The notes beneath the pieces were generated by a model. The model had not been told where the DNA came from. It ran no database searches and saw only the letters and a program-made list of their open reading frames with translations. Below are positions 1 through 64,000 of a DNA stretch of 64,000 nucleotides, piece after piece. The DNA comes from a virus. Positions within the stretch are counted from its first letter, which is position 1. Every line of letters starts with the position of its first letter. The stretch lies in IMG/VR virus record IMGVR_UViG_3300034101_003479, positions 1 through 64,000 of that record. One strand, 5' to 3'. The translations under genes were made by a program, and so were the position numbers.

Positions 1-152
1 TCAGATAAATCTTTATTTAAAGTAAAATCTCCATAGTAGCCAGTGCCATTGCCATGAAAAATTCTTTCTTTAACCTTTACCTTGCCATATCTGGTTACAG
101 CAAAGTTTAATAACTCATACATGTTGCCAGCATGCTTTAATATCTTTTTCAC
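1..152 (-). CDS. Hypothetical protein, 5' part only (cut by window edge)
   Basis: An open frame starts with GTG at 152 and runs off the left edge (50 codons seen). The GTG overlaps the TGA stop of the upstream DUF2061 gene as GTGA, with a purine-rich stretch (GGGGAAGA) just upstream, so it is probably translationally coupled. The visible N-terminus starts MKKILKHAGNMYELLNF and is basic. I do not recognise the family. Confidence 0.7.
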   Translation of the reverse strand, partial: MKKILKHAGNMYELLNFAVTRYGKVKVKERIFHGNGTGYYGDFTLNKDLS

Positions 153-355
153 TTAACTCTTCCCCATTGTATATAGTTCCATCCACGCTCATGTGCGTAG
201 TAAATAAATACTTTAACTACCGTTTCCCAAAAGGCAATTGCACCTGACAGGCTGGCACTTCTTGTTATAACATAGGCAACAACAAATGAAGAAAGTGTTC
301 CCCATATGCGATAACTTAATGCCTTGGCAAAAGATCTGGCCCTAGTTACTGTCAT
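149..355 (-). CDS. DUF2061-type small membrane protein (copy 1)
   Basis: 68 residues. The pattern is that of DUF2061 proteins: an N-terminal RSFAKALSYRIWGT stretch, a hydrophobic segment (residues about 18-45), and the C-terminal signature YYAHERGWNYIQWG. DUF2061 members are short predicted inner-membrane proteins of unknown function. A second, diverged copy lies at 2037..2237. It sits downstream of the APS kinase fusion gene and overlaps the following gene by 4 bases. The family assignment comes from the motif; the role is unknown. Confidence 0.8.
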   Translation of the reverse strand: MTVTRARSFAKALSYRIWGTLSSFVVAYVITRSASLSGAIAFWETVVKVFIYYAHERGWNYIQWGRVK

Positions 356-479
356 CTTTATCTTTCTTCTTAAACATTGCTGCTACCATTCGGTCGTCAG
401 CATCATTCATTGCTTTTCCTGATTTTTCTAATTGTTTAAATACCCAACTGCTTGCGTTTTTCAGTAGCCGATATAGCAT
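342..479 (-). CDS. Small hypothetical protein (45 codons; start uncertain)
   Basis: A frame from ATG at 479 to TAG at 342 encodes 45 residues ending in a lysine/aspartate-rich tail (KKKDKDDSN). It overlaps the end of the upstream fusion gene by 44 bases and the start of the DUF2061 gene by 14. A later ATG at 410, preceded by AGGAAAAG, would give 22 residues and no upstream overlap. Either the short form or no gene is possible. No family recognised. Confidence 0.4.
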   Translation of the reverse strand: MLYRLLKNASSWVFKQLEKSGKAMNDADDRMVAAMFKKKDKDDSN

Positions 480-1197
480 GAATGTCTGCCCCCAAATCTA
501 CTTGTTCAATCTTGTACCCTACATCTCTACCGTATACAATATTAGTAATGTTAGGTAATCTTAATACTAATGCGCCATCCATAAATTCATCTTTAGCAAT
601 ATATTCTTTTACCTTATCAAACTTAAGAGGATCCTTTTCGCTTGTGTTGTATGTGTTGCGAACACCAAGTAGTACCTGGTCAGTTCTCTTGCCAGCCTCT
701 TTGTAAAGGGCATGGTGGCCTTCGTGCCAAGGCTGGTATCTACCTAGCATTAGAGTTGTAGGTGCGGACCAATCATGTAAATTAAACTTTTGAATGATAT
801 GAGATGCTTTTGCTTCTGAATCTAAGTTGTGGCTAATAAAAGATACGTCAAACTCTGTTGGTCTCTCAAACATTTTATTGGTATCTTCAAAGCGACCTTC
901 TGCAAGCGTGTCCATAAACACAAGAATATCTGGCTTACCAAATGCTGCACGAGTTATATCTGTTGGACACACAAAGTCTACAATTACTGGGGCAACTCCT
1001 TGTTTTGCAATAAGCCTAGCCATCTCACCCATGCGTCTTGCTTGTTCAATTCTATCTTCTGATGTGAAACTTAAATCTGAGTTTACAGTCGCACGAACTT
1101 CATCTGCATTAAGATGAATTGCATTTATACGTTCTTTTAAGGCTTTTGCTAATTCTGTTTTACCAGATCCTGGCAAACCAATTATTTGAATAATCAT
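436..1197 (-). CDS. APS kinase (CysC-like) fused to a HxGH nucleotidyltransferase
   Basis: 253 residues in two domains. Residues 1 to about 140 look like adenylylsulfate kinase: P-loop GLPGSGKTE at 7-15, then HLNADEVRATVNSDLSF and the DRIEQARRMGE stretch, which match the CysC pattern (D-x-V-R, D-L-x-F, R-R-x-x-E). APS kinase makes PAPS, the sulfate donor of sulfotransferases. Residues about 150-253 carry GRYQPWHEGH (HxGH type) and a late ISATEKRK motif, as in cytidylyltransferase/NMN adenylyltransferase-type enzymes. The second substrate is unknown. A sulfotransferase-like gene at 6289..6975 could use the PAPS. Domain calls are by motif; catalytic competence of both halves is inferred. Confidence 0.82.
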   Translation of the reverse strand: MIIQIIGLPGSGKTELAKALKERINAIHLNADEVRATVNSDLSFTSEDRIEQARRMGEMARLIAKQGVAPVIVDFVCPTDITRAAFGKPDILVFMDTLAEGRFEDTNKMFERPTEFDVSFISHNLDSEAKASHIIQKFNLHDWSAPTTLMLGRYQPWHEGHHALYKEAGKRTDQVLLGVRNTYNTSEKDPLKFDKVKEYIAKDEFMDGALVLRLPNITNIVYGRDVGYKIEQVDLGADIHAISATEKRKQLGI

Positions 1198-1211
1198 TAA
1201 AGCTCTTTCTG

Positions 1212-1313
1212 CTAAATAATTCCTGTTTCTTCTACAGCGTCTACTTGGTCATCTATTGTTCTTAAAATATCAATATGCAACTCGGAAGAGCTGCATATTG
1301 ATTGTCTACTCAT
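1212..1313 (-). CDS. Small hypothetical protein (33 codons) spanning a strong hairpin
   Basis: ATG at 1313 lies two bases after the upstream TAA; the frame ends in TAG at 1212. The product is 33 residues (MSRQSICSSSELHIDILR...), acidic at its end. The DNA contains a 13-bp inverted repeat (1271..1300), so this segment may instead be a structured non-coding spacer. Spacing to neighbours fits a gene chain. Confidence 0.5.
   Translation of the reverse strand: MSRQSICSSSELHIDILRTIDDQVDAVEETGII
1271..1300 (-). other. 13-bp stem with 4-base loop (possible terminator or processing hairpin)
   Basis: The two 13-base arms are fully paired as RNA, with one G-U pair, and enclose a 4-base loop (UUCC in the minus-strand transcript). 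An interrupted U-rich run (AUAUUUU) follows about three bases later, so it could be a weak intrinsic terminator. It lies inside a 33-codon frame. As read on the plus strand the loop would be GGAA, a GNRA tetraloop. Confidence 0.6.
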
Positions 1314-1315
1314 AA

Positions 1316-1534
1316 TTAAACTTTCTTTGGCTTTCCAGTTTTCTTTGGAGCCATATTAGTTTCTCTGCGTATACCATGTTTATTCTTATCAACCTTCATT
1401 GGTCGCTTTTGTGTTGGAAGACCAGATCTAAATTTTCCTTGATTTGGTTTCTTTCTGCCAACTTCGTTAGAGCTTACTGCACCAGATGGTTCATTATTTG
1501 GCGGAGTAGTCATACCAGTTCCATTTTCACTCAT
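1316..1534 (-). CDS. Small basic, low-complexity hypothetical protein
   Basis: 72 residues, rich in K, R, P, N and G with no hydrophobic core, so probably disordered or nucleic-acid binding. The C-terminus ends KKTGKPKKV. ATG at 1534 overlaps the upstream TGA as ATGAGTGA. Position between small Cys-rich genes and the APS kinase gene gives no functional clue. No family recognised. Confidence 0.65.
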   Translation of the reverse strand: MSENGTGMTTPPNNEPSGAVSSNEVGRKKPNQGKFRSGLPTQKRPMKVDKNKHGIRRETNMAPKKTGKPKKV

Positions 1535-1676
1535 TGATAAATTGTCTTGTCTGCTCAGGTGTTGAAGTCATGTTTAATGTTAAACCAGCTTCTCCATCTC
1601 TTGAAACATCTGTGACTGTAGCTGGGGCAATCCCTGTTGTGCTTCCTACTGATTCACATCCGCATTCAAAACACAT
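1527..1676 (-). CDS. Small Cys-rich protein (49 residues, CxxCxC)
   Basis: Start ATG at 1676 lies two bases after the stop of the previous gene; the stop overlaps the next start. The N-terminus is MCFECGCES, a CxxCxC cluster that suggests metal binding; the rest is polar (ends TRQFINE). It is too short for a known enzyme. No family recognised. The opposite-strand frame here is a shadow. Confidence 0.65.
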   Translation of the reverse strand: MCFECGCESVGSTTGIAPATVTDVSRDGEAGLTLNMTSTPEQTRQFINE

Positions 1677-1678
1677 TA

Positions 1679-1843
1679 CTACTTACCGCCGTTGTTTACG
1701 CCTGCGCCATCTTGTGATGACTTATCCTGCGCTGCTGGGAATGATCCAGTTGCTGGTGAGTAGTCGCCTGTTGCGTTAATATCGTTTGTTCCTGCTGGCT
1801 TGCGATTTGCTGTAAAGCCGTCTAAGTTTAATCCGTCTGTCAT
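1679..1843 (-). CDS. Small hypothetical protein (54 residues)
   Basis: ATG at 1843 follows a clear ribosome binding site (AGGAGA, 7-base spacing); the stop TAG is at 1679. The protein is polar, rich in G, N, D and A (starts MTDGLNLDGFTANRK), probably unstructured or a virion-associated peptide. It is first in a short operon behind the promoter at 1900..1908, whose transcript would begin with a hairpin. Confidence 0.7.
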   Translation of the reverse strand: MTDGLNLDGFTANRKPAGTNDINATGDYSPATGSFPAAQDKSSQDGAGVNNGGK

Positions 1844-1868
1844 TTTATTTCTCCTATAGGTTTGTATT

Positions 1869-1892
1869 TAGATGGTTCTAGAAGTCCATCTA
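1869..1892 (-). promoter_or_regulatory. 5'-terminal mRNA hairpin in leader
   Basis: 7-bp inverted repeat (TAGATGG / CCATCTA) with a 10-base loop containing TTCTAGAA. It starts one base after the predicted transcription start of the promoter at 1900..1908, so the transcript would begin with this stem. A similar GATGG/CCATC stem occupies the leader of the ssDNA-binding gene (38792..38808). Confidence 0.55.
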
Positions 1893-1899
1893 TGAATCT

Positions 1900-1908
1900 A
1901 TTATAGCA
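1900..1908 (-). promoter_or_regulatory. Extended -10 promoter (TGCTATAAT)
   Basis: TGCTATAAT on the minus strand, a full consensus -10 with the TGn extension; no good -35 is seen. Predicted start near 1893, leader about 50 bases, ahead of the 54-residue gene with its AGGAGA site. Confidence 0.65.
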
Positions 1909-1917
1909 TTTAGTTGA

Positions 1918-2037
1918 TTAAGATTTATACTGTAAATTATAGCAATCTGTGCATATTGATATGGTATTTGACTGCGATAGGGCCATTCTTGTTGCCTTTT
2001 TACTGCACCCTTCAATTTCGCAATTACTTTGAGTCAT
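1918..2037 (-). CDS. Small zinc-finger-like protein (39 residues)
   Basis: ATG at 2037 overlaps the upstream TAA (TAATG); the stop is at 1918. Four cysteines are arranged C-x4-C (CEIEGC) and C-x2-C (CTDC), the layout of a small treble-clef or zinc-ribbon protein, with a basic KKATR stretch between. Metal binding is inferred from spacing. Function unknown. Confidence 0.65.
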   Translation of the reverse strand: MTQSNCEIEGCSKKATRMALSQSNTISICTDCYNLQYKS

Positions 2038-2237
2038 TATTTAACTTTTTTCCCAAATCTAACCCATACTCTTTCGTGTAAATAATAACCTAAAGCTTCC
2101 CATCCAATGTAAATTAAGGCTCCAAGGCTCGCATACTCCCACTCACCAGTAAATAAAAATATTACGCCCGCCACACCAACAAGGTGAAATGTTTCCCAGC
2201 TTGCTGTTTTTAATAAAGTTCTTTTATTTGATTCCAT
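2037..2237 (-). CDS. DUF2061-type small membrane protein (copy 2)
   Basis: 66 residues: N-terminal KRTLLKTASWETFH, a hydrophobic middle, and YYLHERVWVRFG near the end, matching the DUF2061 C-terminal signature seen also in 149..355. The start ATG lies at the seventh base after a TGATAGAAT box, so the mRNA is predicted to be leaderless. It follows a transcription terminator. Function of the family is unknown; a membrane location is predicted from hydrophobicity. Confidence 0.8.
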   Translation of the reverse strand: MESNKRTLLKTASWETFHLVGVAGVIFLFTGEWEYASLGALIYIGWEALGYYLHERVWVRFGKKVK

Positions 2238-2243
2238 ACCACT

Positions 2244-2272
2244 ATTCTATCATTTAAATATTAAAGGGGCAA
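2244..2272 (-). promoter_or_regulatory. Promoter TTGCCC-N17-(TGA)TAGAAT, leaderless layout
   Basis: -10 TAGAAT (2244..2249) with TG extension; -35-like TTGCCC (2267..2272) lies in the left-coordinate arm of the terminator hairpin. The predicted start coincides with the A of ATG at 2237. Confidence 0.6.
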
Positions 2273-2294
2273 GACCTAAGCCCTGCCCCTTTAA
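2255..2294 (-). terminator. Rho-independent terminator after the secreted Ig-like gene
   Basis: 11-bp perfect arms (TTAAAGGGGCA / TGCCCCTTTAA; 2261..2271 and 2284..2294), 12-base loop, followed on the minus strand by a U/A-rich stretch. It lies 10 bases past the stop of the 340-residue gene. Confidence 0.85.
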
Positions 2295-2304
2295 TTGAAG
2301 TTAT

Positions 2305-3327
2305 TTACTTCTTTAATGCAACCTTTAGCTTAGGGAACTTCTTGTTCCACTTTGTTGCTAGAGCGTTGTACTCTTTGATATATGTAGCCTTAGCAAGATC
2401 TGAAGCTGCCTTTGCTGTTGCTGCTGCTGCTGTTGCAGTTGCAGAATCTGATGCACGTCCAGCCTTTTCTGCTGCTAGAGCATCTTGTGCTGCTTTGAGT
2501 GCTGCATTAGCTGTTGCTAACTCTGCATTCTTTGCTGCTAGTTCTGCTGCAATATCACGGACTACAATTGTAGCGCTTACAGAACCAATTGGCGCTGATA
2601 GGCCTGTCACGGCTGTTGCTACTGTTGCATATGCAACTACTGTGATTGAACCAGTTGCAGGAACTGTTACTGTCTGCTCCTTGGTTCCAAGTGTTGCTAC
2701 TGCTGTGTCAGTTGTCAGCGCTGTTGCCAATGCTGCTCCAGAGCTTGAAACCAAAGTATTAATTGTGGCTCCACCCTTTAGATTACCAAACACATCGTAT
2801 CCTGATACCTTAAGTACCTGTGATGTACCTGCTGCTGCTGATGCAGGAGCGGTTAGTGTAATTGAGTTCAAAGCACCTGCGGTACCTTGTACATAATAAA
2901 CTGTTGTAGTTCCAGCACGAGTAATCGATACTGATCCTACTGCTGTACTTTTAGTATATACATAAAAGTCTGCTGATGTTCCAGTTCCTGTTGCAATTGA
3001 TAGCGTTGAGGTTCCAGATGATGCTGTTACTGCTGCACCAGTTGCTGATAGAGCGGGTACAAGTGTTGCGTTTACTGCAACTGCTGTTACTGCTGTTCCA
3101 GTGTCTACGCCTGTTACGGCAATCTTCAATGCATCTGCTGCATCTACACTGTTATCTGCTGGTACTGGTAGTGATACAGGAGTTGTTACTACTGTTCCAC
3201 CCGTTGCTGCAGTTCCCGCCACCGTTAGGGTGACAGTTCCAGCATTAGCCTGAGCTGCTGGCGATACAAGCATTGTGCTAGTCAGGGCTGCAGCGATGAT
3301 TAGCGATACTTTCTTAAATGAGTTCAT
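2305..3327 (-). CDS. Secreted Ala/Thr/Ser-rich surface protein
   Basis: 340 residues. Residues 1-28 are a clear Sec signal peptide (KK, long hydrophobic run, cleavage near AAQANA). The body is beta-rich and A/T/V/S-rich, like Ig-like or S-layer-type repeats. Residues about 250-315 form an Ala-rich coiled coil (AAKNAELATANAALKAAQ). The C-terminus is basic, with TKWNKKFPKLKV. The protease at 7179..8309 ends in a similar Ala-rich coil plus ADWNKK, suggesting a shared cell-surface tether. It has its own promoter and terminator, hence probably a separately expressed protein exported by the host. Function unknown. Confidence 0.75.
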   Translation of the reverse strand: MNSFKKVSLIIAAALTSTMLVSPAAQANAGTVTLTVAGTAATGGTVVTTPVSLPVPADNSVDAADALKIAVTGVDTGTAVTAVAVNATLVPALSATGAAVTASSGTSTLSIATGTGTSADFYVYTKSTAVGSVSITRAGTTTVYYVQGTAGALNSITLTAPASAAAGTSQVLKVSGYDVFGNLKGGATINTLVSSSGAALATALTTDTAVATLGTKEQTVTVPATGSITVVAYATVATAVTGLSAPIGSVSATIVVRDIAAELAAKNAELATANAALKAAQDALAAEKAGRASDSATATAAAATAKAASDLAKATYIKEYNALATKWNKKFPKLKVALKK

Positions 3328-3383
3328 TTAATTTATTCTCCTTTTTACCTGCCTCTGTTGAGTACAGGAATCTATGTGGTATT

Positions 3384-3392
3384 TTTATATCA
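3384..3392 (-). promoter_or_regulatory. Extended -10 promoter (TGATATAAA)
   Basis: Extended -10 with five of six -10 bases, about 50 bases upstream of the secreted-protein start, which also has an AAGGAG ribosome site. No convincing -35. Confidence 0.45.
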
Positions 3393-3429
3393 CAATATGT
3401 AAGACGTTTATGTGACACAAATGTTGCGT

Positions 3430-3633
3430 TTAATTTAATTCATTTACTCTAACTTGAAAAGAACAGGGGTCTCCGCCCTCTTCCCACTCTTGCATTTCTT
3501 CGTCAGACATTGGGGGAGCATCATGTGTATTGCAAAATACATCTGAAATCCATCCTCGATCATAGCCATTTTTAAGCCATATTTCAAACTCTACGTGATT
3601 TATATATCCTTCGTCAGGATCTAATTCATCCAC
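3430..3633 (-). CDS. Acidic hypothetical protein
   Basis: 67 residues, GTG start at 3633, overlapping the thioredoxin gene's end by 13 bases. Very acidic, with conserved-looking FCNTHDAPPMSDEE and GGDPCSF stretches holding two Cys and one His that might bind metal. It resembles hypothetical proteins I recall from actinobacterial phages; no function is known to me. Confidence 0.75.
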   Translation of the reverse strand: MDELDPDEGYINHVEFEIWLKNGYDRGWISDVFCNTHDAPPMSDEEMQEWEEGGDPCSFQVRVNELN

Positions 3634-3926
3634 TGCTCGATCTCCTTTAGCATTAAATGTTTTGGCTTTGCCCCAATGATTCTTTTTACTTCTTCTCCAT
3701 TTTCAAAAACAATTGTAGTTGGTAAAGATATAATCCCATACTTTTCTACCATACTCTTATTTTCGTCAGCATTTATTTTACCAACCCATATCGAGCACTC
3801 CTCAGATATTTCATCTAAAATTGGAGAAAACATCTTGCACGGCCTACACCACTCTGCCCAGAAATCAACTAAGATTACCTTGTGGGTAGAAATAGCTGTT
3901 TGAAAATTGTTGTCGTCGACTATCAT
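3621..3926 (-). CDS. Thioredoxin (WCRPC active site)
   Basis: 101 residues from the second in-frame ATG (3926). Thioredoxin fold: VDFWAEWCRPCK at 20-31 with redox Cys27/Cys30, and the cis-proline loop SLPTT. The usual active site is WCGPC; Arg replaces Gly here. I chose 3926 because the earlier ATG at 3935 lies inside the -10 box of a consensus promoter whose start point falls at 3926. It reduces disulfides in the cytoplasm. Phage thioredoxins may serve ribonucleotide reduction, polymerase processivity or host redox; which applies here is not visible. Confidence 0.93.
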   Translation of the reverse strand: MIVDDNNFQTAISTHKVILVDFWAEWCRPCKMFSPILDEISEECSIWVGKINADENKSMVEKYGIISLPTTIVFENGEEVKRIIGAKPKHLMLKEIEQWMN

Positions 3927-3933
3927 ATTATAC

Positions 3934-3962
3934 ATTATATATAATCAACGTCTTGGTGTCAA
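3934..3962 (-). promoter_or_regulatory. Consensus promoter TTGACA-N17-TATAAT, leaderless layout
   Basis: -35 TTGACA (3957..3962), 17-bp spacer, -10 TATAAT (3934..3939), all perfect. The TGA inside TTGACA is the stop codon of the upstream 2OG gene. The ATG at 3926 begins eight bases after the -10. Confidence 0.88.
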
Positions 3963-4546
3963 TAGAGATTGACATCGTTAGGTGTCATCTTTAATCTAAT
4001 TACATCTTGAGCTTCTTTTGGCAAGCTTCTAAATGCCCTAGTTTTTTTAATTATTTCACTGTCTTCTGGTGCTAAATTGACAAAAATTGCTATAACGTAA
4101 TCCTTTTCATCAGATGACGGATACTCTGGTCTATTGTGGAAGTCTTCGTCTCCCTTTAGAAAGACTGCTGAGTTAGTAACACTTGGAAAGTCTACTCCCT
4201 CAACCGTCAAGGGCCAGTTGAGGGTTGAATCTACAATAATATTTAACGTATGAGTGGCATAAAAGTCATCTACGTGATTTCCTAAAGACGGGATCACGCC
4301 GTCTACTATTTGATACTTTACGCATTGAGTATAAACTATTTCTAGGTTGTCTACATTAAATCCGTCTCTAGAAGTTTTAACTAATAATTGATTTATCTCT
4401 TCAGGAAAATGAATAGTGTTCCAGTATCTACCATATATTTTTGTGTAATTAAAATCTTTTGAATTCTCTATATGCGAAACCACATGATCTTTAATTAGAT
4501 TAAAGTCTTTGTCGTTAAATAAATTTTCTTTGTAAAAAGATTTCAC
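3959..4546 (-). CDS. 2OG-Fe(II) oxygenase-like protein (195 residues)
   Basis: GTG start at 4546 after GGGAGA. Jelly-roll oxygenase features: H91-x-D93 (GNHVDDFY), STLNWPLTVEG, and a distal His in FHNRPEY (H137). The protein at 10918..11499 has the same order (HIDSVF, STLDWPIIVNG, VHSRKPV), so the two are paralogs. Such enzymes hydroxylate side chains or small molecules using Fe(II) and 2-oxoglutarate. The distal Arg that binds 2OG is not certain. It precedes thioredoxin and follows an SGNH-like gene. Substrate unknown. Confidence 0.65.
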   Translation of the reverse strand: MKSFYKENLFNDKDFNLIKDHVVSHIENSKDFNYTKIYGRYWNTIHFPEEINQLLVKTSRDGFNVDNLEIVYTQCVKYQIVDGVIPSLGNHVDDFYATHTLNIIVDSTLNWPLTVEGVDFPSVTNSAVFLKGDEDFHNRPEYPSSDEKDYVIAIFVNLAPEDSEIIKKTRAFRSLPKEAQDVIRLKMTPNDVNLY

Positions 4547-4555
4547 GATTCTCCC

Positions 4556-4636
4556 TTAATAAATAAATCTTTTTGTCCTGTTTAATTCTTTTTTTAGCTT
4601 TCTTTTTCTATATAGATAAATAATTTTTTTAATCAT
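4556..4636 (-). CDS. Tiny basic ORF (26 residues)
   Basis: ATG at 4636 overlaps the end of the upstream SGNH gene by 8 bases and the frame ends just before the GGGAGA site of the next gene. The product is 26 residues, very Lys/Arg-rich (MIKKIIYLYRKRKLKK). Coding is plausible from the tight fit, but codon content is simple and the ribosome site weak. Confidence 0.4.
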   Translation of the reverse strand: MIKKIIYLYRKRKLKKELNRTKRFIY

Positions 4637-5582
4637 TGAACAGGCCTCTTTTTTCTATTTCTTTCATAAAGCATGATGTCCAGTATTGGTGGATAGCGCT
4701 TCCACTGTGTCCGTCTCTCTTTTTTAACACAGAGTCTGGAACAGACATTTTGGGATAAAGATTTGCAATAAACTCAAAAAGATCCTTTCCATTCATTTCT
4801 ATAAAATATTGACCTATATACTTGAGATGACTAAGGTTGATATTGTCATCATAAATCCAAGTAGAGTATAAAAGCTTAATGTTATTTGATTTACAATAAG
4901 AAACAAGCATGCTCCATCCAACTGCAAACTCTATATATTGCCTTCTGTATTCATTAAAATCAATTACATTTTCTTTTGGGACAAATTTAGCTGCCCTGTT
5001 CTTTTCTCTTTGTGTGACTGGACGTCTGCTTGGAAGTTCTAGATATTTTTGATTGTATTCCCATCCTTCTCTTTTGTCGTTCCAGTAAAAATTTCTTCCA
5101 ATATTAGGCAGCAATACAAAAAAATGAGTAGGAGCTCCGTATTTTTCTACGTAAGTCATTAGACTTAAAGCTACTTTATGCCATCCGTTACCCGATCTTG
5201 CTAAAGAATAGTATCCGCCGATATCATATTTTTGCTTTAATTCAGAATACAAATTGTATGCCCATAATTCATTTAAATTACCGCCCACGCCTTCTGTTTC
5301 AGAGCAGCCTCCAAATACTACATGATATTTTTCTTTATGATCTTTAGTAAATTCATCGGATCTAAAAAAATCTGAGTTGTACTTATACGAGACAAGCCCG
5401 TCGTCATCACCACTCTCTGTCTTAAATGGCAAATGCGTAAAAGTTCTTGGCCACTCATTTCTATTTTCACCAAAATTGTTAAACCATGTTGCATCAAATT
5501 CATTATAAAAGGCGTCTATAGTTCCTGAACTATTTAAAATATTAGCGTTAGTTATTTCAAACGGATCATTTTTGGTATTCAA
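4629..5582 (-). CDS. SGNH/GDSL hydrolase-like protein (copy 1)
   Basis: 317 residues, TTG start at 5582 with AAGGAG site. An SGNH-type pattern: GGCSETEGVG with candidate nucleophile Ser94, a later GNGWH segment (block II/III-like), and RDGHSG near 290-292 as the Asp/His pair. The paralog at 18877..19863 shares SYKYNSD, GCSETEGVG and a C-terminal D-x-x-H. Phage SGNH proteins often act as esterases on sugars or surface polymers; the substrate is unknown. Neighbours (methyltransferase, sulfotransferase, 2OG oxygenase) suggest a modification cluster. Fold assignment is by motif only. Confidence 0.6.
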   Translation of the reverse strand: MNTKNDPFEITNANILNSSGTIDAFYNEFDATWFNNFGENRNEWPRTFTHLPFKTESGDDDGLVSYKYNSDFFRSDEFTKDHKEKYHVVFGGCSETEGVGGNLNELWAYNLYSELKQKYDIGGYYSLARSGNGWHKVALSLMTYVEKYGAPTHFFVLLPNIGRNFYWNDKREGWEYNQKYLELPSRRPVTQREKNRAAKFVPKENVIDFNEYRRQYIEFAVGWSMLVSYCKSNNIKLLYSTWIYDDNINLSHLKYIGQYFIEMNGKDLFEFIANLYPKMSVPDSVLKKRDGHSGSAIHQYWTSCFMKEIEKRGLFND

Positions 5583-6273
5583 CTTTGCTCCTTAAATATA
5601 TATCATAAAATCCTAATGTGTGTAACGCAATGGCGTCTACTGACCATTCTTTATTTAAGAATAAAAACTCATTTACAGACTGGTACGTTCCATATGGCGC
5701 ATCTTCAATTATACCATCGTAAATTAAGTAATCATTTAGCCCTATTATTCCCCCAGGCTTAATCATGTCCTTTACTTTATTTAATGTATCTCTAATTAAT
5801 CTTCTATCATTAGATAGGTCTATGTAGACATAATCATATTTTTTATCTATTGTATCAAGTACTTGTGGTACGCTTCCTTTAATTACATTGACACCTGTGT
5901 ATTTACTAAATTTATCCTTAATGTATTCCATGTGTGTCTCTGGAGTATACAGAAGTTCATGTTTTGGATTGCACTGGCAACTTCCAAATTTTCTCCAAGA
6001 CCAGCATTTTAGATCTTGATTGTACCAGTCTACTAAATCTACAGATAATGGATTTCTTGAGCTAACTACTATATCTGAGTAGTAGCCCCAAGCAACACCC
6101 AGCTCCATATAGTCACAATTTAAGGGTAACGTTTTTATGTATTCTTCTCTGTTTGAGTATACACGAGCTTTGCTTAGTTGTGATTGTTCTATGTGGTGCG
6201 AACTTTCAATTTCGTCGTTGGCTAAATTTGTTATTTGATTAAAATCAAATTGTCTGACTGGTTTTTTTGGCAC
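5566..6273 (-). CDS. Class I SAM-dependent methyltransferase
   Basis: 235 residues, GTG start at 6273. Motif I is YMELGVAWGYYSD (residues about 56-68), followed by KYDYVYIDLSNDRR and MIKPGGIIGLNDY, the order of Methyltransf_24-type enzymes. There is no DPPY/NPPY motif, so it is unlikely to be a DNA amino-methyltransferase; a sugar, small molecule or protein target is more likely. A Cys-rich insert (GSCQCNPKH) is unusual. Its end overlaps the SGNH gene start by 17 bases. Confidence 0.8.
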   Translation of the reverse strand: MPKKPVRQFDFNQITNLANDEIESSHHIEQSQLSKARVYSNREEYIKTLPLNCDYMELGVAWGYYSDIVVSSRNPLSVDLVDWYNQDLKCWSWRKFGSCQCNPKHELLYTPETHMEYIKDKFSKYTGVNVIKGSVPQVLDTIDKKYDYVYIDLSNDRRLIRDTLNKVKDMIKPGGIIGLNDYLIYDGIIEDAPYGTYQSVNEFLFLNKEWSVDAIALHTLGFYDIYLRSKVEYQK

Positions 6274-6288
6274 CTAGATATCCTCTGC

Positions 6289-6975
6289 CTAAGACCATTT
6301 AGATTGCTCATCAAGAATTAAGCTTTTAGTGTCTTCATAAATCTTTTGTATTTTATCAAAACCCTTGGTGTTTAAAAGCAAATCCTTTGCCTGATCATAA
6401 GGATCAGGCTTCTTTTCTACTGGGACTGCGTTGTTATATCCAGGCTCACCCTTATCGTGCACACGTATCTGGCTTTTGGCCTCTGCCTTTAATTTTTCAA
6501 TGTCGCTATTTTTTGCATCCATATCCAGCAAAGACTTAACCACATACTCTATGTCTGTGGTTGCCTGCTCAAAAGTAAATGGCTTTAAGTTTTTAATATT
6601 CTTTTCTATTCCGTAAGCATAGTTCTTGTATACATAAAAATGCTCCATGATCAGTCTATCTAAACTTACATAGTTATATTCATGTGGCTGAGCTATACCG
6701 CTAACAATACTATTGCCTAGACCAGACATAATTTTTGTAATTACTGAGGGTATTAAATCTACTGGATCTCTTAGTATTGTTGTTTGAGTTATACCGTCAA
6801 ATTTTGCTAGCAAAGCTACTGGGGTATGAACCCTTAAAATAAATGAATCGACATAGATATTGCCACCATACTCTACATCCTTAAGTAGGGATATTTTATG
6901 CTTATATAAAACATATTGTAGCCATGCAGTTCCGCTTCTCGGAGCAGAGTTTATCAATATCTTGTCGTTTATCAA
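6289..6975 (-). CDS. Sulfotransferase-like protein
   Basis: 228 residues, TTG start at 6975. INSAPRSGTAWLQY (residues 8-21) matches the 5'-phosphosulfate loop of PAPS-dependent sulfotransferases, and TILRDPVDLIPSVIT matches the 3'-phosphate-binding motif (R-D-P ... S). The protein would move a sulfo group from PAPS to a hydroxyl or amine acceptor. The APS kinase domain at 436..1197 could supply PAPS. The acceptor is unknown; a surface glycan is a guess from neighbouring SGNH, glycan-type and methyltransferase genes. Confidence 0.82.
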   Translation of the reverse strand: MINDKILINSAPRSGTAWLQYVLYKHKISLLKDVEYGGNIYVDSFILRVHTPVALLAKFDGITQTTILRDPVDLIPSVITKIMSGLGNSIVSGIAQPHEYNYVSLDRLIMEHFYVYKNYAYGIEKNIKNLKPFTFEQATTDIEYVVKSLLDMDAKNSDIEKLKAEAKSQIRVHDKGEPGYNNAVPVEKKPDPYDQAKDLLLNTKGFDKIQKIYEDTKSLILDEQSKWS

Positions 6976-6979
6976 ACGA

Positions 6980-7186
6980 TTATGTATCCTTTAGTTCGTC
7001 CGCTGCTGCATTGAATTTATTCATAAATGTTTGAATAACCCAAACTGCAGTTTCTCCAGCATTAGCAGCCATTGCTTTTGAAGATTCTTCCGTCCTATCT
7101 TCAATGGCAAGACCATTGTACCATTTTTGGTACAACTCCTCGCCAATTTCTTTAATAATTTCTTCTAATACTGTCATGTTAGCCAT
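6980..7186 (-). CDS. Hypothetical helical protein
   Basis: 68 residues, acidic and probably all-helical (EEIIKEIGEELYQKWY). ATG at 7186 overlaps the end of the protease gene by 8 bases; an ATG at 7177 is an alternative start. No family recognised. Confidence 0.65.
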   Translation of the reverse strand: MANMTVLEEIIKEIGEELYQKWYNGLAIEDRTEESSKAMAANAGETAVWVIQTFMNKFNAAADELKDT

Positions 7187-8309
7187 TTATTTTCTTGTTC
7201 CAATCTGCTTTAATCTTAGCAAGCTTTTCAGCAGCAGCCTTGATTTCTAGTTGGTACTGTGCCTCGGCTGCAGCAATTTCTTTAGCCGATTCTGCTACAA
7301 GAGCAGCCTTTGCCTCAGCAGCCAATTGTTCTGCGGTTTTAACCACAGGCTTTGGTGTAGGAGTTGGTGCTGGGGCCTGTGCAACTATTGCTGTTTGAGA
7401 AGACATAATAAGCTTTCCCTCTTGTCCTCTTGCACCCTTGATTATCTTAGAATTTGCATTCAGCATACCAATAACTTCATTATATGAAGCGTTAGGATTT
7501 GAAGATTTAATTCCAACCCACACTGCTGCTGCAACTTGTGTTGAAATTGAAGACCCCATTGCATTTCTAATTTGTCCTCCTGGAATCATAACCTGCATGT
7601 TTCCAGTAGCATAGTAATCTAATCTGTTTTTGTCAAAATTAGAATTGTTATCTATTTGCTCATATTGATCAGACATTCCAATTGATATTGAATCATTAAT
7701 GCATCCTGGCCACGATAGTCTTGATAGGTCTCGCATATTTCCTGCTGGAAAAAATGAAGGGATTCCTGCTGTGACCAATGAGGATAGCATGCCACGCAGA
7801 GTTGGAGTTGCAGGGCAATAATCTGTTGCTGTAGTTAGGATTGCATGGTTAGCTTGTGACATGGAAACCGCTTGAATGTTAAACTTTTCTTTATTATCTA
7901 GTACCCACTTGAGGGCCAATGATACTCCGACTTCACCAGTGGACTGTCTCATTCCAGTTGTGGTATTTCCAATAATTCTAACAAACACGATTTTAATATT
8001 TGGATTAGTTCTAACAGCAACGGAAGCCATTTGCGTTCCATGATCAAATCCATTTGAAGAAATCATGTTAGAAGGAAGAACCGCTGAACCAGTTCCTTCC
8101 ATAAACTTCTGTCCGTTTGGACATGAGGCCCATTCTAACACACAAACTTCATGTGCAATCTTATCTTTAAAGATTGGCAACGAAGTGTCTAGAGCTGTGT
8201 CTAGAATAGCTAATGTAGGGGCTTTTGGTTCCGCCTTTGCCTCTACAGCAAAAAATAAAGTAAATAGTAGTGATGTTGCAGATACTGCACTTATTAGTTT
8301 TTTATTCAT
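7179..8309 (-). CDS. Secreted subtilisin-like (S8) serine protease
   Basis: 376 residues. A Sec signal peptide spans residues 1-26 (cleavage near AKA). The catalytic triad is visible: Asp37 (AILDTALD), His90 (GFDHGTQ), Ser254 (MGSSIST), with oxyanion Asn191 (PAGN). A P/T-rich linker after about residue 315 leads to an Ala/Glu/Lys coiled coil ending KADWNKKING, like the tail of the 340-residue surface protein. There is no clear propeptide, which is unusual for S8 enzymes. It is expected outside the host membrane. The mRNA is predicted to be leaderless. Role (host wall or surface proteolysis, virion maturation) is unknown. Confidence 0.9.
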   Translation of the reverse strand: MNKKLISAVSATSLLFTLFFAVEAKAEPKAPTLAILDTALDTSLPIFKDKIAHEVCVLEWASCPNGQKFMEGTGSAVLPSNMISSNGFDHGTQMASVAVRTNPNIKIVFVRIIGNTTTGMRQSTGEVGVSLALKWVLDNKEKFNIQAVSMSQANHAILTTATDYCPATPTLRGMLSSLVTAGIPSFFPAGNMRDLSRLSWPGCINDSISIGMSDQYEQIDNNSNFDKNRLDYYATGNMQVMIPGGQIRNAMGSSISTQVAAAVWVGIKSSNPNASYNEVIGMLNANSKIIKGARGQEGKLIMSSQTAIVAQAPAPTPTPKPVVKTAEQLAAEAKAALVAESAKEIAAAEAQYQLEIKAAAEKLAKIKADWNKKING

Positions 8310-8315
8310 AATGAC

Positions 8316-8345
8316 ATTCTACTAAATTAGTAGGCAGTTTGTCAA
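8316..8345 (-). promoter_or_regulatory. Promoter TTGACA-N18-TAGAAT, leaderless layout
   Basis: -35 TTGACA (8340..8345), -10 TAGAAT (8316..8321). The TGA within TTGACA is the stop codon of the 56-residue gene; the protease ATG (8309) starts seven bases after the -10. Confidence 0.8.
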
Positions 8346-8512
8346 GAGTTTCTATCTAGTCGTCGTTGATACCATTTCCCAGCATCAAGCTGTGGCTGTT
8401 GAAGGTTGTTTGCCTCTATTAGGGTTGCAAGCATATTGTTAACTAGATCTAATTCAAATTCTAGCTTGATTACTTGCATCTCTAGCAATCTAAGTCTTTC
8501 AGATTTTCTCAT
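8342..8512 (-). CDS. Small coiled-coil protein (56 residues)
   Basis: ATG at 8512 overlaps the upstream stop as ATGA; TGA at 8342. A leucine-heptad N-terminus (RLRLLEMQVIKLEFELDL) predicts a coiled coil, and the C-terminus is basic (KWYQRRLDRNS). No family recognised. The tight overlap on both sides, and the -35 box over its stop, support the gene. Confidence 0.75.
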   Translation of the reverse strand: MRKSERLRLLEMQVIKLEFELDLVNNMLATLIEANNLQQPQLDAGKWYQRRLDRNS

Positions 8513-8718
8513 TCTGTTCTATCCTCTGGTGTAGGGGCGGTTGCTAATGTACCGCAATTTGCACATTCCATGTCTAAAAAGTATGTAGCAATATCAAAAT
8601 TTTCAAAAACAACTTTTAGGTTCCAGACAAAACATCCGCAGGGACAAACATGGGTTGGTGTTCCACGAATGTCCATAGCCATATCGTAGTTTTCTGGCCT
8701 TAGATCGTTTATGTCCAT
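8509..8718 (-). CDS. Small Cys-rich zinc-binding protein
   Basis: 69 residues. Cysteines occur as CPCGC (about 25-29) and C-x2-C (MECANCG, near 53-56), a likely zinc ribbon, followed by the ATAPTPED tail. I recall similar hypothetical proteins in actinobacterial phages. ATG at 8718 lies eight bases after a TATAAT box, so the transcript should be leaderless. It heads a group with the coiled-coil gene. Function unknown. Confidence 0.75.
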   Translation of the reverse strand: MDINDLRPENYDMAMDIRGTPTHVCPCGCFVWNLKVVFENFDIATYFLDMECANCGTLATAPTPEDRTE

Positions 8719-8725
8719 AAAGTTT

Positions 8726-8754
8726 ATTATACTCTAAATCTCTATTATTGTAAA
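8726..8754 (-). promoter_or_regulatory. Promoter TTTACA-N17-TATAAT, leaderless layout
   Basis: -35 TTTACA (8749..8754), 17-bp spacer, -10 TATAAT (8726..8731), ATG of the zinc protein eight bases after the -10. Confidence 0.75.
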
Positions 8755-9300
8755 TGGTGGTCTAACCGACATATTAAATTTTGCTGCTGCATCTAGAGCC
8801 ATTCTAACACGCTTTCTAGGAGTTTTAATTGCTGTAGTAGAAAAAAGCGATCCAAGAGCTAGCTCTTGTCCAGCACCTTCAGCCATGTATTGAACATCAG
8901 CCTCTCCAACGTGAAAGTCAGAGTCCATTGTAAATATTCTTCCAGCGCCTTGTACGGCTATTATAAATATACCACCAGCATCGCCATCATCTGTTCCTGT
9001 ACCAAAACTTCCATATCCTTGTTCTTTAAATGCATCTTTGATAGACTCAATAAACTTTGTTCTGATGAACTTATCTAGGTTTCTGTATCCCGTTGTTGGT
9101 TTGTATACAGGTGGGGTCCAGTTGTATTGTAATATCTGACCCATTCTAAAACTATCAACAAACGCTATACCAAACTGACCAACTTTAAATACTTTTGGAT
9201 CAGTTCTTTGAAATATCAATCCGCTTTTATCGTCTGAGGCAGCAGCATCTCCGCCAAGGAGTACTTTGTTTTCATGAATTAGGGCTACTACACAGGTCAT
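8734..9300 (-). CDS. Proteasome-beta/HslV-like Ntn-hydrolase
   Basis: 188 residues. The N-terminus MTCVVALI would expose Thr2 as nucleophile after Met removal; GGDAAASD near 17 carries the proteasome-type Asp, and the lysine of DPKVFKV is at the expected Lys33 region. GAGQELALGSL near 140 matches the HslV/beta-subunit GxG-G...A pattern. No propeptide is seen, as in HslV. HslV needs the HslU ATPase and actinobacteria have a 20S proteasome; no phage ATPase partner is visible, so this could self-assemble (Anbu-like) or act on host machinery. Cytoplasmic threonine peptidase is inferred. Confidence 0.75.
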   Translation of the reverse strand: MTCVVALIHENKVLLGGDAAASDDKSGLIFQRTDPKVFKVGQFGIAFVDSFRMGQILQYNWTPPVYKPTTGYRNLDKFIRTKFIESIKDAFKEQGYGSFGTGTDDGDAGGIFIIAVQGAGRIFTMDSDFHVGEADVQYMAEGAGQELALGSLFSTTAIKTPRKRVRMALDAAAKFNMSVRPPFTIIEI

Positions 9301-9322
9301 AAGATAAGTATACTATTTTTAA

Positions 9323-9351
9323 ATTATATAGGCAACCTTATTTTTCATCAA
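9323..9351 (-). promoter_or_regulatory. Promoter TTGATG-N17-TATAAT
   Basis: -10 TATAAT (9323..9328), -35 TTGATG (9346..9351), spacer 17. Predicted leader about 16 bases to the Ntn-hydrolase ATG; no ribosome binding site is obvious. Confidence 0.6.
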
Positions 9352-9640
9352 AATCAAAGCCATTTAGCTCTCTAAGGGCATTTTCGAGCTCTGACTTAAT
9401 TAAAATTAACTCCTCAATTGTTTTATAATATTTATCTTTCCAGTCAGTCAATTCTTTTTCTAATTGATATAGCTCAATTTTTAAATCTTTAAGCTCTATT
9501 TTTAATAAGTCTTGCTCACGCTCTTTTTGTCTATTTTTCTCTCTCTTGCTCTCGCTCAGACCAGCAATAATTGCCGTCCCCATGCCAGACAATAGAGCAG
9601 CAGATATTGCAATAATTATAGTAGTCAGATCTAGATTCAT
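9338..9640 (-). CDS. Membrane-anchored coiled-coil protein
   Basis: 100 residues. One transmembrane helix at about 6-28 (TIIIAISAALLSGMGTAIIA) followed by a long charged coiled coil (residues 30-92). The layout is typical of small phage membrane proteins, including Rz-like spanins and superinfection proteins, but it lies outside the lysis-like cassette and has no lipobox. Function unknown. Confidence 0.7.
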   Translation of the reverse strand: MNLDLTTIIIAISAALLSGMGTAIIAGLSESKREKNRQKEREQDLLKIELKDLKIELYQLEKELTDWKDKYYKTIEELILIKSELENALRELNGFDFDEK

Positions 9641-9669
9641 TATACATTAATTATACCGTATTACATATA

Positions 9670-9906
9670 CTAAATTAATAATTCAGAAGCGGTAATCTCT
9701 AGTCCAACATACTTCTTTTTTAAAACAAAATCTTTTACTGCGTCTGACCCTAGCTGTCTGCCAGCCAATATGATCAGCCATCTTGGCTCAAATTTAGAAG
9801 ATATGCAGCTTTCGCACATCAATAAGTTGATAGGCACTAGAACCGACTTCTTAAGACTTAGCTTATTTTTTGTTTTATTGCATGAATAGCATAATACTTT
9901 ATCCAC
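9670..9906 (-). CDS. Zinc-finger hypothetical protein (two CxxC)
   Basis: 78 residues, GTG start at 9906 behind GGAGT. Knuckles CYSC (6-9) and CESC (31-34) suggest a zinc-binding fold. The following segment (EPRWLIILAGRQ ... VKDFVLKKKYVG) looks conserved and resembles actinobacteriophage hypotheticals I recall. Possibly nucleic-acid binding. Function unknown. Confidence 0.75.
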   Translation of the reverse strand: MDKVLCYSCNKTKNKLSLKKSVLVPINLLMCESCISSKFEPRWLIILAGRQLGSDAVKDFVLKKKYVGLEITASELLI

Positions 9907-9910
9907 TTGT

Positions 9911-10078
9911 TTACTCCTCTATGTGTGTAAAAACAATTTCATCCATAATTGAAAACTCAGAATTATCTATCATTTCTTCATGTTCAACTTCATCTTTAAT
10001 ATATTTTACTAAAGATGCGTATGCTCCAAGCTTTTCTGTTGATCCGTAGCACCCCAAATCATGAATAAAGACTATCAT
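9911..10078 (-). CDS. Hypothetical protein (55 residues)
   Basis: I chose ATG at 10078, which follows the upstream stop by a few bases; a GTG at 10123 would add 15 residues but overlap the preceding gene by 38 bases. The protein is acidic with a hydrophobic N-terminus (MIVFIHDLGCYG). No family recognised. Confidence 0.6.
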   Translation of the reverse strand: MIVFIHDLGCYGSTEKLGAYASLVKYIKDEVEHEEMIDNSEFSIMDEIVFTHIEE

Positions 10079-10085
10079 GACTCTG

Positions 10086-10403
10086 TCATAATACTCTCGC
10101 ACTAGGAACCCCTTCCAGCTCACATCTTACTCCATATGATTCTAGCAACTTTTTAACTTTAGTTACATATTCAATCAACATTTCTTTTTCTAAGCCTTGG
10201 TATTGTATAAAGTTATCTTCATATAATCTTATTGCTAAAAATTCTGGATACTTAACTATATCCATTTGTAAGTTGTGCACTGGGCGCTTAATCCCTCTTA
10301 ATGCTTTTGCCATATCCTGTGTGTAAAAAACTGGTTTGTTAGGCTCCCCAGTCCATTGATTAATTCCATATTTAAAATGATCTTTATTTTTATCAATGTA
10401 CAT
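10086..10403 (-). CDS. Conserved-looking hypothetical phage protein
   Basis: 105 residues; starts MYIDKNKDHFKYG and contains GEPNKPVFYTQDMAKALRG and LQMDIVKYPEFLAIRLYED. I recall close relatives annotated only as hypothetical in actinobacterial phages. Mixed alpha/beta, no metal motif. It overlaps the WhiB gene by 11 bases. Confidence 0.75.
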   Translation of the reverse strand: MYIDKNKDHFKYGINQWTGEPNKPVFYTQDMAKALRGIKRPVHNLQMDIVKYPEFLAIRLYEDNFIQYQGLEKEMLIEYVTKVKKLLESYGVRCELEGVPSARVL

Positions 10404-10704
10404 TCTTTGCCTTCAATCTTTTCCAAACTTCTTTTGTCTTGTGTATATTTCTAGGTTTGTCTATGGACCCAGAATTTAAATAGACGCCACCCCAAACTCC
10501 ATGCTCATTATTTTTTACACCAGACTGGTAACACATTTGTATGACTGGGCAGGATAGGCATGCCTCATCTATGTTTTGTGCTATCTTTTCATCAATTTCA
10601 TATTTTTCGTAAAATAAGTTTGTATTCATTCCACGACATATAGCAAGATGCCACCAATCAAAATCATCTTCATCAATGCCTAAACTATTTAAGATACTTG
10701 ACAT
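10393..10704 (-). CDS. whiB: WhiB-family Fe-S transcription regulator
   Basis: 103 residues from ATG 10704. Four iron-sulfur cysteines: Cys23 (LAICRG), Cys49 and Cys52 (ACLSC), Cys58 (QMCY), then the diagnostic GVWGG turn and a basic C-terminus. Wbl proteins hold a [4Fe-4S] cluster and bind the host primary sigma factor; they are confined to actinobacteria and their phages, hence the host inference. A frame extension to 10737 exists, but a GGAGG box lies inside it, 13 bases before 10704, favouring the shorter start. It probably retunes host or phage transcription; in mycobacteriophage TM4 a WhiB protein inhibits host WhiB2. Confidence 0.92.
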   Translation of the reverse strand: MSSILNSLGIDEDDFDWWHLAICRGMNTNLFYEKYEIDEKIAQNIDEACLSCPVIQMCYQSGVKNNEHGVWGGVYLNSGSIDKPRNIHKTKEVWKRLKAKNVH

Positions 10705-10918
10705 ATTTTTTTGGCAACCTCCAAGATCCATTTTCATTTAGGATAAACGTTTTAAATGTACCCCAACTGTCTTTATGATACATTCCATTTACATTAAAGT
10801 ACCCAGAGGCATCTTTTTCCCACACAATTAAATCATAATTATTCCAGAATGAATCCTGCAATAAATTATTATATCTTTTAATAAAGATTTCTACTCCAAT
10901 TGTGTTTAAATGTAGCAT
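10685..10918 (-). CDS. Hypothetical protein (77 residues)
   Basis: Aromatic-rich protein (FWNNYDLIVWEKDASGYF) ending in a basic RLPKKYVKYLK stretch. ATG at 10918 overlaps the upstream TAA (TAATG). It lies between a 2OG oxygenase gene and whiB. No family recognised. Confidence 0.65.
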   Translation of the reverse strand: MLHLNTIGVEIFIKRYNNLLQDSFWNNYDLIVWEKDASGYFNVNGMYHKDSWGTFKTFILNENGSWRLPKKYVKYLK

Positions 10919-11499
10919 TACTTCCTGCTTGCCATCTTTACTTGATCCATAATTCTTTTTCTAAATTCTACATCAATATCATCTAGATCAGAGTGCTCTA
11001 GGTGGCAAAATATCATATCGCAAACATCATCTTCTTTAAACTCTACTGGTTTTCTTGAATGAACCTGATGGGTGCCAGAGAATGTTAAAGCTTGATTATC
11101 CTTTAAGGAATATTCTTTGCCATTAACTATTATAGGCCAGTCTAATGTTGATTTCATTTGTATATCAAAAGTCAACATTGGCTTTGTAAACACCGAATCT
11201 ATGTGGAAATCTAGATTTGGCGCTATATGAGAACTTGTGTCATACCGTGCAAATTGAATTCCCAAGATATTGATTCTTTTGCCGTACTCTTTCTCGACAG
11301 CATCCTCAATAGTATTGTATATATCTTCTGCACCACTAGATCTTGAATCAAATTCTTTAATATAAAATACAGTTTGTCCCCATGGATTTTGATTCTTAAT
11401 CTTGTCTTTTGGACAATTTTCTACAGACTTATATATTCTATCTATTTGATCTTGTGTAAAAATATTATCGATAATTTTATTCTCTATGTCTGGATTCAT
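10918..11499 (-). CDS. 2OG-Fe(II) oxygenase-like protein (193 residues)
   Basis: H99-x-D101 (DFHIDSVF) and a distal His147 (HQVHSRKP), with STLDWPIIVNG between, the same order as its paralog at 3959..4546. The fold is inferred to be a double-stranded beta-helix oxygenase. Its start overlaps the stop of the next 2OG oxygenase gene (TAATG), so two different oxygenases are co-translated here. Substrate unknown. Confidence 0.65.
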   Translation of the reverse strand: MNPDIENKIIDNIFTQDQIDRIYKSVENCPKDKIKNQNPWGQTVFYIKEFDSRSSGAEDIYNTIEDAVEKEYGKRINILGIQFARYDTSSHIAPNLDFHIDSVFTKPMLTFDIQMKSTLDWPIIVNGKEYSLKDNQALTFSGTHQVHSRKPVEFKEDDVCDMIFCHLEHSDLDDIDVEFRKRIMDQVKMASRK

Positions 11500-12200
11500 T
11501 AGTATTGCCTCAAGTGTGAGGAGTCCTCCCCTTCATTAACCCATAAATTCTTAGAAGCCTCAGAATTATATTCTAAGTTTGGAACTTCCATTCCAATATC
11601 AAAAGTGTACCAAGTGGGTAAAGTAAATCTTAAACCTGAATCTACATTTTTAACATAATGTAGATAAGAATTGTTTGCTGGGAACAGTACCATGTCGCCA
11701 GCTTTTGGCTTTATTTCTAAATCGTAATCAGGCCAGCCGATTTCTCCGCCCACATAGTTATCATTTGGGTAGATTAGAGCAGTAATGTTTAATTTAAAAT
11801 AGTTTGATTTTATAAGTGGAGATCCGTCTGGATACTGGCAATCTGAGTGTAGTCCACTTGACATTTCTGGTTGCCACTTAACAATATGGAATGGGTTCCA
11901 TGGCATTCTCTTTACCTTAATTCCATACTTTTTAGAATAGTTTTCCTGTATTAACTCATAAACCTTATCCGCACATCTTTGCATGATATTAAACAGTTCA
12001 ACATTTTCTTCGTATATCTTTTTACCTGTAAGGGTCTTACCGCCAGAAAATTCTGGGTCATCTTTGTAGAGCTCTACATATGACATTATGGTGTCAATCT
12101 CATCTTGTGTTATGAAATTGTTTACATGTATAATGTTGTCTTTTGACTTTCCTATTTTGTCAAAAAAGTTTTGATAATAACTCCATATCTCATCGTACAT
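11499..12200 (-). CDS. Prolyl-4-hydroxylase-like 2OG-Fe(II) oxygenase
   Basis: 233 residues from ATG 12200, chosen for its AGGAGAT site and small overlap; the frame could extend to 12257. H118-x-D120 (GLHSDCQ), GGEIGWP, KPKAGDMVLFP, His181 (YLHYV) and Arg191 (GLRFTL) fit the complete 2OG-Fe(II) signature. Related phage enzymes are often called prolyl 4-hydroxylase-like. Substrate unknown. It lies directly after the degenerate SGNH-like gene. Confidence 0.85.
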   Translation of the reverse strand: MYDEIWSYYQNFFDKIGKSKDNIIHVNNFITQDEIDTIMSYVELYKDDPEFSGGKTLTGKKIYEENVELFNIMQRCADKVYELIQENYSKKYGIKVKRMPWNPFHIVKWQPEMSSGLHSDCQYPDGSPLIKSNYFKLNITALIYPNDNYVGGEIGWPDYDLEIKPKAGDMVLFPANNSYLHYVKNVDSGLRFTLPTWYTFDIGMEVPNLEYNSEASKNLWVNEGEDSSHLRQY

Positions 12201-12924
12201 TTTTTTCGATCTCCTTTTTAAAAGAATTAAAAATATGCTCTTGGTCCATATTTCCAATCATATAGAAAAACCCATCAAAGTTGTGCTTGTTTAAAAAATT
12301 GTTTGTTCTTGGATCCCAAGATGTCCAACATAAATCTATTCCTGCAGCTTTACAATATTGTTCTAGCGTAAAAATTGACTGTATATACTTTAAAGCCAAT
12401 AGCTTTGGAGAAACATCATGAGGGTAAGCCATCAGGTTATGTTCTATGCCACCATCTTCTTTTCTATACATCTTGGGCTTAAAACCCTTAGCTTCTGGCC
12501 ACCAGCCGTAAGCCCTAATCATCTCTGGCATCAGCACGAATATCTTTGATGGCTTTCCGTATGAGTTAATATATTTTAAAATGTTATATATTATTCTATT
12601 AGAGTCAGCTCCTGGGTAGGATAGGTTTACAAACTTAGACTTATCTTTATAGAACTCGTTATGTATTCTGTAGGCCCACCCATTTTCATACTTAACGTCT
12701 ATTGGTATAGTAACCTCGCAACCAGCAAAAACAATATTGTTCTCTGGGTCTGCAACTGGTGAGAAATCGTCACACCTTAATCCAACATTATTTAATTTAT
12801 AATTAATGTCTTCTGTTTCTTCCCATGGATTTTGATAATCAAATAGTTTTTCAACTTTATTTGAAAACCAAGAATAGAAAGACGGACTAATGTCTTCTAT
12901 TTCATTAAAATATTGTGGTTCCAA
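12190..12924 (-). CDS. SGNH-like protein, degenerate (copy 2)
   Basis: 244 residues, TTG start at 12924. It shares the N-terminal layout and NGWAYR, GKPSKIFVLMPE and KYI segments with the other two SGNH-like proteins, but the nucleophile block reads AGCEVT (no Ser) and the C-terminal Asp-His block is absent. It is therefore probably not a working hydrolase, perhaps a binding subunit or a decaying copy. A consensus promoter lies upstream. Confidence 0.6.
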   Translation of the reverse strand: MEPQYFNEIEDISPSFYSWFSNKVEKLFDYQNPWEETEDINYKLNNVGLRCDDFSPVADPENNIVFAGCEVTIPIDVKYENGWAYRIHNEFYKDKSKFVNLSYPGADSNRIIYNILKYINSYGKPSKIFVLMPEMIRAYGWWPEAKGFKPKMYRKEDGGIEHNLMAYPHDVSPKLLALKYIQSIFTLEQYCKAAGIDLCWTSWDPRTNNFLNKHNFDGFFYMIGNMDQEHIFNSFKKEIEKNVR

Positions 12925-12961
12925 TTTTACCTAATCTGTTAGTGTTAAGCCTTAATATACA

Positions 12962-12991
12962 ATTATACAGTAATTTAAAATAGATTGTCAA
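12962..12991 (-). promoter_or_regulatory. Consensus promoter TTGACA-N18-TATAAT
   Basis: Perfect hexamers (-35 at 12986..12991, -10 at 12962..12967) with an 18-bp spacer. Leader about 30 bases before the TTG start of the SGNH-like gene. Drives the SGNH/2OG/WhiB group. Confidence 0.82.
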
Positions 12992-12997
12992 CTGTTT

Positions 12998-13225
12998 TTA
13001 TGGTTTATTTTTAGGTATTAATGTTTGAGGTCCATCTGTTCCAAACAAAGACTTTTTTACTGGGACGCAGTTAGGAACTCTTCTTCCGTTTTTGTCTTTC
13101 ATTCCTACCTGTTTATATCCAGCCCAGCAAGCTTTTTCTACATTGTCCCATTTATCTTCTTCCTCATTTTCTGAGTCGTAGGATTTTGAAATTTCTTCGT
13201 CTGATAGGTTATATAAATTATCCAT
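12998..13225 (-). CDS. Small phage protein with GYKQVG...VPNCVP motif
   Basis: 75 residues, acidic N-terminal half. ACWAGYKQVGMKDKNGRRVP followed by NCVP is a motif that recurs in small phage proteins, often inside or next to head or replication proteins; its role is not established to my knowledge. The gene follows the CHAP hydrolase gene by two bases. Confidence 0.7.
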   Translation of the reverse strand: MDNLYNLSDEEISKSYDSENEEEDKWDNVEKACWAGYKQVGMKDKNGRRVPNCVPVKKSLFGTDGPQTLIPKNKP

Positions 13226-13227
13226 TT

Positions 13228-13812
13228 TTAGTCTTTAATTGCTTGTCCACATGATGAACATGTTTTTGGCTTTTTTGCTTTAGCAGGAGTTTCTGTTTTT
13301 GTTTTTCCAGATGCACCAAACTTAGGTCTTCCAAAACCTACAATAGAAATCATTACGCCAGCTTTATTCTTTTTGTAGGCACGAAGTTGTTTGCAAACTT
13401 CTCCGCCATTTCTTTGGCTTCCAGATTTCTTTGAAGAAGTGTTTCCTTCAATACACCAAACAGTTCCGTCTTCGTTGTCTTTAACAACAATTCCTACATG
13501 AGAAATTCTATCGACGCCATCTGATGGGAAATCAAAATAGGCAATATCTCCTGGCTCTGGATCTGCAATATCTCCATCAACCCATGCCCCAGCCTTTTTA
13601 AAGGCTGCTGCTCCGCCTGGAGTATAAACAGTGTTTGGAATCTTTACTCCAGCTTCATTTCCGCACCAGTTAACAAAACTTCCGCACCATGGTTGAAAGT
13701 TAGCTTTTGTGTAAGCGCCGTACTTTGTTTCGTTATCCTTTGGACCCTCAATAGTTCCTAATTCTGCTGTAGCAACTTCAATCAAACGTGCTGCTGTACC
13801 TTGCTCTGCCAT
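13228..13812 (-). CDS. CHAP-domain peptidoglycan hydrolase (endolysin candidate)
   Basis: 194 residues from ATG 13812, which overlaps the upstream TAA (TAATG); a TTG at 13827 is less likely. CHAP catalytic residues: Cys43 (QPWCGSFVNWC), His105 (ISHVGIV) and Glu122/Asn124 (IEGNT). After a Lys/Thr/Ala-rich linker the C-terminus carries CSSCG, half of a zinc ribbon or a wall-binding tail. CHAP enzymes are amidases or endopeptidases of peptidoglycan. The neighbours (2-TM protein, lipoprotein, 2-TM protein) suggest a lysis cassette. Confidence 0.88.
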   Translation of the reverse strand: MAEQGTAARLIEVATAELGTIEGPKDNETKYGAYTKANFQPWCGSFVNWCGNEAGVKIPNTVYTPGGAAAFKKAGAWVDGDIADPEPGDIAYFDFPSDGVDRISHVGIVVKDNEDGTVWCIEGNTSSKKSGSQRNGGEVCKQLRAYKKNKAGVMISIVGFGRPKFGASGKTKTETPAKAKKPKTCSSCGQAIKD

Positions 13813-14222
13813 TAGTCTTTGTCCCAATTTGTGTCAACTGGCTGCTCTGATGGCATCTGTCCATCTGGCTTTGCTGCAAGACGTGCTGCTGTAGCATCGA
13901 TCTCTGCCTCTAACTTCTTATCAGCCTGTGTGTTCTTAGCATCCATTTCTTTGTTTTGAAGCTGTGCTGCCATAATATCTTTAGCGCCTGAATTACCAAT
14001 AAGAATTCCTGCAAGTGTGCCTGTAATAAATGTTGCAATACTTCCTAGAACATTAAAAAACATTTTGTCGTTTTCTGACTGTGCTCCTATTGGTTGAGTT
14101 ACAAATAATAATCCGTAAATAATTCCAATTGCTGTTAGAAATAAAATGCTTCCAAGAGTTATTCCTAGAATAAACTTTAATCGAGCATCTAAGTCTGCAG
14201 GCGTTAATCTTTCTTTAGCCAT
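13812..14222 (-). CDS. Two-TM membrane protein (holin candidate)
   Basis: 136 residues. Two hydrophobic segments (about 17-42 and 55-78, the latter GSIATFITGTLAGILIGN), then a charged coiled coil and an acidic tail. Next to the CHAP gene, this topology fits a holin or a membrane-anchored lysis regulator, though no holin family motif is seen. Confidence in the membrane location is high, in the role modest. Confidence 0.6.
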   Translation of the reverse strand: MAKERLTPADLDARLKFILGITLGSILFLTAIGIIYGLLFVTQPIGAQSENDKMFFNVLGSIATFITGTLAGILIGNSGAKDIMAAQLQNKEMDAKNTQADKKLEAEIDATAARLAAKPDGQMPSEQPVDTNWDKD

Positions 14223-14430
14223 TTGTTATTTCCTGTTCTGGTGTAGTAGGTGTAATTTTTATTACATCCTTTGTGCAAGTCTGTGAGGCCTCACAGACTG
14301 GTGGATTACATTCTGAGTTTTTCCAGTTTGCTGGATCTTGGCATGGGTATCTATAATGCCCACTATATCCACACGAACTCAATAATACCATTAATAGCCC
14401 AGATAGGGCAATAGCGATTGACTTATTCAT
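14215..14430 (-). CDS. Small Cys-rich lipoprotein
   Basis: 71 residues with a type II signal: hydrophobic run and lipobox LLSSC (Cys20 lipidated). The mature part has several Cys (YPCQDPANWKNSEC, PPVC, TC), likely disulfides outside the membrane. Similar lipoproteins occur next to phage lysis genes. ATG at 14430 is seven bases after a TATAAT, compatible with leaderless expression, although AGGGAT could also serve as ribosome site. Confidence 0.78.
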   Translation of the reverse strand: MNKSIAIALSGLLMVLLSSCGYSGHYRYPCQDPANWKNSECNPPVCEASQTCTKDVIKITPTTPEQEITNG

Positions 14431-14436
14431 ATCCCT

Positions 14437-14442
14437 ATTATA
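14437..14442 (-). promoter_or_regulatory. -10 box (TATAAT), possible leaderless promoter
   Basis: TATAAT with no recognisable -35 and no TG extension; the lipoprotein ATG begins at the seventh base after it. Weak on its own, supported by the same geometry elsewhere. Confidence 0.4.
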
Positions 14443-14444
14443 CC

Positions 14445-14627
14445 CTACTCTGAATCCTTATTTCTGATTGGGCTAGTTGCTACCCATAAAGCAGTCGTGG
14501 CTATAATTCCATATCCAACAATAGTCTTTGCACTTCCGTCCAGAACTACCCAAGCAATAAACATTCCAAGAAGGGTCCATGCTTGGTCAACCATATCTTT
14601 TAGGATATTCTTTATTATTCTTACCAT
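14445..14627 (-). CDS. Small two-TM membrane protein
   Basis: 60 residues: amphipathic N-terminus (MVRIIKNILKDMVDQAW), then TLLGMFIAWVVL and IVGYGIIATTALWVA hydrophobic segments and a charged end. A second holin candidate, or a tail/lysis accessory protein. The start overlaps the end of the 846-residue gene. Confidence 0.65.
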   Translation of the reverse strand: MVRIIKNILKDMVDQAWTLLGMFIAWVVLDGSAKTIVGYGIIATTALWVATSPIRNKDSE

Positions 14628-17161
14628 TTTCTTCCTCCTCGTGAACCTGGTGAATTAGCTCCTGATGAGCCTCCCCCAGAATTTCCTCCGCCTCCTGTGC
14701 CACCTCCAGTGGCTCCTCCTGTGGCAACTGCTGCTGCGTTAATTGCTGCACCTGCTGCGACAACTGTTGCTACAACCATTTCTGTTGCCTCTTCTCTTTC
14801 TTCATCTGACATATCGGCGCCTATATTGCTTAGTGCTTCAATAGCCGCTCCAGGGTCTGAAAATGCTGTTGATAATAACTCTGCAGGATTTTCAAGCAAT
14901 ACCAAAGATGCTGCTACCTCTGCTGTAATAACAACTTCGTTACCATTTTCATCCTGCCTTACTTCAACTGGAGTAGATGCAGGTAAGTCTTTATATTCAA
15001 TTCCAGCTTCTTGAATTTGTTCTTTAGTTAAAGATTCTCCAGGAACAATAGACTCTACGAGTGCATCTGCTATCAATTCCTTTTCTGAATTAGTTAATTT
15101 TCCATCTTCAGATAAAGCATCTGCAAGGTTTTGAACTTCTTCTGCAGTTACTTCACCATCACTTGCTAATTCATTTAAAATATCTTCTGCTTCCTCTGTA
15201 TCTATTTTACCATCAGATATTGCGTCATCAACAGATTCTTCTACTGCTTCTTCTGATCCCGTCACAGGCTCTGTGTCAATTGGTTCTGTCTCCACAGGCT
15301 CTGTGTCAATTGGTTCTGTCTCCACAGGCTCTGTGTCAATTGGTTCTGTCTCCACAGGCTCTGTGTCAATTGGTTCTGTCTCCACAGGCTCTGTGTCAAT
15401 TGGTTCTGTCTCCACAGGCTCTGTGTCAATTGGTTCTGTCTCCACAGGTGTGGTATCAACTGGTGTGGTAGTTACTGGTGTAGTGTCTACAGGTGGCACG
15501 ACTACTGGTGTAGTGTCTACAGGTGGCACGACTACTGGTGGTTCAACTGGTGCAGGTGGAGTAGGGGCTGGCAAGGGCGCTGGTGCAGGAACTGCATCAA
15601 TTACTGTTTGTGCTGCTGCTACTATTGTAGGTGCAGTAGTTACTTTTTCTACGGCTGTAGAAACAATTGCAAGGTCTGCCACCTTTTCAGTTAATGTTGT
15701 GCTTGCTGCTGCTAATGCCGTTACAGTATTTTGTGAAACAGTTGCAATAGGTGCAATAACTGTATTTGTATTTGCTGTATTTGTTGCAACAATAGCAGTA
15801 ACTGCTGAGTTTAATGTAGCAATTTGTGCATTTGCTGTATCAATTGCTGCCAAGACTGCTGCATTGTCTGGATCAGGGGTAGGAGTAAATGCAGCGCCTT
15901 GACTAATTGTTCCAGTAAATCCCGTAGTAGTACTTGTATTACTAATATTTGTTACGGGACCATTTGTAGTCTCTCTTACGTTAAATCTAGCACCATTTGG
16001 GATTGGTCCAGTCACGCTTACATCTGCTTGCCAGGCACCATCTGAAGGATTAACATCCGCATTAAATCTAACTTGAGTCATTTGTGTTTCTGCTGTCTGC
16101 AAAGGATAAACTCTAAGATCCCAAGCAACGCTAAGGGTGTTTGTAGTTGTTGAATATGTAATTCCAGATCCATTACTCCAGGTAGTCCAGTCATATCCTG
16201 CTATAGAAATAGAAGGCGCATTTGGAGTAGAATAATAGTTTGCACCTTCATTTACACCAAATGTAATAGTGGCATTGGACCCGACGTAAACATTATTGTA
16301 TGTGACTCCGCCCATCTGTAAATTAAATGGAAGGTTCATTCGAACACCAGCGTCATCTACATTAGATAAAACGTTTGTGGTAGTGCCAATGGTTGCCGCT
16401 AGAGCATTGACTGCATCTTGAGCGTTATTAATTGCTACGTTTGCTTGAGTTAATTGTGTTTGAGCCTCTGTCCGTGCAGGTGTTACTGCTGCCACTGCCG
16501 TAGTTGCTGTAGCAACTGTTGTAGTGGCCGTATCTATTGCTGTTTGTGCTGATTGAACTAAAACTGTGGCCGTTTCTGATTGGGCAACTTCTGTTGCAAT
16601 TGCTGTGGCTACTTGTGCAACTGTGGTTGGGGTCTCTGTCATTAATGGAGTTGCTGTTGCTATCACAGTGGCTACTGCAGAATCTACAGTAGTAACGGCT
16701 TGCGTTATTACTGCTTGTGCCGCTACAACCTCTGGTGTTTGGGTTGTGGCTGTTGCTGGTATTGCGGCTACAGCCTGTGTAACTGCTGTTACCGTTGAAG
16801 TAATTGTTTGAACAACTGTTGTTGCAGTTTCTACTGCTGAAGATACATTTGATACTTCTGCTACCGCCGTAGTTGCTGCTGCTACGGCCGTAGTTGCTGC
16901 TGCTACGGCAGCGTTAGACGCTGTTACTGATTCAACTGCAGTGGCTATGGTTACTGTTGCTGTATCTGATGCTGCTGCAGCTTGTGCAACTTCTGTAGTT
17001 GCTGTTGCAATTGCTGTGTTAACTGCTTGCTGTGCAGGGCTTACTACAACTTGCTCTGCAGGTGCTGGTGGCTCATTAGCATTAGCAAAATTAGGACTAA
17101 AAAGGAAAAGCCAGCCGATTATAAAAAGGCTGGTTAAAAAATACTGTAGCTTTCTAGTCAA
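14621..17161 (-). CDS. Large secreted/surface repeat protein
   Basis: 846 residues, TTG start at 17161 behind AGGAG. Signal or anchor segment at 8-28 (FLTSLFIIGWLFLF), then: Ala/Thr/Val-rich heptad-like region (about 30-250); a beta domain (about 265-410) with LPFNLQMGGVTYNNVYVG; a second Ala/Thr-rich stretch; a Pro/Val linker; 10-residue tandem repeats TEPIDTEPVE; three EF-hand-like DG loops (DGKIDTEE, DGEVTAEE, DGKLTNSE); and a Gly-rich end. Probably an exported fibre-like adhesin, or a virion fibre. The repeats and export signal mean that host surface exposure is likely. Function unknown. Confidence 0.7.
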   Translation of the reverse strand: MTRKLQYFLTSLFIIGWLFLFSPNFANANEPPAPAEQVVVSPAQQAVNTAIATATTEVAQAAAASDTATVTIATAVESVTASNAAVAAATTAVAAATTAVAEVSNVSSAVETATTVVQTITSTVTAVTQAVAAIPATATTQTPEVVAAQAVITQAVTTVDSAVATVIATATPLMTETPTTVAQVATAIATEVAQSETATVLVQSAQTAIDTATTTVATATTAVAAVTPARTEAQTQLTQANVAINNAQDAVNALAATIGTTTNVLSNVDDAGVRMNLPFNLQMGGVTYNNVYVGSNATITFGVNEGANYYSTPNAPSISIAGYDWTTWSNGSGITYSTTTNTLSVAWDLRVYPLQTAETQMTQVRFNADVNPSDGAWQADVSVTGPIPNGARFNVRETTNGPVTNISNTSTTTGFTGTISQGAAFTPTPDPDNAAVLAAIDTANAQIATLNSAVTAIVATNTANTNTVIAPIATVSQNTVTALAAASTTLTEKVADLAIVSTAVEKVTTAPTIVAAAQTVIDAVPAPAPLPAPTPPAPVEPPVVVPPVDTTPVVVPPVDTTPVTTTPVDTTPVETEPIDTEPVETEPIDTEPVETEPIDTEPVETEPIDTEPVETEPIDTEPVETEPIDTEPVTGSEEAVEESVDDAISDGKIDTEEAEDILNELASDGEVTAEEVQNLADALSEDGKLTNSEKELIADALVESIVPGESLTKEQIQEAGIEYKDLPASTPVEVRQDENGNEVVITAEVAASLVLLENPAELLSTAFSDPGAAIEALSNIGADMSDEEREEATEMVVATVVAAGAAINAAAVATGGATGGGTGGGGNSGGGSSGANSPGSRGGRKW
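15263..15450 (-). repeat. 30-bp tandem repeat, six full copies
   Basis: Six near-identical 30-bp units from 15271 plus a partial leading copy. In frame they encode the alternating acidic decapeptide EPVETEPIDT. Unit length is a multiple of three, so copy number can change without frameshift. It is coding and not a CRISPR array. Confidence 0.95.
15471..15540 (-). repeat. Second 30-bp tandem repeat, two copies
   Basis: Two identical 30-bp units (15481..15510 and 15511..15540) with a partial copy before them, encoding the P/V-rich linker repeat PPVDTTPVVV of the large surface protein. Confidence 0.9.
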
Positions 17162-17204
17162 CTAGGTATCTCCTAAGTAATGCAATATTTTTGCTTACTT
17201 AGTA

Positions 17205-17213
17205 ATTATAGCA
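17205..17213 (-). promoter_or_regulatory. Extended -10 promoter (TGCTATAAT)
   Basis: Same TGCTATAAT element as at 1900 and 34198, here upstream of the 846-residue gene. Predicted start near 17198 and a leader of about 37 bases with AGGAG. No clear -35. Confidence 0.65.
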
Positions 17214-17229
17214 GATGTGTTAGTTTAAA

Positions 17230-17409
17230 TTACTTAGAATCTGTTTTGTAAAATCCATTACCTTTAAATTGTATACCAAAGGAGTGATAGACCTTGTTCA
17301 TCTTATATCCACATTTTTCACAAATTTCTACAGAATCTGACTCTGCAATTGGTCTGTTTACTTCTTTAGTAGAGTCACACTCTATGCATGAGTATTCATA
17401 TGTTGGCAT
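17230..17409 (-). CDS. FmdB-family zinc ribbon protein
   Basis: 59 residues. MPTYEYSC start with Cys8/Cys11 and Cys30/Cys33 (EICEKCG), then a conserved-type tail (SFGIQFKGNGFYKTD). This is the FmdB/CxxC_CXXC_SSSS zinc ribbon pattern, a family annotated as regulatory but poorly understood. The AAAGGATT ribosome site lies just upstream. The about 130-base leader between it and hsp20 contains the structured RNA candidate at 17428..17542, so expression may be RNA-controlled. Confidence 0.88.
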   Translation of the reverse strand: MPTYEYSCIECDSTKEVNRPIAESDSVEICEKCGYKMNKVYHSFGIQFKGNGFYKTDSK

Positions 17410-17427
17410 CTTTAATCCTTTGTTAGA

Positions 17428-17542
17428 GAGCAGTTTTTTACAGTCATGCTCAGGACTATACCAGTTATTTATAGTCGCTGTCTCCCCCGACTATCCTGGG
17501 CGTCGATGCCCGAATCTGCGACTCCCCAGTGACGGGGTGCAG
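17428..17542 (-). ncRNA. Structured RNA candidate with mutually exclusive hairpins
   Basis: The stretch from about 17474 to 17542 is about two-thirds G+C, sharply above its AT-rich surroundings, and has no open frame that looks coding. On the minus strand in order: CUGC..GCAG enclosing CCCC/GGGG (17516..17542); GGGC/GCCC hairpin (17498..17511); then three related segments. A (17488..17494, ATAGTCG) pairs with B (17471..17477) over 7 bp. B also pairs, shifted by one, with C (17454..17460) over 7 bp. The two stems cannot coexist. A further GAGCA/TGCTC stem (17428..17451) lies just before the FmdB start region. Layout suggests a riboswitch, attenuator or stable small RNA. It matches no family I know. 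Confidence 0.55.
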
Positions 17543-17548
17543 ATATCT

Positions 17549-17554
17549 ATTATA
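17549..17554 (-). promoter_or_regulatory. -10 box upstream of structured RNA
   Basis: TATAAT directly after the hsp20 stop; a transcript from it would start near 17542, at the first base of the CUGC stem. No -35 is recognisable, so it may need an activator or be chance in AT-rich DNA. Confidence 0.4.
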
Positions 17555-17557
17555 CTA

Positions 17558-17965
17558 TTACTTTATTTTAATTGTTTTTGGCTTTTTCTCTTCTGGGACA
17601 TTTTTTCTAATGTGTATATGAAGCATGCCGTCTTTCATTTCAGCGTTATCAACTTCCATATACTCTCCTAATGAAAATGACCTTTCGAAGTTTCTTTTGG
17701 CAATACCTTCGTGGATATATTCTCCATCCCAGTGTTCTCCGTGTAGCTCACCTTTGATTACCAAATTATTATTTTCAACATAAACACTTATGTCTTCACG
17801 TTGAAATCCAGCAATTGCCAAACTAATGCCATAAGCACCGTTATCGAATTTAACTAGATCATAAATTGGATAGTTAGAGTTTGAAGATTGCATTTTTGCA
17901 AAATTTGTATCCCATCCAATAAAAAATGGATCATTAAAAAGATCCATAGCAAGTTTTGTTACCAC
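17558..17965 (-). CDS. Hsp20 / alpha-crystallin small heat shock protein
   Basis: 135 residues, GTG start at 17965 behind a strong AGGAGG. The alpha-crystallin domain runs from about 35 to 125 (YGISLAIAGFQREDISVYVE; RNFERSFSLG; MKDGMLHIHI), with C-terminal KTIKIK as the I-x-I type motif. Holdase chaperone in the cytoplasm; also found in cyanophages. It has its own strong promoter and an about 50-base leader that could form a stem around the AGGAGG region (CTTATTC with GAATAAAG), so temperature control is conceivable but unproven. Confidence 0.93.
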   Translation of the reverse strand: MVTKLAMDLFNDPFFIGWDTNFAKMQSSNSNYPIYDLVKFDNGAYGISLAIAGFQREDISVYVENNNLVIKGELHGEHWDGEYIHEGIAKRNFERSFSLGEYMEVDNAEMKDGMLHIHIRKNVPEEKKPKTIKIK

Positions 17966-18023
17966 TTTATTCCTCCTTCAAGCGAATAAGTTAAATTAGG
18001 CCCCATTCGGCGACCTATATATT

Positions 18024-18052
18024 ATTATATCAAATCTTAGACGTTTTTACAA
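18024..18052 (-). promoter_or_regulatory. Promoter TTGTAA-N17-(TGA)TATAAT
   Basis: -35 TTGTAA (18047..18052), 17-bp spacer, extended -10 TGATATAAT (-10 at 18024..18029). Lies immediately after the stop of the monooxygenase gene and drives hsp20. Confidence 0.82.
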
Positions 18053-18880
18053 TTAAACAGACATCTCTTCCATAAGCTTTAAAAGACTAGAGATATCCTT
18101 TTGGCTTGTAACTATCATAAAGTCCTCTACCCCATATTTTTTAGATATTTCAAGAATTTGTTGCTTTACCTCTTCCATGTTTCCCTTAATGGAATGATGT
18201 TGTTTTTCTAGCACAACTGGCTTTTCTCCCAAATTAGTATTCCAAGACTGCTTGCGATACTCTATATCCTGATCAAGCTCTTCTTTTGTTTCTCTAATTA
18301 AAGGATCAATTGTTAATACGATTTTTGTATTTTTTAATTTATTAACCGACTCCTCAAGCCTGCCCTCATGCACAATAGCATAGTCTGTCCACCTATTAGC
18401 TAAATCAAGCGTAATTGGAGAGTTTGCAATTGTATAAGATATTGGTGGCTTGAGATTCTTTTTGCTATAAAAGTTAAAAAATTTATCTGCCCATTTATCT
18501 GCCAGATCTATTCTTTTATCAACAGTATCAATAAGAGACTTGTCGAAGTTATACATTTCAATGGCTTCTTTTTCTTCATGCTCTACCATCTTTCCAGCAA
18601 CTAAATTAAAAGTAAGCCTACTGCCATAGTTATTTTTCATTGTTTCAAATATTCTAATTGCATATTCTGGGCTAAGAGTATAAGATCTTAGAGCTAACAT
18701 AAATTTGAGTTTTTTTGTTGACTTTATCATGCTTGGTAAAAACGGAACAAAGTCTGGTGATCCGAAGGAATAGGTTAGTAGGACTGAATAGGCTTTTGAT
18801 TTTTCTAGCGTTTCCGCCATGTAAACCAATTCCTTTTCTCTGTTTCCAAAATCAAACCTATGCATCCAATGAAATCTCAT
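18053..18880 (-). CDS. Luciferase-like flavin monooxygenase (LLM family)
   Basis: 275 residues. The family pattern is seen in LKFMLALRSYTLSPEYAIRI, followed by YGSRLTFNLVAGK, matching the SsuD/LLM core (S-P-x-x-A-R ... G-R-x-x-x-N-x-V-x-G). These TIM-barrel enzymes use FMNH2 from a partner reductase to oxidise alkanesulfonates, aldehydes or other substrates. No flavin reductase is visible, so host FMNH2 would be needed. It is coupled to the SGNH-like gene (4-base overlap). Rare among phage genes I know; substrate unknown. Confidence 0.78.
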   Translation of the reverse strand: MRFHWMHRFDFGNREKELVYMAETLEKSKAYSVLLTYSFGSPDFVPFLPSMIKSTKKLKFMLALRSYTLSPEYAIRIFETMKNNYGSRLTFNLVAGKMVEHEEKEAIEMYNFDKSLIDTVDKRIDLADKWADKFFNFYSKKNLKPPISYTIANSPITLDLANRWTDYAIVHEGRLEESVNKLKNTKIVLTIDPLIRETKEELDQDIEYRKQSWNTNLGEKPVVLEKQHHSIKGNMEEVKQQILEISKKYGVEDFMIVTSQKDISSLLKLMEEMSV

Positions 18881-19863
18881 TTGTTTTGCATCTTCTCCTT
18901 ATATGCAGCAAATAATTTTTCTGCCCAGTATGCGTGATACAACTTACCGCAATGCCCTTTGTCTCTAGCGCTTAAATCCTCTATGGCATAACCGTTTTGA
19001 TCTGCCCATTCGTATAGGCTTTTAATGTTTCCTATGTTTGTATAGTTATTAAACAAACCACTATTTTCTACGCTAGTTGAGGAGTACATATCCCAAGTTC
19101 CCCAAAATAATTCTATGTCAAGTATTCGACAAAGCTTCTCTACTAAATGAAAATACCTAACTCCATTAAATACGGCATTGGCATATTTATCTTCAGACAT
19201 TAATTCTGGAACAAAGTACGCTCCATTGACTGCGCCAGAAAACTGTGCAAGGTCTTTATTCATAATGTCTTTCATTAGATTGGACTCTTCTTTATACATA
19301 CCAGTTTTAAAATCTTTTAAATAAAACTTGTCGTATATATTGTAGGCTGCTGCTGACTCTATGCCTATCTTTGCTACCCACCTTTGTTGCTTTTCATCCC
19401 AAATATAAAATTTAAATAGGTCTGGGAAATTTATAAATAGTATATCTGGCTTTCCAAATTTTTCAATATAAGCAAAAATTTGTTCTACAATAAGATCTAT
19501 ACTGAACCCCTTAGATCCAATATTAAAAAATCCAGAACACTTTTCTGTTTCGGTTATCTTTTGATAAACCCTATAGGCCCAAAGGTTTTCTAGGCTTGTT
19601 CCTACACCCTCTGTTTCAGAACATCCAGCAAACAAAATATGCTTGCCATCGTGTGGCTCACCCAGCTTTATAAAATCATCACCCCTGTAACCGTCAGAGT
19701 TATATTTATAAGAGTGGCTTTTATCTTCTGGTATGCCCATTCTAATTTCAAAGTTTTGCCTATAGTAGAAAGCATTTGGCTCCTCATACTGAACCAGACC
19801 AGAATCAAAATATTTTCTAAAGTTTTTCTTTTCGTAAATTCTCATACGATCAATTTCTTTCAT
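18877..19863 (-). CDS. SGNH/GDSL hydrolase-like protein (copy 3)
   Basis: 328 residues from the ATG at 19863, which has GGAGGAGG a few bases upstream; the frame could start at 19866 or 19884. AGCSETEGVG gives nucleophile Ser82, and RDKGHCG near the end provides D-x-x-H. SYKYNSDGYRGDDF is shared with copy 1. Likely an esterase or acyl-transfer enzyme on sugars. It is encoded just before the luciferase-like monooxygenase. Substrate unknown. Confidence 0.65.
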   Translation of the reverse strand: MKEIDRMRIYEKKNFRKYFDSGLVQYEEPNAFYYRQNFEIRMGIPEDKSHSYKYNSDGYRGDDFIKLGEPHDGKHILFAGCSETEGVGTSLENLWAYRVYQKITETEKCSGFFNIGSKGFSIDLIVEQIFAYIEKFGKPDILFINFPDLFKFYIWDEKQQRWVAKIGIESAAAYNIYDKFYLKDFKTGMYKEESNLMKDIMNKDLAQFSGAVNGAYFVPELMSEDKYANAVFNGVRYFHLVEKLCRILDIELFWGTWDMYSSTSVENSGLFNNYTNIGNIKSLYEWADQNGYAIEDLSARDKGHCGKLYHAYWAEKLFAAYKEKMQNK

Positions 19864-20164
19864 CATAGTCCTCCTCCATCTCAATCATTCCATGCTCTCT
19901 TGCTATTCTTTTAGCCTCTTCAGTCAAGGTAATTGTAGCTTCAAGATTTTCATTATACTCTACAGAAATTAAATCTTTTTCATACAGATCTAATAGTGTT
20001 TGATCTATATAGTCTTTATGGGCTTGCCAAAGTTCTGGGACTAAGAATTCAGCTTTGTCTGTAATCTTAAAAATTACTTCACCGTATTCATCTACGCCAG
20101 ACAATTCTACAGCACCTATCTCTATGTAGTGCTCTAAATCTCTTTCGAACTCATCATCTTCCAT
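19850..20164 (-). CDS. Hypothetical acidic helical protein
   Basis: 104 residues, strongly acidic, with FERDLEHYIEIGAVELSG and a LTEEAKRIAREHGM end. The helix-strand pattern could be a winged-helix-like fold. I recall similar hypothetical proteins in other phages. It starts just below the tRNA-Met, so it is probably expressed from the same transcript. Confidence 0.7.
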   Translation of the reverse strand: MEDDEFERDLEHYIEIGAVELSGVDEYGEVIFKITDKAEFLVPELWQAHKDYIDQTLLDLYEKDLISVEYNENLEATITLTEEAKRIAREHGMIEMEEDYDERN

Positions 20165-20176
20165 TTTTTCTCCTTG

Positions 20177-20250
20177 TGCAACAAGTAGGACTTGAACCTA
20201 CGATTACCGAATTATGAGTTCGGGGCTTTAACCAACTAAGCTATTGTTGC
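20177..20250 (-). tRNA. tRNA-Met (anticodon CAT)
   Basis: 74-base cloverleaf: acceptor GCAACAA/TTGTTGC (7 perfect pairs, discriminator A), D arm GCTT/AAGC, anticodon arm CCGAA-CTCATAA-TTCGG, five-base variable loop, T arm GTAGG/CCTAC. G1-C72 argues against an initiator tRNA. CAT could be elongator Met or, with lysidine, Ile2. No encoded CCA. Its 5' part overlaps the 3' end of the carbamoyltransferase gene by 23 bases. Confidence 0.95.
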
Positions 20251-21673
20251 CAGTTAGTATATTATAACTATAATGTACCTGCCAGTCAATAGCATCTTGC
20301 TTATCATTTAATAAAGGCTGCCCTTTTATATTTAAACTTGTATTTAAAAGGACTGGGCAGCCAGTATCCCAATACCATTTTCTTAAAAGCATGTGTAGCC
20401 CTGGGTGTTGATCCCTATTGACAGTTTGAACTCTAGATGTTCCATCTTTATGAACAACTGAAGGTATCTTGTCTGGCTGCTTGCACTTTACTGTATACTG
20501 CATGTATGGGGATGCAAAGTCCATATCAAACCACTCACTTGCAAACTCTTCAAGCACAACTGGTGCAAACGGTCTAAACTGCTCTCTTTGTTTAATTGTA
20601 TTAACTTTATCTTTAATATTGGGATCCCTAGGGTCAGCTAAAATACTTCTATTCCCAAGAGCTCTTGGTCCGTATTCTGCTCTGCCAGTTGCAACTGCTG
20701 CTATCTTATTAGTTTTTAATTCTTCAAGTATTTTATTTACTGGGTACTCTCCGCCCATATCGTAACCAAGATACGGCCCTTTCCAGTCAATATGCTTTCC
20801 GTATAGGGCTGCTGCTGCCCCAAGAGATGAGCCAGCATCGCCTGGGTTTGGCATGATCCAAATATCTTTAAATATATTCCATAGCAATGTATTTGCAGAT
20901 GAATTTAAGGCGCATCCGCCCATAAAAACAAGGTTTGATTTTCCAGTTAATTTTTTTGCCATTTGCATAAAATCAATTAGTCTTTGCTCATATACAACTT
21001 GAACTGCTGCAGCTATATCAAACTTGTCTTGTTCATTAATTGGAAGACCCCAATCTGTTATTCCTTGATGAAAATTATATGATTGCTCATGATACTTTGG
21101 AAAATATGAATCTACTTCTTTATAGTATCTTTGCCAGTCTCCATATGCAGCCATGCCCATCATAATATACTCTTCTTGATTAGGCATAAGTCCAATTAAT
21201 TTAGTAAATGCTGAGTAGAATAGTCCAAAACTGACTGGGTAGTTCTGCTTAAACTTTAAGCTAATTTTTTCGCCTTCCCCTACCCAAATAGTTGAAGTGT
21301 TATATTCCCCTATGGCATCTAGCACCACTATTGCTGCGTCTGTAAAACTACTAGTATAATAACCAGCGCATGCATGAGAATAGTGATGGCTAAATGATTT
21401 CCTAGGGATTGATTTTATATCAAACCTAGGCTTCCAGTCCCCAGAACCACCCTTTATAAATAGCCTAGAGGCCTTTAGGAGCGGTTTTTCGTAGTAGGCT
21501 ATAGCATCAGGTACCCCATACGACAAAGCATCCCCAATTAGGCTGTCGTTGACGTACCAATCATTTTTTTGCTTACTATATCTTTCTGCATGACCAGCAA
21601 ATAATATTTCTCCATCTTTAATTAAAGATACTGAGGCGTCGTGTGATGTTTCATTTACTCCCAGAATTATCAT
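20228..21673 (-). CDS. Carbamoyltransferase (NodU/CmcH/TobZ family)
   Basis: 481 residues. The Kae1-like N-terminal domain starts ILGVNETSHDASVSL with metal-binding His in HHYSHA; the C-terminal YrdC-like part has GRAEYGPRALGNRSILADPR and FRPFAPVV, the family hallmarks. It transfers a carbamoyl group from carbamoyl phosphate via carbamoyl-AMP to a hydroxyl, usually of a sugar or natural product. The gene's last codons lie inside the tRNA-Met gene. It fits with the sugar nucleotidyltransferase and glycosyltransferase upstream as part of glycan (or nucleotide) decoration. Confidence 0.93.
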   Translation of the reverse strand: MIILGVNETSHDASVSLIKDGEILFAGHAERYSKQKNDWYVNDSLIGDALSYGVPDAIAYYEKPLLKASRLFIKGGSGDWKPRFDIKSIPRKSFSHHYSHACAGYYTSSFTDAAIVVLDAIGEYNTSTIWVGEGEKISLKFKQNYPVSFGLFYSAFTKLIGLMPNQEEYIMMGMAAYGDWQRYYKEVDSYFPKYHEQSYNFHQGITDWGLPINEQDKFDIAAAVQVVYEQRLIDFMQMAKKLTGKSNLVFMGGCALNSSANTLLWNIFKDIWIMPNPGDAGSSLGAAAALYGKHIDWKGPYLGYDMGGEYPVNKILEELKTNKIAAVATGRAEYGPRALGNRSILADPRDPNIKDKVNTIKQREQFRPFAPVVLEEFASEWFDMDFASPYMQYTVKCKQPDKIPSVVHKDGTSRVQTVNRDQHPGLHMLLRKWYWDTGCPVLLNTSLNIKGQPLLNDKQDAIDWQVHYSYNILTGNNSLVG

Positions 21674-22605
21674 ACTGTTAGCACGTTCTTTCCTATGGTA
21701 TCCCTATTTCTCATTTTTTCATGCATTGCTTTTGCATCCTTTAATTCCATTTTATCACCAACGAATATTTTAATTTTTTTAGTTTTAATTAAATCAAATA
21801 TATAGTAAACGGCTTGGCTTAATTTATCTCTATCACTAAACTCTTTTGTACCCCAAAAAATAGATGCTGTTTTTAAAGACCCTGTTTCTTTAAGCGCTGG
21901 CGGTAGGCCCTCTCTAGCAGAAGCTCCATATGTGCATATATGTCCTTGATCAGACAGAATGTTGTAGTATTTCATAAAAGACCTACCGCCGTATGAATCC
22001 ATAATAAAGTCTGGCTTGCGACCTATACTGGCTATTAACTTTTCTATCTCATCAAAGTTATTTAGGCATGCAAAATCAACATTTAAATTTTTTACAAACT
22101 CTATCTTTTTTTTGCTTGAAGTTACAGCTATAACCTCTGCGCCAATCATTTTACAAAGCTGTATTAAAATTATTGACAGTCCACTTGAGGCTCCGTTAAT
22201 AAGAACTAGGTCCCCCCTTTTTATCTTACAGGCATAATTTACTAGACCATAAGCAGTTGTTCCTTGAGAAAGAGCTGCTAGGGCCTCCTCTTCTGAAATA
22301 CCATCTGGGACCTCAAACATTTTCTTTTTGTGAACAGTAGCTTTTTCTGCATACGATCCACTTTCCGTAAAACCAACAAAATTTTTATTATCCATAACAA
22401 AAGATGCTTCTACTCCAGGAACCATGGGTGCGCTTGCAGCCATAAAATAAAAATAACTATTTTCAATTTGATAGGTGTCTGCATAGTTTACGCCTACCAT
22501 TTTGACGTCTACTAAAAATTGATCCGTTCCAGGAATTGGATCCTTAAAGTCTCCATACTCAATAACTTCTGGTCCGCCAAACTTATTGATTACAATTGCT
22601 TTCAT
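21670..22605 (-). CDS. MDR-family NAD(P)H:quinone oxidoreductase-like
   Basis: 311 residues. GroES-like N-terminal half (MKAIVINKFGGPEVIEY, VGVNYADTY), and a Rossmann half with INGASSGLSIILIQLCK in place of the common AAGGVG loop, then GAEVIAVTSSKKK. There are no structural zinc cysteines, so it belongs to the zinc-free quinone reductase/zeta-crystallin branch. It overlaps the carbamoyltransferase by 4 bases. The substrate is unknown; this is an unusual cargo for a phage. Confidence 0.88.
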   Translation of the reverse strand: MKAIVINKFGGPEVIEYGDFKDPIPGTDQFLVDVKMVGVNYADTYQIENSYFYFMAASAPMVPGVEASFVMDNKNFVGFTESGSYAEKATVHKKKMFEVPDGISEEEALAALSQGTTAYGLVNYACKIKRGDLVLINGASSGLSIILIQLCKMIGAEVIAVTSSKKKIEFVKNLNVDFACLNNFDEIEKLIASIGRKPDFIMDSYGGRSFMKYYNILSDQGHICTYGASAREGLPPALKETGSLKTASIFWGTKEFSDRDKLSQAVYYIFDLIKTKKIKIFVGDKMELKDAKAMHEKMRNRDTIGKNVLTV

Positions 22606-22868
22606 TAAACTTCCATTTCCTTTTTAGTCTGCTCATTTTCATTTCTAAAAAATTCTTCTACAATTTGCTGAACATACTCTGAAAAATGTTTTCTTATATT
22701 GCCTTGAGGCCTTTTACCTATAGAGTTCCATATTCTTTGGTACTCAATAATATTTGAAAATGTAGTAGGGCATACAGTTTTACTATTGTATTCTTTTAAA
22801 ACGGTTGGCAAAGGAACATGTTTGGTACAGCATTTACATTCCTTTGCTCTTTCTTGATATTCGCTCAT
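22605..22868 (-). CDS. Small zinc-binding hypothetical protein
   Basis: 87 residues with an N-terminal ECKCCTKH cluster plus Cys near 33 (KTVCPTT), suggesting a zinc site, and a helical charged C-terminus. Overlaps the large terminase end by 4 bases. Its place beside the terminase may point to a packaging accessory role. Confidence 0.65.
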   Translation of the reverse strand: MSEYQERAKECKCCTKHVPLPTVLKEYNSKTVCPTTFSNIIEYQRIWNSIGKRPQGNIRKHFSEYVQQIVEEFFRNENEQTKKEMEV

Positions 22869-24658
22869 AGCATAGTCATCCTTTCTAAAGACTCTGACAA
22901 ATGATCAGGCATCTTTGGCGCTCTAATCATATTAACTGGGAACTCTTCTTCTCTTCCGAAATCGTTATCGTAACTCATTGATTCATATGTGTGAACATTT
23001 ATTTCTTGATTTAAATCAAACCTAGTGCCACTTATTGCATTATATATAGATCCGCATACAGCATCAGCTAAGTCTTTTGAGCCTTTTCTGGGGTGGTCAA
23101 CTTTATCTCTCATAATTTTTAGCTGGAGCAATTCGTCTATGAGCAAAGGTATATGTGGCCCACGCAATCTTTCTTCTAAAACAATCATGGCCATATCGTC
23201 ATAATGTTTTTTAGCAACAGACAAAATCTCTGTGTTAATGCCGTACTGTTTTAGCTGTTGCATCATATCATGAGAGTTCCATCTATCAAATGTGCAAAGC
23301 TTTATATTAAACCCCTTTGTCCTTAATGATAATATATAGTCTCTAACTTCTGCAAAATCTACAGACTTATCTGGGGTCGGAGTCCAGTATCTAACTGCAT
23401 CTACTTCCACTATTGGCGCTGGCTGGGAATATGTGTCTGTGACTTTTACATTAACCCATTTCTGAACATGAGCTATTGAAACCGCACAGTGGTCATGTTT
23501 TTGTGCAAGGTCAACGTGTATAAAATAATGTTTGTCTGGGTCTGGGGCAAACCAATTTTCAAACCTACCAAATTGATCAATGGCTAAAGCTGTGTTATTA
23601 AATGCAACTTCAATTTTTTCTCTTGATTTAAAAAATGCATCTACTGCGTCTGACGGCATGCAGGCAAATCTTCCAAGAGCATCTACAGAATTTTTATAAA
23701 AAGCAACTTTAAAATCATTTATATTTCGTGTTGGGTTAATTTCCCAAGTAGGTCTTTTTAATGCATACACCTTTGGGATGCTATAAGAAATAATATGATC
23801 TTCTTCCCACTCTACAGTAAATTCATTTCCTTCTGTGCCCTCTGGAAGATCCTCGTCCATTTTAAATCTGTGGCTTCGAACTACAATTTCTTTTTCAGAA
23901 ATTACTGAGTCGTAAAATTTTTGTATTGGATCGTTTTTAAATCTTGGAAAAGATAGCAATATAACCTTTCCAAAATCTGGAAATCTGGAATCTACTGATG
24001 CACGGTACATATCATATATAGCATCTGCTGTTTTTGCTTGATCGTGACCAGTAGTGTTCTCTGTGGCAAAGCCAGATATCTCGTCAAGGATTACAACAAT
24101 TACGTTATACCCTTCCCAAGCTTCTCTCTCTGAGTGTCCTGAGTGAACTGTTATAGCTTTATCAAATTTCATTTCTGAGGCCTTGTCGGTGTACTTGCCA
24201 GTAAACCAAGGAGACTTTTCAATTCTTGTTTTAAACCCTTTAAAAAAAACATTGTTTGCTTGCTGTGCGTTAATAGCAATATTCAAAATATCAATAGCAT
24301 CGCCTGGCGGCTTTCCATAATAAGACGCTGGGTCTTTGAGGCACAGTAGTAAATAAACGATATAAGAAACTGCGATAGTAGAGCAGTAGTCTTTTCCAGA
24401 ACCTTTTCCTAATTGAGCAATTACTTCGGTAGCCGTTTGTTTAAATATTCTTCTTCCTTCATCTTCTCCAAAAAGTTTTATTAAAGTAGACTCTTTGTAT
24501 ATCTGGGAAGACTTCTCTATTAATGCATACTGGTAATTAGATAAGGGAGGTAGCGCTAGATAATTTGGGCTTGTAACAAACTCACGAAGATCAACTGGCC
24601 TTTCTTCAAACTCTTCGCCATCTAAAATATCGATAAGATCATTAAAGTTAAGATTCAT
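22865..24658 (-). CDS. terL: Terminase large subunit
   Basis: 597 residues. ATPase domain: Walker A QLGKGSGKD (82-90) and Walker B VVILDE (188-193), then a C-terminal RNase H-like nuclease with HVDLAQKHDH (first Asp), TFDRWNSHD and DLADAVCGS (last Asp). It cuts and pumps DNA into procapsids. The small subunit candidate lies just upstream with an 11-base overlap. The head genes are not next to it, so packaging and head genes are separated in this genome. Confidence 0.95.
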   Translation of the reverse strand: MNLNFNDLIDILDGEEFEERPVDLREFVTSPNYLALPPLSNYQYALIEKSSQIYKESTLIKLFGEDEGRRIFKQTATEVIAQLGKGSGKDYCSTIAVSYIVYLLLCLKDPASYYGKPPGDAIDILNIAINAQQANNVFFKGFKTRIEKSPWFTGKYTDKASEMKFDKAITVHSGHSEREAWEGYNVIVVILDEISGFATENTTGHDQAKTADAIYDMYRASVDSRFPDFGKVILLSFPRFKNDPIQKFYDSVISEKEIVVRSHRFKMDEDLPEGTEGNEFTVEWEEDHIISYSIPKVYALKRPTWEINPTRNINDFKVAFYKNSVDALGRFACMPSDAVDAFFKSREKIEVAFNNTALAIDQFGRFENWFAPDPDKHYFIHVDLAQKHDHCAVSIAHVQKWVNVKVTDTYSQPAPIVEVDAVRYWTPTPDKSVDFAEVRDYILSLRTKGFNIKLCTFDRWNSHDMMQQLKQYGINTEILSVAKKHYDDMAMIVLEERLRGPHIPLLIDELLQLKIMRDKVDHPRKGSKDLADAVCGSIYNAISGTRFDLNQEINVHTYESMSYDNDFGREEEFPVNMIRAPKMPDHLSESLERMTML

Positions 24659-25184
24659 TTACCTGCTCAATTATCTCTATTGGCTCGACCAACCCAGTAA
24701 TTTGAGAAAGTCTTTTTGCTACATCCATTTTACATTTTGGGCAAGAGGCAGTAACTTCTTTTAAAATCTTAATTAATATTTCTTGCTTATGCTCTGTTTC
24801 TGCAATTTGAGATGCCATTTCTGCATTGTCAAGAATGCCAACTTCTTTAAGCATTGTAATTCTTTTTGTTTCAATATCTGCTATAAGCTTTAGGGCGCCC
24901 GCCTTTACGCTAAGTTGACCTTGAGTATCCGCATCTTCTACCGTTTTCCAGGCCTCTTTGATAAGCATAGAGTAATGCTTGTCAGCTCCAGATATAGCCT
25001 CTTTAGCTCTTTCTTTAGAAGCGTTATCGTTATGAACAACAGTCTTCCACTCATCTATAAGGTCAACGACTTCAGCTCTTTTAAAGCCAGTCATAGTAGC
25101 AATTTGTGTTGGGTTGTTGCCTTTTAAAAGTTCGGCAACTACCTTATTCATGCGATCAAAATGATCAGCTAATTCAATTTCCAT
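24648..25184 (-). CDS. Terminase small subunit candidate
   Basis: 178 residues: N-terminal helix-turn-helix-like region (GNNPTQIATMTGFKRAEVVDLI), a helical middle, and a CPKC pair in the C-terminal third. Position just before terL and the DNA-binding N-terminus suggest TerS, but similarity is not obvious by eye. Its mRNA begins 0-2 bases before the ATG from a consensus promoter. Confidence 0.65.
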   Translation of the reverse strand: MEIELADHFDRMNKVVAELLKGNNPTQIATMTGFKRAEVVDLIDEWKTVVHNDNASKERAKEAISGADKHYSMLIKEAWKTVEDADTQGQLSVKAGALKLIADIETKRITMLKEVGILDNAEMASQIAETEHKQEILIKILKEVTASCPKCKMDVAKRLSQITGLVEPIEIIEQVNES

Positions 25185-25192
25185 ATATATTT

Positions 25193-25221
25193 ATTATAAT
25201 TCTAGTTGACTAAAATGTCAA
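25193..25221 (-). promoter_or_regulatory. Consensus promoter TTGACA-N17-TATAAT, leaderless layout
   Basis: -35 TTGACA (25216..25221) and -10 TATAAT (25193..25198), both perfect with a 17-bp spacer. The TGA of the -35 is the stop codon of the upstream gene; the TerS ATG starts nine bases past the -10. Confidence 0.88.
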
Positions 25222-25556
25222 TTGGAATTTGCTTTAGCAATTTTAAGTAAGATTAAATAACCTATCATATCGTCAATATCATTATCTCCAGCAAACCCTT
25301 TGCCATTCTTAATTCTATTTATTTTATCATCAATACGAATTTTAATTTGCTCTTGATTGTCCGCCTGAGAAAATATACGAATTGGGGTCAAAGCTGAGTC
25401 TCCGTAGGATATATTCTTTTCAATCAACATTTGTGCTATTTCAAGACACTCTACAATTATCTTATTTCCAGATGGTGCATCTGTTGCCATTAACTGTAAA
25501 TCTGTAACCCACATTTGATACCCGTTTTCTTTATTTGGATATGATGTAAATCCCAT
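25218..25556 (-). CDS. DUF1599-type (nucleotide modification associated domain 1)
   Basis: 112 residues. LIEKNISYGDSALTPIRIFS followed by IKIRIDDKINRI and DDMIGYLILLK matches the Nmad1/DUF1599 pattern. This domain is predicted to work with modified nucleotides in phages and some bacteria; its reaction is not established. It sits beside a nucleotidyltransferase and glycosyltransferase, which could fit base glycosylation, though that remains speculation. Confidence 0.75.
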   Translation of the reverse strand: MGFTSYPNKENGYQMWVTDLQLMATDAPSGNKIIVECLEIAQMLIEKNISYGDSALTPIRIFSQADNQEQIKIRIDDKINRIKNGKGFAGDNDIDDMIGYLILLKIAKANSN

Positions 25557-26218
25557 TATTCCATCTCCTTATATAACTGTTTAAGTCCTCTTAGCGTTCC
25601 AATATCCATATATTGTCCGCCTGGTCTTACCGCCCGAATGTTAGCACCCTTTGCAATCCATTCTTTTAATTGTTTTCCTGGATGATCTAGTGATGTATCT
25701 ATGTATCTTATCATATTCTTTCGGAATAGCATAGTGCCCCACATATCTGGGTAATCACAATTGTCTACCTTATCTTCTGACTCAATTACTTTATCATTAG
25801 AAACCAAGACCTGACCAACACGGCCTTTTATAGATTCTCCGCATTCCCAAATTCCCAGAACAAGGTCTGCGGTATTATCTTTAAATAAAGGCTTATATAT
25901 ATTTCCAGGTGCGTTTAATATATATGTATCTGGCATACCAATTAGCACCGTATCATTATACTCACCGACCATAAACTTTACTGCATCTGACATTGTTGAT
26001 GGCTCACGAACAATTAGTTTAATATTCATGTCCATGTTTTGAATAATTGGAACCCACTCAGCTCTTGTAGAAACTCTAACCTCATCACACACTTCAAGCA
26101 TCTGCTCTACGTGCCACTGCAAAAGAGATCTTTCATCTGATATAGGCAAACAAAATTTAGGGATGCCTCCAATTCTAGAAGCTTTTCCTGACGCTGGCAA
26201 TACTCCAATAGTAGACAT
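25556..26218 (-). CDS. Sugar-phosphate nucleotidyltransferase
   Basis: 220 residues from ATG 26218 (TAATG overlap with the upstream stop; a TTG at 26230 is less likely). N-terminal LPASGKASRIGGIPKFCLPI is the G-x-G-x-R ... PK nucleotide-binding signature; MPDTYIL carries the metal Asp and GGQYMDIGT the end of the fold. It should activate a sugar phosphate to a nucleotide sugar. It is co-transcribed with the glycosyltransferase. Confidence 0.85.
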   Translation of the reverse strand: MSTIGVLPASGKASRIGGIPKFCLPISDERSLLQWHVEQMLEVCDEVRVSTRAEWVPIIQNMDMNIKLIVREPSTMSDAVKFMVGEYNDTVLIGMPDTYILNAPGNIYKPLFKDNTADLVLGIWECGESIKGRVGQVLVSNDKVIESEDKVDNCDYPDMWGTMLFRKNMIRYIDTSLDHPGKQLKEWIAKGANIRAVRPGGQYMDIGTLRGLKQLYKEME

Positions 26219-26976
26219 TACTTTTCCCAATCGTGAGGATTAAATCCGTTAGGATATGATTCATTTACTCTAGGATCTTTTTTCCAAGCAATCCATCCCT
26301 CTTCTCTGTCGTCTCCCCAATATAGATGAACTACATCTCTGTCTAGGAGTCTTTTAGCATCTTCGCCATGGAAAATATAAACCTTATTATCTTTTAGGAA
26401 TGGCATCTCAAGGAGCTCTGGTGCCCATTCATTAATGTGTTTTTGATACGGCTCTACACCAAGCTCACGGTATAGTGCATCAGTAAACATTTGAACATCA
26501 GTATAGTAATGAACCATATGGTTGTGTTGAATGACTCCTTCAGAACATCTTTCAACACAAAGGTCTATGGCTGCCTTTAGTAAAGGGTGTCCAGCTTTAG
26601 CGGCAATCGTTTGAGTTGCTAGCCATGGAGTATCTCTTTCAATATCTAGGATCATATCGTACTCAGAGTTTAACCATGTGTCTACTGGAATCTTGCAATG
26701 AGTATCCATATCAGCATATATACCGCCGTGTATGTAAAGAATAGCAAATCTCCACAATCCAGCCTTCATTACTCCCAGAGGCAGGTTCACATACGTCTCG
26801 TATGTTTTTGTATCAAAGTGCTCCTTAAAGAAGTTTTCTCTGTCTTGTCCGCTCATGTATCCATGAGTCCATTCTGGATTTTGATAAGTCCATGTGCCTA
26901 CGCTTTCTTTAGCGTAAGATGGCAATTCATCAAATGGTGTTTCGTAAGTCTGCCAAATCTTTTTTTCTATACTCAT
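26218..26976 (-). CDS. Glycosyltransferase with DxD motif (GT32/Gly_transf_sug)
   Basis: 252 residues. KIWQTYETP start, then AGLWRFAILYIHGGIYADMD with the metal-binding DMD, the hallmark of the DXD sugar-binding family, and GHPLLKAAID. It transfers a sugar from a nucleotide donor, likely in the cytoplasm. With the nucleotidyltransferase and carbamoyltransferase it may build a decorated glycan. AAGGAGA ribosome site. Confidence 0.88.
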   Translation of the reverse strand: MSIEKKIWQTYETPFDELPSYAKESVGTWTYQNPEWTHGYMSGQDRENFFKEHFDTKTYETYVNLPLGVMKAGLWRFAILYIHGGIYADMDTHCKIPVDTWLNSEYDMILDIERDTPWLATQTIAAKAGHPLLKAAIDLCVERCSEGVIQHNHMVHYYTDVQMFTDALYRELGVEPYQKHINEWAPELLEMPFLKDNKVYIFHGEDAKRLLDRDVVHLYWGDDREEGWIAWKKDPRVNESYPNGFNPHDWEK

Positions 26977-26977
26977 A

Positions 26978-27124
26978 CTATCTCCTTTTAATTAACTGAA
27001 ACTTTTCTAAATGTCTCTGTATAGTCATAGCAGAAACCTTGCACTCATCAGCAATTTCAGTTACTGTTTTCTTTTGAACAACATATCTTCTATACATCCA
27101 TGGCTGGCTTTGATATAGTTTCAT
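26978..27124 (-). CDS. Small helix-turn-helix protein (48 residues)
   Basis: ATG at 27124, TAG at 26978 one base before the glycosyltransferase start. The sequence KTVTEIADECKVSAMTIQRH followed by LEKF is a homeodomain-like HTH of the kind found in resolvases and homing-type regulators. Probably a DNA-binding regulator or a remnant of a mobile nuclease's HTH. Flanking genes are close on both sides. Confidence 0.78.
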   Translation of the reverse strand: MKLYQSQPWMYRRYVVQKKTVTEIADECKVSAMTIQRHLEKFQLIKRR

Positions 27125-27126
27125 AT

Positions 27127-27711
27127 TTACTGCAAATACTGTTGTGGGATTATGTCAATAATTAGATGAACCCTGCTGAATTTAGATTTATTTTCAACTC
27201 TGTGCATCTTGTTGTTATTTATCTCCCAGCATTGCCCCTCTTTCATAGTTGCATCTTCGCCATCTATTGAAAATATGACCTCGTCATTTGTTATTATAGG
27301 AATATGGTTTCTGCGGGAAACATCAAGATAATCTCCAACATCCCAATGGGCTGGAATTATACTATTGCCGTTAAGCATGGCAAACATAACGTTTCCCATT
27401 CTTCCACCATGAATGCGCTTTAAATCCATTACTATTGGGTATACAGCATTCCATAGAGCCGACCCCTGATTACTTATTCTTTGTATATACGGGTCTTTAA
27501 CTTTCCATGCTATATCATATTTGTGCAAAAAGTATGAAAATGTACCAGCTAATGCTTTATGCTGGAAGCGCTCATCTTTGCCCAAAACCCATTCTTGATC
27601 CAAATCTTTGATTAGCTCTTTTATCTTTGACACATCATAGTCTTTATGATGCTTAAACGCAAATTCTTCTTGCCTCTTTGATATGTCCACCTTGTTTTTA
27701 TTTTCCATCAT
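27127..27711 (-). CDS. Aspartyl/asparaginyl hydroxylase-like 2OG oxygenase
   Basis: 194 residues. IIPAHWDVGDY (H122, D124), RNHIPIIT, EGQCWEINNNKMHRV (H170) and the Arg of SRVHLIID (R180) follow the Asp_Arg_Hydrox pattern. This family hydroxylates Asp/Asn side chains or small molecules. It is one of six 2OG-type enzymes in the window and belongs to a different subfamily from the others. Substrate unknown. Confidence 0.82.
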   Translation of the reverse strand: MMENKNKVDISKRQEEFAFKHHKDYDVSKIKELIKDLDQEWVLGKDERFQHKALAGTFSYFLHKYDIAWKVKDPYIQRISNQGSALWNAVYPIVMDLKRIHGGRMGNVMFAMLNGNSIIPAHWDVGDYLDVSRRNHIPIITNDEVIFSIDGEDATMKEGQCWEINNNKMHRVENKSKFSRVHLIIDIIPQQYLQ

Positions 27712-27717
27712 ATCTAT

Positions 27718-27744
27718 ATTATACTCCTATTATCTTTTAGTCAA
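27718..27744 (-). promoter_or_regulatory. Possible promoter TTGACT-N15-TATAAT, leaderless layout
   Basis: TATAAT (27718..27723) with the hydroxylase ATG at the seventh base; TTGACT (27739..27744) has a short 15-bp spacer and overlaps the last codons of the resolvase gene. Confidence 0.45.
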
Positions 27745-28296
27745 TACTTCGTTAGAATAATGGGCAATGCCAAATGCATCTGCTACGTCAAAATCATTTA
27801 ATGATAGGCTATATTTTTTATTAAAATAGTCTACAGTTCTTTGCTTACGCATATTTCGTAATTGAGTTTTATACCAAGAATCTGCATACCCTGGATTCTT
27901 TAATCTTATTGCTGCCTTTTCGTCTTTGGTTGGGTTCTTATTTCCAATATACGCCTGCCAGGAGCTAGGTGGGATAGTAATAACCGAAGCCCCAGTAGAC
28001 ATAAGCTCAGCAATAACAACACCGTAGACGTATGATAATTTTATTACCGCATCGGGTGATCTGACAAGTATGGCACCTTCGACAACAATATAATCAGACT
28101 TTAATTCATCTAGCATTGCATTCATTTTTATTTTTGCGTCATATATTTTTTCGTATATATCTGCGCCTTTAAACTCTATCTTCCCCCACTTTAAAGGAAT
28201 ATTGTTTTCCATTAAGCAAAAGGCCACGGAGTTTGTTGAGGCATCTATTCCAAGCACTCTATGCGCTTTAGTTTTTACTAGACTAGCTAAGTTCAC
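27730..28296 (-). CDS. RuvC-like Holliday junction resolvase
   Basis: 188 residues with an RNase H-like nuclease pattern: RVLGIDASTNS (first Asp), YIVVEGAIL (Glu) and NDFDVADAFGIAHY (last Asps). It probably resolves branched DNA before packaging or during recombination. It overlaps the preceding zinc-finger gene and lies near the Cas4/RecB-like nuclease and RecA. Confidence 0.87.
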   Translation of the reverse strand: MNLASLVKTKAHRVLGIDASTNSVAFCLMENNIPLKWGKIEFKGADIYEKIYDAKIKMNAMLDELKSDYIVVEGAILVRSPDAVIKLSYVYGVVIAELMSTGASVITIPPSSWQAYIGNKNPTKDEKAAIRLKNPGYADSWYKTQLRNMRKQRTVDYFNKKYSLSLNDFDVADAFGIAHYSNEVLTKR

Positions 28297-28561
28297 TTAT
28301 TATGCCCCACAAAATCTTTTTGCTTTCGTTATTTAAATTTTTTTCACAAGTAGAACATACAGATAGCTGGTTATATCTGCTTAGTTTAGTTTTGCAAAAC
28401 TTACAAGATCTTTTTGCGCCGTTCTTGATTGCCTTTTTTTCATAATACTTTTCCATAATTTTACGATTTGTTGCAACCCTACAGCATTGCTCATTACAGT
28501 ATTTTTGATTATGTGTTTTTGGCTCAAAGTCTTTTGCACATTCTATGTTTGAGCAAATCAT
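28283..28561 (-). CDS. Zinc-finger protein (two Cys clusters)
   Basis: 92 residues. N-terminal C-x4-C ... YCNEQCC and a second CKFC ... CSTC set give two probable zinc sites. KKAIKNGAKRSCKFCKTKLS is basic. It may bind DNA beside the nuclease genes. Overlaps the nuclease stop as ATGA. No family recognised. Confidence 0.7.
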   Translation of the reverse strand: MICSNIECAKDFEPKTHNQKYCNEQCCRVATNRKIMEKYYEKKAIKNGAKRSCKFCKTKLSRYNQLSVCSTCEKNLNNESKKILWGIISELS

Positions 28562-29334
28562 ATTTTTGGAACCTCAAATTTTTCAATCTGAACAGTTCCA
28601 GTTTCCATAGACCAGCATGCATCTTTTGCTGGGCAGTACTTGCAAGAAGATGTCGACTTTGTAAAAGATCTCATTGGAAGATCGCCTTCTTTAAAGTTAT
28701 CCCAAACCTCGCACATCCATGTAAAAGTATCATCAATAATCTTTTTATTTCTATCATTCATTACGACTGGTATGATGACAACTTCCTGCGTGTTTTTATT
28801 TTCATACAAAAAGAATCCCTCTTTGGCATCAGTTAGCTTCATGTAAGTAAGAAGCTGTAGCATATGGTTTGCTGAGGACTTCATCTCTGCTTGACGGGTA
28901 TCCCAAACCTCTTGCTTGGCGGTTTTGATTTCACCAATTATTGTTTCGCCATCCCATTCCATAACCAGGTCAATAAACCCTCTAATTGGTGGGTATTCGT
29001 TTTTAATTTCACGCTCTTCCTCAACAAAGTTAGGCATTGTCTTAATTAAATTTTGCAGTCTTTCGTGAGCCTGTGTACCCTGAGCCATATTAGCAATAGC
29101 AACAGAATCGTTATCGTTAATAAACATAACTCCGCTAAATGCAAGATACCAATATCTAGGACAATTACCGTGTCCATACCCCAAAGAGCTTGGGCTAAAA
29201 GATGTTTTTGTTGTTACAGCATCTTCTCTTTTGGTTGCTAGGTATGCGTCATCAAGCATCTTGGCAAACACTTCTGGATCAAATTTACCAGAAGTTTTTT
29301 TAAACTTTAAGTTCTTAACGATATCTCTACCCAT
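28558..29334 (-). CDS. Cas4/RecB-like PD-(D/E)XK nuclease with Fe-S cysteines
   Basis: 258 residues from ATG 29334 (8-base overlap; upstream extension to 29388 is unlikely). CPRYWYL gives the first cysteine; GFIDLVMEW followed by IIGEIKTAKQ holds the D ... ExK nuclease core; SSCKYCPAKDACW supplies the last three cysteines of a [4Fe-4S] cluster. Same layout as Cas4 and AddB-type 5'-3' exonucleases. Likely makes recombinogenic ends for RecA, or takes part in DNA degradation. No cas genes are present, so it is not part of a CRISPR system here. Confidence 0.87.
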   Translation of the reverse strand: MGRDIVKNLKFKKTSGKFDPEVFAKMLDDAYLATKREDAVTTKTSFSPSSLGYGHGNCPRYWYLAFSGVMFINDNDSVAIANMAQGTQAHERLQNLIKTMPNFVEEEREIKNEYPPIRGFIDLVMEWDGETIIGEIKTAKQEVWDTRQAEMKSSANHMLQLLTYMKLTDAKEGFFLYENKNTQEVVIIPVVMNDRNKKIIDDTFTWMCEVWDNFKEGDLPMRSFTKSTSSCKYCPAKDACWSMETGTVQIEKFEVPKI

Positions 29335-29824
29335 TGTTTGGCACCCACATTTTTTCTTTTCCTTTATTGTGATATCTAGCCATAACAAACAATAAGTCTG
29401 ATAGACGATTTAAATACTTAGCAATGTTTGGATTTACATTTTCTATCTTCCAAACCTCACGCTCTGCCCTTCTTACAACAGTCCTTGCATTGTGCAGTGG
29501 ACCTGTTGGTAAAACAAAAGATCTTAGAGGTTCTAGATATTCATTGTAGTCATCAATTACATTTTCTAAATATGTCACTCTGTTTTCAGATATTGCTATT
29601 GTTGGGGCCCCCGCAAGCTCTGCACCAAGATCAAATAAGTCGCTCTGAACTCTTTCAATAATATCATTATACTCATCTGTTGCCATTCCAATAGCAGAGT
29701 TAGCCTCATCTACAGCACCTATTGCTTCCATTACGGGGCTAGTCTTAGACACCCTTTCGTTATTAGCGTTAGAGGTTTGCCCATCGTCACCAGTTTTAGT
29801 ATAAATTTTACTTAGTATTACCAT
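29327..29824 (-). CDS. ATP:cob(I)alamin adenosyltransferase (PduO type)
   Basis: 165 residues from ATG 29824, chosen for the AAGGGG site and a TAATG overlap with the preceding gene. KIYTKTGDDGQTS near the start is the PduO ATP-binding signature; ERVSKTSP, AVDEANSAIG, VVRRAEREVW and YLNRLSDLLFVMARY follow in the family order. It makes adenosylcobalamin in the cytoplasm. A DUF4430-like protein two genes upstream could relate to cobalamin. A phage-encoded B12-activating step would be unusual. Confidence 0.92.
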   Translation of the reverse strand: MVILSKIYTKTGDDGQTSNANNERVSKTSPVMEAIGAVDEANSAIGMATDEYNDIIERVQSDLFDLGAELAGAPTIAISENRVTYLENVIDDYNEYLEPLRSFVLPTGPLHNARTVVRRAEREVWKIENVNPNIAKYLNRLSDLLFVMARYHNKGKEKMWVPNNG

Positions 29825-29985
29825 TAATGACCCCTTAAAGAACGCCAAATATCTACTGCAATTTCATTAACTACAGATAAAGCAACAACTGTTATAAAAA
29901 GCTGAGCAATAACTAATATTGGAAAAGATTTATTCTTAACCTTTTCTTCTAATAATTCTACTTCTTCTAATAACTCTACGGCCAT
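29824..29985 (-). CDS. Small single-TM membrane protein (53 residues)
   Basis: ATG at 29985 behind AGGAGA; stop overlaps the adenosyltransferase start (TAATG). The N-terminus is acidic and helical (MAVELLEEVELLEEK), followed by a hydrophobic helix (FPILVIAQLFITVVALSVV) and WRSLRGH. Overlaps and spacing on both sides support the gene. Possibly a membrane partner of the adjoining DUF4430-like protein; this is inference. Confidence 0.78.
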   Translation of the reverse strand: MAVELLEEVELLEEKVKNKSFPILVIAQLFITVVALSVVNEIAVDIWRSLRGH

Positions 29986-30425
29986 CTTACTTCTCCTTTA
30001 GTAGAAAATACTAGGCCAAGGTGGTCTCCTGGTTCGACAAAAGTTTCATTAATTCCCTTTTGTGCCCAGCCCCATTCATTTCTTGGAAATGGCAAGGCCT
30101 GATTCTTTTTTACTAACACGGCCCAATATGCATTTTCTGGTGGCATGTCTTGGCATTTTTCAACACTGTTGTTGGGAAAATTATTTACTCTGCAGACAAC
30201 AGCATTTCCATACTTTGCTGTCCCCTCTATCTTATATCCATTTGCTTTTAATAGGTCTAAAGAATTAACTTTACCACTAGCACTGACGCATTTCTTTTCT
30301 ACTGTAGAATTATTTCCGTAGTCTACGTGTAGGTTAATGCACTCTGGTTGATTAGAATTTAAAACAAACAATCCTATTGCTGAGCCAATAAAAATAAACA
30401 AAAACATAATTCTTTTTTTAATCAT
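29976..30425 (-). CDS. Exported or membrane-anchored DUF4430-like protein
   Basis: 149 residues. An N-terminal hydrophobic segment (IMFLFIFIGSAIGLFVL) acts as signal anchor. SLDLLKANGYKIEGT, ENAYWAVLVKK and EPGDHLGLVF follow the DUF4430 order (SLLDALKANGY ... YW ... GD), a domain related to the C-terminal part of transcobalamin. It would lie outside the membrane; four Cys could form disulfides. With the PduO-type enzyme downstream it suggests a cobalamin link. Ligand binding is inferred only. Confidence 0.7.
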   Translation of the reverse strand: MIKKRIMFLFIFIGSAIGLFVLNSNQPECINLHVDYGNNSTVEKKCVSASGKVNSLDLLKANGYKIEGTAKYGNAVVCRVNNFPNNSVEKCQDMPPENAYWAVLVKKNQALPFPRNEWGWAQKGINETFVEPGDHLGLVFSTKGEVRWP

Positions 30426-30769
30426 TAGTTATACCTAACCACATACTTAAGCGCATCTACAAGTTTGTCTATTGATTCTTTTAAAGAATAATAAACGTTC
30501 TTTTTATTGTTGTTTGTAGTGCCAGCTTTATCTTTTGCAATAGTGGAATAATATGAGGCAAGTACAGCAAATTTAGTAGACATTGCCTGAAGCTCCATAA
30601 TAAGCATTGGTGATTTTGCAGATGGCACATCTGGGTTCATTAATAGTTTTACTACAACTGCTAGAGCTTTATCCAAGTGTTCATCTTTCATAAATTCATG
30701 AAGGTCATTAAACTCAGTAATATCACTGATCAGTTCTAGAGTATTTTTTGAATCAGTTTTATTTTCCAT
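30425..30769 (-). CDS. Helical hypothetical protein
   Basis: 114 residues, largely helical with a PDVPSAKSPMLIMELQAMS segment and a basic C-terminal helix. I recall related hypotheticals near recombination genes of phages. No catalytic motif visible. Overlaps the preceding small membrane gene by 11 bases. Confidence 0.7.
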   Translation of the reverse strand: MENKTDSKNTLELISDITEFNDLHEFMKDEHLDKALAVVVKLLMNPDVPSAKSPMLIMELQAMSTKFAVLASYYSTIAKDKAGTTNNNKKNVYYSLKESIDKLVDALKYVVRYN

Positions 30770-30863
30770 CTCTATTTACCCAATCTGTGTAGTATCCAGC
30801 CCATAGTCCTAATGGGTATGCAATTACAATCCCAAGCAAAACTCCAAAAAGAAACTCAATCAA
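30759..30863 (-). CDS. Tiny single-TM protein (34 residues)
   Basis: TTG start at 30863 overlaps the stop of the 2OG gene (TTGA) and has GGAGG eight bases upstream. MIEFLFGVLLGIVIAYPLGL is one membrane helix, ending WAGYYTDWVNRDGK. Short membrane peptides like this are common in phages; role unknown. Confidence 0.68.
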   Translation of the reverse strand: MIEFLFGVLLGIVIAYPLGLWAGYYTDWVNRDGK

Positions 30864-31675
30864 AAGTGTAACCTCCATATACCGTCGCATCTTAAGGCAT
30901 GTGCCTGTAAGGTAATTCTTCGTTCATCTGTTTTTGCATTTACTGGTGGGGCAATTTGATGCCATGGATCACCAATAACATAAAACAAACTTCCCTTAAA
31001 GTATTCTACAATCTTTGGCTTATCCATATCAAACTCTAAAATCTTTTCGCCATTAAATGGATAACCAGAAGCAGATTTAATTCTATCTAAATCTGACATA
31101 GCGTCCTTTTTTATACTATTTGCATATTCTGTTTCAGAATCCATATCCATATCTTTGTCCCAAACTACAAGGCCAGATCCATTTTTATGAATGTCTAAAG
31201 CAACAGTTATTGTTAGTAGGTCATCTTCAACTTCTTTATACTTTGACCAAACTCCCTTATGATTATATGAAACTGTATCTGAATGTAGCTCTGTGGAATA
31301 TCCAAGATTTGGTATTGGGTTAGCCGACCCCATGTTTTTCTTTTTTAAACCAAAAACTTGAAACCCAGGAATAGCAAGGCTTTCCTCTAATTCACATTTG
31401 CCAACTAGTGGCTCCATTGTTTTAATAATTAATTCGTATAAATAAGAAAAGTTTTCTTTTAATACCGAATTCATCTTGACTGCGGAGTCAGCATATTGAT
31501 TTGGTCTAGCACCTTTATAGGAATCTAAGTACGATGCTGCTCCTACTGTATAGAACATGTTTAAGCCGTTTCTTGGCCTTGGGGTCCAATGTTCTTCTAA
31601 TCTATCTAATATATCGATTGTTTTTAGGCAATCTTCTTCAGACATTAATTTTATCAAGCCATATTGTTTAATCAT
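30860..31675 (-). CDS. 2OG-Fe(II) oxygenase-like protein (271 residues)
   Basis: STELHSDTVSY gives H131-x-D133; DIHKNGSGLVVWD and DPWHQIAPP (distal His) with DERRITLQ (Arg) complete the facial triad and 2OG-binding Arg. A member of the same broad fold as the other oxygenases but diverged in sequence. ATGA overlap with the preceding 43-residue gene. Substrate unknown. Confidence 0.78.
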   Translation of the reverse strand: MIKQYGLIKLMSEEDCLKTIDILDRLEEHWTPRPRNGLNMFYTVGAASYLDSYKGARPNQYADSAVKMNSVLKENFSYLYELIIKTMEPLVGKCELEESLAIPGFQVFGLKKKNMGSANPIPNLGYSTELHSDTVSYNHKGVWSKYKEVEDDLLTITVALDIHKNGSGLVVWDKDMDMDSETEYANSIKKDAMSDLDRIKSASGYPFNGEKILEFDMDKPKIVEYFKGSLFYVIGDPWHQIAPPVNAKTDERRITLQAHALRCDGIWRLHF

Positions 31676-31803
31676 TTTTGTATTTTCTTTTTAGTTATAT
31701 AGGGACCAAGATCTGCTTTGATTGCTCCATCTTTTCTTAGCCTAACAATTCTACCATTTTTAATAACTGTTTTATTAAAAGGTATCTTATTATTATTTCC
31801 CAT
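31672..31803 (-). CDS. Small basic protein (43 residues)
   Basis: ATG at 31803 behind GGGAGG; stop overlaps the 2OG gene's start as ATGA and the start overlaps the previous stop by 11 bases. Product is Lys/Asn-rich (M-GNNNKIPFNKTVIKNGR), likely nucleic-acid binding or a small structural peptide. Confidence 0.75.
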   Translation of the reverse strand: MGNNNKIPFNKTVIKNGRIVRLRKDGAIKADLGPYITKKKIQK

Positions 31804-32101
31804 TTTTTTCCTCCCAACAATTTATTAACTCTTCTAAAACAGACCACTCAATTATTCCTAGTCTAACCTTTGACTCATTGCCTATTATTATTTTGAGCGC
31901 TGGGTGCATGTCTCTATCCACCTTAAATGTGTCTGTGCATATTTTTGCCCAAACATCTTTATTTAATGTAAATGACTTTGAAGCCTCTTTATAATCAACT
32001 AAGAACTGGTTCCACTTAGCATCACCTTTTTGATAGTCTCCCCTGCCAGAATTTTTTTGAGCTTTTGCGCCATCACGTTTAACCTCTGATCGTTCCGACA
32101 T
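31793..32101 (-). CDS. PD-(D/E)XK-like nuclease candidate
   Basis: 102 residues. NSGRGDYQKGDAKWNQFLVD then YKEASKSF: the G-D-A aspartate and D-Y-K pair resemble the compact core of archaeal Hjc-type resolvases and related phage endonucleases. The remainder (VWAKICTDTF, GIIEWSVLEEL) fits the helix-strand order. Size is small but usual for this group. DNA branch or repair cleavage is inferred. Confidence 0.5.
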   Translation of the reverse strand: MSERSEVKRDGAKAQKNSGRGDYQKGDAKWNQFLVDYKEASKSFTLNKDVWAKICTDTFKVDRDMHPALKIIIGNESKVRLGIIEWSVLEELINCWEEKNGK

Positions 32102-32289
32102 TAGTTCACCCTGTATTGATTGCTATGTCCATCGGGGCACTGCCAAGACATTATTAATGTATCTGGGTCCCAGAAAGACTCTTCTGCATCTTTACTGCAT
32201 TTGCCACATGGTTTTGTTCCAGAAATAGTTTCTAGATTATTCTTTTGTATCTTTTCTTTTTTATTAAAGAATTCATTTAGATTGGGCAT
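32101..32289 (-). CDS. Small zinc ribbon protein
   Basis: 62 residues: CGKC at about 29-32 and CPDGH at about 51-55 form a plausible C2CH zinc ribbon. The N-terminal LNEFFNKKEKIQKNN stretch is basic. It lies between a 2OG oxygenase and the nuclease candidate; the stop overlaps the next ATG. Function unknown. Confidence 0.7.
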   Translation of the reverse strand: MPNLNEFFNKKEKIQKNNLETISGTKPCGKCSKDAEESFWDPDTLIMSWQCPDGHSNQYRVN

Positions 32290-33184
32290 TGATGTTAACC
32301 CTTTCCATTTGATCTGTATTTAATATTTTTGGTGGAAGAACCCAAGTTGATAAGTCTTTCATTCCTGGTGAGGTCAGGAAAACCACACCATCTTCTTCCC
32401 ACATAAAAGGAACTTTGTGGTTTGTTTGATTTGAAGATTTTGTATACGATCCAGATTTAAATTCGTCAGAACCTTCTGTCTCTATACAATAATTCATTCT
32501 AATTGCGTATCTATCGTTTTTATATGTAGTAAGTACACCGTGATAAAATGGCTCACATGAAGGGAAAACAACGGCATCTCCTGCTTTTGGTTTTAGTCCA
32601 ACTATTTTTGTTCCGTCAAAGAAACAAATTTCTCCTCCATCATAGTCATCGTTTAGGTATAGCATTACTGTAAAGATTAGTTTATATCCTGGAGAGTCCA
32701 TATCTTGTTCAAAATAGTCACTGTGAAATGCAGAGGATGTCTTTAAAAATCTTTTATCTTGATAATCTTTTTCATAGTTATACTTCAGAAATGCAATTTT
32801 TGTATTTTTTGCCTCTGTCAGTAAATCAACCTTCTTATAGGAACTTGGCCAAATGTTTTTGTTTCCATATTTAGATATAAAATCTTTTGAAATATACTTA
32901 TATGAATTATAAATATTTTGGAAAATTTCTTTTTGACGGACATCCTCTTGATTATTTTTGTCTAAAGGATTTGCATTAATTGATTGAGAGTCTATTTCTG
33001 TCATTATACCCATGTCTCCCCAATCATGAAATTTTTTCATAATGTAGGTATCTTCGGTATAACTTTCTGCTTCCTTGAAAAAAGAAAGCAGCTTATCAAT
33101 ATCCTTAAAAGCATTTCTATATACAATTGCACCAGGGATTAAACTGTATGCTTCTATATCATTTGCTTTATCAGAATTTTGCAT
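32273..33184 (-). CDS. 2OG-Fe(II) oxygenase (303 residues)
   Basis: SAFHSDYFEQ (H154, D156), VMLYLNDDYDGGEICFFDG, KPKAGDAVVFPS, FYHGVL (H215) and DRYAIRM (Arg) form the classic P4H-like double-stranded beta-helix. Closest in pattern to 11499..12200. It overlaps the end of recA by 14 bases, so it is expressed with recA. Substrate unknown; protein prolyl, lysyl or sugar hydroxylation are possible. Confidence 0.87.
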   Translation of the reverse strand: MQNSDKANDIEAYSLIPGAIVYRNAFKDIDKLLSFFKEAESYTEDTYIMKKFHDWGDMGIMTEIDSQSINANPLDKNNQEDVRQKEIFQNIYNSYKYISKDFISKYGNKNIWPSSYKKVDLLTEAKNTKIAFLKYNYEKDYQDKRFLKTSSAFHSDYFEQDMDSPGYKLIFTVMLYLNDDYDGGEICFFDGTKIVGLKPKAGDAVVFPSCEPFYHGVLTTYKNDRYAIRMNYCIETEGSDEFKSGSYTKSSNQTNHKVPFMWEEDGVVFLTSPGMKDLSTWVLPPKILNTDQMERVNINAQSK

Positions 33185-34175
33185 CTATTTCCTCTTTTAG
33201 TTTAACAACAACTTCTGGATTGTCCTTTAGGTACTGCACAGCTTTGGCACGACCCTGAAGTCTTTCACCGTTGACTGTATACCAAGCTCCGCCTTTTTCA
33301 ACAACCCCTGTCATTTCTGCAACGTCTAATGTCTCTCCTATATAATCTACACCAAGAGTTTCCCCTTGGTAGTAAAAGTCATACTGTCCTGAAAGATTAG
33401 GGGGGCCGAGTTTGTTGTAATCAATAATCCAGTTAACTGGTCTTCCGACTCTTTGTTCGATAATCTTGTCGCCAACTTTAATACCAGCTTTAATAGCATT
33501 AGCCTCAGCTTCAGACGACCATAGCTTAATGACTGTGGAAGAAAAGAACTTGACTGCCATGCCACCTGTGGGGATGTGACTAGCATGCATAGATCCAAAT
33601 TGATTTCTTTGTTGCGAGATGAGAACAAGTAGTGTTTTTTTGTTTGCATAATTTAACATCTTGACTGCGTGGGTCATATCCTTTGCTTCAGCGCCGATTT
33701 GCTTTGTATCCTGCAAATCTTTCATTTCATTTCCATCTTTTTCAAAATAAATTGCTGGCAACAATGCAGAAATTGAGTCAACAACTATCATATCAACGCC
33801 AGCATCCATTAGTTTTGTTGCAACATCAACCATATCGTTAACTGTTTTTGCTGAAGAATAAATTAGTTTAGATGAATCTACTCCTAAAGACTCTGCCCAA
33901 GACTGATCGTAAGAAGCTTCAGCATCAATCCATGCACAAGTCTTGCCCTCTTTCTGAGCTATTGCTATCATCTGTAAACAAAAAGAAGATTTTCCAGCAG
34001 ACTTATTTCCCCATACAAGAACTTGTCTGCCGTAGCCTAGCCCTCCACGGAGAGCCATGTTTAATCCAATGCTTGGTGTTTTTTGTTTTTCAACAACAAC
34101 ATTTTGTGCTGATTGCACTCTTGCTCTTGTTTTTGGGTCTAGCTTTGCTAATACATCATCTATTAAAATATTCAT
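33171..34175 (-). CDS. recA: RecA recombinase
   Basis: 334 residues. Walker A GNKSAGKSS (56-64), EASYDQ (catalytic Glu region), Walker B MIVVDSISAL, the loop segment ISQQRNQFGSM and C-terminal lobe. ATP-dependent DNA strand exchange. Slightly shorter than bacterial RecA (about 350), typical for phage. Upstream lies a TGCTATAAT promoter. Confidence 0.96.
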   Translation of the reverse strand: MNILIDDVLAKLDPKTRARVQSAQNVVVEKQKTPSIGLNMALRGGLGYGRQVLVWGNKSAGKSSFCLQMIAIAQKEGKTCAWIDAEASYDQSWAESLGVDSSKLIYSSAKTVNDMVDVATKLMDAGVDMIVVDSISALLPAIYFEKDGNEMKDLQDTKQIGAEAKDMTHAVKMLNYANKKTLLVLISQQRNQFGSMHASHIPTGGMAVKFFSSTVIKLWSSEAEANAIKAGIKVGDKIIEQRVGRPVNWIIDYNKLGPPNLSGQYDFYYQGETLGVDYIGETLDVAEMTGVVEKGGAWYTVNGERLQGRAKAVQYLKDNPEVVVKLKEEIDAKF

Positions 34176-34187
34176 TGTTTTCTTTCT

Positions 34188-34295
34188 CTATATGCTTATT
34201 ATAGCATTAAAATCAGGGTTTGTGTCATTGTAATTAAAGTCTTTTGATCTTTTATTTAATACGGGAGCAGGAATTTCATTGATCTGATTCTGCAT
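34188..34295 (-). CDS. Small ORF (35 residues) before recA
   Basis: ATG at 34295 has AGGA five bases upstream and overlaps the end of the 79-residue gene; stop TAG at 34188, 12 bases before recA. Sequence MQNQINEIPAPVLNKRS... looks protein-like, but the recA promoter lies in its last codons, so it may be chance. Confidence 0.5.
   Translation of the reverse strand: MQNQINEIPAPVLNKRSKDFNYNDTNPDFNAIISI
34198..34228 (-). promoter_or_regulatory. recA promoter: TGCTATAAT with ATGACA 19 bp upstream
   Basis: Extended -10 TGCTATAAT (-10 at 34198..34203) identical to those at 1900 and 17205; ATGACA (34223..34228) as a distant -35 with 19-bp spacer. Leader about 16 bases. Confidence 0.6.
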
Positions 34296-34515
34296 CAGCA
34301 TCCTGATTATCAGTTTGTTGTTCAATGTTCTCCTTTAGCTCAAATACAAACGAGGAGCTATCCTCAAGATATTCGACGTTTAAACTTTTTTCTGAGTTAG
34401 ATGCGTTTAAAAATACATCAATCGGAATTGATACCTTTTTTTGCGACTCTAATATTGCAACTAAAATATTAGTAGCATTCATTGCTTGATATATTTCTGC
34501 TGGGGTTTTACTCAT
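34276..34515 (-). CDS. Small acidic protein following DNA polymerase
   Basis: 79 residues ending in a highly acidic tail (NQDADAESDQ) with a beta-rich middle. ATGA-type overlap with dnaE. Might be a polymerase accessory or a DNA mimic; nothing specific seen. No family recognised. Confidence 0.65.
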   Translation of the reverse strand: MSKTPAEIYQAMNATNILVAILESQKKVSIPIDVFLNASNSEKSLNVEYLEDSSSFVFELKENIEQQTDNQDADAESDQ

Positions 34516-37500
34516 CTTATTTCCTTTATCATTAAAGTTCCATCTTCTAGTTTAGACAAAACGGGTTTACATTTCATTCCCTCACGCATTCTGCCAAGCA
34601 CCTTTGAATACATAGTTGGGAAAGCAATTGCACGTTGCAATTCTTTATTTTTATTAGTCATAACAATGTGTGCCATTGTTTTTCCAGCTTTTGTTTTATA
34701 TGGATTAAAATTAATTACCATCATTTCATCATCTTCCATATCATATTCTTTTCTATACAGATAGTCAACAAATAGGTCTGAGCCATTGGGGTCAATTTCA
34801 TTGACCTTAACGTATCTTGCAATTCTATTATCTCCGACCAGAATAAAATACATCTGTCCTGTTTCAATTTGAGTTTGCTCATTATGAAATAATCCAATTG
34901 ATCCAGTTTCATCAACAAGCTCTACTCTAGCCCACCCAGTTCCTCTTTTTATACTTTTAACCATTCCAAATACTGGGAATGATCCTAGGTCATCAAAGTC
35001 TTGAATTGGTCTTGCTTGAGCTTTAATTCTTGGTGGCAAATCAATATTAAATGTTGGTATACCTAAGTATTCGTAATAGTTTTCTTTTTCTTTGCCAGTA
35101 CGCTTATTATCCTCAAAAGCAGCCCCACCAATACTATTAAGAGCAGAAATAGCCCTGCTGTTAATCCCACTACCCTTGGTAGACGCCTTTTGAATAAACT
35201 CCGAATAGTCTTCATACGGTCTCTTTTCTATGATTTTATTAGCTATGCTGTCCGATATAAACTTGACTTCAGCTAAGCCAAATTGAACTGCATTTTCTTT
35301 AAGAGAAAAATACAATTCTGATTCATTGATGTGAGGCAATAAAATTTTAAGATTTAATCTCTTAGCCTCAATCAAATATTCTGTTCTTTTATCTTTGTCA
35401 TTTTCGTTTTTAAGAATTGAAAAAATAAATTCAAGTGGGTAATAGTGCTTAAGCCAAGCCGTATAATAACTAAGCATGGAATAAGCAACAGCATGGCTAC
35501 GGTTAAAAGAGTAGCCAGCATGAGCCTCGAAATCATGCCATAACGCTTCGGCCTTTTTCTTAGTAATGTGTTTTGAAGCCCCATCAATAAATTGATCTTT
35601 GAACTGGTCGAATTCTTTTGCATCCTTCTTCTTTCCGATGATTTTACGAACTTTGTCAGCTTCTGACCAAGACATACCACCTAAATGTACACAAGCCTGC
35701 ATAACTTGCTCCTGATATATAATAACACCATACGTATTTTCTGTAAAAGGCTTCATAATCTCATGAACATAGCTAACGGCTTCTCGTCCATGCTTTCTAT
35801 TAATATATGAAGCTCCTACAGTATTCATTGCTCCTGGTCTAACCAAAGCATTAGATGCAGCAAGATCTTCAAATTTGTCCACACCCATTTTAATTAAAAG
35901 GTTTGTGTACGGTGTAGCTTCAGCTTGGAATACTCCCTTTGTATATCCTTCGCTTAATGTTTTATAAACATCTAGGTCGTCAAGTGGTAATTCAGACAAT
36001 ACAATTTCTTTATTGTGTCTTTCTTTGATTGCTTTTAATGTGTCTGAAATTACAGATAATGTTTTTAGTCCAAGTGCATCTAGCTTAATAAGACCAATGT
36101 CTGCGACTGTATCCATGTCATACGCTACTACTGGGATACGACCAGAAACTTTATCTTGTGCATCCTCACGAGATTCAATAGGAGCAAAATTTCTTAGATC
36201 ATCCTTTGCAACGACAACTCCAGCAGCATGAACTCCAACGCTTCTAATTTTTCCACGCAGTCTTTCTGCAAGCCACACAACTTCTGGGTACTTCATTCTA
36301 AACTCTTTTGTGTTTGGAGACTCCATAAAGTCTTCAAATGTATCAATTGATTTCATTGCACGATTTACATCCTGCAACGGAACCATAAATACACGAGCAG
36401 CATCTCTAATTACTCCCTTATCTTTAAAGTAAGTGTATGTAGAAATAGATGCCACATGCTTGAATTTCTTTTTGAGGTAATCCTTTACTTCCTTACGGCG
36501 ACGATCTTCAAAGTCTGTGTCGATATCTGGAAAGTCGTTACGTTCTGGATTAATAAATCTAAAAAATAGCAAGTCATACTCAATTGGGTCTACATCTGTA
36601 ATTCCAAGAGAGTAGCAGACCAAAGACCCAGCAGCAGAACCACGTCCTGGACCCACCATGATATTATTTTGTTTAGCCCAATTAATCATATCTGCTACCA
36701 CAAGAAAGTATGATGCAAATGATTTATCTTTAATTATAGATAACTCTTCTGCTAGCCTGTCCGTGTAGACCTGGTCCCCGTCCAGACCTAGCCTTTTAAG
36801 GCCCTCAGAGGCCATTTGAGAGAGTTTCTCGTCAGCATCCGTCTTGGGTACTGGGAGTAGGTCTAAACCGCTGTTAAAATCGTATTGGCCAATTTTATTG
36901 GCTATCTCAATAGTGTTCTCATAAATGTCTGTTCGTTTAATTCCAGATTTATTAAAGTCTGACTCTATTTCTTCCCTAGATTGGATAAATAGGTTATAGT
37001 CTTGAAAAGAGATTCTTCTATCTGGATATAGGTAGTTGAATCGATCTAGCATATTATTCATATTTCTAGACATTTCAAAGTCTGCTTCTTTATCTGATTT
37101 AGGTGATGTGGAAAGAATTAGCATGGCTTCTTCCAAAACCTTATCTTCGCCTTTAGCAAAGTGTGCATCTCCTGTGGCAACTGGCTTGATTCCAAGCTCA
37201 TCTGCCAACTCTAGCAACTTGCTATTTATTTCTTCTGGGTTGTGAGACTGTACTTCAATGTAAAAGTCTTCGCCAAAAGTTTGCTTAAAGTCCTTGAGTA
37301 TAAGTTTTGCTTCTGAGAATTCCTGGCGTTCAATAGCTTTACTAATAAGACCATTGAGGCATCCAGAAAGAACAATAATGTCTTTTGCATATTCCTTTAG
37401 AACCTCCCTATCAATTCTAGGCTTATGGTAAAACCCTTCGTTCCAAGCTAATTCTTGCAGTCTATTAATATTGCTTAGTCCGTTTTGATTTTTTGCTAAC

Positions 37501-37778
37501 AAAATAATGTGATTGTATGCCTGTATGCTTTTGTCTGTTTTAGATGATCTATCAAATCTATCTGTCGGTGATATGTATGCCTCTACTCCAAGGATTGGCT
37601 TAATACCCAATTCCTTGGCTGCAATTTGCATTTCACGATGTGATGATAGTGTACCATGATCTGTAATAGCAATTGCTGTTTGTCCAGCATCTAATGCTGC
37701 TTGGCAAAGCTCTCTAGGGGAGTTTAGACCGTCCATTAATGAGTAGTATGAGTGAACATGTAAGTGTGCAAAACTCAT
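34512..37778 (-). CDS. dnaE: DNA polymerase III alpha subunit (DnaE type)
   Basis: 1088 residues from ATG 37778 (TAATG overlap; GGGGGGAT site), in preference to an upstream start at 37796. PHP domain: AHLHVHSYYSLMDG and ITDHGTL with His/Asp metal ligands. Palm: VGPGRGSAAGSLVCY and PDIDTDFEDRR with the catalytic aspartates. Then finger regions and a C-terminal OB-fold (GMVKSIKRGTGWARVELVD). Close to the bacterial DnaE length. Replicates the phage genome; PHP proofreading is possible since the HxH motif is intact. No phage clamp or loader is visible, so the host clamp may be used. Confidence 0.95.
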   Translation of the reverse strand: MSFAHLHVHSYYSLMDGLNSPRELCQAALDAGQTAIAITDHGTLSSHREMQIAAKELGIKPILGVEAYISPTDRFDRSSKTDKSIQAYNHIILLAKNQNGLSNINRLQELAWNEGFYHKPRIDREVLKEYAKDIIVLSGCLNGLISKAIERQEFSEAKLILKDFKQTFGEDFYIEVQSHNPEEINSKLLELADELGIKPVATGDAHFAKGEDKVLEEAMLILSTSPKSDKEADFEMSRNMNNMLDRFNYLYPDRRISFQDYNLFIQSREEIESDFNKSGIKRTDIYENTIEIANKIGQYDFNSGLDLLPVPKTDADEKLSQMASEGLKRLGLDGDQVYTDRLAEELSIIKDKSFASYFLVVADMINWAKQNNIMVGPGRGSAAGSLVCYSLGITDVDPIEYDLLFFRFINPERNDFPDIDTDFEDRRRKEVKDYLKKKFKHVASISTYTYFKDKGVIRDAARVFMVPLQDVNRAMKSIDTFEDFMESPNTKEFRMKYPEVVWLAERLRGKIRSVGVHAAGVVVAKDDLRNFAPIESREDAQDKVSGRIPVVAYDMDTVADIGLIKLDALGLKTLSVISDTLKAIKERHNKEIVLSELPLDDLDVYKTLSEGYTKGVFQAEATPYTNLLIKMGVDKFEDLAASNALVRPGAMNTVGASYINRKHGREAVSYVHEIMKPFTENTYGVIIYQEQVMQACVHLGGMSWSEADKVRKIIGKKKDAKEFDQFKDQFIDGASKHITKKKAEALWHDFEAHAGYSFNRSHAVAYSMLSYYTAWLKHYYPLEFIFSILKNENDKDKRTEYLIEAKRLNLKILLPHINESELYFSLKENAVQFGLAEVKFISDSIANKIIEKRPYEDYSEFIQKASTKGSGINSRAISALNSIGGAAFEDNKRTGKEKENYYEYLGIPTFNIDLPPRIKAQARPIQDFDDLGSFPVFGMVKSIKRGTGWARVELVDETGSIGLFHNEQTQIETGQMYFILVGDNRIARYVKVNEIDPNGSDLFVDYLYRKEYDMEDDEMMVINFNPYKTKAGKTMAHIVMTNKNKELQRAIAFPTMYSKVLGRMREGMKCKPVLSKLEDGTLMIKEIR

Positions 37779-37984
37779 TAATATCCCCCCATGCATTCGT
37801 TTCTAGTATGATAAAGTCTAATCTTTGTCATAGTCTTTTTGTTTGGAGCATATAGCTCTTCTCCACAACATGCAGTTTTTAGATACCATTCTTTTGCAAA
37901 GAAATCGTAAACCATGCCCTTGTAGTTATAGTATTTATTAGCCACAAATGTTGTAAATGGATCTGGTATGTCTAAGTTAATCAT
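37778..37984 (-). CDS. Small hypothetical protein with C-x22-type Cys residues
   Basis: 68 residues; ACCGEELYAPNKKTMTKIRL with later TRNEC provides three Cys, possibly zinc. N-terminal half is aromatic (FVANKYYNYKGMVYDFF). GGCGG ribosome site. Starts about 20 bases after the tRNA-Leu. Function unknown. Confidence 0.7.
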   Translation of the reverse strand: MINLDIPDPFTTFVANKYYNYKGMVYDFFAKEWYLKTACCGEELYAPNKKTMTKIRLYHTRNECMGGY

Positions 37985-38003
37985 TTCCGCCTTTTCTTTC
38001 TAG

Positions 38004-38076
38004 TACCAAGGGTGGGATTCGAACCCACGCTTTATAAATTTTAAGTCTACCGCCTCTACCACTGGGCTACCCTGGC
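38004..38076 (-). tRNA. tRNA-Leu (anticodon TAA), short variable loop
   Basis: 73 bases: acceptor GCCAGGG/CCTTGGT (with two G-U pairs), D arm GCC/GGC, anticodon arm GTAGA-CTTAAAA-TTTAT, variable AAAGC, T arm GTGGG-TTCGAAT-CCCAC, discriminator A. The anticodon TAA reads Leu codon UUA, common in AT-rich genes. A bacterial tRNA-Leu should have a long variable arm; this one has five bases, so identity or charging is uncertain. Confidence 0.85.
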
Positions 38077-38079
38077 AGA

Positions 38080-38101
38080 GTGGGGCGGTTTCCCGCCCCA
38101 C
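38080..38101 (-). other. 9-bp hairpin with GAAA tetraloop
   Basis: Perfect 9-bp G+C-rich stem (GTGGGGCGG/CCGCCCCAC) closed by a GNRA loop, between the ssDNA-binding gene stop and the tRNA. No U run follows, so it is not a standard terminator. It could protect the mRNA end or guide tRNA processing. Confidence 0.8.
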
Positions 38102-38104
38102 CTT

Positions 38105-38770
38105 TTACCACTCTACGCTACCTGAGCCTGAAGACTGATCTTCTCCGCCTTCGCCGTTAAAAAAGGATTCTTGTTCTGTGTAGGGTAGATCACGAACTGC
38201 AACCTTTTCTAATTCGTATAATTCCAAGCTGGAAGAATCAAAAGGGGATTCATCTTTTGCTAGTGGAATTGCTGTATAGCTTGTGTCTGTTTTTGTGCCT
38301 GTACGCTTAATGCGCCACACTAAGTTTGAAATGCTACCCATTTCGCCAGCATATTCAATTAGTGTTGGGGTAATAGTCTTTCCGCTACTTCCCTGAGACA
38401 AGATGGCAACGTATGGCTCTTCTTTACCATCGTCTACAAGAACATTGATGTAAAGACGAGAACGTCCCTTCCATCCTGCCTTGTAATCCTTGCGATGTTG
38501 TTCACATCCCCAGCATTTTCCTTGATCATCAATTGTGCATAATGCTTTGCGCTTATAATCTCTTGGGTTTGTGTGTTCTACTGCAATGAACCCAAGGCTA
38601 TTTTTTTCATTATAATGTGGGGAGTCAGGATCTAATTCCTGAAGAAATCTAATCTTTACACTTTCTGAATCATCTAATTTTACCCAACGAGCTTTCGTGC
38701 CGTCTCCGCCAGATGATTGCGGTTTATCCATAACTTTATTTAAATCTTTTAGTCCTTTTACTAGACCCAT
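38105..38770 (-). CDS. ssDNA-binding protein (gp32-like)
   Basis: 221 residues. A zinc-type insert CTIDDQGKCWGCEQH, beta-rich OB-fold-like body (GRSRLYINVLVDDGKEEPY), and an acidic flexible C-terminus (EGGEDQSSGSGSVEW) typical of phage SSBs that recruit partners. Between primase and polymerase genes, so probably coats replication intermediates. The promoter and the 5' hairpin leader suggest strong expression. Confidence 0.72.
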   Translation of the reverse strand: MGLVKGLKDLNKVMDKPQSSGGDGTKARWVKLDDSESVKIRFLQELDPDSPHYNEKNSLGFIAVEHTNPRDYKRKALCTIDDQGKCWGCEQHRKDYKAGWKGRSRLYINVLVDDGKEEPYVAILSQGSSGKTITPTLIEYAGEMGSISNLVWRIKRTGTKTDTSYTAIPLAKDESPFDSSSLELYELEKVAVRDLPYTEQESFFNGEGGEDQSSGSGSVEW

Positions 38771-38791
38771 TTTTTCCTCTTTTCTATAGTT

Positions 38792-38808
38792 GATGGTATA
38801 AATCCATC
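38792..38808 (-). promoter_or_regulatory. 5'-terminal GATGG/CCATC leader hairpin
   Basis: 5-bp stem, 7-base loop, beginning four bases from the predicted start of the ssDNA-binding mRNA. Resembles the leader at 1869..1892; both are followed by CTATAG before the ribosome site. Confidence 0.5.
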
Positions 38809-38817
38809 TGTTACTTT

Positions 38818-38826
38818 ATTATATCA
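38818..38826 (-). promoter_or_regulatory. Extended -10 promoter (TGATATAAT)
   Basis: Full -10 consensus with TGn extension (-10 at 38818..38823), abutting the stop of the primase gene; start near 38811, leader about 41 bases to the ssDNA-binding gene. Confidence 0.7.
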
Positions 38827-39822
38827 CAAGCTCCAGGATTTGTATTCTATGTCAGAAACAGCATTATTTATACAATGCTTAATTTCATCCTCAGTCATAT
38901 CTCCTGCATCTTTTGCATCATTAGGGTATATCTTACCATAAGAATACGAAGCCCACAAGATGTCTTTGTTCTTTAATTTATTAGAAATAGATAGCCCTAA
39001 TTCTCTTCCAGCCTGATCTGCATCTGTCATTATAACTATTCTATTAAAGTATCTATTAAGTAGATTTAAATTATCTGTTGATATGTGTCCGCCTAAAGTT
39101 GCAATAACATTTGGAAACCCTGACTGGTGCACTCTAATTGCATCAAAGCTAGACTCAACAATGATTACTTGATCTCCAATTCTTTTTGCTCTATGAATAT
39201 TAAATAATGTTTTGTTTTTAGGAAGATTTGTACTGTTCTTAAATTTCTTTTCTAATATTGATCTGCCAACCAAACCAACTGGTATCCCGTCTGGGCTGTG
39301 TACTGGAACAATAACCATTCCTTGTGCCTCAGAGTATCCCAATTTAAAATGACTCATAGACTCTTGATTGATTCCACGAGATTCAAAGTAATCTCTAGCT
39401 GGCTTGTTTAGCGCTAGCTCTAATGACAAATCGTCTAGCTTTCTTTGATCAAACTCTATAAAGTCTGGCTTGTCCTCAAACATTTGACTTAATGCTTCGT
39501 CAAAGTTGTCTAAAGCCTGTGATTCTTTTGCAGTAATTAATCTAATGGCTTCAAAATCATTTTTATTTGCAATTCTTTTAACTAGTTGAACTATGTTTCC
39601 AGTTTCTCCGCATGAAGGATTAAAGCAAAGCCATGCCCCATTTTCTTCGCTGATATAGAAGCTTGGGCTATGTGTGTTGTTATGGAAAGGGCAATATATT
39701 ACTAGGTTATTGTTAGACTCGCTAATTATTCTTAAGCCTATTTCTTTTACTACTGACTTAATGTGTTTTGGTGCATACTGCGTGGTATTAGCTTTCCCTG
39801 TGTTATTCCCTCTGAGTGCCAT
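38824..39822 (-). CDS. dnaG: DNA primase (DnaG type)
   Basis: 332 residues from ATG 39822 (AAGGA site); the frame is open to 39873. N-terminal zinc-binding domain CPFHNNTHSPSF with CFNPSCG; TOPRIM core with IVESSFDAIRV (Glu) and IVIMTDADQAGRE (DxD). Makes RNA primers. It lacks a long C-terminal helicase-binding domain (bacterial DnaG is about 600). Starts within the preceding 102-residue gene (73-base overlap). Confidence 0.92.
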   Translation of the reverse strand: MALRGNNTGKANTTQYAPKHIKSVVKEIGLRIISESNNNLVIYCPFHNNTHSPSFYISEENGAWLCFNPSCGETGNIVQLVKRIANKNDFEAIRLITAKESQALDNFDEALSQMFEDKPDFIEFDQRKLDDLSLELALNKPARDYFESRGINQESMSHFKLGYSEAQGMVIVPVHSPDGIPVGLVGRSILEKKFKNSTNLPKNKTLFNIHRAKRIGDQVIIVESSFDAIRVHQSGFPNVIATLGGHISTDNLNLLNRYFNRIVIMTDADQAGRELGLSISNKLKNKDILWASYSYGKIYPNDAKDAGDMTEDEIKHCINNAVSDIEYKSWSL

Positions 39823-40058
39823 GCCTTTTTCCTTCCTGTGTATACACCATGGAGTGTCATTAAGAACCTCCATGTTTGTCCTGTAAATTCTACCGAAAAT
39901 GCTGTGTCTATGTCAAGTACTCTTGAATATCCTTTATCCCTCATTTGATGAGTTAGCATATTTTCATATTGATTTCTAATTCTAATCATGTCTGAGTCGT
40001 CTTTAAACTCGACATCAATTTGAAATCTTTTAATTGGCTTGTGGTGGTACGTAGTCAT
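39750..40058 (-). CDS. Hypothetical replication-region protein
   Basis: 102 residues, starting MTTYHHKPIKRFQIDVEF, with DSDMIRIRNQYENMLTHQMR and TLHGVYTGRKKAW. I recall related hypotheticals between helicase and primase genes of actinobacterial phages. The C-terminal quarter overlaps primase in another frame and may be less conserved. Function unknown. Confidence 0.7.
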   Translation of the reverse strand: MTTYHHKPIKRFQIDVEFKDDSDMIRIRNQYENMLTHQMRDKGYSRVLDIDTAFSVEFTGQTWRFLMTLHGVYTGRKKAWHSEGITQGKLIPRSMHQNTLSQ

Positions 40059-41268
40059 ATAGCTCTTTAATAATACCTCTATTGATATCCCAATCTAAAT
40101 GAAAGGCAAACTCATGTCCATGTCTATTTTTTCTAGAAACAATTTCAATCAAATTTGTTCCTGGGTGCCTGTGTACGGCAAGTGCCATATCTGCATCGTA
40201 TTCAATTGCTTTTGACCAAGCAACCTGAGACATCATTGGCGGATTATCTTGATCTGATATGTCATCTGCGGTTGCTGCTGTAATATCAATAACTGGTATG
40301 TTGTTTGTCACAGCCAACAACTTGAATTCACGAGATACGTTTCTATTTCTTTCTACTTCAGAATTGCTTCTTTTGTTATCATTGAATAGTTGATGGTAAT
40401 CTAAGATAACCAAATCTGGCTTGTGCTGATCAATCTTTCCTTGAATTGTAGCAGGTGTAACATCGCCAGCTCCTTCATTAGAAACTAAAACAAAACTATT
40501 TTTTCCTTCAAATTTCTTTTGGCCCCATGACTTGAAGTCATCAATATTGATATCTCCTTTAGACAAATCGCTTGCCTTAAATAAACCTGACCCCAGCATT
40601 GTATAAATACGATCACGCATATTTTCTGGGGACATTTCTAGGGAGATAATCATTGGCTTAAATCCTTGCTCCCAAGCTTTACATGCTAGGTAGGAAGTAA
40701 ACCATGTCTTACCTTTTCCTGGCCAACCAATTGCAACAATTAAATGACCTGGAGCCATACCAGTTGGGTACGCTGTATCTATTGCTTGGAATCCAGTTTT
40801 AATTCCAGGGCTTCCGCCCATTACTGCTGACCTATCCTTTACTGACATAAAGTGTCGCTCTGCTGCATCTAGGTCTGTTACATCTAAGTCTCTTACGTTA
40901 TTAGTAAATCTAGACAGACCAGCAAGTTTGCTTTGCATATCTGATAGGACTCTGGAGGCTGCATCTTCTTTAAGTGCTGCTCCTCCTTGTAACATAATTG
41001 ATTTTAGCCTTGAAGACAAATACTCATTTTTTAATTTGTCTAGGTAATAACCAGTCTCAGCTTTAATATTTATGTCTGGGTCAAAGTCTTTAAACTTTTC
41101 TTGTAGGATTCCAATCTCTGGAACTGCCTTAAACTTATAGTAGTAAGATTTTAATCCGTCCCAAACATCTTTGTGTGAAGTAAATAAGTCATCAACATTG
41201 TCTGCAAGTAAAGTGCTGATGTCTTTATTCTTACAAACTGCTGATATTACTGTTGCCTCTGTATTCAC
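40030..41268 (-). CDS. dnaB: Replicative DNA helicase (DnaB type)
   Basis: 412 residues. N-terminal helical domain, then RecA-like motor: Walker A AIGWPGKGKTW, MIISLEMSPENMRDR (H1a-like), Walker B LVILDYHQLF, and SKAIEYDADMALAVHR (Q/arginine region). Hexameric helicase unwinding the fork. The upstream gene (105 residues) could be its loader. Start overlaps the loader-like gene by 4 bases. Confidence 0.93.
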   Translation of the reverse strand: MNTEATVISAVCKNKDISTLLADNVDDLFTSHKDVWDGLKSYYYKFKAVPEIGILQEKFKDFDPDINIKAETGYYLDKLKNEYLSSRLKSIMLQGGAALKEDAASRVLSDMQSKLAGLSRFTNNVRDLDVTDLDAAERHFMSVKDRSAVMGGSPGIKTGFQAIDTAYPTGMAPGHLIVAIGWPGKGKTWFTSYLACKAWEQGFKPMIISLEMSPENMRDRIYTMLGSGLFKASDLSKGDINIDDFKSWGQKKFEGKNSFVLVSNEGAGDVTPATIQGKIDQHKPDLVILDYHQLFNDNKRSNSEVERNRNVSREFKLLAVTNNIPVIDITAATADDISDQDNPPMMSQVAWSKAIEYDADMALAVHRHPGTNLIEIVSRKNRHGHEFAFHLDWDINRGIIKELYDYVPPQAN

Positions 41269-41582
41269 TCTTCACCCTCAACTAATCTCTTTGTGGCTTC
41301 TTGTAAAGCCTTTCTATTTTGCTTATCTTTTGCTACTTCTCTTTGCATTATATCAATTTTATCAAAGTTAAAAAAGAAGAATTGAATTGGGTGCCCATAT
41401 TTACCAGTGGTAAAGTAGTATTCCAACAATTCTTTTGCACGAGCATATCCTACACTATCAATGACATCTTGCATAGCCCATTTTTCTCTATACTTATTAA
41501 GAAAGGGGGTTTTGCCATATTTTTCCTGATACATATTTTGATACATGCTTAAAAGAATATATGGCTCTTTGCTATTTGCCAC
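41265..41582 (-). CDS. Possible helicase loader-like protein
   Basis: 105 residues, helical: KEPYILLSMYQNMYQEKYGK, KWAMQDVIDSVGYARAKELL, YYFTTGKYGHPIQFFFFNFD. Location immediately before the DnaB-type helicase is where phage loaders occur; there is no AAA+ motif. Similar hypotheticals in other phages come to mind. Role inferred from position only. Confidence 0.68.
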   Translation of the reverse strand: MANSKEPYILLSMYQNMYQEKYGKTPFLNKYREKWAMQDVIDSVGYARAKELLEYYFTTGKYGHPIQFFFFNFDKIDIMQREVAKDKQNRKALQEATKRLVEGEE

Positions 41583-41778
41583 TCTTTAGCTCATCTTCTA
41601 TTTCTTGTGTCTTCTGGATAAGCTTGTCTTCGACAAACTTATAGACACGTTCAGTCGCTATATCAACAGTTTCACCTTGCCTGACATCATCTTCAATCCC
41701 GATGCCTATCTTAATGCTCTCGTAGTTTCCTAGGTTTCTAGTAAAAGATAGGTCTACCTTAACTCTTGTCTCTGTCAT
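41572..41778 (-). CDS. Small hypothetical protein in replication module
   Basis: 68 residues: strand-rich first half (VKVDLSFTRNLGNYESIKIG) and a helical second half (VDIATERVYKFVEDKLIQKT). No motif known to me. Overlaps the next gene by 11 bases and begins within the ATGA of the preceding zinc-finger gene. Confidence 0.68.
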   Translation of the reverse strand: MTETRVKVDLSFTRNLGNYESIKIGIGIEDDVRQGETVDIATERVYKFVEDKLIQKTQEIEDELKSGK

Positions 41779-41888
41779 TTCTTATGCTCCGCCCTTAAAT
41801 GTCTTTGAAGCGTATCGCTTGCAAATATTCCCCAACGCACTTCTATTTCTTTACTACACAGATCGCATATAATAAATCTACTAGACAC
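41775..41888 (-). CDS. C2H2-like zinc-finger peptide (37 residues)
   Basis: GTG at 41888 overlaps the upstream TAG (TAGTG); the stop overlaps the next ATG as ATGA. CDLC ... RHLRAEH (two Cys, two His) has the spacing of a small zinc finger. Fits exactly between its neighbours. Confidence 0.7.
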   Translation of the reverse strand: MSSRFIICDLCSKEIEVRWGIFASDTLQRHLRAEHKK

Positions 41889-42367
41889 TAATCCGCCTTC
41901 CAAACTGGAACAAACCCGCCTTCTGTCTTAGTATACAATATCATATTGTTTTTGAGAAGTGCCTTTAGCTCTGCTTTGGATGGTATATTTTTAGAGTATC
42001 CAGCCTCTAATATATATTCGTGTATTTTAAATATATTAGATTCACTAAACATAAATTTATACCATTTACTTTCTGGCTTGCTTATGGGATAAATTCTTTG
42101 AGGCTGACTGATCTTACCTTGCAGAATGTATTCTTCTAGCGTTACCTTGTGTCTGCCTAGTATTTCTCCAACCTGGACCATGGTATAAGCATTTTCCATA
42201 TTTTTTTCTACATCGCTAAATGAATATAGAACTCTTTTTTTATCTAAATAGCACCAGGCTACTAGCTCGTCTTTAGATCTTGATGATCTAATTACTTTAT
42301 GGAGTTTATTATTTAAGAAGAAATAGAGAAACTTTTTGCGAGTTCCTGGTCTTTTCTTTCCAGCCAT
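41888..42367 (-). CDS. DNA-binding HTH protein
   Basis: 159 residues. Basic N-terminus (MAGKKRPGTRKKFLYF) and a central MerR/excisionase-like HTH (AYTMVQVGEILGRHKVTLEE followed by YILQGKI). Probably a regulator or DNA architectural protein of the replication region. Similar hypothetical DNA-binding proteins occur in actinobacterial phages. Overlaps the 61-residue zinc-ribbon gene by 55 bases in a different frame. Confidence 0.72.
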   Translation of the reverse strand: MAGKKRPGTRKKFLYFFLNNKLHKVIRSSRSKDELVAWCYLDKKRVLYSFSDVEKNMENAYTMVQVGEILGRHKVTLEEYILQGKISQPQRIYPISKPESKWYKFMFSESNIFKIHEYILEAGYSKNIPSKAELKALLKNNMILYTKTEGGFVPVWKAD

Positions 42368-42498
42368 TTACCAAACCTACTTGTCTCTTTATTAACCATC
42401 CATCTTTTTCCGCATAGCATACAGAAAAGCTCAACATGTAGTTTTTGAGAAAAAACTCTATCAACAAAAACTCTTCCATTACATTTTTTACACCACAT
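42313..42498 (-). CDS. Zinc ribbon protein (61 residues)
   Basis: CKKC (3-6) and CMLC (26-29) knuckles with FVDRVFSQKLHVELF between, then a helical basic tail. ATG at 42498 overlaps the upstream stop. Its last 18 codons overlap the HTH gene in another frame; both look coding. Confidence 0.7.
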   Translation of the reverse strand: MWCKKCNGRVFVDRVFSQKLHVELFCMLCGKRWMVNKETSRFGKWLERKDQELAKSFSISS

Positions 42499-43313
42499 TA
42501 TAAAGCAAACAACTTTCCGTCAACCATACATGTATAATTTGGAGATACGTGAATCATTTGTACGTGTGGGTACTTTCCATTTTCAATATGAGCAATAGCA
42601 AATCCCTTTTGCCAATCATGGTGTTGAGTGTATTTCATTCCTGGACCTTTTTCGTCACACATGTGACCAATCTCATATCCTCTAAGAGTTTCGCCTTTCC
42701 CGTTATTTCTAAGTTCATAGGTTACCATATGAGAAGCAATTCTATGAGAATGTCCTCTAATTAATGAAACCTGCATATCTTCCATATCTTTTCTTACTGC
42801 TCCAGTTGCTGATATTGAAAGTCCGTGGTGAACATGGATATCTCCAAAACGTTTCTTAGGCAAACTGTCGTAATATATATAATCATATCCCAAAGAATCT
42901 AAACTCCATAAAGCTTCTGGGGTAACATGCTTGGCATACTCTGGTATCTTCTTGTCCAGATAATCAAAAATTCTAATGTCATGATTTCCTAACGCTGAAA
43001 ACAATTGTGCTTTTGGAAGCATCTTTCTTGTCTTAGCATAAAATTCACGAGCACCGCTTGCCTCTAACTTCATGTCTTTAAGCATCAGCTCTAAGTCATT
43101 TATAACATCATCATTCTTATATGCCTTTAAAAATTCTGTTGGCTTTCCCTCAGTATATTTACTGTAGCATGCTTGGTCGTCTGTGTCGCCCAGGTAGTCT
43201 ACTACGTCTGGCTTAAACCACTTCATGACCTTAAACCAAAGCTCAATCATCTTGTCATCCTGATATGGAAATTGTTGATCTGATGACAACATCCACTTTA
43301 AATCGTTAGACAT
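42498..43313 (-). CDS. Metallophosphoesterase
   Basis: 271 residues. Calcineurin-like motifs in order: SSDQQFPYQD (Asp; the usual D-x-H is altered), VDYLGDTDD (GD), SALGNHDIR (GNHD), HHGLS and RGHSHR (GHxH). The first motif's changed His could affect one metal. Could be a DNA or nucleotide phosphatase/nuclease. First gene after the control point at 43314..43400, so probably first of the replication operon. Confidence 0.85.
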   Translation of the reverse strand: MSNDLKWMLSSDQQFPYQDDKMIELWFKVMKWFKPDVVDYLGDTDDQACYSKYTEGKPTEFLKAYKNDDVINDLELMLKDMKLEASGAREFYAKTRKMLPKAQLFSALGNHDIRIFDYLDKKIPEYAKHVTPEALWSLDSLGYDYIYYDSLPKKRFGDIHVHHGLSISATGAVRKDMEDMQVSLIRGHSHRIASHMVTYELRNNGKGETLRGYEIGHMCDEKGPGMKYTQHHDWQKGFAIAHIENGKYPHVQMIHVSPNYTCMVDGKLFAL

Positions 43314-43330
43314 GCATTATTCCTTAAATT

Positions 43331-43355
43331 AAAAAAGTCACGTTTTCGTGACTTT
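43331..43355 (-). terminator. Rho-independent terminator
   Basis: 9-bp perfect stem AAAGTCACG/CGTGACTTT, 4-base loop, ending in a run of six U in the minus-strand transcript. It ends tail-gene transcription, or attenuates the promoter just upstream of it. Confidence 0.92.
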
Positions 43356-43356
43356 G

Positions 43357-43379
43357 TATGCTACAAAAATTGTAGCATA
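43357..43379 (-). promoter_or_regulatory. 10-bp palindrome over -10 (operator candidate)
   Basis: TATGCTACAA/TTGTAGCATA with a 3-base centre; it covers the -10 (TACAAT) of the promoter at 43369..43396. A second palindrome AACACT-tgac-AGTGTT (43385..43400) is centred on the -35. Typical of a repressor or activator site pair. Confidence 0.6.
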
Positions 43380-43396
43380 TTGTTAAACACTGTCAA
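43369..43396 (-). promoter_or_regulatory. Promoter TTGACA-N16-(TGC)TACAAT
   Basis: -35 TTGACA (43391..43396), extended -10 TGCTACAAT (-10 at 43369..43374). The transcript would start near 43362 and meet the terminator at 43331..43355 before the metallophosphoesterase. Confidence 0.72.
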
Positions 43397-43399
43397 GTG

Positions 43400-43834
43400 T
43401 TAAATGTCTTTTAGTTGTGCTGCGATCCAGTTTATTTTTATGGATCCCGTGTAGGCTAGACTTGTTGTTACATAAATCTTGCCATTTAACGTATTTGGTG
43501 AAACTACTGCTGCTACTGAAACCGTTCCCATTTTTGAAGTTAAAGCTTCTCCAACAGAGGCAGTAAATGATATATCAACAGCGGGACTAAATGAAGAGCT
43601 AAATGTAACTGCATGGGCAGCTGACGGCACATTTGCCTTGCCACTCAATGGGACTGTTTCTGTATCTGAGTCGACGATGGCAACTCTATTTGTTCCGCTA
43701 GAGTCTTTTGTAGCATTTAATAATGACTTTGATGTATTAAATACATTTGTTAGATTAGTTTGTAATTGATTTAAATCATTTGGATCTAGTGGGGCACCCT
43801 CGTTAAAAGTTACCGACTTCCATGTCTCTGCCAT
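43400..43834 (-). CDS. Tail or virion structural protein (144 residues)
   Basis: Starts MAETWKSVTFNEGAPLDPND, a common start of phage tail/baseplate components, followed by beta-rich Ser/Thr/Val sequence without Cys. Last gene of the tail module. Probably a fibre or decoration subunit. AGGAGA upstream. Confidence 0.65.
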   Translation of the reverse strand: MAETWKSVTFNEGAPLDPNDLNQLQTNLTNVFNTSKSLLNATKDSSGTNRVAIVDSDTETVPLSGKANVPSAAHAVTFSSSFSPAVDISFTASVGEALTSKMGTVSVAAVVSPNTLNGKIYVTTSLAYTGSIKINWIAAQLKDI

Positions 43835-44232
43835 TATAAGTTTTCTCCTAGATCATGAGCATTTGATTCCGCTTCGCTTACCTCTATGGCTTTTGATCGA
43901 TCTAAGCCATATCTATTAAACGAGTCTGGGTCTACCACATGCCTCTTTTTATTTTGAGATATTAAATACATTTTACCATCTGCTATGTTTTTTATCAAGG
44001 CACCGTCTCTAAACCCCAGCTTTCCAGCAAGTTTAATTAGCGATAATGATTCCTCTGTTCCATTTACTGTTGTAAATGACCAAGACTTAGAGGCTCTATC
44101 AGAAATCAGCTTATACCTCTTGTTGTCCTTAATCCAGTAAGTTGCCTTATCTGTCTTAACCGCAATCCCAGAAGGGAAATTAGTTGGAGAGGTTACTAAG
44201 TGAGTCTGAGTACTCTTGAATAGCTTTTTCAT
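43834..44232 (-). CDS. Tail-associated protein with KRYxLxS-type domain
   Basis: 132 residues from ATG 44232; the frame extends to 44307, but that part overlaps the coiled-coil gene and reads unnatural. Domain: KATYWIKDNKRYKLISDRA, KLGFRDGALIKNIADGKMY, NKKRHVVDPDSFNRYGL, a repeated pattern like host surface-protein repeats with K-R-x-V-x-D/S-x-x-x-F. May attach to the tail tip or host wall. Start uncertain. Confidence 0.65.
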   Translation of the reverse strand: MKKLFKSTQTHLVTSPTNFPSGIAVKTDKATYWIKDNKRYKLISDRASKSWSFTTVNGTEESLSLIKLAGKLGFRDGALIKNIADGKMYLISQNKKRHVVDPDSFNRYGLDRSKAIEVSEAESNAHDLGENL

Positions 44233-44359
44233 GATCCTGCTTTTCATTAATAAGTTGAGTAATTTCTGCACGTAATACTGCAATCTGAGTTTCATAATTA
44301 GATACAAGTTCTCCTATGCGCTGTTGTAGTGCTGTTATTACTAGTTGTGTTTTATCCAA
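44180..44359 (-). CDS. Small coiled-coil protein (59 residues)
   Basis: TTG start at 44359, the only candidate after an upstream in-frame stop; TAA at 44180. VITALQQRIGELVSNYETQI and AEITQLINEKQDHEKAIQEY are clear heptads. Third in a row of small coiled-coil genes. Overlaps the following gene in a different frame by 53 bases. Ribosome site weak (GGGAT). Confidence 0.65.
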   Translation of the reverse strand: MDKTQLVITALQQRIGELVSNYETQIAVLRAEITQLINEKQDHEKAIQEYSDSLSNLSN

Positions 44360-44366
44360 TTTATCC

Positions 44367-44594
44367 CTATTCTGTTAGAGCGTTGACTCTTGCCAACTCT
44401 GACTCTAGTGCTGAGATCTGCCCATCAACTTCATCCATTTGTTCATCAAGCCCATTTATTGCAGCTTCTGACGGATTGTTTCTGGAGTTCTCTTTTAAAA
44501 TATCTATCTCTAAATTATACTTTGTATAGTTAAGATTTCTAATATGCGAAGATATAATTTGAGCCTTTTCTTCTTTTGTTAAATTAATAGTCAT
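44367..44594 (-). CDS. Small coiled-coil protein (75 residues)
   Basis: Begins MTINLTKEEKAQIISSHIRN, with heptads and a C-terminal DEQMDEVDGQISALESELAR. Paralogous in layout to 44625..44846 (KIAIIDAHITEL; LQIATLESLKS). Own extended -10 promoter and AGGAG site. Might trimerise as a fibre base or chaperone. Confidence 0.72.
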   Translation of the reverse strand: MTINLTKEEKAQIISSHIRNLNYTKYNLEIDILKENSRNNPSEAAINGLDEQMDEVDGQISALESELARVNALTE

Positions 44595-44608
44595 TTTTCT
44601 CCTTTCTT

Positions 44609-44617
44609 ATTATATCA
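44609..44617 (-). promoter_or_regulatory. Extended -10 promoter (TGATATAAT)
   Basis: Full -10 with TGn extension; followed within 10 bases by AGGAG and the ATG of the 75-residue gene. Similar to the element at 44873. Confidence 0.65.
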
Positions 44618-44624
44618 TTTAAGT

Positions 44625-44846
44625 TTAATTTGGTAAATTAGATTTTAAAGATTCTAGCGTAGCAATCTGTAAATCGTAATCTCCAATTATTCTAACAATG
44701 TTTTCATAAATTTCATTATCTGTGCTAGATATAGTTTGTAGCTCTATTCTTCTAATTTCATGACTAAACTGTTGAGCTTTTAGCTCAGTAATATGGGCAT
44801 CAATTATTGCTATTTTTTGATCATCATTTAAGTCAGTGCCTGCCAT
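44625..44846 (-). CDS. Small coiled-coil protein (73 residues)
   Basis: MAGTDLNDDQKIAIIDAHIT start and DYDLQIATLESLKSNL end; helical throughout. Same length and layout as the following 75-residue protein, so probably a tandem duplicate. Downstream of the long tail fibre gene with its own promoter. Function unknown. Confidence 0.72.
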   Translation of the reverse strand: MAGTDLNDDQKIAIIDAHITELKAQQFSHEIRRIELQTISSTDNEIYENIVRIIGDYDLQIATLESLKSNLPN

Positions 44847-44872
44847 TTATTTACCTTTCTTATACTTGTTCC

Positions 44873-44900
44873 ATTATATCATTTTTATCTATTTTGTAAA
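44873..44900 (-). promoter_or_regulatory. Promoter TTTACA-N16-(TGA)TATAAT
   Basis: -35 TTTACA (44895..44900), extended -10 TGATATAAT (-10 at 44873..44878), leader about 20 bases with GAAAGG before the 73-residue gene. Confidence 0.75.
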
Positions 44901-44907
44901 GACCATT

Positions 44908-47886
44908 TTATACGCTGGCTGAGAATCCAGATGAATATGTTTGGCCATTAGTTCCTAATATTGTTGCCTGGTAACTTCCCCATCTACCTGCGGTAGTTGT
45001 AGAGGTATCTCCATCCGTAGTTCCTATTCTATAGTTCCACGGTATACCGTTAATATTTCTAAAACTCGTTGTATATGACCTTGTTCCGCTAGCAATAATT
45101 GTTCCACTCGAACTTCCAGAACGAATTCTCCATGGATAACTAGGGTTTCCAGAGGTACTTCCACTCCAAGAAGCATTATCCCATCCCCAGTTAAAAGTGG
45201 ATCCAGATCTAAAGAAATATGGAGGATTATTGTTTAATGAAATTGATGGGGTGACAAATACGGCATTCCATATTGCTGTTGCTGTTGCATTTGCAGACCC
45301 AAATGTATAAGAGCCTCCTCCAGAATAGGTAGAGCCTCCAATATTCCATCCTCCAAAGCTAAATCCAGATCGTGTTCCAGCTCCTGATGCCAATGTAATT
45401 GTCGCACCGCTTGCTCCAGGTTGAGGTAATGGAGTAGTAGATCCGCCATTTGCAGAATATGTAAGAGTATAAGTAACAACCGTAGAAGCTGTTCCAGTCA
45501 CAGTTGTTGATGCGGTATTATATCCAGAAACAGATTTATTAACTGTTATTGTAGAGGACTGGGCGGATGATAATCCTGATGCCGTGACCGCACCAGTCGA
45601 AGAGTTTACGCTTCCAGAACCAGCGGTTGCTGAAACATATGAGTACGAGGCTTCTGTTTGTGCGCCAGAATTTATAGAAGCCGTCCACCCACCAGCTGCA
45701 GAAGTTGCAGATCCATATGAAAATGCAACTGCATCAGCATTTGCTGAAGTAATCTGATTGCCAAAATAATAATATGTAGTTCCATTGGTTCCCACGACTG
45801 TGTCTCTTACTGTAAATACATAGGGGACTCCAGCGGGATCAGAAGGAACTATTGCGTATGGATTGGCTGTTCTAAATGATGATAATGTATTTCCTGACGG
45901 AGACACAAGGTTTGATGTATTTGTAGAATAAAGTAGTACGGATGTTACTGATGCCGCATTATTATAAGTTCCAGCAGACCAAGTAATGCTATCAAGATAC
46001 TTAACGATAGATGTAGAAAATGTATTAGTTGCTCTTGCTGTTGGTGCAGAGTTTTGTGAAACAGCTGAGGATGTTACAGTAAATGGAAATCCAGCACTCC
46101 AAGAGCTTGCTACTGATGACGGACCTACACTAGTTTCTCCAGTAGAGGCAACAGATCTAACATACATATAATATGTAAATCCTGCAGAAGATGGACCTGT
46201 TGAGTCTGTTACTGGACTAGAAGAACCTGATCCGTCTGGTGTATATTGTACAGTTGTCGACAATGATGAAGCCGTTGTCCAATATATTTGATAAGCTGGA
46301 CCAGATCCTCCAGAAAAATAAGCTGTTACTGGTGCCCCTTCAATTCCAGAAGAAACAAATGAAACTGTTGGTGCTGTTAAAACATTTTGAATTGAAACAG
46401 ATGCGGTGCCAATTGAATAATCTGGTATTGTTTCTACATAGGCGGTGTAGTTTCCAGTTGAGTTATAAGTATTTGATAAACTATACGTTGGCTTGTTGGT
46501 TCCATATGACGGGTAAATCCAACCACTACTACTTCCGTCTCCATAAACAACTCTATATGCATAAGGGTAGCTATTTAATCCAGAAGGATAACTTTGAATT
46601 ATTCCTGAAAACGTTACAGTTGTTCCTGGGCCTCCAGATGTTGGTGTAGCGGTAATAGTACCCAAAGAAGTTGGGTCAATATCCCACCAGTCAAATGAGA
46701 AGCTAGTAGAAACTGTATCTCCAGGAACCCAATAGTATCTGGTTCCACCTATCACTGCACTTATTTCATATTCCCACGTCCATCTTGAAATACCACCATC
46801 ATATGTTGATCCGTTAAAGATTTCTGGGATTGAAAAAACATCATATAGAAAAGCATTACCACCAGATATTGTAACATTGCTTATGTTTCCAACATTATTA
46901 TAATCTGACTCATATACAATCCATGCTGCAGATGCTGTTGCTACCGCCTGATTATCTGGGTTCCAATAAGCTCCTGTTTGATTATTCAACACTCTATATC
47001 TCACTCTAAATGTTGTTGAGGAGTTTACCCCAGAAACTTTCCATTTTAATTTTAATGTGGTAGCTGTTACTAAATTACCTCTATTGTTAAAACCACTGTC
47101 TCCGTTTGAATCTTCAAAAACAACATCTGATATTCCTATTGGCTGACCAATTGTGGATGTCTGATTACTCGTTGATGTTGTTTCTCCGCCTGTATTTGTA
47201 GCAGTTACAGATACCCTTAGTGTATGACCAACGTCTGTGCTTTGAATAGTGTATGTAGAACTAGATCCAAGATCATCTCCAGTAGCATCTCCCCAGTACC
47301 ATCTATAAGTAAAATTATCTGGTGCTGTGTCCCCTGTATTGTCTGTAGTATTCTTCCAGTACGTTCCGAGTGTTGTTAAGGCTGTTACCGTTGAGTTTGC
47401 TGCTAATGTACCACTAATTGCTGGTAATGTAAGTGCAACTGGTTTATACTTTGTTATTTTTACTGCTTTTGCGGCAGCTTCGTTAAAATTGGTTCCATCA
47501 GATGCTCTTACTGTTACAGTAATCCACTTATCGTCATCGTCAGAAACAGTTTTATATGAAGTAGAGGTGGCTGCCGTAATGTTTTCAAATGGTCCAGTTT
47601 CATTATCTGACCTGCTCCATTGTCTTGTATATGAAGTGGCACCGTCCCAGCTTCCATTTGTTGAGTCATAGGTGTCAAAAAGTTTTCCACCTTCTCGTGG
47701 GGTTATCACAGGAGATGAGTTTAATGAGGGACCAGAACCAGCAAATACTTTAGTCCAAGCCCCATTTCTTTTTACATATGCAGTAGCAAGGGCTGTCCAG
47801 GCTCCGTTCCTTTTTAGATACATTTTTTTAATCTGTACCCATTTAGAAACTCCATTAACAGATTTTTTTATAAATGCTACTGGCAT
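44908..47886 (-). CDS. Large tail fibre-like protein (PKD and InlB-repeat-like domains)
   Basis: 992 residues. N-terminus has twin repeats MYLKRNGAWTALATAYVKR and NGAWTKVF; then Ig/FN3-like repeats; a PKD-like domain (GGPGTTVTFSG, VVYGDGSSSGW, STGNYTAYVE); an InlB B-repeat-like segment (LTYSANGGSTTP, FGGWNIGGSTYSGGGSYTF); and a C-terminal module ending GTNGQTYSSGFSASV that recurs in 51043..51843. Likely the receptor-binding or adhesive fibre. No chaperone domain seen. Confidence 0.75.
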   Translation of the reverse strand: MPVAFIKKSVNGVSKWVQIKKMYLKRNGAWTALATAYVKRNGAWTKVFAGSGPSLNSSPVITPREGGKLFDTYDSTNGSWDGATSYTRQWSRSDNETGPFENITAATSTSYKTVSDDDDKWITVTVRASDGTNFNEAAAKAVKITKYKPVALTLPAISGTLAANSTVTALTTLGTYWKNTTDNTGDTAPDNFTYRWYWGDATGDDLGSSSTYTIQSTDVGHTLRVSVTATNTGGETTSTSNQTSTIGQPIGISDVVFEDSNGDSGFNNRGNLVTATTLKLKWKVSGVNSSTTFRVRYRVLNNQTGAYWNPDNQAVATASAAWIVYESDYNNVGNISNVTISGGNAFLYDVFSIPEIFNGSTYDGGISRWTWEYEISAVIGGTRYYWVPGDTVSTSFSFDWWDIDPTSLGTITATPTSGGPGTTVTFSGIIQSYPSGLNSYPYAYRVVYGDGSSSGWIYPSYGTNKPTYSLSNTYNSTGNYTAYVETIPDYSIGTASVSIQNVLTAPTVSFVSSGIEGAPVTAYFSGGSGPAYQIYWTTASSLSTTVQYTPDGSGSSSPVTDSTGPSSAGFTYYMYVRSVASTGETSVGPSSVASSWSAGFPFTVTSSAVSQNSAPTARATNTFSTSIVKYLDSITWSAGTYNNAASVTSVLLYSTNTSNLVSPSGNTLSSFRTANPYAIVPSDPAGVPYVFTVRDTVVGTNGTTYYYFGNQITSANADAVAFSYGSATSAAGGWTASINSGAQTEASYSYVSATAGSGSVNSSTGAVTASGLSSAQSSTITVNKSVSGYNTASTTVTGTASTVVTYTLTYSANGGSTTPLPQPGASGATITLASGAGTRSGFSFGGWNIGGSTYSGGGSYTFGSANATATAIWNAVFVTPSISLNNNPPYFFRSGSTFNWGWDNASWSGSTSGNPSYPWRIRSGSSSGTIIASGTRSYTTSFRNINGIPWNYRIGTTDGDTSTTTAGRWGSYQATILGTNGQTYSSGFSASV

Positions 47887-47895
47887 TCTGTTTCC

Positions 47896-49959
47896 TTAGT
47901 TATTCGTGCTAAATGCAATATCGCCATTTTGTCCAACATTCTGCCAAGATGAACCAAGGATTGTTGTAGAAGAAGATCCTGTAGAAAAAAAAGCTCTTCC
48001 TCTAGTAATTTTGCCGCTTGCATCGGCTTGCAAAACTGCTGGCTGGTCTGAAAAGCTTGTTGTCTCGTGTCTATTTGTCCAGTTATCCCCAAAACCATTC
48101 ATATAAAAAGCTTTTTCAGTGCTATTAGATCTTACTTCAAAACTTATATATCCCCCAGGATAATTTCCATATATAGTTGCGTCCCCAGAAGCGGTTCCTG
48201 TTTGCAGCCATAGTTCAGAATAGTATCCAGAGGTTGGTACTCCACCTTTTTCAATTGAGTCTGTAATTTTAAGGGTTTTTGATGTATTTGTAATGGTTGT
48301 GGTTCCGCTTACCCAGGTTTCATTAATAGGGTCATAGTATCCAGTAGACACTTCATCTGTCCACGTATCAAATGCTGGAATCATGCTATAGTTTGCTTCA
48401 GTAAAATTAATTTTTGTAGAAGTATCTGAAGCTTCGCTGTAGTCTCCGCTCTGCCCCCCAGTTCCAACCTGTCTTCCACTTACGTTAATTGTTGTACCAG
48501 TTATTGTTGATGAATTAACTTCACCGTTTGTTAAAGTGCCACCACTCATCGTTAGATTTCCAGTAGAAGTGTTTAGTGTAAATTTACCACTTGCGGATCC
48601 ACCATTATAATGAGCTATAGAATCTGGCGTCAATCTTATATGTGCGCCAGACGCACTTCCAATAAACAAAGCAGGATCATATCCGCCATTTAGCTTAATT
48701 GTCCCTGTTGCGTTTTGCAAGTAGCTTCCAGCAATTGTCCACCCAGCAATTTCTCCAACTGTAGCTTTTAAATATCCGCTTCTGCTTACGCTAAATGGAG
48801 CACTTAAAAAAGTTGTATTTCCTAGCCATATGCCTGTTGAAGGCTCTGCTTTAAATATGTCGTTACCAGATCCAATGGACAAGTCTCCAGTAAATGTTCC
48901 AGATCCTTTTATTGATAAAGTTCCAGTTGTTCCGCTTGTTAGGTATTCTAATAACTTTGTTGTTCCATCTGTTCCATAAATAATAAATGGTGAAGAGCTT
49001 CCTGAGATAACAACTCTTTGCCCTCCACTAACTCCAGCAGTTATTGAGGCTTCAGCCGTTAGTATGCCAGTGCTAATTTCGCTAGCTGGTAGCTTAGAAA
49101 CTGTAATCGGATTTCCGCCTGCAGATATTGGCTGTCCATTTGCAACCTTATTTGCATTTACCGTGTCTATTTTAATATAGTATGGAGTTCCGTATTGCAG
49201 TGTAGCGCCAGATGATTTATCAATAACTGTTCCAACACCTATTGAAACTTTATTTGACCCATTGGCAAAATTTAATGTGTGAACCCAGTTGTTGTCACTT
49301 ACAGTAAAATCTGGGGTAGTACCGATGAAAACTTTAGCCCCAGCAAAGCTGCCAGAAGTAAAGTCTTCAAATCCGCCATTGCCATTTGATTTCTTTCCGT
49401 TCCATTCTACTATTATAGAAGCAAGCCCTGATGTAACTGTTGGTGCATATGGATCTTCTGGTTCTAAAACTGACTGACCAGATTTTGTAACTAAAATACT
49501 TCTTGCATCGCTTACTGCAGATTTAGTTCCGTAGTTTGATATTGCATAAAGAGCTACAGCGTATTGACCTGCTGGTGCAGCTATTGTCTGTGTTCCTGCA
49601 ACCTTGAAGCTGCCAGCTGCCTTTGTTCCATCAAATGGAGCTCCATCTATAAATATATCAACTCTATCTACATTTGTTATTGGCTTTCCAGATTTATCGT
49701 TTCCGTTCCATGTTATCTTAATGAATCCATCATCGCCCACTACGTCTGTTAAAGATAAATTAGGGCTTCCTGGAAGAGTTTCTCCTGGGGTTACAAGAAG
49801 TCTAGATGCCGACCACAGGCCAAAAGTTCCATCTTTATATTTGTATCTAAATTGAATTGGATATGTTTCGTTTACATTTAGGTCTGTTACCGTTACAATA
49901 AAATAGTTTCCGTCTTCTACTGCAACGGAATTGTCTATTAACAAATCCTGATAAGTCAT
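47896..49959 (-). CDS. Minor tail / fibre protein with FN3-like domains
   Basis: 687 residues. N-terminal FN3-like modules (YPIQFRYKYKDGTFG, GFIKITWNGNDKSGKPI), a central Gly/Ser/Thr beta-helix-like region (GTLSIKGSGTFTGDLSIG; GEIAGWTIAG), and a C-terminal domain (YSELWLQTGTASGDATIYG). Order fits baseplate-attached side fibres. Begins one base before the previous gene ends. Receptor role inferred. Confidence 0.72.
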   Translation of the reverse strand: MTYQDLLIDNSVAVEDGNYFIVTVTDLNVNETYPIQFRYKYKDGTFGLWSASRLLVTPGETLPGSPNLSLTDVVGDDGFIKITWNGNDKSGKPITNVDRVDIFIDGAPFDGTKAAGSFKVAGTQTIAAPAGQYAVALYAISNYGTKSAVSDARSILVTKSGQSVLEPEDPYAPTVTSGLASIIVEWNGKKSNGNGGFEDFTSGSFAGAKVFIGTTPDFTVSDNNWVHTLNFANGSNKVSIGVGTVIDKSSGATLQYGTPYYIKIDTVNANKVANGQPISAGGNPITVSKLPASEISTGILTAEASITAGVSGGQRVVISGSSSPFIIYGTDGTTKLLEYLTSGTTGTLSIKGSGTFTGDLSIGSGNDIFKAEPSTGIWLGNTTFLSAPFSVSRSGYLKATVGEIAGWTIAGSYLQNATGTIKLNGGYDPALFIGSASGAHIRLTPDSIAHYNGGSASGKFTLNTSTGNLTMSGGTLTNGEVNSSTITGTTINVSGRQVGTGGQSGDYSEASDTSTKINFTEANYSMIPAFDTWTDEVSTGYYDPINETWVSGTTTITNTSKTLKITDSIEKGGVPTSGYYSELWLQTGTASGDATIYGNYPGGYISFEVRSNSTEKAFYMNGFGDNWTNRHETTSFSDQPAVLQADASGKITRGRAFFSTGSSSTTILGSSWQNVGQNGDIAFSTNN

Positions 49960-51030
49960 TTAGATATTCCACTCCAAGTCTAACTTATATTCAATATCTA
50001 ATGATCTTCCAGCTATTTTCTGTATGCCATAAAAATTTCCAATTCCAGAAACTGTTGCTGTATTATTTTTTGAAAGGGTTATTGTGTAGTCAGATATGCT
50101 TACTATTTCTGCCCCTGAAGCAATTCCATTCCCAGAGACTGGCTGACCTATAAACAAGTTTGTAGCAGAGCCTACGGTTATAGTGTTTTGGCCAGAAGTA
50201 CCAGAAATCTCAGAATTTGTAATAACTAAAGATCTGCTAATTAATCCAAAAATTGGGTCGAATGTGTCTTCATCATTAATTCTTAACCCATCAAAACCTA
50301 CAGAAGATATTGTAGATCCAATTGGTTCTATTGTAATTCCTATTTTATTTATACTTGATTTGTCAGGAGCTGGAGAAGTAGCTCCATTAAATATTTCTGA
50401 CATCGGTATATCCAGTGTCATTTTATGTCCTGTGCCAGACTCTGGTGTGATTGTTTTTAAAAACCATCTGTCGTCTGAGCTGTAAAATTTAATTTTAATT
50501 GAATTAAGATTTTCATCTTTTTTATAGTAAGCTAATTTAAGTGTATCGTTAACGCTATATCCTGATAAATCTAAATTTTCAATACTATATATATACTCAT
50601 TAGAGCCTCCTTGTAGTGACTGCATCAGGAGTAGTGTGTTCCCTATTCTTGAATTTGACGTTAGGTAGTCTGCTTTAAAGCCTTCTTCATCTGTCCACTC
50701 TAAATAAGATTCAAAATCTGTTATAAACTTGCTGTCAAAATTATTAATAGAAGATCTTGTAGATGGGTAAAGACCCATTTCGTTGATACGTCCTTCTACA
50801 TCTTGTGGTATTGTTGTTTTAAATATAACAGAATATGTTGTGACATCATCATTGGTCTGTATATCGGTTGTTCCAAATATTACTGGGGCCCTGTAGAATT
50901 CGAATCCTAATCTAGTATTGTTTTCTGACTCCTGAGAATAATCTATACCGATAGCAATGTCTTTATTTAAGTTAGGGACATTTCCAGATATTTGATTTGT
51001 TAAAAATCTTTTTCCAAATTTTGTTATCAT
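49960..51030 (-). CDS. Tail/baseplate structural protein (356 residues)
   Basis: MITKFGKRFLTNQISGNVPN start and a jelly-roll-like C-terminal part; INEMGLYPS is a motif often seen in baseplate upper proteins. Position in the tail gene series supports a baseplate role. AGGAG site upstream. Confidence 0.68.
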   Translation of the reverse strand: MITKFGKRFLTNQISGNVPNLNKDIAIGIDYSQESENNTRLGFEFYRAPVIFGTTDIQTNDDVTTYSVIFKTTIPQDVEGRINEMGLYPSTRSSINNFDSKFITDFESYLEWTDEEGFKADYLTSNSRIGNTLLLMQSLQGGSNEYIYSIENLDLSGYSVNDTLKLAYYKKDENLNSIKIKFYSSDDRWFLKTITPESGTGHKMTLDIPMSEIFNGATSPAPDKSSINKIGITIEPIGSTISSVGFDGLRINDEDTFDPIFGLISRSLVITNSEISGTSGQNTITVGSATNLFIGQPVSGNGIASGAEIVSISDYTITLSKNNTATVSGIGNFYGIQKIAGRSLDIEYKLDLEWNI

Positions 51031-51042
51031 TTTTTTCTCCTA

Positions 51043-51843
51043 TTAAAGTGGCGTTGAGTATGCAGACCTATATGTTTGTCCGTTTACTCCAACTACCACT
51101 GTTCTTACTCTTAGCCACCTAGGAGATGAAGTTGATGCAGTATCTCCATTTCTTGAGCTAACTCTATATTTTCTCATATAACTACTAGTTCCAATTTGAT
51201 AATTTCCAGAAGATGGGTATGCAATAGTTCCACTACTTAAAGCAGGTGCGGTTGGAGAATTAGTTGAACTAACTATCCACTCATAGGAAACTGAGGAGTT
51301 TGTGCCAAATCCAGAAGCATCATTCCATCCCCAGGATATTGTATTCCCATCTCGCTTAAATACAACATTGGGTTTTGTTGGGGTTGGCTCTACAAAACTA
51401 ACCGATGACAATGTTTGGGTTGATATCACCTGGACCTGAGATGTTAAATTAAAAATTCTTGCATCTATGCCAGAAACATTTGTTGGATTATCACTAGAGT
51501 TTCTAATTTTGATTAGCGCTCTTACCTTTTGCGCTTTTGATACTGGGTCATAGTAGGGTTCGTAAACTATGCTTTCAATATCGGTTAATGACGGTATGTC
51601 TAAAGATTCTCCAACTACTGGCGGTGTTTCTGTTTCTTGTTCTTTAGGTATACCAATAACTGTTGATGTGCTTGATGCGGAATATAAGTTTGAATTTAAG
51701 TATCTTGAATAATCAATGGACCCAGCTTTTATTGCAATATAATCACTTGGGTGCAAATGCAATGAGTCTGGGTGGTCTAACGGGAGGGCAATTACTGCTC
51801 CTCTTGTTAGATCTTTGACGTCTATTCTTTTTGACTTAGCCAT
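51043..51843 (-). CDS. Tail protein sharing a C-terminal module with the large fibre
   Basis: 266 residues. After a short beta domain, residues about 160-266 (NTISWGWNDASGFG, YRVSSRNGDTASTSSPRW, GVNGQTYRSAYSTPL) align with the end of 44908..47886 (FNWGWDNASWSG, IGTTDGDTSTTTAGRW, GTNGQTYSSGFS). ATG at 51843 is seven bases after TGGTATAAT, predicting a leaderless mRNA within the tail operon. Confidence 0.7.
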   Translation of the reverse strand: MAKSKRIDVKDLTRGAVIALPLDHPDSLHLHPSDYIAIKAGSIDYSRYLNSNLYSASSTSTVIGIPKEQETETPPVVGESLDIPSLTDIESIVYEPYYDPVSKAQKVRALIKIRNSSDNPTNVSGIDARIFNLTSQVQVISTQTLSSVSFVEPTPTKPNVVFKRDGNTISWGWNDASGFGTNSSVSYEWIVSSTNSPTAPALSSGTIAYPSSGNYQIGTSSYMRKYRVSSRNGDTASTSSPRWLRVRTVVVGVNGQTYRSAYSTPL

Positions 51844-51849
51844 ATTTTT

Positions 51850-51858
51850 ATTATACCA
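51850..51858 (-). promoter_or_regulatory. Extended -10 promoter (TGGTATAAT), leaderless layout
   Basis: Complete extended -10 (-10 at 51850..51855) with the ATG of the tail gene at the seventh base. No good -35. Confidence 0.6.
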
Positions 51859-51863
51859 TTTAA

Positions 51864-53573
51864 CTATAAAGTTCTACAGGTAATTTGGGTCTCCAATCCG
51901 CCAGAATAAGAGTGTGTTACATTTGTTACTATAAAACTTTCAGTTCCTGCTAAGCCATAGTAAGAGTACTTTATTCCAACTATATCGCCTACAGAAATAA
52001 GAGGGTTTCCAAATATTGACATTGTTATAAGCTTGCCTTTATTTACAACATTACTTTTAATCCATTGGGCCAAGCTTTTTACATCAGCCTCATTTTGAAG
52101 CCACATAGACTGAAAAATAATTGGCTCAACTGTTGTGTATTCATTTAATCCTTCAGTTTTATATTCAAGGTCTCCAGAGCTTCCAAGAGTATTTCCATAG
52201 ATGTAAAGGCTTGCTTCTAGACCATTAGATACTGGGATGCTGGTAGAAGTATTGTTTAATATGAATGCTTGAGCGCCAAAGTTAGAAACCTTTTGACCAA
52301 TAATGTTTGCATATTTATTTATACCAGTACTCCATTTAATTGGGTAAGATGGCCTTGAATCGTATTTTATATCAACCTTTAATATCTCTCTTACAACAGT
52401 TCCAAATTCATCAAGGGCGGTTAATTTTTTATTTGCAAGAGATATTTCATCTTGTGAATAATTTGACATGTACGATAAATCACCAAAAGATGTATTTACT
52501 AAATCGTTTCCAAATTGACCTTGATAAAAATTTAAATCAAAAGTAGAGTCTGCATACTGGTAGTCTTTAAGTTCATTTCCGTATACGTAATCAAATGCCA
52601 CCTCGCCTCTTCCGCATAGAACGGCTACTCTATTTGTTGGTGCAAGAATAGATGTTTCTGGTAGCGCAACGGCACCGCTCTTTCTTACCGTGGAGTCCTG
52701 GTAGCTAATTTTATAACCATTAATGTATGCATCTATATTAACAGTTCTGTTTTGTATTTTTACCTTGACATCAATATTATAAATTCGTCCTCCGTATATT
52801 CCTTCTACGGTAGACTCTGTTCTTGTTCCCATTTCTTTTAATGGCTTTATTTTGTTTCCAACAAATTTAACAATTCTTACGGATTTTTTATCTAATGCTG
52901 CGGATGAGGAGGTCGATTCAATAATAATATAGTATCCAGTTTGACCTAAATTGTCTACAAAAAACCCAAGCCCTCCCATTTGCTTTGGGTTGTCAACCAT
53001 ATTATCTAACACTAAACTTGTTCCATATGAAAAATATCCAACATTATATTCGTTTCCATTAGTTCTAGAAACACTTTTTGTTGATGGAACAACAATGGCT
53101 GGGAACTCTCTGTGGGCTATAGCATATCTTTTTGCTAAATAGTCTTGCTCTGTAACAGAAAGAGCCATGTAAGATTTTGCAACTTTAAAATCTTTTGATT
53201 TTTTAGAAAGTGTTTGTATTTGAATTCCGTCTTTTGGCATTGTATAATTTAGTTGTTGTACGCCATACCCCATATTTGAATTTAAGTATGGAACTACTTG
53301 AAAATCATATGTCGCTCCCATTATTAAATTATCAACAATAAATGGATCAGAGGTTTTGCTTAATGTAACCTCTGGAGAAGATGGGTCGTTTACCCACGCA
53401 CCATTAGATAATATTTTTTTCTGTACGTATATACTATACGAAGTTGGCTCTACAGACCAGTTATACGTATCTATATTTATTTCTACCGAGGTGTTAGAGA
53501 TTGGCTTTATCACTAAATTTGTAATAAAGGTTAGCTGCGTATAGGTCCCTCCGATTGGAAATATATCACGCAT
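51864..53573 (-). CDS. Tail protein with FN3-like and LamG-like parts
   Basis: 569 residues. Residues about 20-110 look FN3-like (VEINIDTYNWSVEPTSYSIY), the middle (KSVRIVKFVGNKIK; NIDVKVKIQNRTVNIDAYIN) like a concanavalin/LamG sandwich, and the C-terminal third (VKSLAQWIKSN; ISVGDIVGIKYSYYGLAGTE) like baseplate hub domains. Probably a baseplate component carrying carbohydrate-binding parts. Confidence 0.7.
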   Translation of the reverse strand: MRDIFPIGGTYTQLTFITNLVIKPISNTSVEINIDTYNWSVEPTSYSIYVQKKILSNGAWVNDPSSPEVTLSKTSDPFIVDNLIMGATYDFQVVPYLNSNMGYGVQQLNYTMPKDGIQIQTLSKKSKDFKVAKSYMALSVTEQDYLAKRYAIAHREFPAIVVPSTKSVSRTNGNEYNVGYFSYGTSLVLDNMVDNPKQMGGLGFFVDNLGQTGYYIIIESTSSSAALDKKSVRIVKFVGNKIKPLKEMGTRTESTVEGIYGGRIYNIDVKVKIQNRTVNIDAYINGYKISYQDSTVRKSGAVALPETSILAPTNRVAVLCGRGEVAFDYVYGNELKDYQYADSTFDLNFYQGQFGNDLVNTSFGDLSYMSNYSQDEISLANKKLTALDEFGTVVREILKVDIKYDSRPSYPIKWSTGINKYANIIGQKVSNFGAQAFILNNTSTSIPVSNGLEASLYIYGNTLGSSGDLEYKTEGLNEYTTVEPIIFQSMWLQNEADVKSLAQWIKSNVVNKGKLITMSIFGNPLISVGDIVGIKYSYYGLAGTESFIVTNVTHSYSGGLETQITCRTL

Positions 53574-55590
53574 TTTGAGTCACCAAAGATCCAGTCCAAA
53601 GGTATTCTGTTGACGGAACACCGCTAGCATTGTGTGATGCGGCTGTGGTTCCTAGAGCCCCTCTTGTCTTAACCCTATATACGCCATTTGGCTTAAAGTA
53701 TATTTCTGAATTTATTCCAGAGGATCCAACCTTTGAAAAGTTTCTATATTTATTTACGTCAGCAGAATTTTCTATCCATATGTTTATAAAGTTTGATCCA
53801 TTATTTAAAACGTTTGTTTCTGTTAGTGCGTCATATATTGTTGATGGCGTCAAATCTTTTGGAATGTACTGATATCCTATTGCGTCAAATTCTATAATCT
53901 CTGAATCTATCATAAAATAGCCGTTAAAATTAAAACCAGATTGAAATTTGCTGTACTTGTCTGGGGTTTCTAAATCTAGGTATATCTTGTTGCTTGAAGC
54001 CGTTAGTGTTTCTTTTAGCCCGCCTGCAATTAAATATGAAGTTGGAGACTGCCAAAGAGGGCCAGACCCTCCCATATAACTTGAAGATATTGGAGTAGAC
54101 CAAAGAATCTTTACCTGATTTGCTGAGGCTATATCTTTTTGGTTAAAGTCTACAATGTTTGGTAAATTACTTTCGCTTTGATCGTAGAAAAAATTCCAAT
54201 TCTTATCAGTTCTTGAATACATATAATTTCTGCTATAGAATTGCAATACATTATTCTCATCGATAACCGCATTCATTTGTATGTCTCTGCAAAGCTCTTG
54301 AATGTGCTCCCAAACTGTCTTGCTGCCGTCTGTCCAAAAATAATTAATAAGCGGGATTGATGAATCTGTTTCCGATGTGAGGTTGAAGGCATAGTTTGTA
54401 AACCCTACAGAGTCTAGCAACCTTCTTAATACTGCTGTTGCTGGGTATGATTCGCATAGCATGTCTGGGGCTATGGTCTCCATTAAATACTTTGTGTTGT
54501 CTAGTGCAGTTAATGTAGTTTCACCATAGCTGTCTATGTCCCAGCTGTCTACATAGTATTGACCCTGAAACACCTTATCGTATTTTTCAGATCCTTCTGT
54601 GTGCGTTCCGCCTGCATGGTATATCTTAAAGTATGGGCTCAATACAACATTTTTATATATATAAGTAAGAGAATTTAACATGGCTACATCTCTATTATAT
54701 GAAACATACTCTGGGGAAGACTGGTTATATTTTGCTAAATTTAAATTTAAAGAGTTTGCAGTTACTTTTCCTACTGGAAGAATGTCTTCGGAAGATGCTG
54801 AGGACTCTTTATTTATTGTAAATGACACCACATCTTCTGATATATCTTTTACCCATCTTGCTGAAATCTCTATAACTCCAATTATTTTCCCAGCGCCTGC
54901 GCTTGGAGTTGTTAGAGTAATTGATTTAATTAAAAGTGGGGAAGCAAATGCGCTTGGTTCTGTGGAAGACCATGCGGATCCATTGTAATGCAATACGACA
55001 TTTCCATCAGACGGAACACTTAATGCGCTTGCAATTGTTACTTGAGTGTTATCAGACTTTGTTATAACTAATGTGTAGTTTGATGGCAAGGTGTGATTTT
55101 TTTCAAACTTTAAAACAATTTTATTTGTAAGGGCGTATTTAGTTCCAGATGTTGCATAATTTATTGTTACATTTGCACCAGTGTTTATTGGAGTAACCCA
55201 ATATTTATAAAATGTTTCTACCCCTGGATAATATATTCTAGGCTGTGAGTCTGGGTATTTTACTGACCTATATGATGAAAATGAATTTGTATAGGTGTCG
55301 GCATCTGCTAGGATAAAATATTTTATTCCAGAGTTAATTGGCCTAAAAGGTTTTATTAAAGAATCAACTGGAAATAGTTTTTTATATGGGTTAGGTCTTC
55401 CAGATGGCCATGCTGGCTGATTTACCGAATTAACTATTTGACCAGTATACGATGAATCCGCAATATTATTAACAGCAGAAATGTTATCAAGCATGTTGTT
55501 CATATTATATTCAATATTGCACCCAGCACTTATCTTAATGCTAGTATTATTATAAAGAGTGTTCTTTAGATTAGTTGAAGCATTTATCAT
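53566..55590 (-). CDS. Baseplate hub / tail-associated protein (674 residues)
   Basis: Starts MINASTNLKNTLYNNTSIKI. The central part (YYVDSWDIDSYGETTLTALD; DMLCESYPATAVLRRLLDS; WEHIQELCRDIQMNAVIDEN) follows the gp27/gpD-like hub pattern of siphovirus tail-tip proteins. Overlaps the next gene by 8 bases. Hub role inferred from order after tape measure and distal tail genes. Confidence 0.72.
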   Translation of the reverse strand: MINASTNLKNTLYNNTSIKISAGCNIEYNMNNMLDNISAVNNIADSSYTGQIVNSVNQPAWPSGRPNPYKKLFPVDSLIKPFRPINSGIKYFILADADTYTNSFSSYRSVKYPDSQPRIYYPGVETFYKYWVTPINTGANVTINYATSGTKYALTNKIVLKFEKNHTLPSNYTLVITKSDNTQVTIASALSVPSDGNVVLHYNGSAWSSTEPSAFASPLLIKSITLTTPSAGAGKIIGVIEISARWVKDISEDVVSFTINKESSASSEDILPVGKVTANSLNLNLAKYNQSSPEYVSYNRDVAMLNSLTYIYKNVVLSPYFKIYHAGGTHTEGSEKYDKVFQGQYYVDSWDIDSYGETTLTALDNTKYLMETIAPDMLCESYPATAVLRRLLDSVGFTNYAFNLTSETDSSIPLINYFWTDGSKTVWEHIQELCRDIQMNAVIDENNVLQFYSRNYMYSRTDKNWNFFYDQSESNLPNIVDFNQKDIASANQVKILWSTPISSSYMGGSGPLWQSPTSYLIAGGLKETLTASSNKIYLDLETPDKYSKFQSGFNFNGYFMIDSEIIEFDAIGYQYIPKDLTPSTIYDALTETNVLNNGSNFINIWIENSADVNKYRNFSKVGSSGINSEIYFKPNGVYRVKTRGALGTTAASHNASGVPSTEYLWTGSLVTQNA

Positions 55591-55591
55591 T

Positions 55592-56065
55592 TTATACCTG
55601 TACCATTGTTATTGATACATTCCAAAATGGCTGTGCGCCTCTTTTTAAAACTGTAAAGTTGCAATTTGCAAAGACTACTGTATAGGATTCGTAGTTTGCT
55701 GACTCCTGGTTGGTTCCGTCTTTTGCCAGATTTACTCTAATATTAAAAGCTGACTGACCTTCTGCGCTATTATAAAATGCTCTTAAGTCTTCTGCTCCCC
55801 AAGCTCCATCTACCGTAAATGTTCTATATGATGGTAGCATATCCCAAGATAGAGTAAATGTTTTCTTATCTGCAACAAAAAATTTTCTTAGCGTTCCATT
55901 TGCCATTCTCTGTTGCTTTTCTATACGCTCATTACTTATATCAAATTGAGATCTATTATGCTCTGAGACCTTGTTGTATTTTAATGAGCCATCCCCGCCA
56001 TTAGCAGATGCGTCGTAGCCTTGAATTTGAAGAATGGATCCTCTAGGCATTTTCACTATACTCAT
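55592..56065 (-). CDS. Distal tail-like protein (157 residues)
   Basis: MSIVKMPRGSILQIQGYDAS, a beta-rich body with KTFTLSWDMLPSYRTFTVDG and a C-terminal GAQPFWNVSITMVQV. Position directly after the tape measure gene, and size, suit a Dit-type or tail terminator-type subunit. 4-base overlap with the tape measure stop. Confidence 0.68.
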   Translation of the reverse strand: MSIVKMPRGSILQIQGYDASANGGDGSLKYNKVSEHNRSQFDISNERIEKQQRMANGTLRKFFVADKKTFTLSWDMLPSYRTFTVDGAWGAEDLRAFYNSAEGQSAFNIRVNLAKDGTNQESANYESYTVVFANCNFTVLKRGAQPFWNVSITMVQV

Positions 56066-59000
56066 ACTGTTCTGCTCCTTCCAGAGGCTATTTCTCTCAT
56101 TTTCATTTCTCTATGTATTGCTCTTGCTACGTCGTTTGCATCAAGATTTGACCCATTAAGCGTAACATTTATATTATACATTGATCCGCCGCTTGTGGCT
56201 AGTCCACCATCTGCATAAGGCATTCTTGTTACTGGTCCGCCCATTGCGTATTTTTTATTATTAAATGCATTAAATGTTTGAACACCATATTTTTTAACAG
56301 AGTCTGCGTTTATTACATATTCTCCATTTGAAAGCATAGCTGGGATGGAGTCAGATGTCGCTGTGCCAGCTCCTGAGATGTACCCGCCAAGCGCCTTATT
56401 AACAACCTGAACTTGTCCAGATCTATCTACGTTTCCAGAAATTTTATATTCTTTTCCATCTATTGTAATTACAGTTCCAGGCGTCAATTTAAATCCAGCT
56501 GCTGTTACTTCCTGTGCTGAGACGCTTTTAGTTACAATTGCTCCCCTGCTAGTATAACTTGTACTTGTATTAAGCTTAATGTCCTGTCCTGGGTTAAACT
56601 TTGTTTTAGTAAAGAATTTAAGTAGTGCAGCATCATTTGTTTTCAACTCTTTATTTTGATTTATTACGTCTGCAAATGCAGATTTACCAATTCCTTCTAT
56701 ACCAAATGATCCTGGTCTTAGTCCGTCCTTGAAGGGTATATTCGGACCAACGCCACCAATTGCATTTGCTTCTTTAGTAAAGCCAAGTTTTCTTAATTGA
56801 GTTTGCAGATTTGCTACTTCTTTATAATTAACATCTCCATTTGCAGCATTTAATGTTGTAGATACCAAATTATTTAATGTTATTTGTAGGTCTGCAGCTT
56901 TCTTCAAGGAGGCATCTGCTGCAGCGGTGGCTTTTTCAACTGCCTTTTGAGATCCTTCTATCTTCTTTTGTAGGCCCTCAATAATTAGCTCTTGTGCCTT
57001 TACGTCGGCTTCTTCTTTATCTCTGATGGCTTCTACGGCAAGATCTTTTTGTCTAGATGAGTTTAGTAATTTAATATCTATCTGTGACTGCGCTGCTCCT
57101 GCCATATCCCCAGAAGCAAGTTTTTCTTGGTACTGAATCTGTAGCTTTTGGATTTGAAGGTTATAGTCTTCTGCGTCATTCTGTCTATTTAATGCTTCTA
57201 CCTTAGCGTCTGCTTGCTCTTTTATTTGATCAATTATCTTTTGATGTTTTTTAATTTGAGCATCTAAATCTTTTTGAACATTCTGTTGTGTCTTTATTGC
57301 TTTCTGTGACGTACCAGCTTCAGTTAATCTTTTTATTTCATCAGATATGCCTTTAAATTTCCCGCCAATTAAATTTTGAGTTGCAAGGTTTACTGCCTTC
57401 GCTGCAAGTCCTGCCATTTCTGAATTCATAGACTTAAGATCAATATCTATACCGCTTAAATACAATTTCATTTTTGCATACGCACCAGCAACCGTGTCTG
57501 CCTCATTAACAATAAGACCCATTATTGCATTTTGCTTAGACAAAGCCTCTACTCCTTGTTTTTCTAATTGAAGATTTCCAAGACGTGTTCCGCTAATTGA
57601 TTTTAATGTTTCATCAAATGCCTCTCCACTTGTCACCAATTGACCTTGAGCATTTTTTGTTCCAACAAGAGCCTTTTCAGCTTCTTGCAAAGATGTTATG
57701 ACTGTATCAAATGATATCGCTAATTGATCAGTATTTCCTTCTTTTAATAAAGCATTAAACACCTTAACCGATTGAATTGCAGCTGTTGACTTATCCTTAA
57801 TGCTAGCAAATCCCTCATTGGCTATTGCTTGTACTGCTAGGTTTGCTTTATTAGAAACAGAAACCATTGCGTATATCTTTTTGGTTGCTTCTTCTGCACT
57901 CATTCCGCCTGCAACAAATTGTGCCTTTAACTGCTGTGCTTTTATTATAACTTCTTTAGGGCTTGCCTTATCAAACATCTTTACATAGTCTGGGAAGTCC
58001 TTGCGTACTGTTTCTTTTAACTCTGACAGCTGCTTAATTGTTAAGTTTAGTCCAGCCACACCAGAATTTTGTGTTGCAGCATAGAACTCTTCTATTTTTG
58101 CTTTAGTTAATTTTGTTTGGTCAGCAAAGTCTTTCATTTGCTCTGTCAATGAATTGTATTTAATGCCAAGCCTTTGTGCAGACTCTTCTGTAGGGCCAAA
58201 TGCTAAATTAATTATCTTACGATGTTCATTAATTTTATCGTTAACAGTTTTAACGGCTGCGCCTACAGCTAATACAGCTCCAAGCAATTTAACTGGGCCT
58301 GGTAGCAATGTTACAGCTTTTATTGCGTTCTTAAATCTATCTAGTTTTGGTATAGATTCGTCTGCAGACTTTCCTGTTCGCATCATCATTGCAGGGACAG
58401 CCATAGAGCCAGCTATTCCACCAATCATTCCACCAATATCTCCGCCAACCATTGACCCTAGTGCTTGTCCGCCCATCCATCCAGCAGTTCCACCAACCAT
58501 TTGTCCAACCATGCCACCCATAGCATATTTTCTTGGTGCTGGTCCTCCTGGAATCATTCCTCCATTTTTATATCCACGCATCCACTTTTGTCTTAAAGCT
58601 ATTGATCTTGGATCTGGTGCCACGTATCTTGGGTTAGCCCAACCCTTCGCCAACTTTTGCAATGGCATATTTAAAAATGTTTTTCTTCCGTGGGCATTTA
58701 TTGAATATTTATCTGGATGTATACCTCTTGCTGCAGTGTTGTAAGGCATTCCTCCAAATGGTAAAGATGCTCCAACGTGACCTCGTTCTGCTCCAAAAAT
58801 TGATTTAAATGTTTTCCCTCTGCCAAATGCTGGAGTTGCTTTTCTTTGATCCTCTGGGTAAAGCTCTTGCATTCTTTCAAAATGTTTACCTGCCATAGAA
58901 TCTGCTGGTATTCCGCCACCAGTTGAAACAAATGGTTGTGCTACCTTTTGTCCATCAAAACCAATATTTCTTACGCTGCCCTTTAATACACCTTTATTTT

Positions 59001-62000
59001 TTGCATTTCTCTTAAATCCTAGTGAGCCAATCTCTTCTGTTAAAGAAACTCTTCTTCCTTTTGCAGCACTCATTCTGGTAACTCTTTGTAGATGCCTGTG
59101 CATTATCTTAGAAACAATTTGATCGTATTGTTTTGGAGTGATATTTCCAGACTTCATTAAAGTCTCTCTTATTTCTTTTTCCATTGGGTTTATTGCAAAC
59201 TGTAAATCTTTTGAAGAATAGCCTAGCTGTGATCCTATTTCATAAAGAATTCCGCCTGGATGTACGCCAGATCTACGCATTTGTCTAAAATCGTCTGCAA
59301 ACATTTTGCCAGGAATTGTGTTTCCAGTTGTTAATGGTGTGTCAAGATTTAAAGACTTTCTTCTTCCAGCTTGATCTGGGTGGGCCAGTATTGCATTCAT
59401 CTTGCTACCTTGCCATAACATTGTTGCTGGTAAGAATCCGCCTTCTGCATAATTGCCATCTTGATTTCCCATGCCACCGTTAATTGCTGCAAGCAGTGGC
59501 AGATTTTCTCTGGTTGCTTTTGCGTTAACTATAAACTCTCCAGCAGAAGCCATAATTGGAATTGAGTCAGATGTTCCAGTGCCTGGTCCATAAATTTTTC
59601 CACCAGCTGCAAACTTTTTAGGCATTGTGGTTTCTGTAGAATATCCACCACCCCAAGTTCGTACACCAAGACCTCTTGCTATCTTATCAATAATTCCAGA
59701 AGCTGCTCTTTTTGGTCTAAATATTTCTTTAATGTTTGACTTTCCTGTGCTGCTTACAATTGGTTGATCTACTAATGGAACTTGAGTTAGGTTGGCAGTT
59801 CTTCCAAGGCTAGTAGCAACCTGTGTGGTTGTTTGCCCCATCATTCTTTCTAACTCTGCGTTAATTGCAATAATTTTTGTGCGAGCTGCATCTACTGTTA
59901 ATTTACCTGCTTGCAACTCTGCAACAATTGCAGCAGATTGTGATGCTGCATTACTTGTCAATTTTGTCATAGCTGGAAGCAACTGTCCGAATGTGCTATT
60001 TATTTCTGCGCTAAATGTTCCTGTTCTAGCAATTTCTTTCTTTAAATCTGCAACTTCTTTCTTGGACATCATAGATAGTGTTCCCATTAATGCATGCCAC
60101 TTGGCAGCTTCTCCAGCAACAATACCAGTTGAAACTCCCTTAGATGTCGTTAGACCTTCAATTCTTGGAAGATCTCCATCCATAAATACTTGTGGCACCG
60201 CTCCTATTTTTTGGTTTAATGGAATTGGTGCTGGTGTGAATGAGTGTATAGTTTGTGAATCTCTTTGTCCTTGAGTCATTAATGATCTTGGATTGTGGTG
60301 AGCCGCTGCTCTTGTTCCCTGCGCTCCAATTAGTGGGTGAGATGAATTAACGCCTCTTCCTGCTGCATCCATAACTATAGTTCCACCGCTTGAAACAACT
60401 GGGTTCACCGATATAGCAGCGGACATTGCTTTTTGTTCTAGGTTTGCAAACTCGGCAGCTAGTGTTGCTATTGATTGCTTTAATACTGATGCTGCCTTTG
60501 CATCGCTATAAAATGTTTGCTCTACTAAATTTCCTGCTTTTTGTGCAGCTAAAATTTCTGGTGTGAGTAGCTTCCAGCCTTCTCCACCTTTAAATAATGC
60601 TCTAAAGTGAGAAGCACCTTTTATTATATATCCAAAAAAGTTTCCAAGAACACCAGTTAACATAATTAATGGTCCAGCTGCTGCTGTTATCATACCCAAA
60701 AATCCAAGTGCTTGTTTAATTGGATTTGGAAGAGATTGTACAAAGTTAAGTATTCCATTTACAAATTGAATTAAAGTGGTATTGATCTTTAGGAACTGCT
60801 CTCCAATTCCAGCAAGATCTGCTTTTAATCCCTCTACCGCTCTTTTATATTTACCAGAAGCTGACTCTGTAACCTGAGCTAATTCTCGACCAGCTAAATC
60901 TGTTAACTCTTCTGAGCTGGCTTTCATTAGATCCATTACTTGAAGCGTTTGGCTACCTTGTTTTCCAAGATTTTCAAAAAGAGCATTCATTCTAGCAAAC
61001 TGGAACTTACCAAATAGTTGCTCTAAAGCCTGTTGCTTTTGTAGTGGGTTTAAGGTTTCTAAAGCAGACTGTAAATCTAAAATTGTTGCTGTAGTGTCGC
61101 CAGCATTTCTTTGAACAATATCTGTTAATGAAATACCAAATCCTTCAAACATTCCTTTTGCAACCTTTGTTGGATTAATTAAAGAAGCTAGACCAGATTT
61201 TAATGCGTTTGCACCTTCTGATGCGTTAATTCCACCTTCTCTCATTGCGGTTAAATAAAGAGCAAGATCTTTTACGTCTCCGCCAAGACCCTTAACAATT
61301 GGACCTGCTTTTGGAATTGCTTCTACTAAGTCATTTAGTGTTGTAGAGGTTTGGTTTTCTACTGCGTTTAAAAAGTTAATTGATTGAGATAGTTCTTCTG
61401 TATTTTGTTTAAATGCTGTTTGTATTGCAAGAGTTGCTTTCATTGCATCTTGTCTGTCAACTTCACCAAGCACTGCAAGTCTTGTTGTTTCTCTAATTGA
61501 ACCAAGAAGTTCATTGCCTTGTTTTCCAGTTGCTGCGATATCTGCTGCAAGTGCAATAGTTTCTGAGAAAGATGATCCATAAGATCTGGCAAGGTCTGCT
61601 GCGGTGTCGCTTACATCTTTTCGTACTTTACCAAGCTCTTGTGTTGAAACGGCAGACAGTCCGCCGTAAACCTTTGTTAATCTAACTAATTGTTGATCTG
61701 CTTCTTTAAATGCATCAGCTGCAGCTTTACCAAATGCTGCCAGTGGAACTGTTAATCCTACTGTTAACTGACGACCCGCCCACTGTGTGTTTTTACCCCA
61801 GTTAATTAATTGATTTGCACCCTCTTGAATGACCTTATTCATGATCATTAATTCTTGCTTTGCAATAGCAGTTTTATTCTTTACTAGATCAAGACCTCTT
61901 GGGATATGCACATTGTATTGCATTAATCCTTCGGCATTTCTTCCTAAAGGCTGTAGTATAGAGTTTTGTAATTGTACTTGCTGTTTTGCTAAATCTCTTA

Positions 62001-62322
62001 TTAGTCCGCCATTTGTTTTAACATGTTGGCTGTATGTTTGGAAAAATTTTCCAAGTTTTAATTGACCTCTGTCTAGCTGATTTCCAAATTTATCAACATC
62101 AGAAGTTAAGCTTACAAAATGGGTAGAGAATTGACCAGTGCTTCTCATTGTTTCAGCAAATGATCTATTCATTACAGCAACTTGTGCTGCTAATGTTTTG
62201 TTAGTAGTTTGAAGCTTTTCTTGTAGGCCAGTTAATGCTGAAGATACCTTATTAAGATCTGTAATAAGATTTGAAAAATCAGATTTAGCAACTATATTGG
62301 TTACTATTTGTTCTTCAGCCAT
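56062..62322 (-). CDS. Tape measure protein
   Basis: 2086 residues, the longest gene. N-terminal coiled coils and TP901-type core (KVYGGLSAVSTQELGKVRKD; AAGPLIMLTGVLGNFFGYI), Ala/Gly-rich membrane-active stretches (MVGQMVGGTAGWMGGQALGS), and two GTGTSDSIPIMASAGEFIVN / GTATSDSIPAMLSNGEYVIN motifs common in tape measures. The length sets the tail length; at about 0.15 nm per residue it would give roughly 300 nm. ATG follows AAGGAG at a long 15-base spacing. Confidence 0.95.
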   Translation of the reverse strand: MAEEQIVTNIVAKSDFSNLITDLNKVSSALTGLQEKLQTTNKTLAAQVAVMNRSFAETMRSTGQFSTHFVSLTSDVDKFGNQLDRGQLKLGKFFQTYSQHVKTNGGLIRDLAKQQVQLQNSILQPLGRNAEGLMQYNVHIPRGLDLVKNKTAIAKQELMIMNKVIQEGANQLINWGKNTQWAGRQLTVGLTVPLAAFGKAAADAFKEADQQLVRLTKVYGGLSAVSTQELGKVRKDVSDTAADLARSYGSSFSETIALAADIAATGKQGNELLGSIRETTRLAVLGEVDRQDAMKATLAIQTAFKQNTEELSQSINFLNAVENQTSTTLNDLVEAIPKAGPIVKGLGGDVKDLALYLTAMREGGINASEGANALKSGLASLINPTKVAKGMFEGFGISLTDIVQRNAGDTTATILDLQSALETLNPLQKQQALEQLFGKFQFARMNALFENLGKQGSQTLQVMDLMKASSEELTDLAGRELAQVTESASGKYKRAVEGLKADLAGIGEQFLKINTTLIQFVNGILNFVQSLPNPIKQALGFLGMITAAAGPLIMLTGVLGNFFGYIIKGASHFRALFKGGEGWKLLTPEILAAQKAGNLVEQTFYSDAKAASVLKQSIATLAAEFANLEQKAMSAAISVNPVVSSGGTIVMDAAGRGVNSSHPLIGAQGTRAAAHHNPRSLMTQGQRDSQTIHSFTPAPIPLNQKIGAVPQVFMDGDLPRIEGLTTSKGVSTGIVAGEAAKWHALMGTLSMMSKKEVADLKKEIARTGTFSAEINSTFGQLLPAMTKLTSNAASQSAAIVAELQAGKLTVDAARTKIIAINAELERMMGQTTTQVATSLGRTANLTQVPLVDQPIVSSTGKSNIKEIFRPKRAASGIIDKIARGLGVRTWGGGYSTETTMPKKFAAGGKIYGPGTGTSDSIPIMASAGEFIVNAKATRENLPLLAAINGGMGNQDGNYAEGGFLPATMLWQGSKMNAILAHPDQAGRRKSLNLDTPLTTGNTIPGKMFADDFRQMRRSGVHPGGILYEIGSQLGYSSKDLQFAINPMEKEIRETLMKSGNITPKQYDQIVSKIMHRHLQRVTRMSAAKGRRVSLTEEIGSLGFKRNAKNKGVLKGSVRNIGFDGQKVAQPFVSTGGGIPADSMAGKHFERMQELYPEDQRKATPAFGRGKTFKSIFGAERGHVGASLPFGGMPYNTAARGIHPDKYSINAHGRKTFLNMPLQKLAKGWANPRYVAPDPRSIALRQKWMRGYKNGGMIPGGPAPRKYAMGGMVGQMVGGTAGWMGGQALGSMVGGDIGGMIGGIAGSMAVPAMMMRTGKSADESIPKLDRFKNAIKAVTLLPGPVKLLGAVLAVGAAVKTVNDKINEHRKIINLAFGPTEESAQRLGIKYNSLTEQMKDFADQTKLTKAKIEEFYAATQNSGVAGLNLTIKQLSELKETVRKDFPDYVKMFDKASPKEVIIKAQQLKAQFVAGGMSAEEATKKIYAMVSVSNKANLAVQAIANEGFASIKDKSTAAIQSVKVFNALLKEGNTDQLAISFDTVITSLQEAEKALVGTKNAQGQLVTSGEAFDETLKSISGTRLGNLQLEKQGVEALSKQNAIMGLIVNEADTVAGAYAKMKLYLSGIDIDLKSMNSEMAGLAAKAVNLATQNLIGGKFKGISDEIKRLTEAGTSQKAIKTQQNVQKDLDAQIKKHQKIIDQIKEQADAKVEALNRQNDAEDYNLQIQKLQIQYQEKLASGDMAGAAQSQIDIKLLNSSRQKDLAVEAIRDKEEADVKAQELIIEGLQKKIEGSQKAVEKATAAADASLKKAADLQITLNNLVSTTLNAANGDVNYKEVANLQTQLRKLGFTKEANAIGGVGPNIPFKDGLRPGSFGIEGIGKSAFADVINQNKELKTNDAALLKFFTKTKFNPGQDIKLNTSTSYTSRGAIVTKSVSAQEVTAAGFKLTPGTVITIDGKEYKISGNVDRSGQVQVVNKALGGYISGAGTATSDSIPAMLSNGEYVINADSVKKYGVQTFNAFNNKKYAMGGPVTRMPYADGGLATSGGSMYNINVTLNGSNLDANDVARAIHREMKMREIASGRSRTV

Positions 62323-62332
62323 TAACTATATT

Positions 62333-62695
62333 CTACTCCTTTGAGTATCCTAAACCAGCTCCAATACCAAATCCTTGCTGTGCTGCAAGTGGGCCTTGTA
62401 AAGAAACAACATCGTCTGCTGATGCGTTTATTCCTAGAGCCCTTCTTTGTATATCTTCGAAGGTAGGACCTTCTTTTTTTTCTTCTGTGCCTAGATCTAC
62501 ACCCTGTAAAGAAGCTAAAAATTTTCTTTTTTCTTCTTCTGTTTTTTGCATAGACTTAAACGTTTGAATTAACTCTGGCATTGAAAGGCTTTCTTCTAGT
62601 TCTTCGTAATTTTTCCAATTACCTAAAAGAAAAACTTCCCCAAGCAAAGCGGCTAAATCTAGTTCTGGCCAGCCAGAACCGCTGCCGCTAGAAGG
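62333..62695 (-). CDS. Tail assembly chaperone, -1 frame extension (gpT-like)
   Basis: Read as the -1 frameshift extension of the upstream chaperone: from the CCCAAAC site the frame continues PKPSSGSGWPELDLAALLGE and on to KNYEELEESLSMPELIQTF. The fused product is 219 residues (99 codons of the first frame plus 120). The stand-alone frame (62333..62647) lacks a good start. Such G/GT pairs load the tape measure for tail assembly; the tape measure gene follows directly. Confidence 0.82.
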   Translation of the reverse strand, partial: PSSGSGSGWPELDLAALLGEVFLLGNWKNYEELEESLSMPELIQTFKSMQKTEEEKRKFLASLQGVDLGTEEKKEGPTFEDIQRRALGINASADDVVSLQGPLAAQQGFGIGAGLGYSKE

Positions 62696-62991
62696 TTTGG
62701 GTCGTCAAGTTTAATTCCTCCGCAAACATCAAGAATGCGGTTAATTGTTGGCATGTCTAAAGCATCTTCTAATGCATCTTTATCTGCTACCAAGTCTGGC
62801 AACTGTGACTGTATTGCAATTCCGCATGCGTTAATTAGAATTGTTAATGTTTCGTCTTCATTTTCTGCTGACTGTGTCTTTTGAATTTCTGCCATGAATA
62901 AGCGTAGCGCCTTAATGCTTAATGGCTTAAGCTTAACCTTTGAACCATTTTGTAGTTCAATTTCTTCTACATTGTATACTGTTGTAGCCAA
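62659..62991 (-). CDS. Tail assembly chaperone (gpG-like)
   Basis: 110 residues, TTG start at 62991 behind AGGAGG. Starts MATTVYNVEEIELQNGSKVK; KLKPLSIKALRLFMAEIQK and LILD-like helices fit the tail chaperone pattern. The codons CCA AAC near its end form the slippery heptamer C-CCA-AAC. It precedes the tape measure gene, as in lambda-like phages. Confidence 0.85.
   Translation of the reverse strand: MATTVYNVEEIELQNGSKVKLKPLSIKALRLFMAEIQKTQSAENEDETLTILINACGIAIQSQLPDLVADKDALEDALDMPTINRILDVCGGIKLDDPNLLAAAVLAGQN
62695..62701 (-). other. -1 ribosomal frameshift site (CCCAAAC)
   Basis: X-XXY-YYZ heptamer in frame (GAC CCA AAC). Slipping back one base opens the 121-codon extension that continues into the gpT-like frame without stop. 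No downstream pseudoknot was checked. Confidence 0.85.
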
Positions 62992-63017
62992 TTTATCCTC
63001 CTAGGATCGTCTTAATT

Positions 63018-63046
63018 ATTATAACATATAGATATTATCACTACAA
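63018..63046 (-). promoter_or_regulatory. Promoter TTGTAG-N17-(TGT)TATAAT
   Basis: -10 TATAAT (63018..63023) with TG extension and TTGTAG (63041..63046) 17 bp upstream; leader about 20 bases with AGGAGG. It restarts transcription after the terminator for chaperone and tape measure genes. Confidence 0.72.
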
Positions 63047-63071
63047 ATGAAAAGCCCCCATTTCTGGGGGC
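63047..63071 (-). terminator. Rho-independent terminator after major tail gene
   Basis: 7-bp GCCCCCA/TGGGGGC stem with GAAA loop (63054..63071), followed by UUUUCAUUU. Limits readthrough so the major tail protein can be made in excess of downstream proteins. Confidence 0.9.
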
Positions 63072-63093
63072 CTTTCTAATTTAATAAATTAAA

Positions 63094-63804
63094 TTATGCT
63101 GTCCATGTACGGTCAATGATCTTACCGTATTCTGAACCGCTGTAAGATGCGTCTGGGAGCAGACGGAATGTTACAGGGAATGTTGTTGCTGTTGTACGAG
63201 CCAAAGAGAACTGTGACTGTTGAACAGAAAGAACACGACGTGCATAGTATACACGCTCTGAATTTGGTGAGCTTGTGGTTGGAGCTTGTCCAACTGCAAT
63301 TAATTGACGCTCTGTTGGAGCTTCACCTAGTGCTCCACCTGCTAGACCAAGAACTCCTGAATCTAGTGTTGCCTTCTTCTGTCCAAATACAACTAGAGTA
63401 TTTTCTAGTGTACCTTCTGACATTTCTGTTGCAATCATAACTTCCATTGCAGACTTGAACAGCTTAGCTGTATCAAGTAGCTGATCTACAGTTACTGAGT
63501 CGTATGTTGGGTTATAAGTGATCTGAAGACCGTTATTTGTAAAACCTACGTTACGATAAGCTGCTGCAGTCTCTCCACCATCTGCTGTGTCGAGTGAGTT
63601 TAATGTTGTTGTGTATGATGCTGATGCGGAATATGCTGGGACCTTTGTAGATGGTTTTGTTGAACCAGCTACTGCAGTTCCTGTTTTAGCGATTCCTGGC
63701 TCCATGTTTGCTGCGTATCCTGGTACTGTTGAGTCGTCTACTGTAAGAAACAGTGGGGACGCACCAACAAGAATATTTTTAGCATTACCTTGTACTTGTG
63801 CCAT
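63094..63804 (-). CDS. Major tail protein
   Basis: 236 residues starting MAQVQGNAKNILVGASPLFL; rich in A, T and V with a beta-sandwich-like pattern (PAYSASASYTTTLNSLD; GLQITYNPTYDSVTVDQLL; VFGQKKATLDSGVLG). Strong AGGAGG site and a terminator of its own, as expected for the abundant tail tube subunit. Position just before the tail chaperones matches siphovirus order. No direct motif proof. Confidence 0.82.
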   Translation of the reverse strand: MAQVQGNAKNILVGASPLFLTVDDSTVPGYAANMEPGIAKTGTAVAGSTKPSTKVPAYSASASYTTTLNSLDTADGGETAAAYRNVGFTNNGLQITYNPTYDSVTVDQLLDTAKLFKSAMEVMIATEMSEGTLENTLVVFGQKKATLDSGVLGLAGGALGEAPTERQLIAVGQAPTTSSPNSERVYYARRVLSVQQSQFSLARTTATTFPVTFRLLPDASYSGSEYGKIIDRTWTA

Positions 63805-63914
63805 GTGTTTACTACCTCCTGTGTTTTAAACTATATATATATATTTTAATACCAAAGCTGGCTAGGCTTCTTTCCTCTTATCCAATGATACGGGATATTG
63901 GGCTATAAAGCAAT
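63805..63914 (-). other. Intergenic leader of major tail gene
   Basis: 110 bases with the AGGAGG site of the tail gene, an AT-repeat (TATATATATATA) and no convincing promoter. An open stretch (HWIRGKKPSQLWY) is present without a start codon, in the frame of the upstream gene after two TAG codons. Confidence 0.4.
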
Positions 63915-64000
63915 CTAAACGAATCTGCCGTTTTGGTCTGTTATTCTTGAATACTTAACCTCTAGCGTAATATCAGAGGACAGGAATCCCTGTATTTCTT
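63915..64000 (-). CDS. C-terminal end of a head-tail connector-like gene (partial)
   Basis: Only the last 27 codons lie in the window, ending SDITLEVKYSRITDQNGRFV and TAG at 63915. The gene precedes the major tail protein gene, where tail completion or connector proteins usually sit. Function inferred from position only. Confidence 0.6.
   Translation of the reverse strand, partial: EIQGFLSSDITLEVKYSRITDQNGRFV

Follow-up and report, generated by a model that had tools for sequence, protein, structure and literature searches.

The stretch of DNA analysed here, referred to as the window, comprises 64,000 nt of the IMG/VR record IMGVR_UViG_3300034101_003479 (85.9 kb in total, genome GC content 36%). 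All genes near the promoter sites named below are encoded on the minus strand (Table 1). Positions 3621-9300 hold a cluster of accessory enzymes, namely a thioredoxin, a subtilase (S8 protease) and an HslV-like peptidase, each with its own predicted leaderless promoter. Judged by its genes, the window is derived from a tailed phage infecting an actinobacterium. A WhiB domain, which is regarded as restricted to actinobacteria and their phages (PMC6802176), is encoded in 9 of the 9 related phage records examined, including this one, and its presence in all nine argues for an actinobacterial host. The matches of the large terminase are headed by Streptomyces and Gordonia phages, and those of the putative small terminase subunit (TerS) are to Streptomyces and Rhodococcus phages only. 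An actinobacterial translation machinery in the host is thus indicated indirectly, by WhiB and the terminase matches. A search for the host among genome contigs was discarded, as its hits were limited to two MAG contigs with the labels Cytophagaceae and cyanobacterium, which are probably mis-binned phage DNA. A megablast comparison of the first 25 kb with phage records gave no match. From literature on such phages we infer a freshwater habitat.

Table 1. Promoter elements, genes and associated features of the window.
Feature	Position	Strand	Details
-10 TAGAAT, TGA extension	2244..2249	-	17 bp from TTGCCC; 6 nt to ATG 2237
Terminator-like hairpin ATTAAAGGGGCAGG-GCTTAGGT-CTTGCCCCTTTAAT	2260..2295	-	3' arm CTTGCCCC holds -35 TTGCCC (2272-2267)
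Thioredoxin gene, inferred leaderless start 3926	3621..3926	-	Pfam Thioredoxin, 1.3e-25
Thioredoxin -10 TATAAT	3934..3939	-	17 bp from -35; 7 nt to ATG 3926
Thioredoxin -35 TTGACA	3957..3962	-	contains TGA stop (3961-3959) of gene 3959..4546
S8 (subtilase) protease gene, predicted leaderless	7179..8309	-	Pfam Peptidase_S8, 1.9e-9
S8 -10 TAGAAT	8316..8321	-	18 bp from -35; 6 nt to ATG 8309
S8 -35 TTGACA	8340..8345	-	contains TGA stop of gene 8342..8512
-10 TATAAT	8726..8731	-	with -35 TTTACA (8754-8749); 7 nt to ATG 8718
HslV-like peptidase gene, predicted leaderless	8734..9300	-	phrog_1040 (phage HslV family), 1.8e-11; invariant M1-T2
HslV-like peptidase -10 TATACT	9307..9312	-	6 nt to ATG 9300
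WhiB domain (actinobacterial marker)	10483..10656	-	Pfam PF02467, 9.6e-12
-10 TATAAT	14437..14442	-	6 nt to ATG 14430; no clear -35; upstream TAG stop 2 nt before -10
Putative small terminase subunit (TerS) gene, predicted leaderless	24648..25184	-	upstream of and overlapping large terminase gene
TerS -10 TATAAT	25193..25198	-	17 bp from -35; 8 nt to ATG 25184
Palindrome TTAGTCAACTA, candidate operator	25203..25213	-	TerS promoter spacer, between -35 and -10
TerS -35 TTGACA	25216..25221	-	contains TGA stop of gene 25218..25556
-10 TATAAT	27718..27723	-	6 nt to ATG 27711 (Asp/Asn beta-hydroxylase-like gene)
-10 TATAAT, TGG extension	51850..51855	-	6 nt to ATG 51843

At three genes, thioredoxin, the S8 protease and TerS, the TGA stop codon of the preceding gene lies inside the TTGACA of the promoter. 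The sequence bears out what the original prediction had claimed for these sites, including spacers of 17, 18 and 17 bp and -10 hexamers TATAAT, TAGAAT and TATAAT that end 7, 6 and 8 nt before the ATG, respectively. The automatic gene call, like the longest open reading frame, places the thioredoxin start at 3935, within the -10; the relatives start with ATG or (several) GTG at the codon corresponding to 3926, 6-7 nt past the -10, and on these comparative data the start is assigned to 3926. Gene starts missed by automatic callers can be corrected in this way.

A scan of related phages, suggested earlier as a check, finds a stop codon inside the -35 in 6 of 6 distinct thioredoxin relatives (counting those with both the promoter and a recognised upstream gene), 15 of 18 distinct S8 relatives and 26 of 35 distinct TerS relatives with a recognisable upstream gene. 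The thioredoxin promoter itself is present in only 7 of 56 distinct upstream regions; the others, from distant relatives, follow different genes and lack it. The S8 promoter is kept in 19 of 22 distinct upstream regions, down to 48% protein identity, and all 19 of these have TTGACA, including those relatives (3 of 18) whose upstream gene ends elsewhere. TATAAT or TATACT is found 6-8 nt before the TerS start in 37 of 37 distinct relatives, which mostly retain TTG when the upstream gene ends elsewhere. Since S8 keeps TTGACA, and TerS mostly TTG, with no stop codon there, the hexamer owes its conservation to the promoter and not to the stop codon alone. The coding strand of the window contains TTGACA 26 times; the three copies at gene ends are the promoters of thioredoxin, S8 and TerS, and the rest lie within genes or at other intergenic sites.

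Compact packing might put some stop codon anywhere in a promoter, and the coincidence of TGA and TTGACA could have arisen in this way, a reading that we consider only slightly less probable than its opposite. Stop positions are indeed varied (gaps of 14-67 nt), the HslV-like genes have a TAA elsewhere, or a TAG inside a -35 of the TAGACC/TAGCCC type in only 9 of 38 regions, and TTGACA persists in the three S8 relatives just mentioned. Coincidence accounts less readily for the fact that all three gene-end copies of TTGACA in the window are promoters, and for the retention of the overlap in the relatives counted above. An overlap beyond the chance expected from tight packing is only moderately supported. 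The claim of a repeated design stands insofar as the overlap is real and conserved in the thioredoxin and most S8 and TerS relatives; it does not stand as an obligatory or universal rule, and the stop overlap is one of several ways of packing these promoters.

The TerS relatives are annotated as TerS in some Streptomyces phages, and in some relatives as a helix-turn-helix protein. Four cultured phages of Streptomyces and Rhodococcus were looked at and none has a leaderless TerS; the TerS promoter appears to be confined to the freshwater group. Its spacer contains a palindrome (form TTAGTCRACTA), of which AGTCRACTA is retained in 37 distinct relatives, where the -35 is less well conserved. The palindrome is a candidate operator, with TerS itself as a conceivable ligand, and is offered as a lead only. 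AGTYRACT as a genome-wide operator was rejected: many other AGTTGACTAGAA hits resemble TTG-started coding sequences (MTRK...), so the palindrome is claimed firmly at TerS only.

Further starts of the same type are found at 2237, 27711 and 51843, where the -10 ends 6 nt before the ATG, and at 8718, where the distance is 7 nt, all as listed in the original prediction; 14430, listed there tentatively, likewise has its -10 6 nt before the ATG. The promoter at 51843 is identical in two relatives (82% and 65% protein identity). One site absent from that list is the HslV-like gene at 9300 (TTGCCT-17-TATACT-6-ATG), whose promoter is kept in 40 of 40 distinct relatives with the -10 at 6-7 nt. HslV-type peptidases use an N-terminal threonine, and a Met-Thr N-terminus is invariant in the alignment, which supports the start codon without recourse to the promoter. 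A search of PDB sequences with this protein gave no match, and its structure prediction (pLDDT 39) is too poor to confirm an HslV fold. The tape-measure start at 62322 has a -10-like hexamer, yet also a GGAG Shine-Dalgarno sequence, and as a leaderless start it is probably spurious. Beyond the window, at approximately 73281 of the record, lies a further leaderless candidate (TGG-TATAAT-N6-ATG, 576 aa) with a concanavalin/laminin-G-like domain.

At 2237 the promoter overlaps a hairpin instead of a stop codon. The hairpin follows the upstream gene, is GC-rich and has a stable predicted fold (-26.3 kcal/mol, z -4.8); the tract after the stem, AUAUUUAAAU, is T-rich and interrupted. Among the sequences compared, 31 distinct sites are fused in this manner, with an exact spacing of 17 bp followed by N6 and ATG or GTG. 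The T of TTG is kept at 31 of 31 fused sites, by a G.U wobble in 22 of them; comparable unfused hairpins have at that place G-C in 7 of 30 and a wobble in 6 of 30. A second form, seen in relatives and absent from the window, has TTGACT or TTGACC (or TTGCCA) reaching from the loop into the 3' arm of an approximately 7-14 bp hairpin; in all but a few cases 17 bp separate this -35 from the -10, which lies in TATTTAG-TAGAAT. It precedes a gene resembling a pyrimidine-dimer glycosylase (weak Pfam Pyr_excise match over the first 30 residues) and a gene of 68 aa. The stems of the second form covary (41 double-change cells compared with 12.6 in shuffles; score 0.716 compared with 0.238). S8 promoters with the same TATTTAG-TARAAT have no stem. 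In the cultured Streptomyces phages Circinus and Wofford, a single -10-to-ATG gene per phage immediately follows a hairpin; Wofford has a hairpin a short way upstream of position 83431.

The element at 2237-2295 and its counterparts, for example in the related loci L319, L213 and L058, resemble terminators that have merged with leaderless promoters. We lean towards a family of bifunctional elements of approximately 45 bp in freshwater actinophages, which would combine the terminator of the upstream operon with the -35 and -10 of a leaderless gene, the -35 lying either in the loop plus 3' arm (TTGACT/C) or in the 3' arm (TTGCCC), 17 bp from the -10. If so, accessory genes would be self-contained cassettes with almost no intergenic DNA. 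An inverted repeat over a promoter is also typical of operators, and the T-tract after the stem is short; hairpins serving as operators for a phage regulator are nevertheless unlikely, given that the stem sequence varies freely with pairing kept, as the covariation indicates, and that the frequent G.U wobbles point to an RNA hairpin over a sequence-specific site.

Sequence-variable inverted repeats surround the -10 in many S8 promoters, in the window at 8310-8345 and in relatives such as L274 and L249 (for example GGTACATT-TTAGTAG-AATGTACC), and end beside the ATG. A (TAT)TTAG extension just before the -10 is common to the promoters of the S8, HslV-like, Pyr_excise-like and 68-aa genes of the relatives; the genes are unrelated, and the shared extension possibly marks a promoter class or regulon.

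The distance between the -10 and the start codon is far from evenly distributed. In the window, 10 of 88 starts have a -10 hexamer ending 6-8 nt upstream, compared with a mean of 1.08 at other 3-nt offsets (Poisson p ~4e-7), the 10 including the start at 62322, which has a Shine-Dalgarno sequence and is probably not leaderless. The same placement is found at 1.05% of the non-start ATGs of the window. Shuffled sequence had been named as a possible refutation of the spacing: dinucleotide shuffles of the upstream 60 bp give a mean of 1.96 such sites against 9 observed, with at least 1 in 1000 shuffles reaching 9, a comparison made less decisive by upstream regions rich in TATAAT-like letters, whose AT-rich composition the shuffles keep.

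The counts for relatives rest on 2048 distinct starts in related viral loci. These loci are not independent; they were retrieved by way of a few gene families, which dominate the counts. The -10 lies exactly 6 nt upstream in 200 of 1632 distinct ATG starts (12.3%), with 62 at 7 nt and 34 at 8 nt; among 28,457 other ATGs of the relatives, a 6-nt -10 occurs at approximately 0.8%. The corresponding fractions are 12 of 184 (6.5%) for GTG starts and 1 of 232 (0.4%) for TTG starts. A Shine-Dalgarno sequence precedes 15 of 313 leaderless-type starts (5%) and 926 of 1735 others (53%). Four phage genomes taken singly each peak at 6 nt (7, 6, 12 and 7 genes compared with approximately 0.6-1.4 per offset). 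The pattern TATAAT-N6-8-ATG occurs in eight related records approximately 117 times on the richer strand compared with 33 on the other, and the reversed pattern approximately 5.6 times per strand. Circinus and Wofford have 4 and 3 -10-N6-ATG genes, respectively, in 50 kb. The distance from -10 to start is conserved in the relatives while the 6-8 bases between drift.

Very probably, then, about ten genes of the record have sigma-A-type promoters of their own and are transcribed from them as leaderless mRNAs, with the remaining signals nested upstream. Each promoter would have its -10 ending 6-8 nt before the start codon, and RNA polymerase would start on the A of the ATG or within two bases of it. 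The resulting mRNA with a 5'-AUG would be translated without a Shine-Dalgarno sequence, a mode that is common practice in actinobacteria and established in mycobacteria. The start codon would thus fix the 3' end of the promoter and leave free space only upstream, where the signals are nested: the -35 TTGACA also supplies the TGA that ends the gene before it (thioredoxin, S8, TerS) or, at 2237, sits in the 3' arm of the terminator-like hairpin at which the previous operon would presumably end. Each such gene would form a self-contained cassette with approximately 30-60 bp of non-coding DNA. The prediction of leaderless mRNAs, or of leaders of at most 1-2 nt, gains support from the conserved spacing, the near-absence of Shine-Dalgarno sequences, the use of ATG and GTG but not TTG, the Met-Thr N-terminus and WhiB.

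Short leaders, with transcription starting 1-5 nt before the ATG and initiation leaderless-like instead of strictly leaderless, are improbable. Distances of 8 nt (TerS) and 7 nt (thioredoxin) between -10 and ATG leave room for a leader of 1-2 nt, and the choice of start site can shift by a base or two, but the mode at exactly 6 nt would place +1 on the A of the ATG. That the genes instead have leaders, with real promoters farther upstream and chance hexamers near the ATG in AT-rich intergenic DNA, is highly improbable, for although the genome is poor in GC, shuffled upstream regions average approximately 2 such sites and leadered promoters with a Shine-Dalgarno sequence do occur (e.g. upstream of 44594 and 44846), the peak is specific to the 6-nt offset, hexamer and spacing are conserved while the six bases between drift, Shine-Dalgarno sequences are depleted tenfold and TTG starts are excluded.

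The predicted leaderless genes belong to a kind already known, since leaderless (TA-led) actinobacterial genes, predicted leaderless promoters of mycobacteriophages and the ESAS elements are on record. TANNNT near -12 is an accepted signature of leaderless genes in Actinobacteria (PMC3160421), and the restriction to ATG and GTG is an experimental rule in mycobacteria (PMC4633059). The genes described here share with these a TANNNT -10 approximately 12 bp before the start codon, the lack of a Shine-Dalgarno sequence, starts with ATG or GTG and not TTG, and their status as a minor fraction of all genes. They differ in belonging to a phage, in their AT-rich full TATAAT/TAGAAT with starts deduced from sequence, and in a -35 that is often nested in a stop codon or hairpin. 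For mycobacteriophages, published predictions of leaderless promoters cover Cluster O (PMC4351075) and Adephagia P90 (PMC11373665), with few per phage; here a genome carries about ten, which are conserved in many phages and overlap stop codons and hairpins. The inverted repeats of ESAS in Cluster K mycobacteriophages have been proposed as sites for a phage regulator (PMC11373665, PMC3203893). ESAS likewise has a SigA-like -35 and -10 at 17-18 bp under an inverted repeat that recurs in intergenic regions, but its repeats are conserved in sequence (15-17 bp) and lie upstream of a start-associated sequence; the stems found here differ freely, with compensatory changes, and the start codon directly follows the -10. 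With intrinsic terminators the hairpins share a GC-rich stem-loop downstream of a gene and a T-rich tract, interrupted at 2237. The hairpins, whose role in termination is putative, differ in that their bases also contribute the -35 for the gene that follows, at a constant spacing of 17 bp. The open-access literature yielded no direct precedent for an overlap of stop codons or terminators with leaderless promoters, although one may exist elsewhere. The novelty seems to lie in how many such promoters one genome carries, in their conservation, and in how systematically they share bases with stop codons and terminator-like hairpins.

Actinobacterial phages can, on this reading, take advantage of leaderless translation to reduce their regulatory DNA to near nothing and to carry accessory genes as movable units. 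The promoters form a testable set in which signals for translation, termination and transcription would fall on common bases, and a laboratory test is possible because Circinus and Wofford share the arrangement. The results also suggest that the -10-to-ATG signal is worth using in annotating phages of actinobacterial hosts.

Two other features of the window are noted here. An 846-aa gene (14621..17161) with a TTG start contains an in-frame tandem 30-bp repeat (TTGACACAGAGCCTGTGGAGACAGAACCAA) at 15274-15429. Positions 20228-21673 encode a Nol-like carbamoyltransferase (phrog_1601, 1e-102), which may have a part in modifying DNA or the surface.

Follow-up and report, generated by a model that had tools for sequence, protein, structure and literature searches.

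In lambda, the strong promoter pR' is followed soon after its start point by the terminator tR', and the downstream genes depend on read-through by Q antitermination. The put RNA of HK022 consists of two neighbouring stem-loops by an early promoter, lies wholly in its own transcript and suppresses termination (PMC9378689). In Tn916, terminator T1 insulates the replication and transfer genes from upstream transcription, with the promoter of the element itself also upstream of T1, and canT, a long antiterminator RNA of up to 452 nt, lies between promoter and terminator (PMC11658703). The early promoter Pleft of the mycobacteriophages L5 and D29 gives rise to a non-coding RNA of ~500 nt, and the transcript drops sharply before the coding genes (PMC5712189). 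Little is known about how transcription is controlled in the phages that infect freshwater actinobacteria or in the large phages of Streptomyces and Rhodococcus, and a compact element that recurs at one and the same operon boundary in all these groups offers a directly testable way in. We describe such an element from the window, as we call the whole stretch of 64,000 nucleotides that was analysed and that belongs to an 85,870-base virus record. A description of this composite element in these phages was not found in the open-access literature, subscription papers being largely outside the scope of the search.

Promoter and terminator ahead of the replication genes

All genes around the site lie on the minus strand. 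The replication operon is opened by a metallophosphoesterase (MPE) gene (phrog_221, 42498..43313) with its ATG at 43313 and a ribosome-binding site AAGGA at 43321..43325 as read from the sequence, followed by a Zn-ribbon-like ORF (phrog_12850), a HTH_17/MerR-like protein (phrog_9440, 41888..42367) and the genes for a DnaB helicase, a DnaG-type primase, an SSB and a DNA polymerase. The earlier note had placed the site at the boundary between late and replication genes, and the gene order of annotated relatives agrees, as it runs from minor tail genes through MPE, HTH gene, DnaB helicase, primase and SSB to DnaE. The named relatives are Rhodococcus and Streptomyces phages, which share the gene order and reach up to 59% identity in the MPE, and phrog_9440 is conserved across 132 records of phages of these two genera. 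For this HTH protein no solved structure was found. Relatives of the MPE gene were not found in bacterial genomes either and we therefore assign no host; a gene for a WhiB-like transcription regulator at 10396-10737 (minus strand) is consistent with an actinophage. The minus strand also carries a Nol-like carbamoyltransferase gene (20231-21673), an Hsp20-like gene (17561-17965), a tRNA-Met(cat) (20176-20250) and a tRNA-Leu(taa) (38003-38076), the last one between the SSB and DNA polymerase genes, and these two tRNAs were the only matches to known RNA families in the window. The short gene just upstream of the element (43400-43834, minus strand), whose stop codon at 43400 lies just before the TTGACA hexamer, is highly divergent among close relatives, often with an NWIA-like end, and could encode an exchangeable tail-tip or receptor-binding protein.

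The promoter proposed in the earlier note runs on the minus strand from 43396 to 43369 and consists of the −35 hexamer TTGACA (43391..43396), a 16-nt spacer ending in TATGC, the TG extension and TACAAT (43374..43369), the extended −10 TGC-TACAAT covering 43369..43377. With two such hexamers, a spacing within 16–18 nt and the optional TG extension it is of the sigma-70/sigma-A type, and its score of 11/12 is among the best in 36000..50000. The start of transcription is predicted at 43362, 7 nt past the −10. Behind TACAAT follow the segment TTTTTGTAGCATAC and then hairpin B (43331..43355, minus strand), a putative intrinsic terminator by its fold and conservation, in which AAAGTCACG-AAAA-CGTGACTTT forms a stem from 43355 to 43334 and six T end at 43331. 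Its folding energy is −10.8 kcal/mol (z −4.6), and a G+C-containing hairpin with a U tract directly after it is the form of an intrinsic (Rho-independent) terminator. With a start near 43362 the stem would begin at about +8, and an RNA of ~32 nt would be released. The promoter's own predicted transcript folds into hairpin B alone, and RNA arriving from upstream folds into two hairpins 1 nt apart (−21.4 kcal/mol, z −6.4). The attenuation also suggested before, in its form with alternative RNA folds, gains no support from this geometry, since only ~7 nt of the own transcript precede the stem, and classical attenuation with a leader peptide was rejected for the same reason and because no ORF fits and no alternative fold exists.

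The coding strand of the 85.9-kb record has only three strong hairpin-plus-T inter-operon terminators, of which hairpin B is one, and a fourth candidate at 1301. Two near-identical terminators of the form AGGCCCCC...GGGGGCTTTTCATTTG lie in the structural-gene region of the same record at 63051-63073 and 67081-67106 (both minus strand). Neither the one at 67106 nor the one at 63073 has such a promoter in front of it, and at 67106 the terminator comes first and is followed by a promoter-like TTTTCA-N17-TATAAT, which is the conventional order. Further copies of the element were not found in the same genome.

Conservation in close relatives and in other phage families

Among 572 viral contigs with a close MPE relative 80 were kept, and a second query added 80 that overlap with these. 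A pattern-free set of 66 distinct upstream regions was fetched through the downstream gene alone. Promoter and terminator are both strongly conserved in this set, as TTGAC...TANNNT is present in 65 of the 66 regions (56 of them with the TG extension as well) and a GTCACG-type hairpin in 50, all of these 50 being followed by five to seven T and 44 by exactly six. A larger set combined the gene-found loci with loci found by the hairpin pattern, and among its 139 distinct upstreams the promoter was found in 138, the terminator in 126 and a promoter followed by a terminator in 121, compared to 2 of 695 shuffled sequences. The spacing is nearly constant, with the stem beginning 12–14 nt past the −10 in 109 cases. 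Searched alone, the hairpin pattern gave at least 120 occurrences. Among the matches listed, 117 are directly preceded by the promoter, and all except L114 and L136 stand in front of the MPE gene or a truncated MPE start. Identity between phages is 0.985/0.973 in the stem, values inflated by a stem set that was partly chosen by the stem pattern, 0.38 in the spacer, 0.50 in the loop and 0.60 at third codon positions. None of 798 stem cells is unpaired, and in 114 relatives, among them loci retrieved with the stem pattern, the stem is fully paired with a T run of 5–7.

Some lineages deviate from this layout. The hairpin occurs without a U tract in a group with GGCCATGA...TCATGGCC, in L083 and L090 and in the HNH-bearing L015, L016 and L032, and the group of L035 and L037 shows a promoter without a clear hairpin. 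Lineages that lack the U tract or have the promoter only are mainly those with an HNH endonuclease gene upstream. A hairpin that served the late genes alone should be replaced by another terminator upstream wherever it is missing, but in the hairpin-less lineages examined (L035, L026, L070 and others) a simple scan found no such substitute, which is weak evidence. An HNH endonuclease gene repeatedly adjoins the MPE gene upstream (L015, L016, L032, L035 and L037, and from Streptomyces phages L222, L307-L311 and L314), and behind such genes a non-homologous promoter is found with or without a hairpin.

Streptomyces phages show the same promoter-terminator layout built from unrelated sequences, located ahead of the MPE gene or of the nearby HTH gene. 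The Loccivirinae with an upstream HNH gene (TunaTartare, Sham, Moab, Patelgo, Annadreamy, Comrade and Gilson) carry it before the MPE gene, with a TTGAC-type promoter-like sequence, 13–17 nt and then a G+C-rich hairpin of unrelated sequence whose T run is weaker; the layout is absent in Faust, BillNye and Wakanda. In the Boydwoodruffvirinae (Birchlyn, Karimac, Wofford, Jay2Jay, Mildred21, BlueOtter and NootNoot) the layout precedes the HTH gene and comprises a weak −35, TGC-TATACT and, after ~10–13 nt, CCCCTGCG...CGCAGGGG. Weaselvirus and Trinavirus have TATAAT or TATACT 2–3 nt before a hairpin ahead of the HTH gene, a gap so short that the start is predicted to lie inside the left arm of the hairpin. 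What the sequence shows is the promoter, the terminator with its fold, and how these parts are ordered, spaced and conserved.

Palindromes over the promoter

According to the earlier note two inverted repeats cover the promoter, and their conservation in relatives had been named there as a test; the repeat over the −10 is kept and the one over the −35 is not. The former, dyad A, was located exactly and is the perfect inverted repeat TATGCTACAA-TTT-TTGTAGCATA at 43357..43379, with 10-nt arms, a 3-nt loop and no mismatch. It covers the −10 and the predicted start, its left arm being upstream of the latter, and at ≤3 mismatches it is single in the window, barring its own opposite-strand reading. 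Its arms pair (G-U allowed) at 7 or 8 of 8 positions in 47 of 70 distinct segments, where ~3 are expected with the right side shuffled, and they pair perfectly in 28 of 71 compared to 12.6 when right sides are re-dealt among the sequences (maximum 21 in 2000). In 47 of 58 sequences a left-arm T or C finds its matching A or G on the right side, and T-A/C-G swaps of both arms coincide in ~6 tree-independent pairs (sign test p ~0.03, the limit for six pairs). Judged by these comparisons, dyad A is a real, old and separately evolved part of the element, and error-driven perfecting of inverted repeats in replication could be the source of the co-variation between its arms. A similar dyad is present in the Boydwoodruffvirinae of Streptomyces, among which Wofford shows ATGCTAT-N7-ATAGCAT over the −10, with a total length of 21 bp that the commonest freshwater form also has, and a double hairpin of −26.5 kcal/mol.

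The co-variation speaks for the proposed operator, and two observations speak against it. Firstly, the arm spacing among the relatives is 3, 5, 6 or 7 nt, a variation that dimeric operators seldom show and that a hairpin readily tolerates. Secondly, the HTH protein phrog_9440, as part of the same operon a candidate regulator, shows no supported link to the dyad: phages with the same HTH recognition region have a TA dyad (L251), a CG dyad (L254) or none (L302), and an identical region goes along with a perfect dyad in L152 and 5/8 pairing in L101. As the state of the dyad is independent of the recognition region, dyad A was rejected as operator of this protein; another binding protein is possible. 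From its sequence, dyad A would be either an operator or a hairpin confined to read-through RNA from upstream, located beside the terminator. An antisense promoter from the mirrored −10 was discarded, as by hand inspection many relatives have lost the final T of the mirrored hexamer.

The second repeat, AACACT-TGAC-AGTGTT over the −35, lies at 43386..43401, one base away from where it had been placed, and occurs once in the window at ≤3 mismatches, about chance level. It is not conserved, and a function for it was rejected because the arms of 110 distinct pairs from relatives match each other no better than after re-dealing, which makes the perfect match in the window a probable coincidence.

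Proposed passage through the terminator and comparison with known systems

Our main reading, to which we give a probability of about 0.5, is that the terminator close to the promoter acts as a gate of the replication operon and at the same time halts read-through from the late genes. In a large group of actinobacterial viruses the order of promoter before terminator has been kept through deep evolution, which suggests that the replication genes are probably gated by passage through the terminator and not by the promoter alone. From the arrangement of the element we infer that transcription starts and stops here, that expression of the operon is limited by the terminator and that the amount of read-through is under regulation. 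The strong housekeeping-sigma promoter would be followed by the intrinsic terminator ~7 nt past the start point, and RNA polymerase coming from the late (tail) genes would halt at hairpin B. Most of the polymerase starting at the promoter would also halt there and release the ~32-nt RNA, so that the replication operon would be fed by the fraction that reads through. This fraction might itself set the level of the operon, or an antitermination step might raise it. The antitermination suggested in the earlier note is possible at this site and, as hairpin B alone can form in the own transcript, it would need a protein or the polymerase leaving the promoter. No antitermination or Q-family protein was recognised among the ~50 window proteins scanned, a set lying outside the tail-region proteins and the last 22 kb. 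We regard it as rather unlikely, though conceivable, that the element is an actinophage-wide gate of the replication operon, at which a phage antitermination factor loads on the −10 dyad during promoter escape and takes the polymerase past the terminator a few tens of bases further on. If true, actinophages would have a Q-like switch without a recognised Q protein and with the shortest promoter-to-terminator distance of its kind. Some lineages speak against a gate, as they lack the U tract or a clear hairpin, and so do the Rhodococcus relatives, where the hairpin lies 2–3 nt past the −10 and the own transcripts would be without part of the stem.

These Rhodococcus phages, in which the predicted start is inside the hairpin, fit better to a passive insulator, the alternative that survives best and that we consider somewhat unlikely. 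Here hairpin B would be the terminator of the late operon, largely escaped by polymerase from the own promoter, whose RNA is still very short. In the Rhodococcus version escape would follow from an RNA that is without the lower left arm, and dyad A would strengthen the termination of read-through RNA alone. Dyad A can fold as RNA in read-through transcripts alone, 0–3 nt from the terminator stem, its loop length varies and core deviations in its right arm are mostly G-U wobbles. The hairpin also lies precisely on the border between late and replication genes, in a genome that has few terminators and a single coding strand. However, placing the terminator before the promoter, as happens at 67106, would be a simpler way to the same end, and the fixed spacing seen in three groups would not be needed. 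The two readings also differ in their meaning: polymerase that needs help past the terminator would point to an unrecognised antitermination system in these phages, and polymerase that escapes unaided to a compact insulator exempting its own promoter.

That the hairpin is commoner than the U tract, and that the predicted RNA of the Rhodococcus versions starts inside the stem, could also be explained by a 5' stabiliser, that is, a hairpin near the 5' end which shields the replication mRNA from decay and whose U tract is incidental. We find this improbable, as a stabiliser needs no U tract and all GTCACG-type gene-found relatives have one, nearly always of six U. Even less probable is the tiny RNA product of the earlier note, for which the ~32 nt would act in trans as a small RNA. 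Its predicted length stands, small-RNA genes are likewise built from a strong promoter and a terminator, and the stem sequence is conserved beyond pairing, but among 77 distinct elements the loop takes 32 forms and the RNA is also variable at its unpaired 5' end, which argues against a base-pairing RNA, and the element is always bound to the start of the same operon. A chance neighbourhood of promoter-like and terminator-like sequences, which region-wide are no commoner than in shuffles, is refuted by a conservation that extends over >100 distinct relatives and to further phage families, and has a negligible probability.

Among the described systems the element resembles lambda pR'-tR' in having a terminator soon after the promoter. 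It differs in that the terminator is only ~7 nt past the start, the replication operon takes the place of the late genes and a dyad lies over the −10, and neither a Q-like protein, among the ~50 window proteins scanned, nor a Q-binding element was identified. With HK022 put it shares paired stem-loops beside a promoter and terminators ahead of early phage genes, but it does not possess two stem-loops of the put kind, because the first one needs upstream RNA and the second one is the terminator. Like Tn916 T1, hairpin B would be an insulating terminator downstream of the own promoter, whereas there is no room here for an antiterminator RNA between the two. The likeness to Pleft of L5 and D29 is loose and is limited to an early actinophage promoter with a transcript that drops before the genes, as the Pleft RNA of ~500 nt is distant from the MPE gene order and has no evident stem-loop terminator. 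Early terminators behind promoters are known from lambda pR', HK022 put, Tn916 T1/canT and, in a loose sense, the Pleft RNA, but none of them has the geometry seen here.
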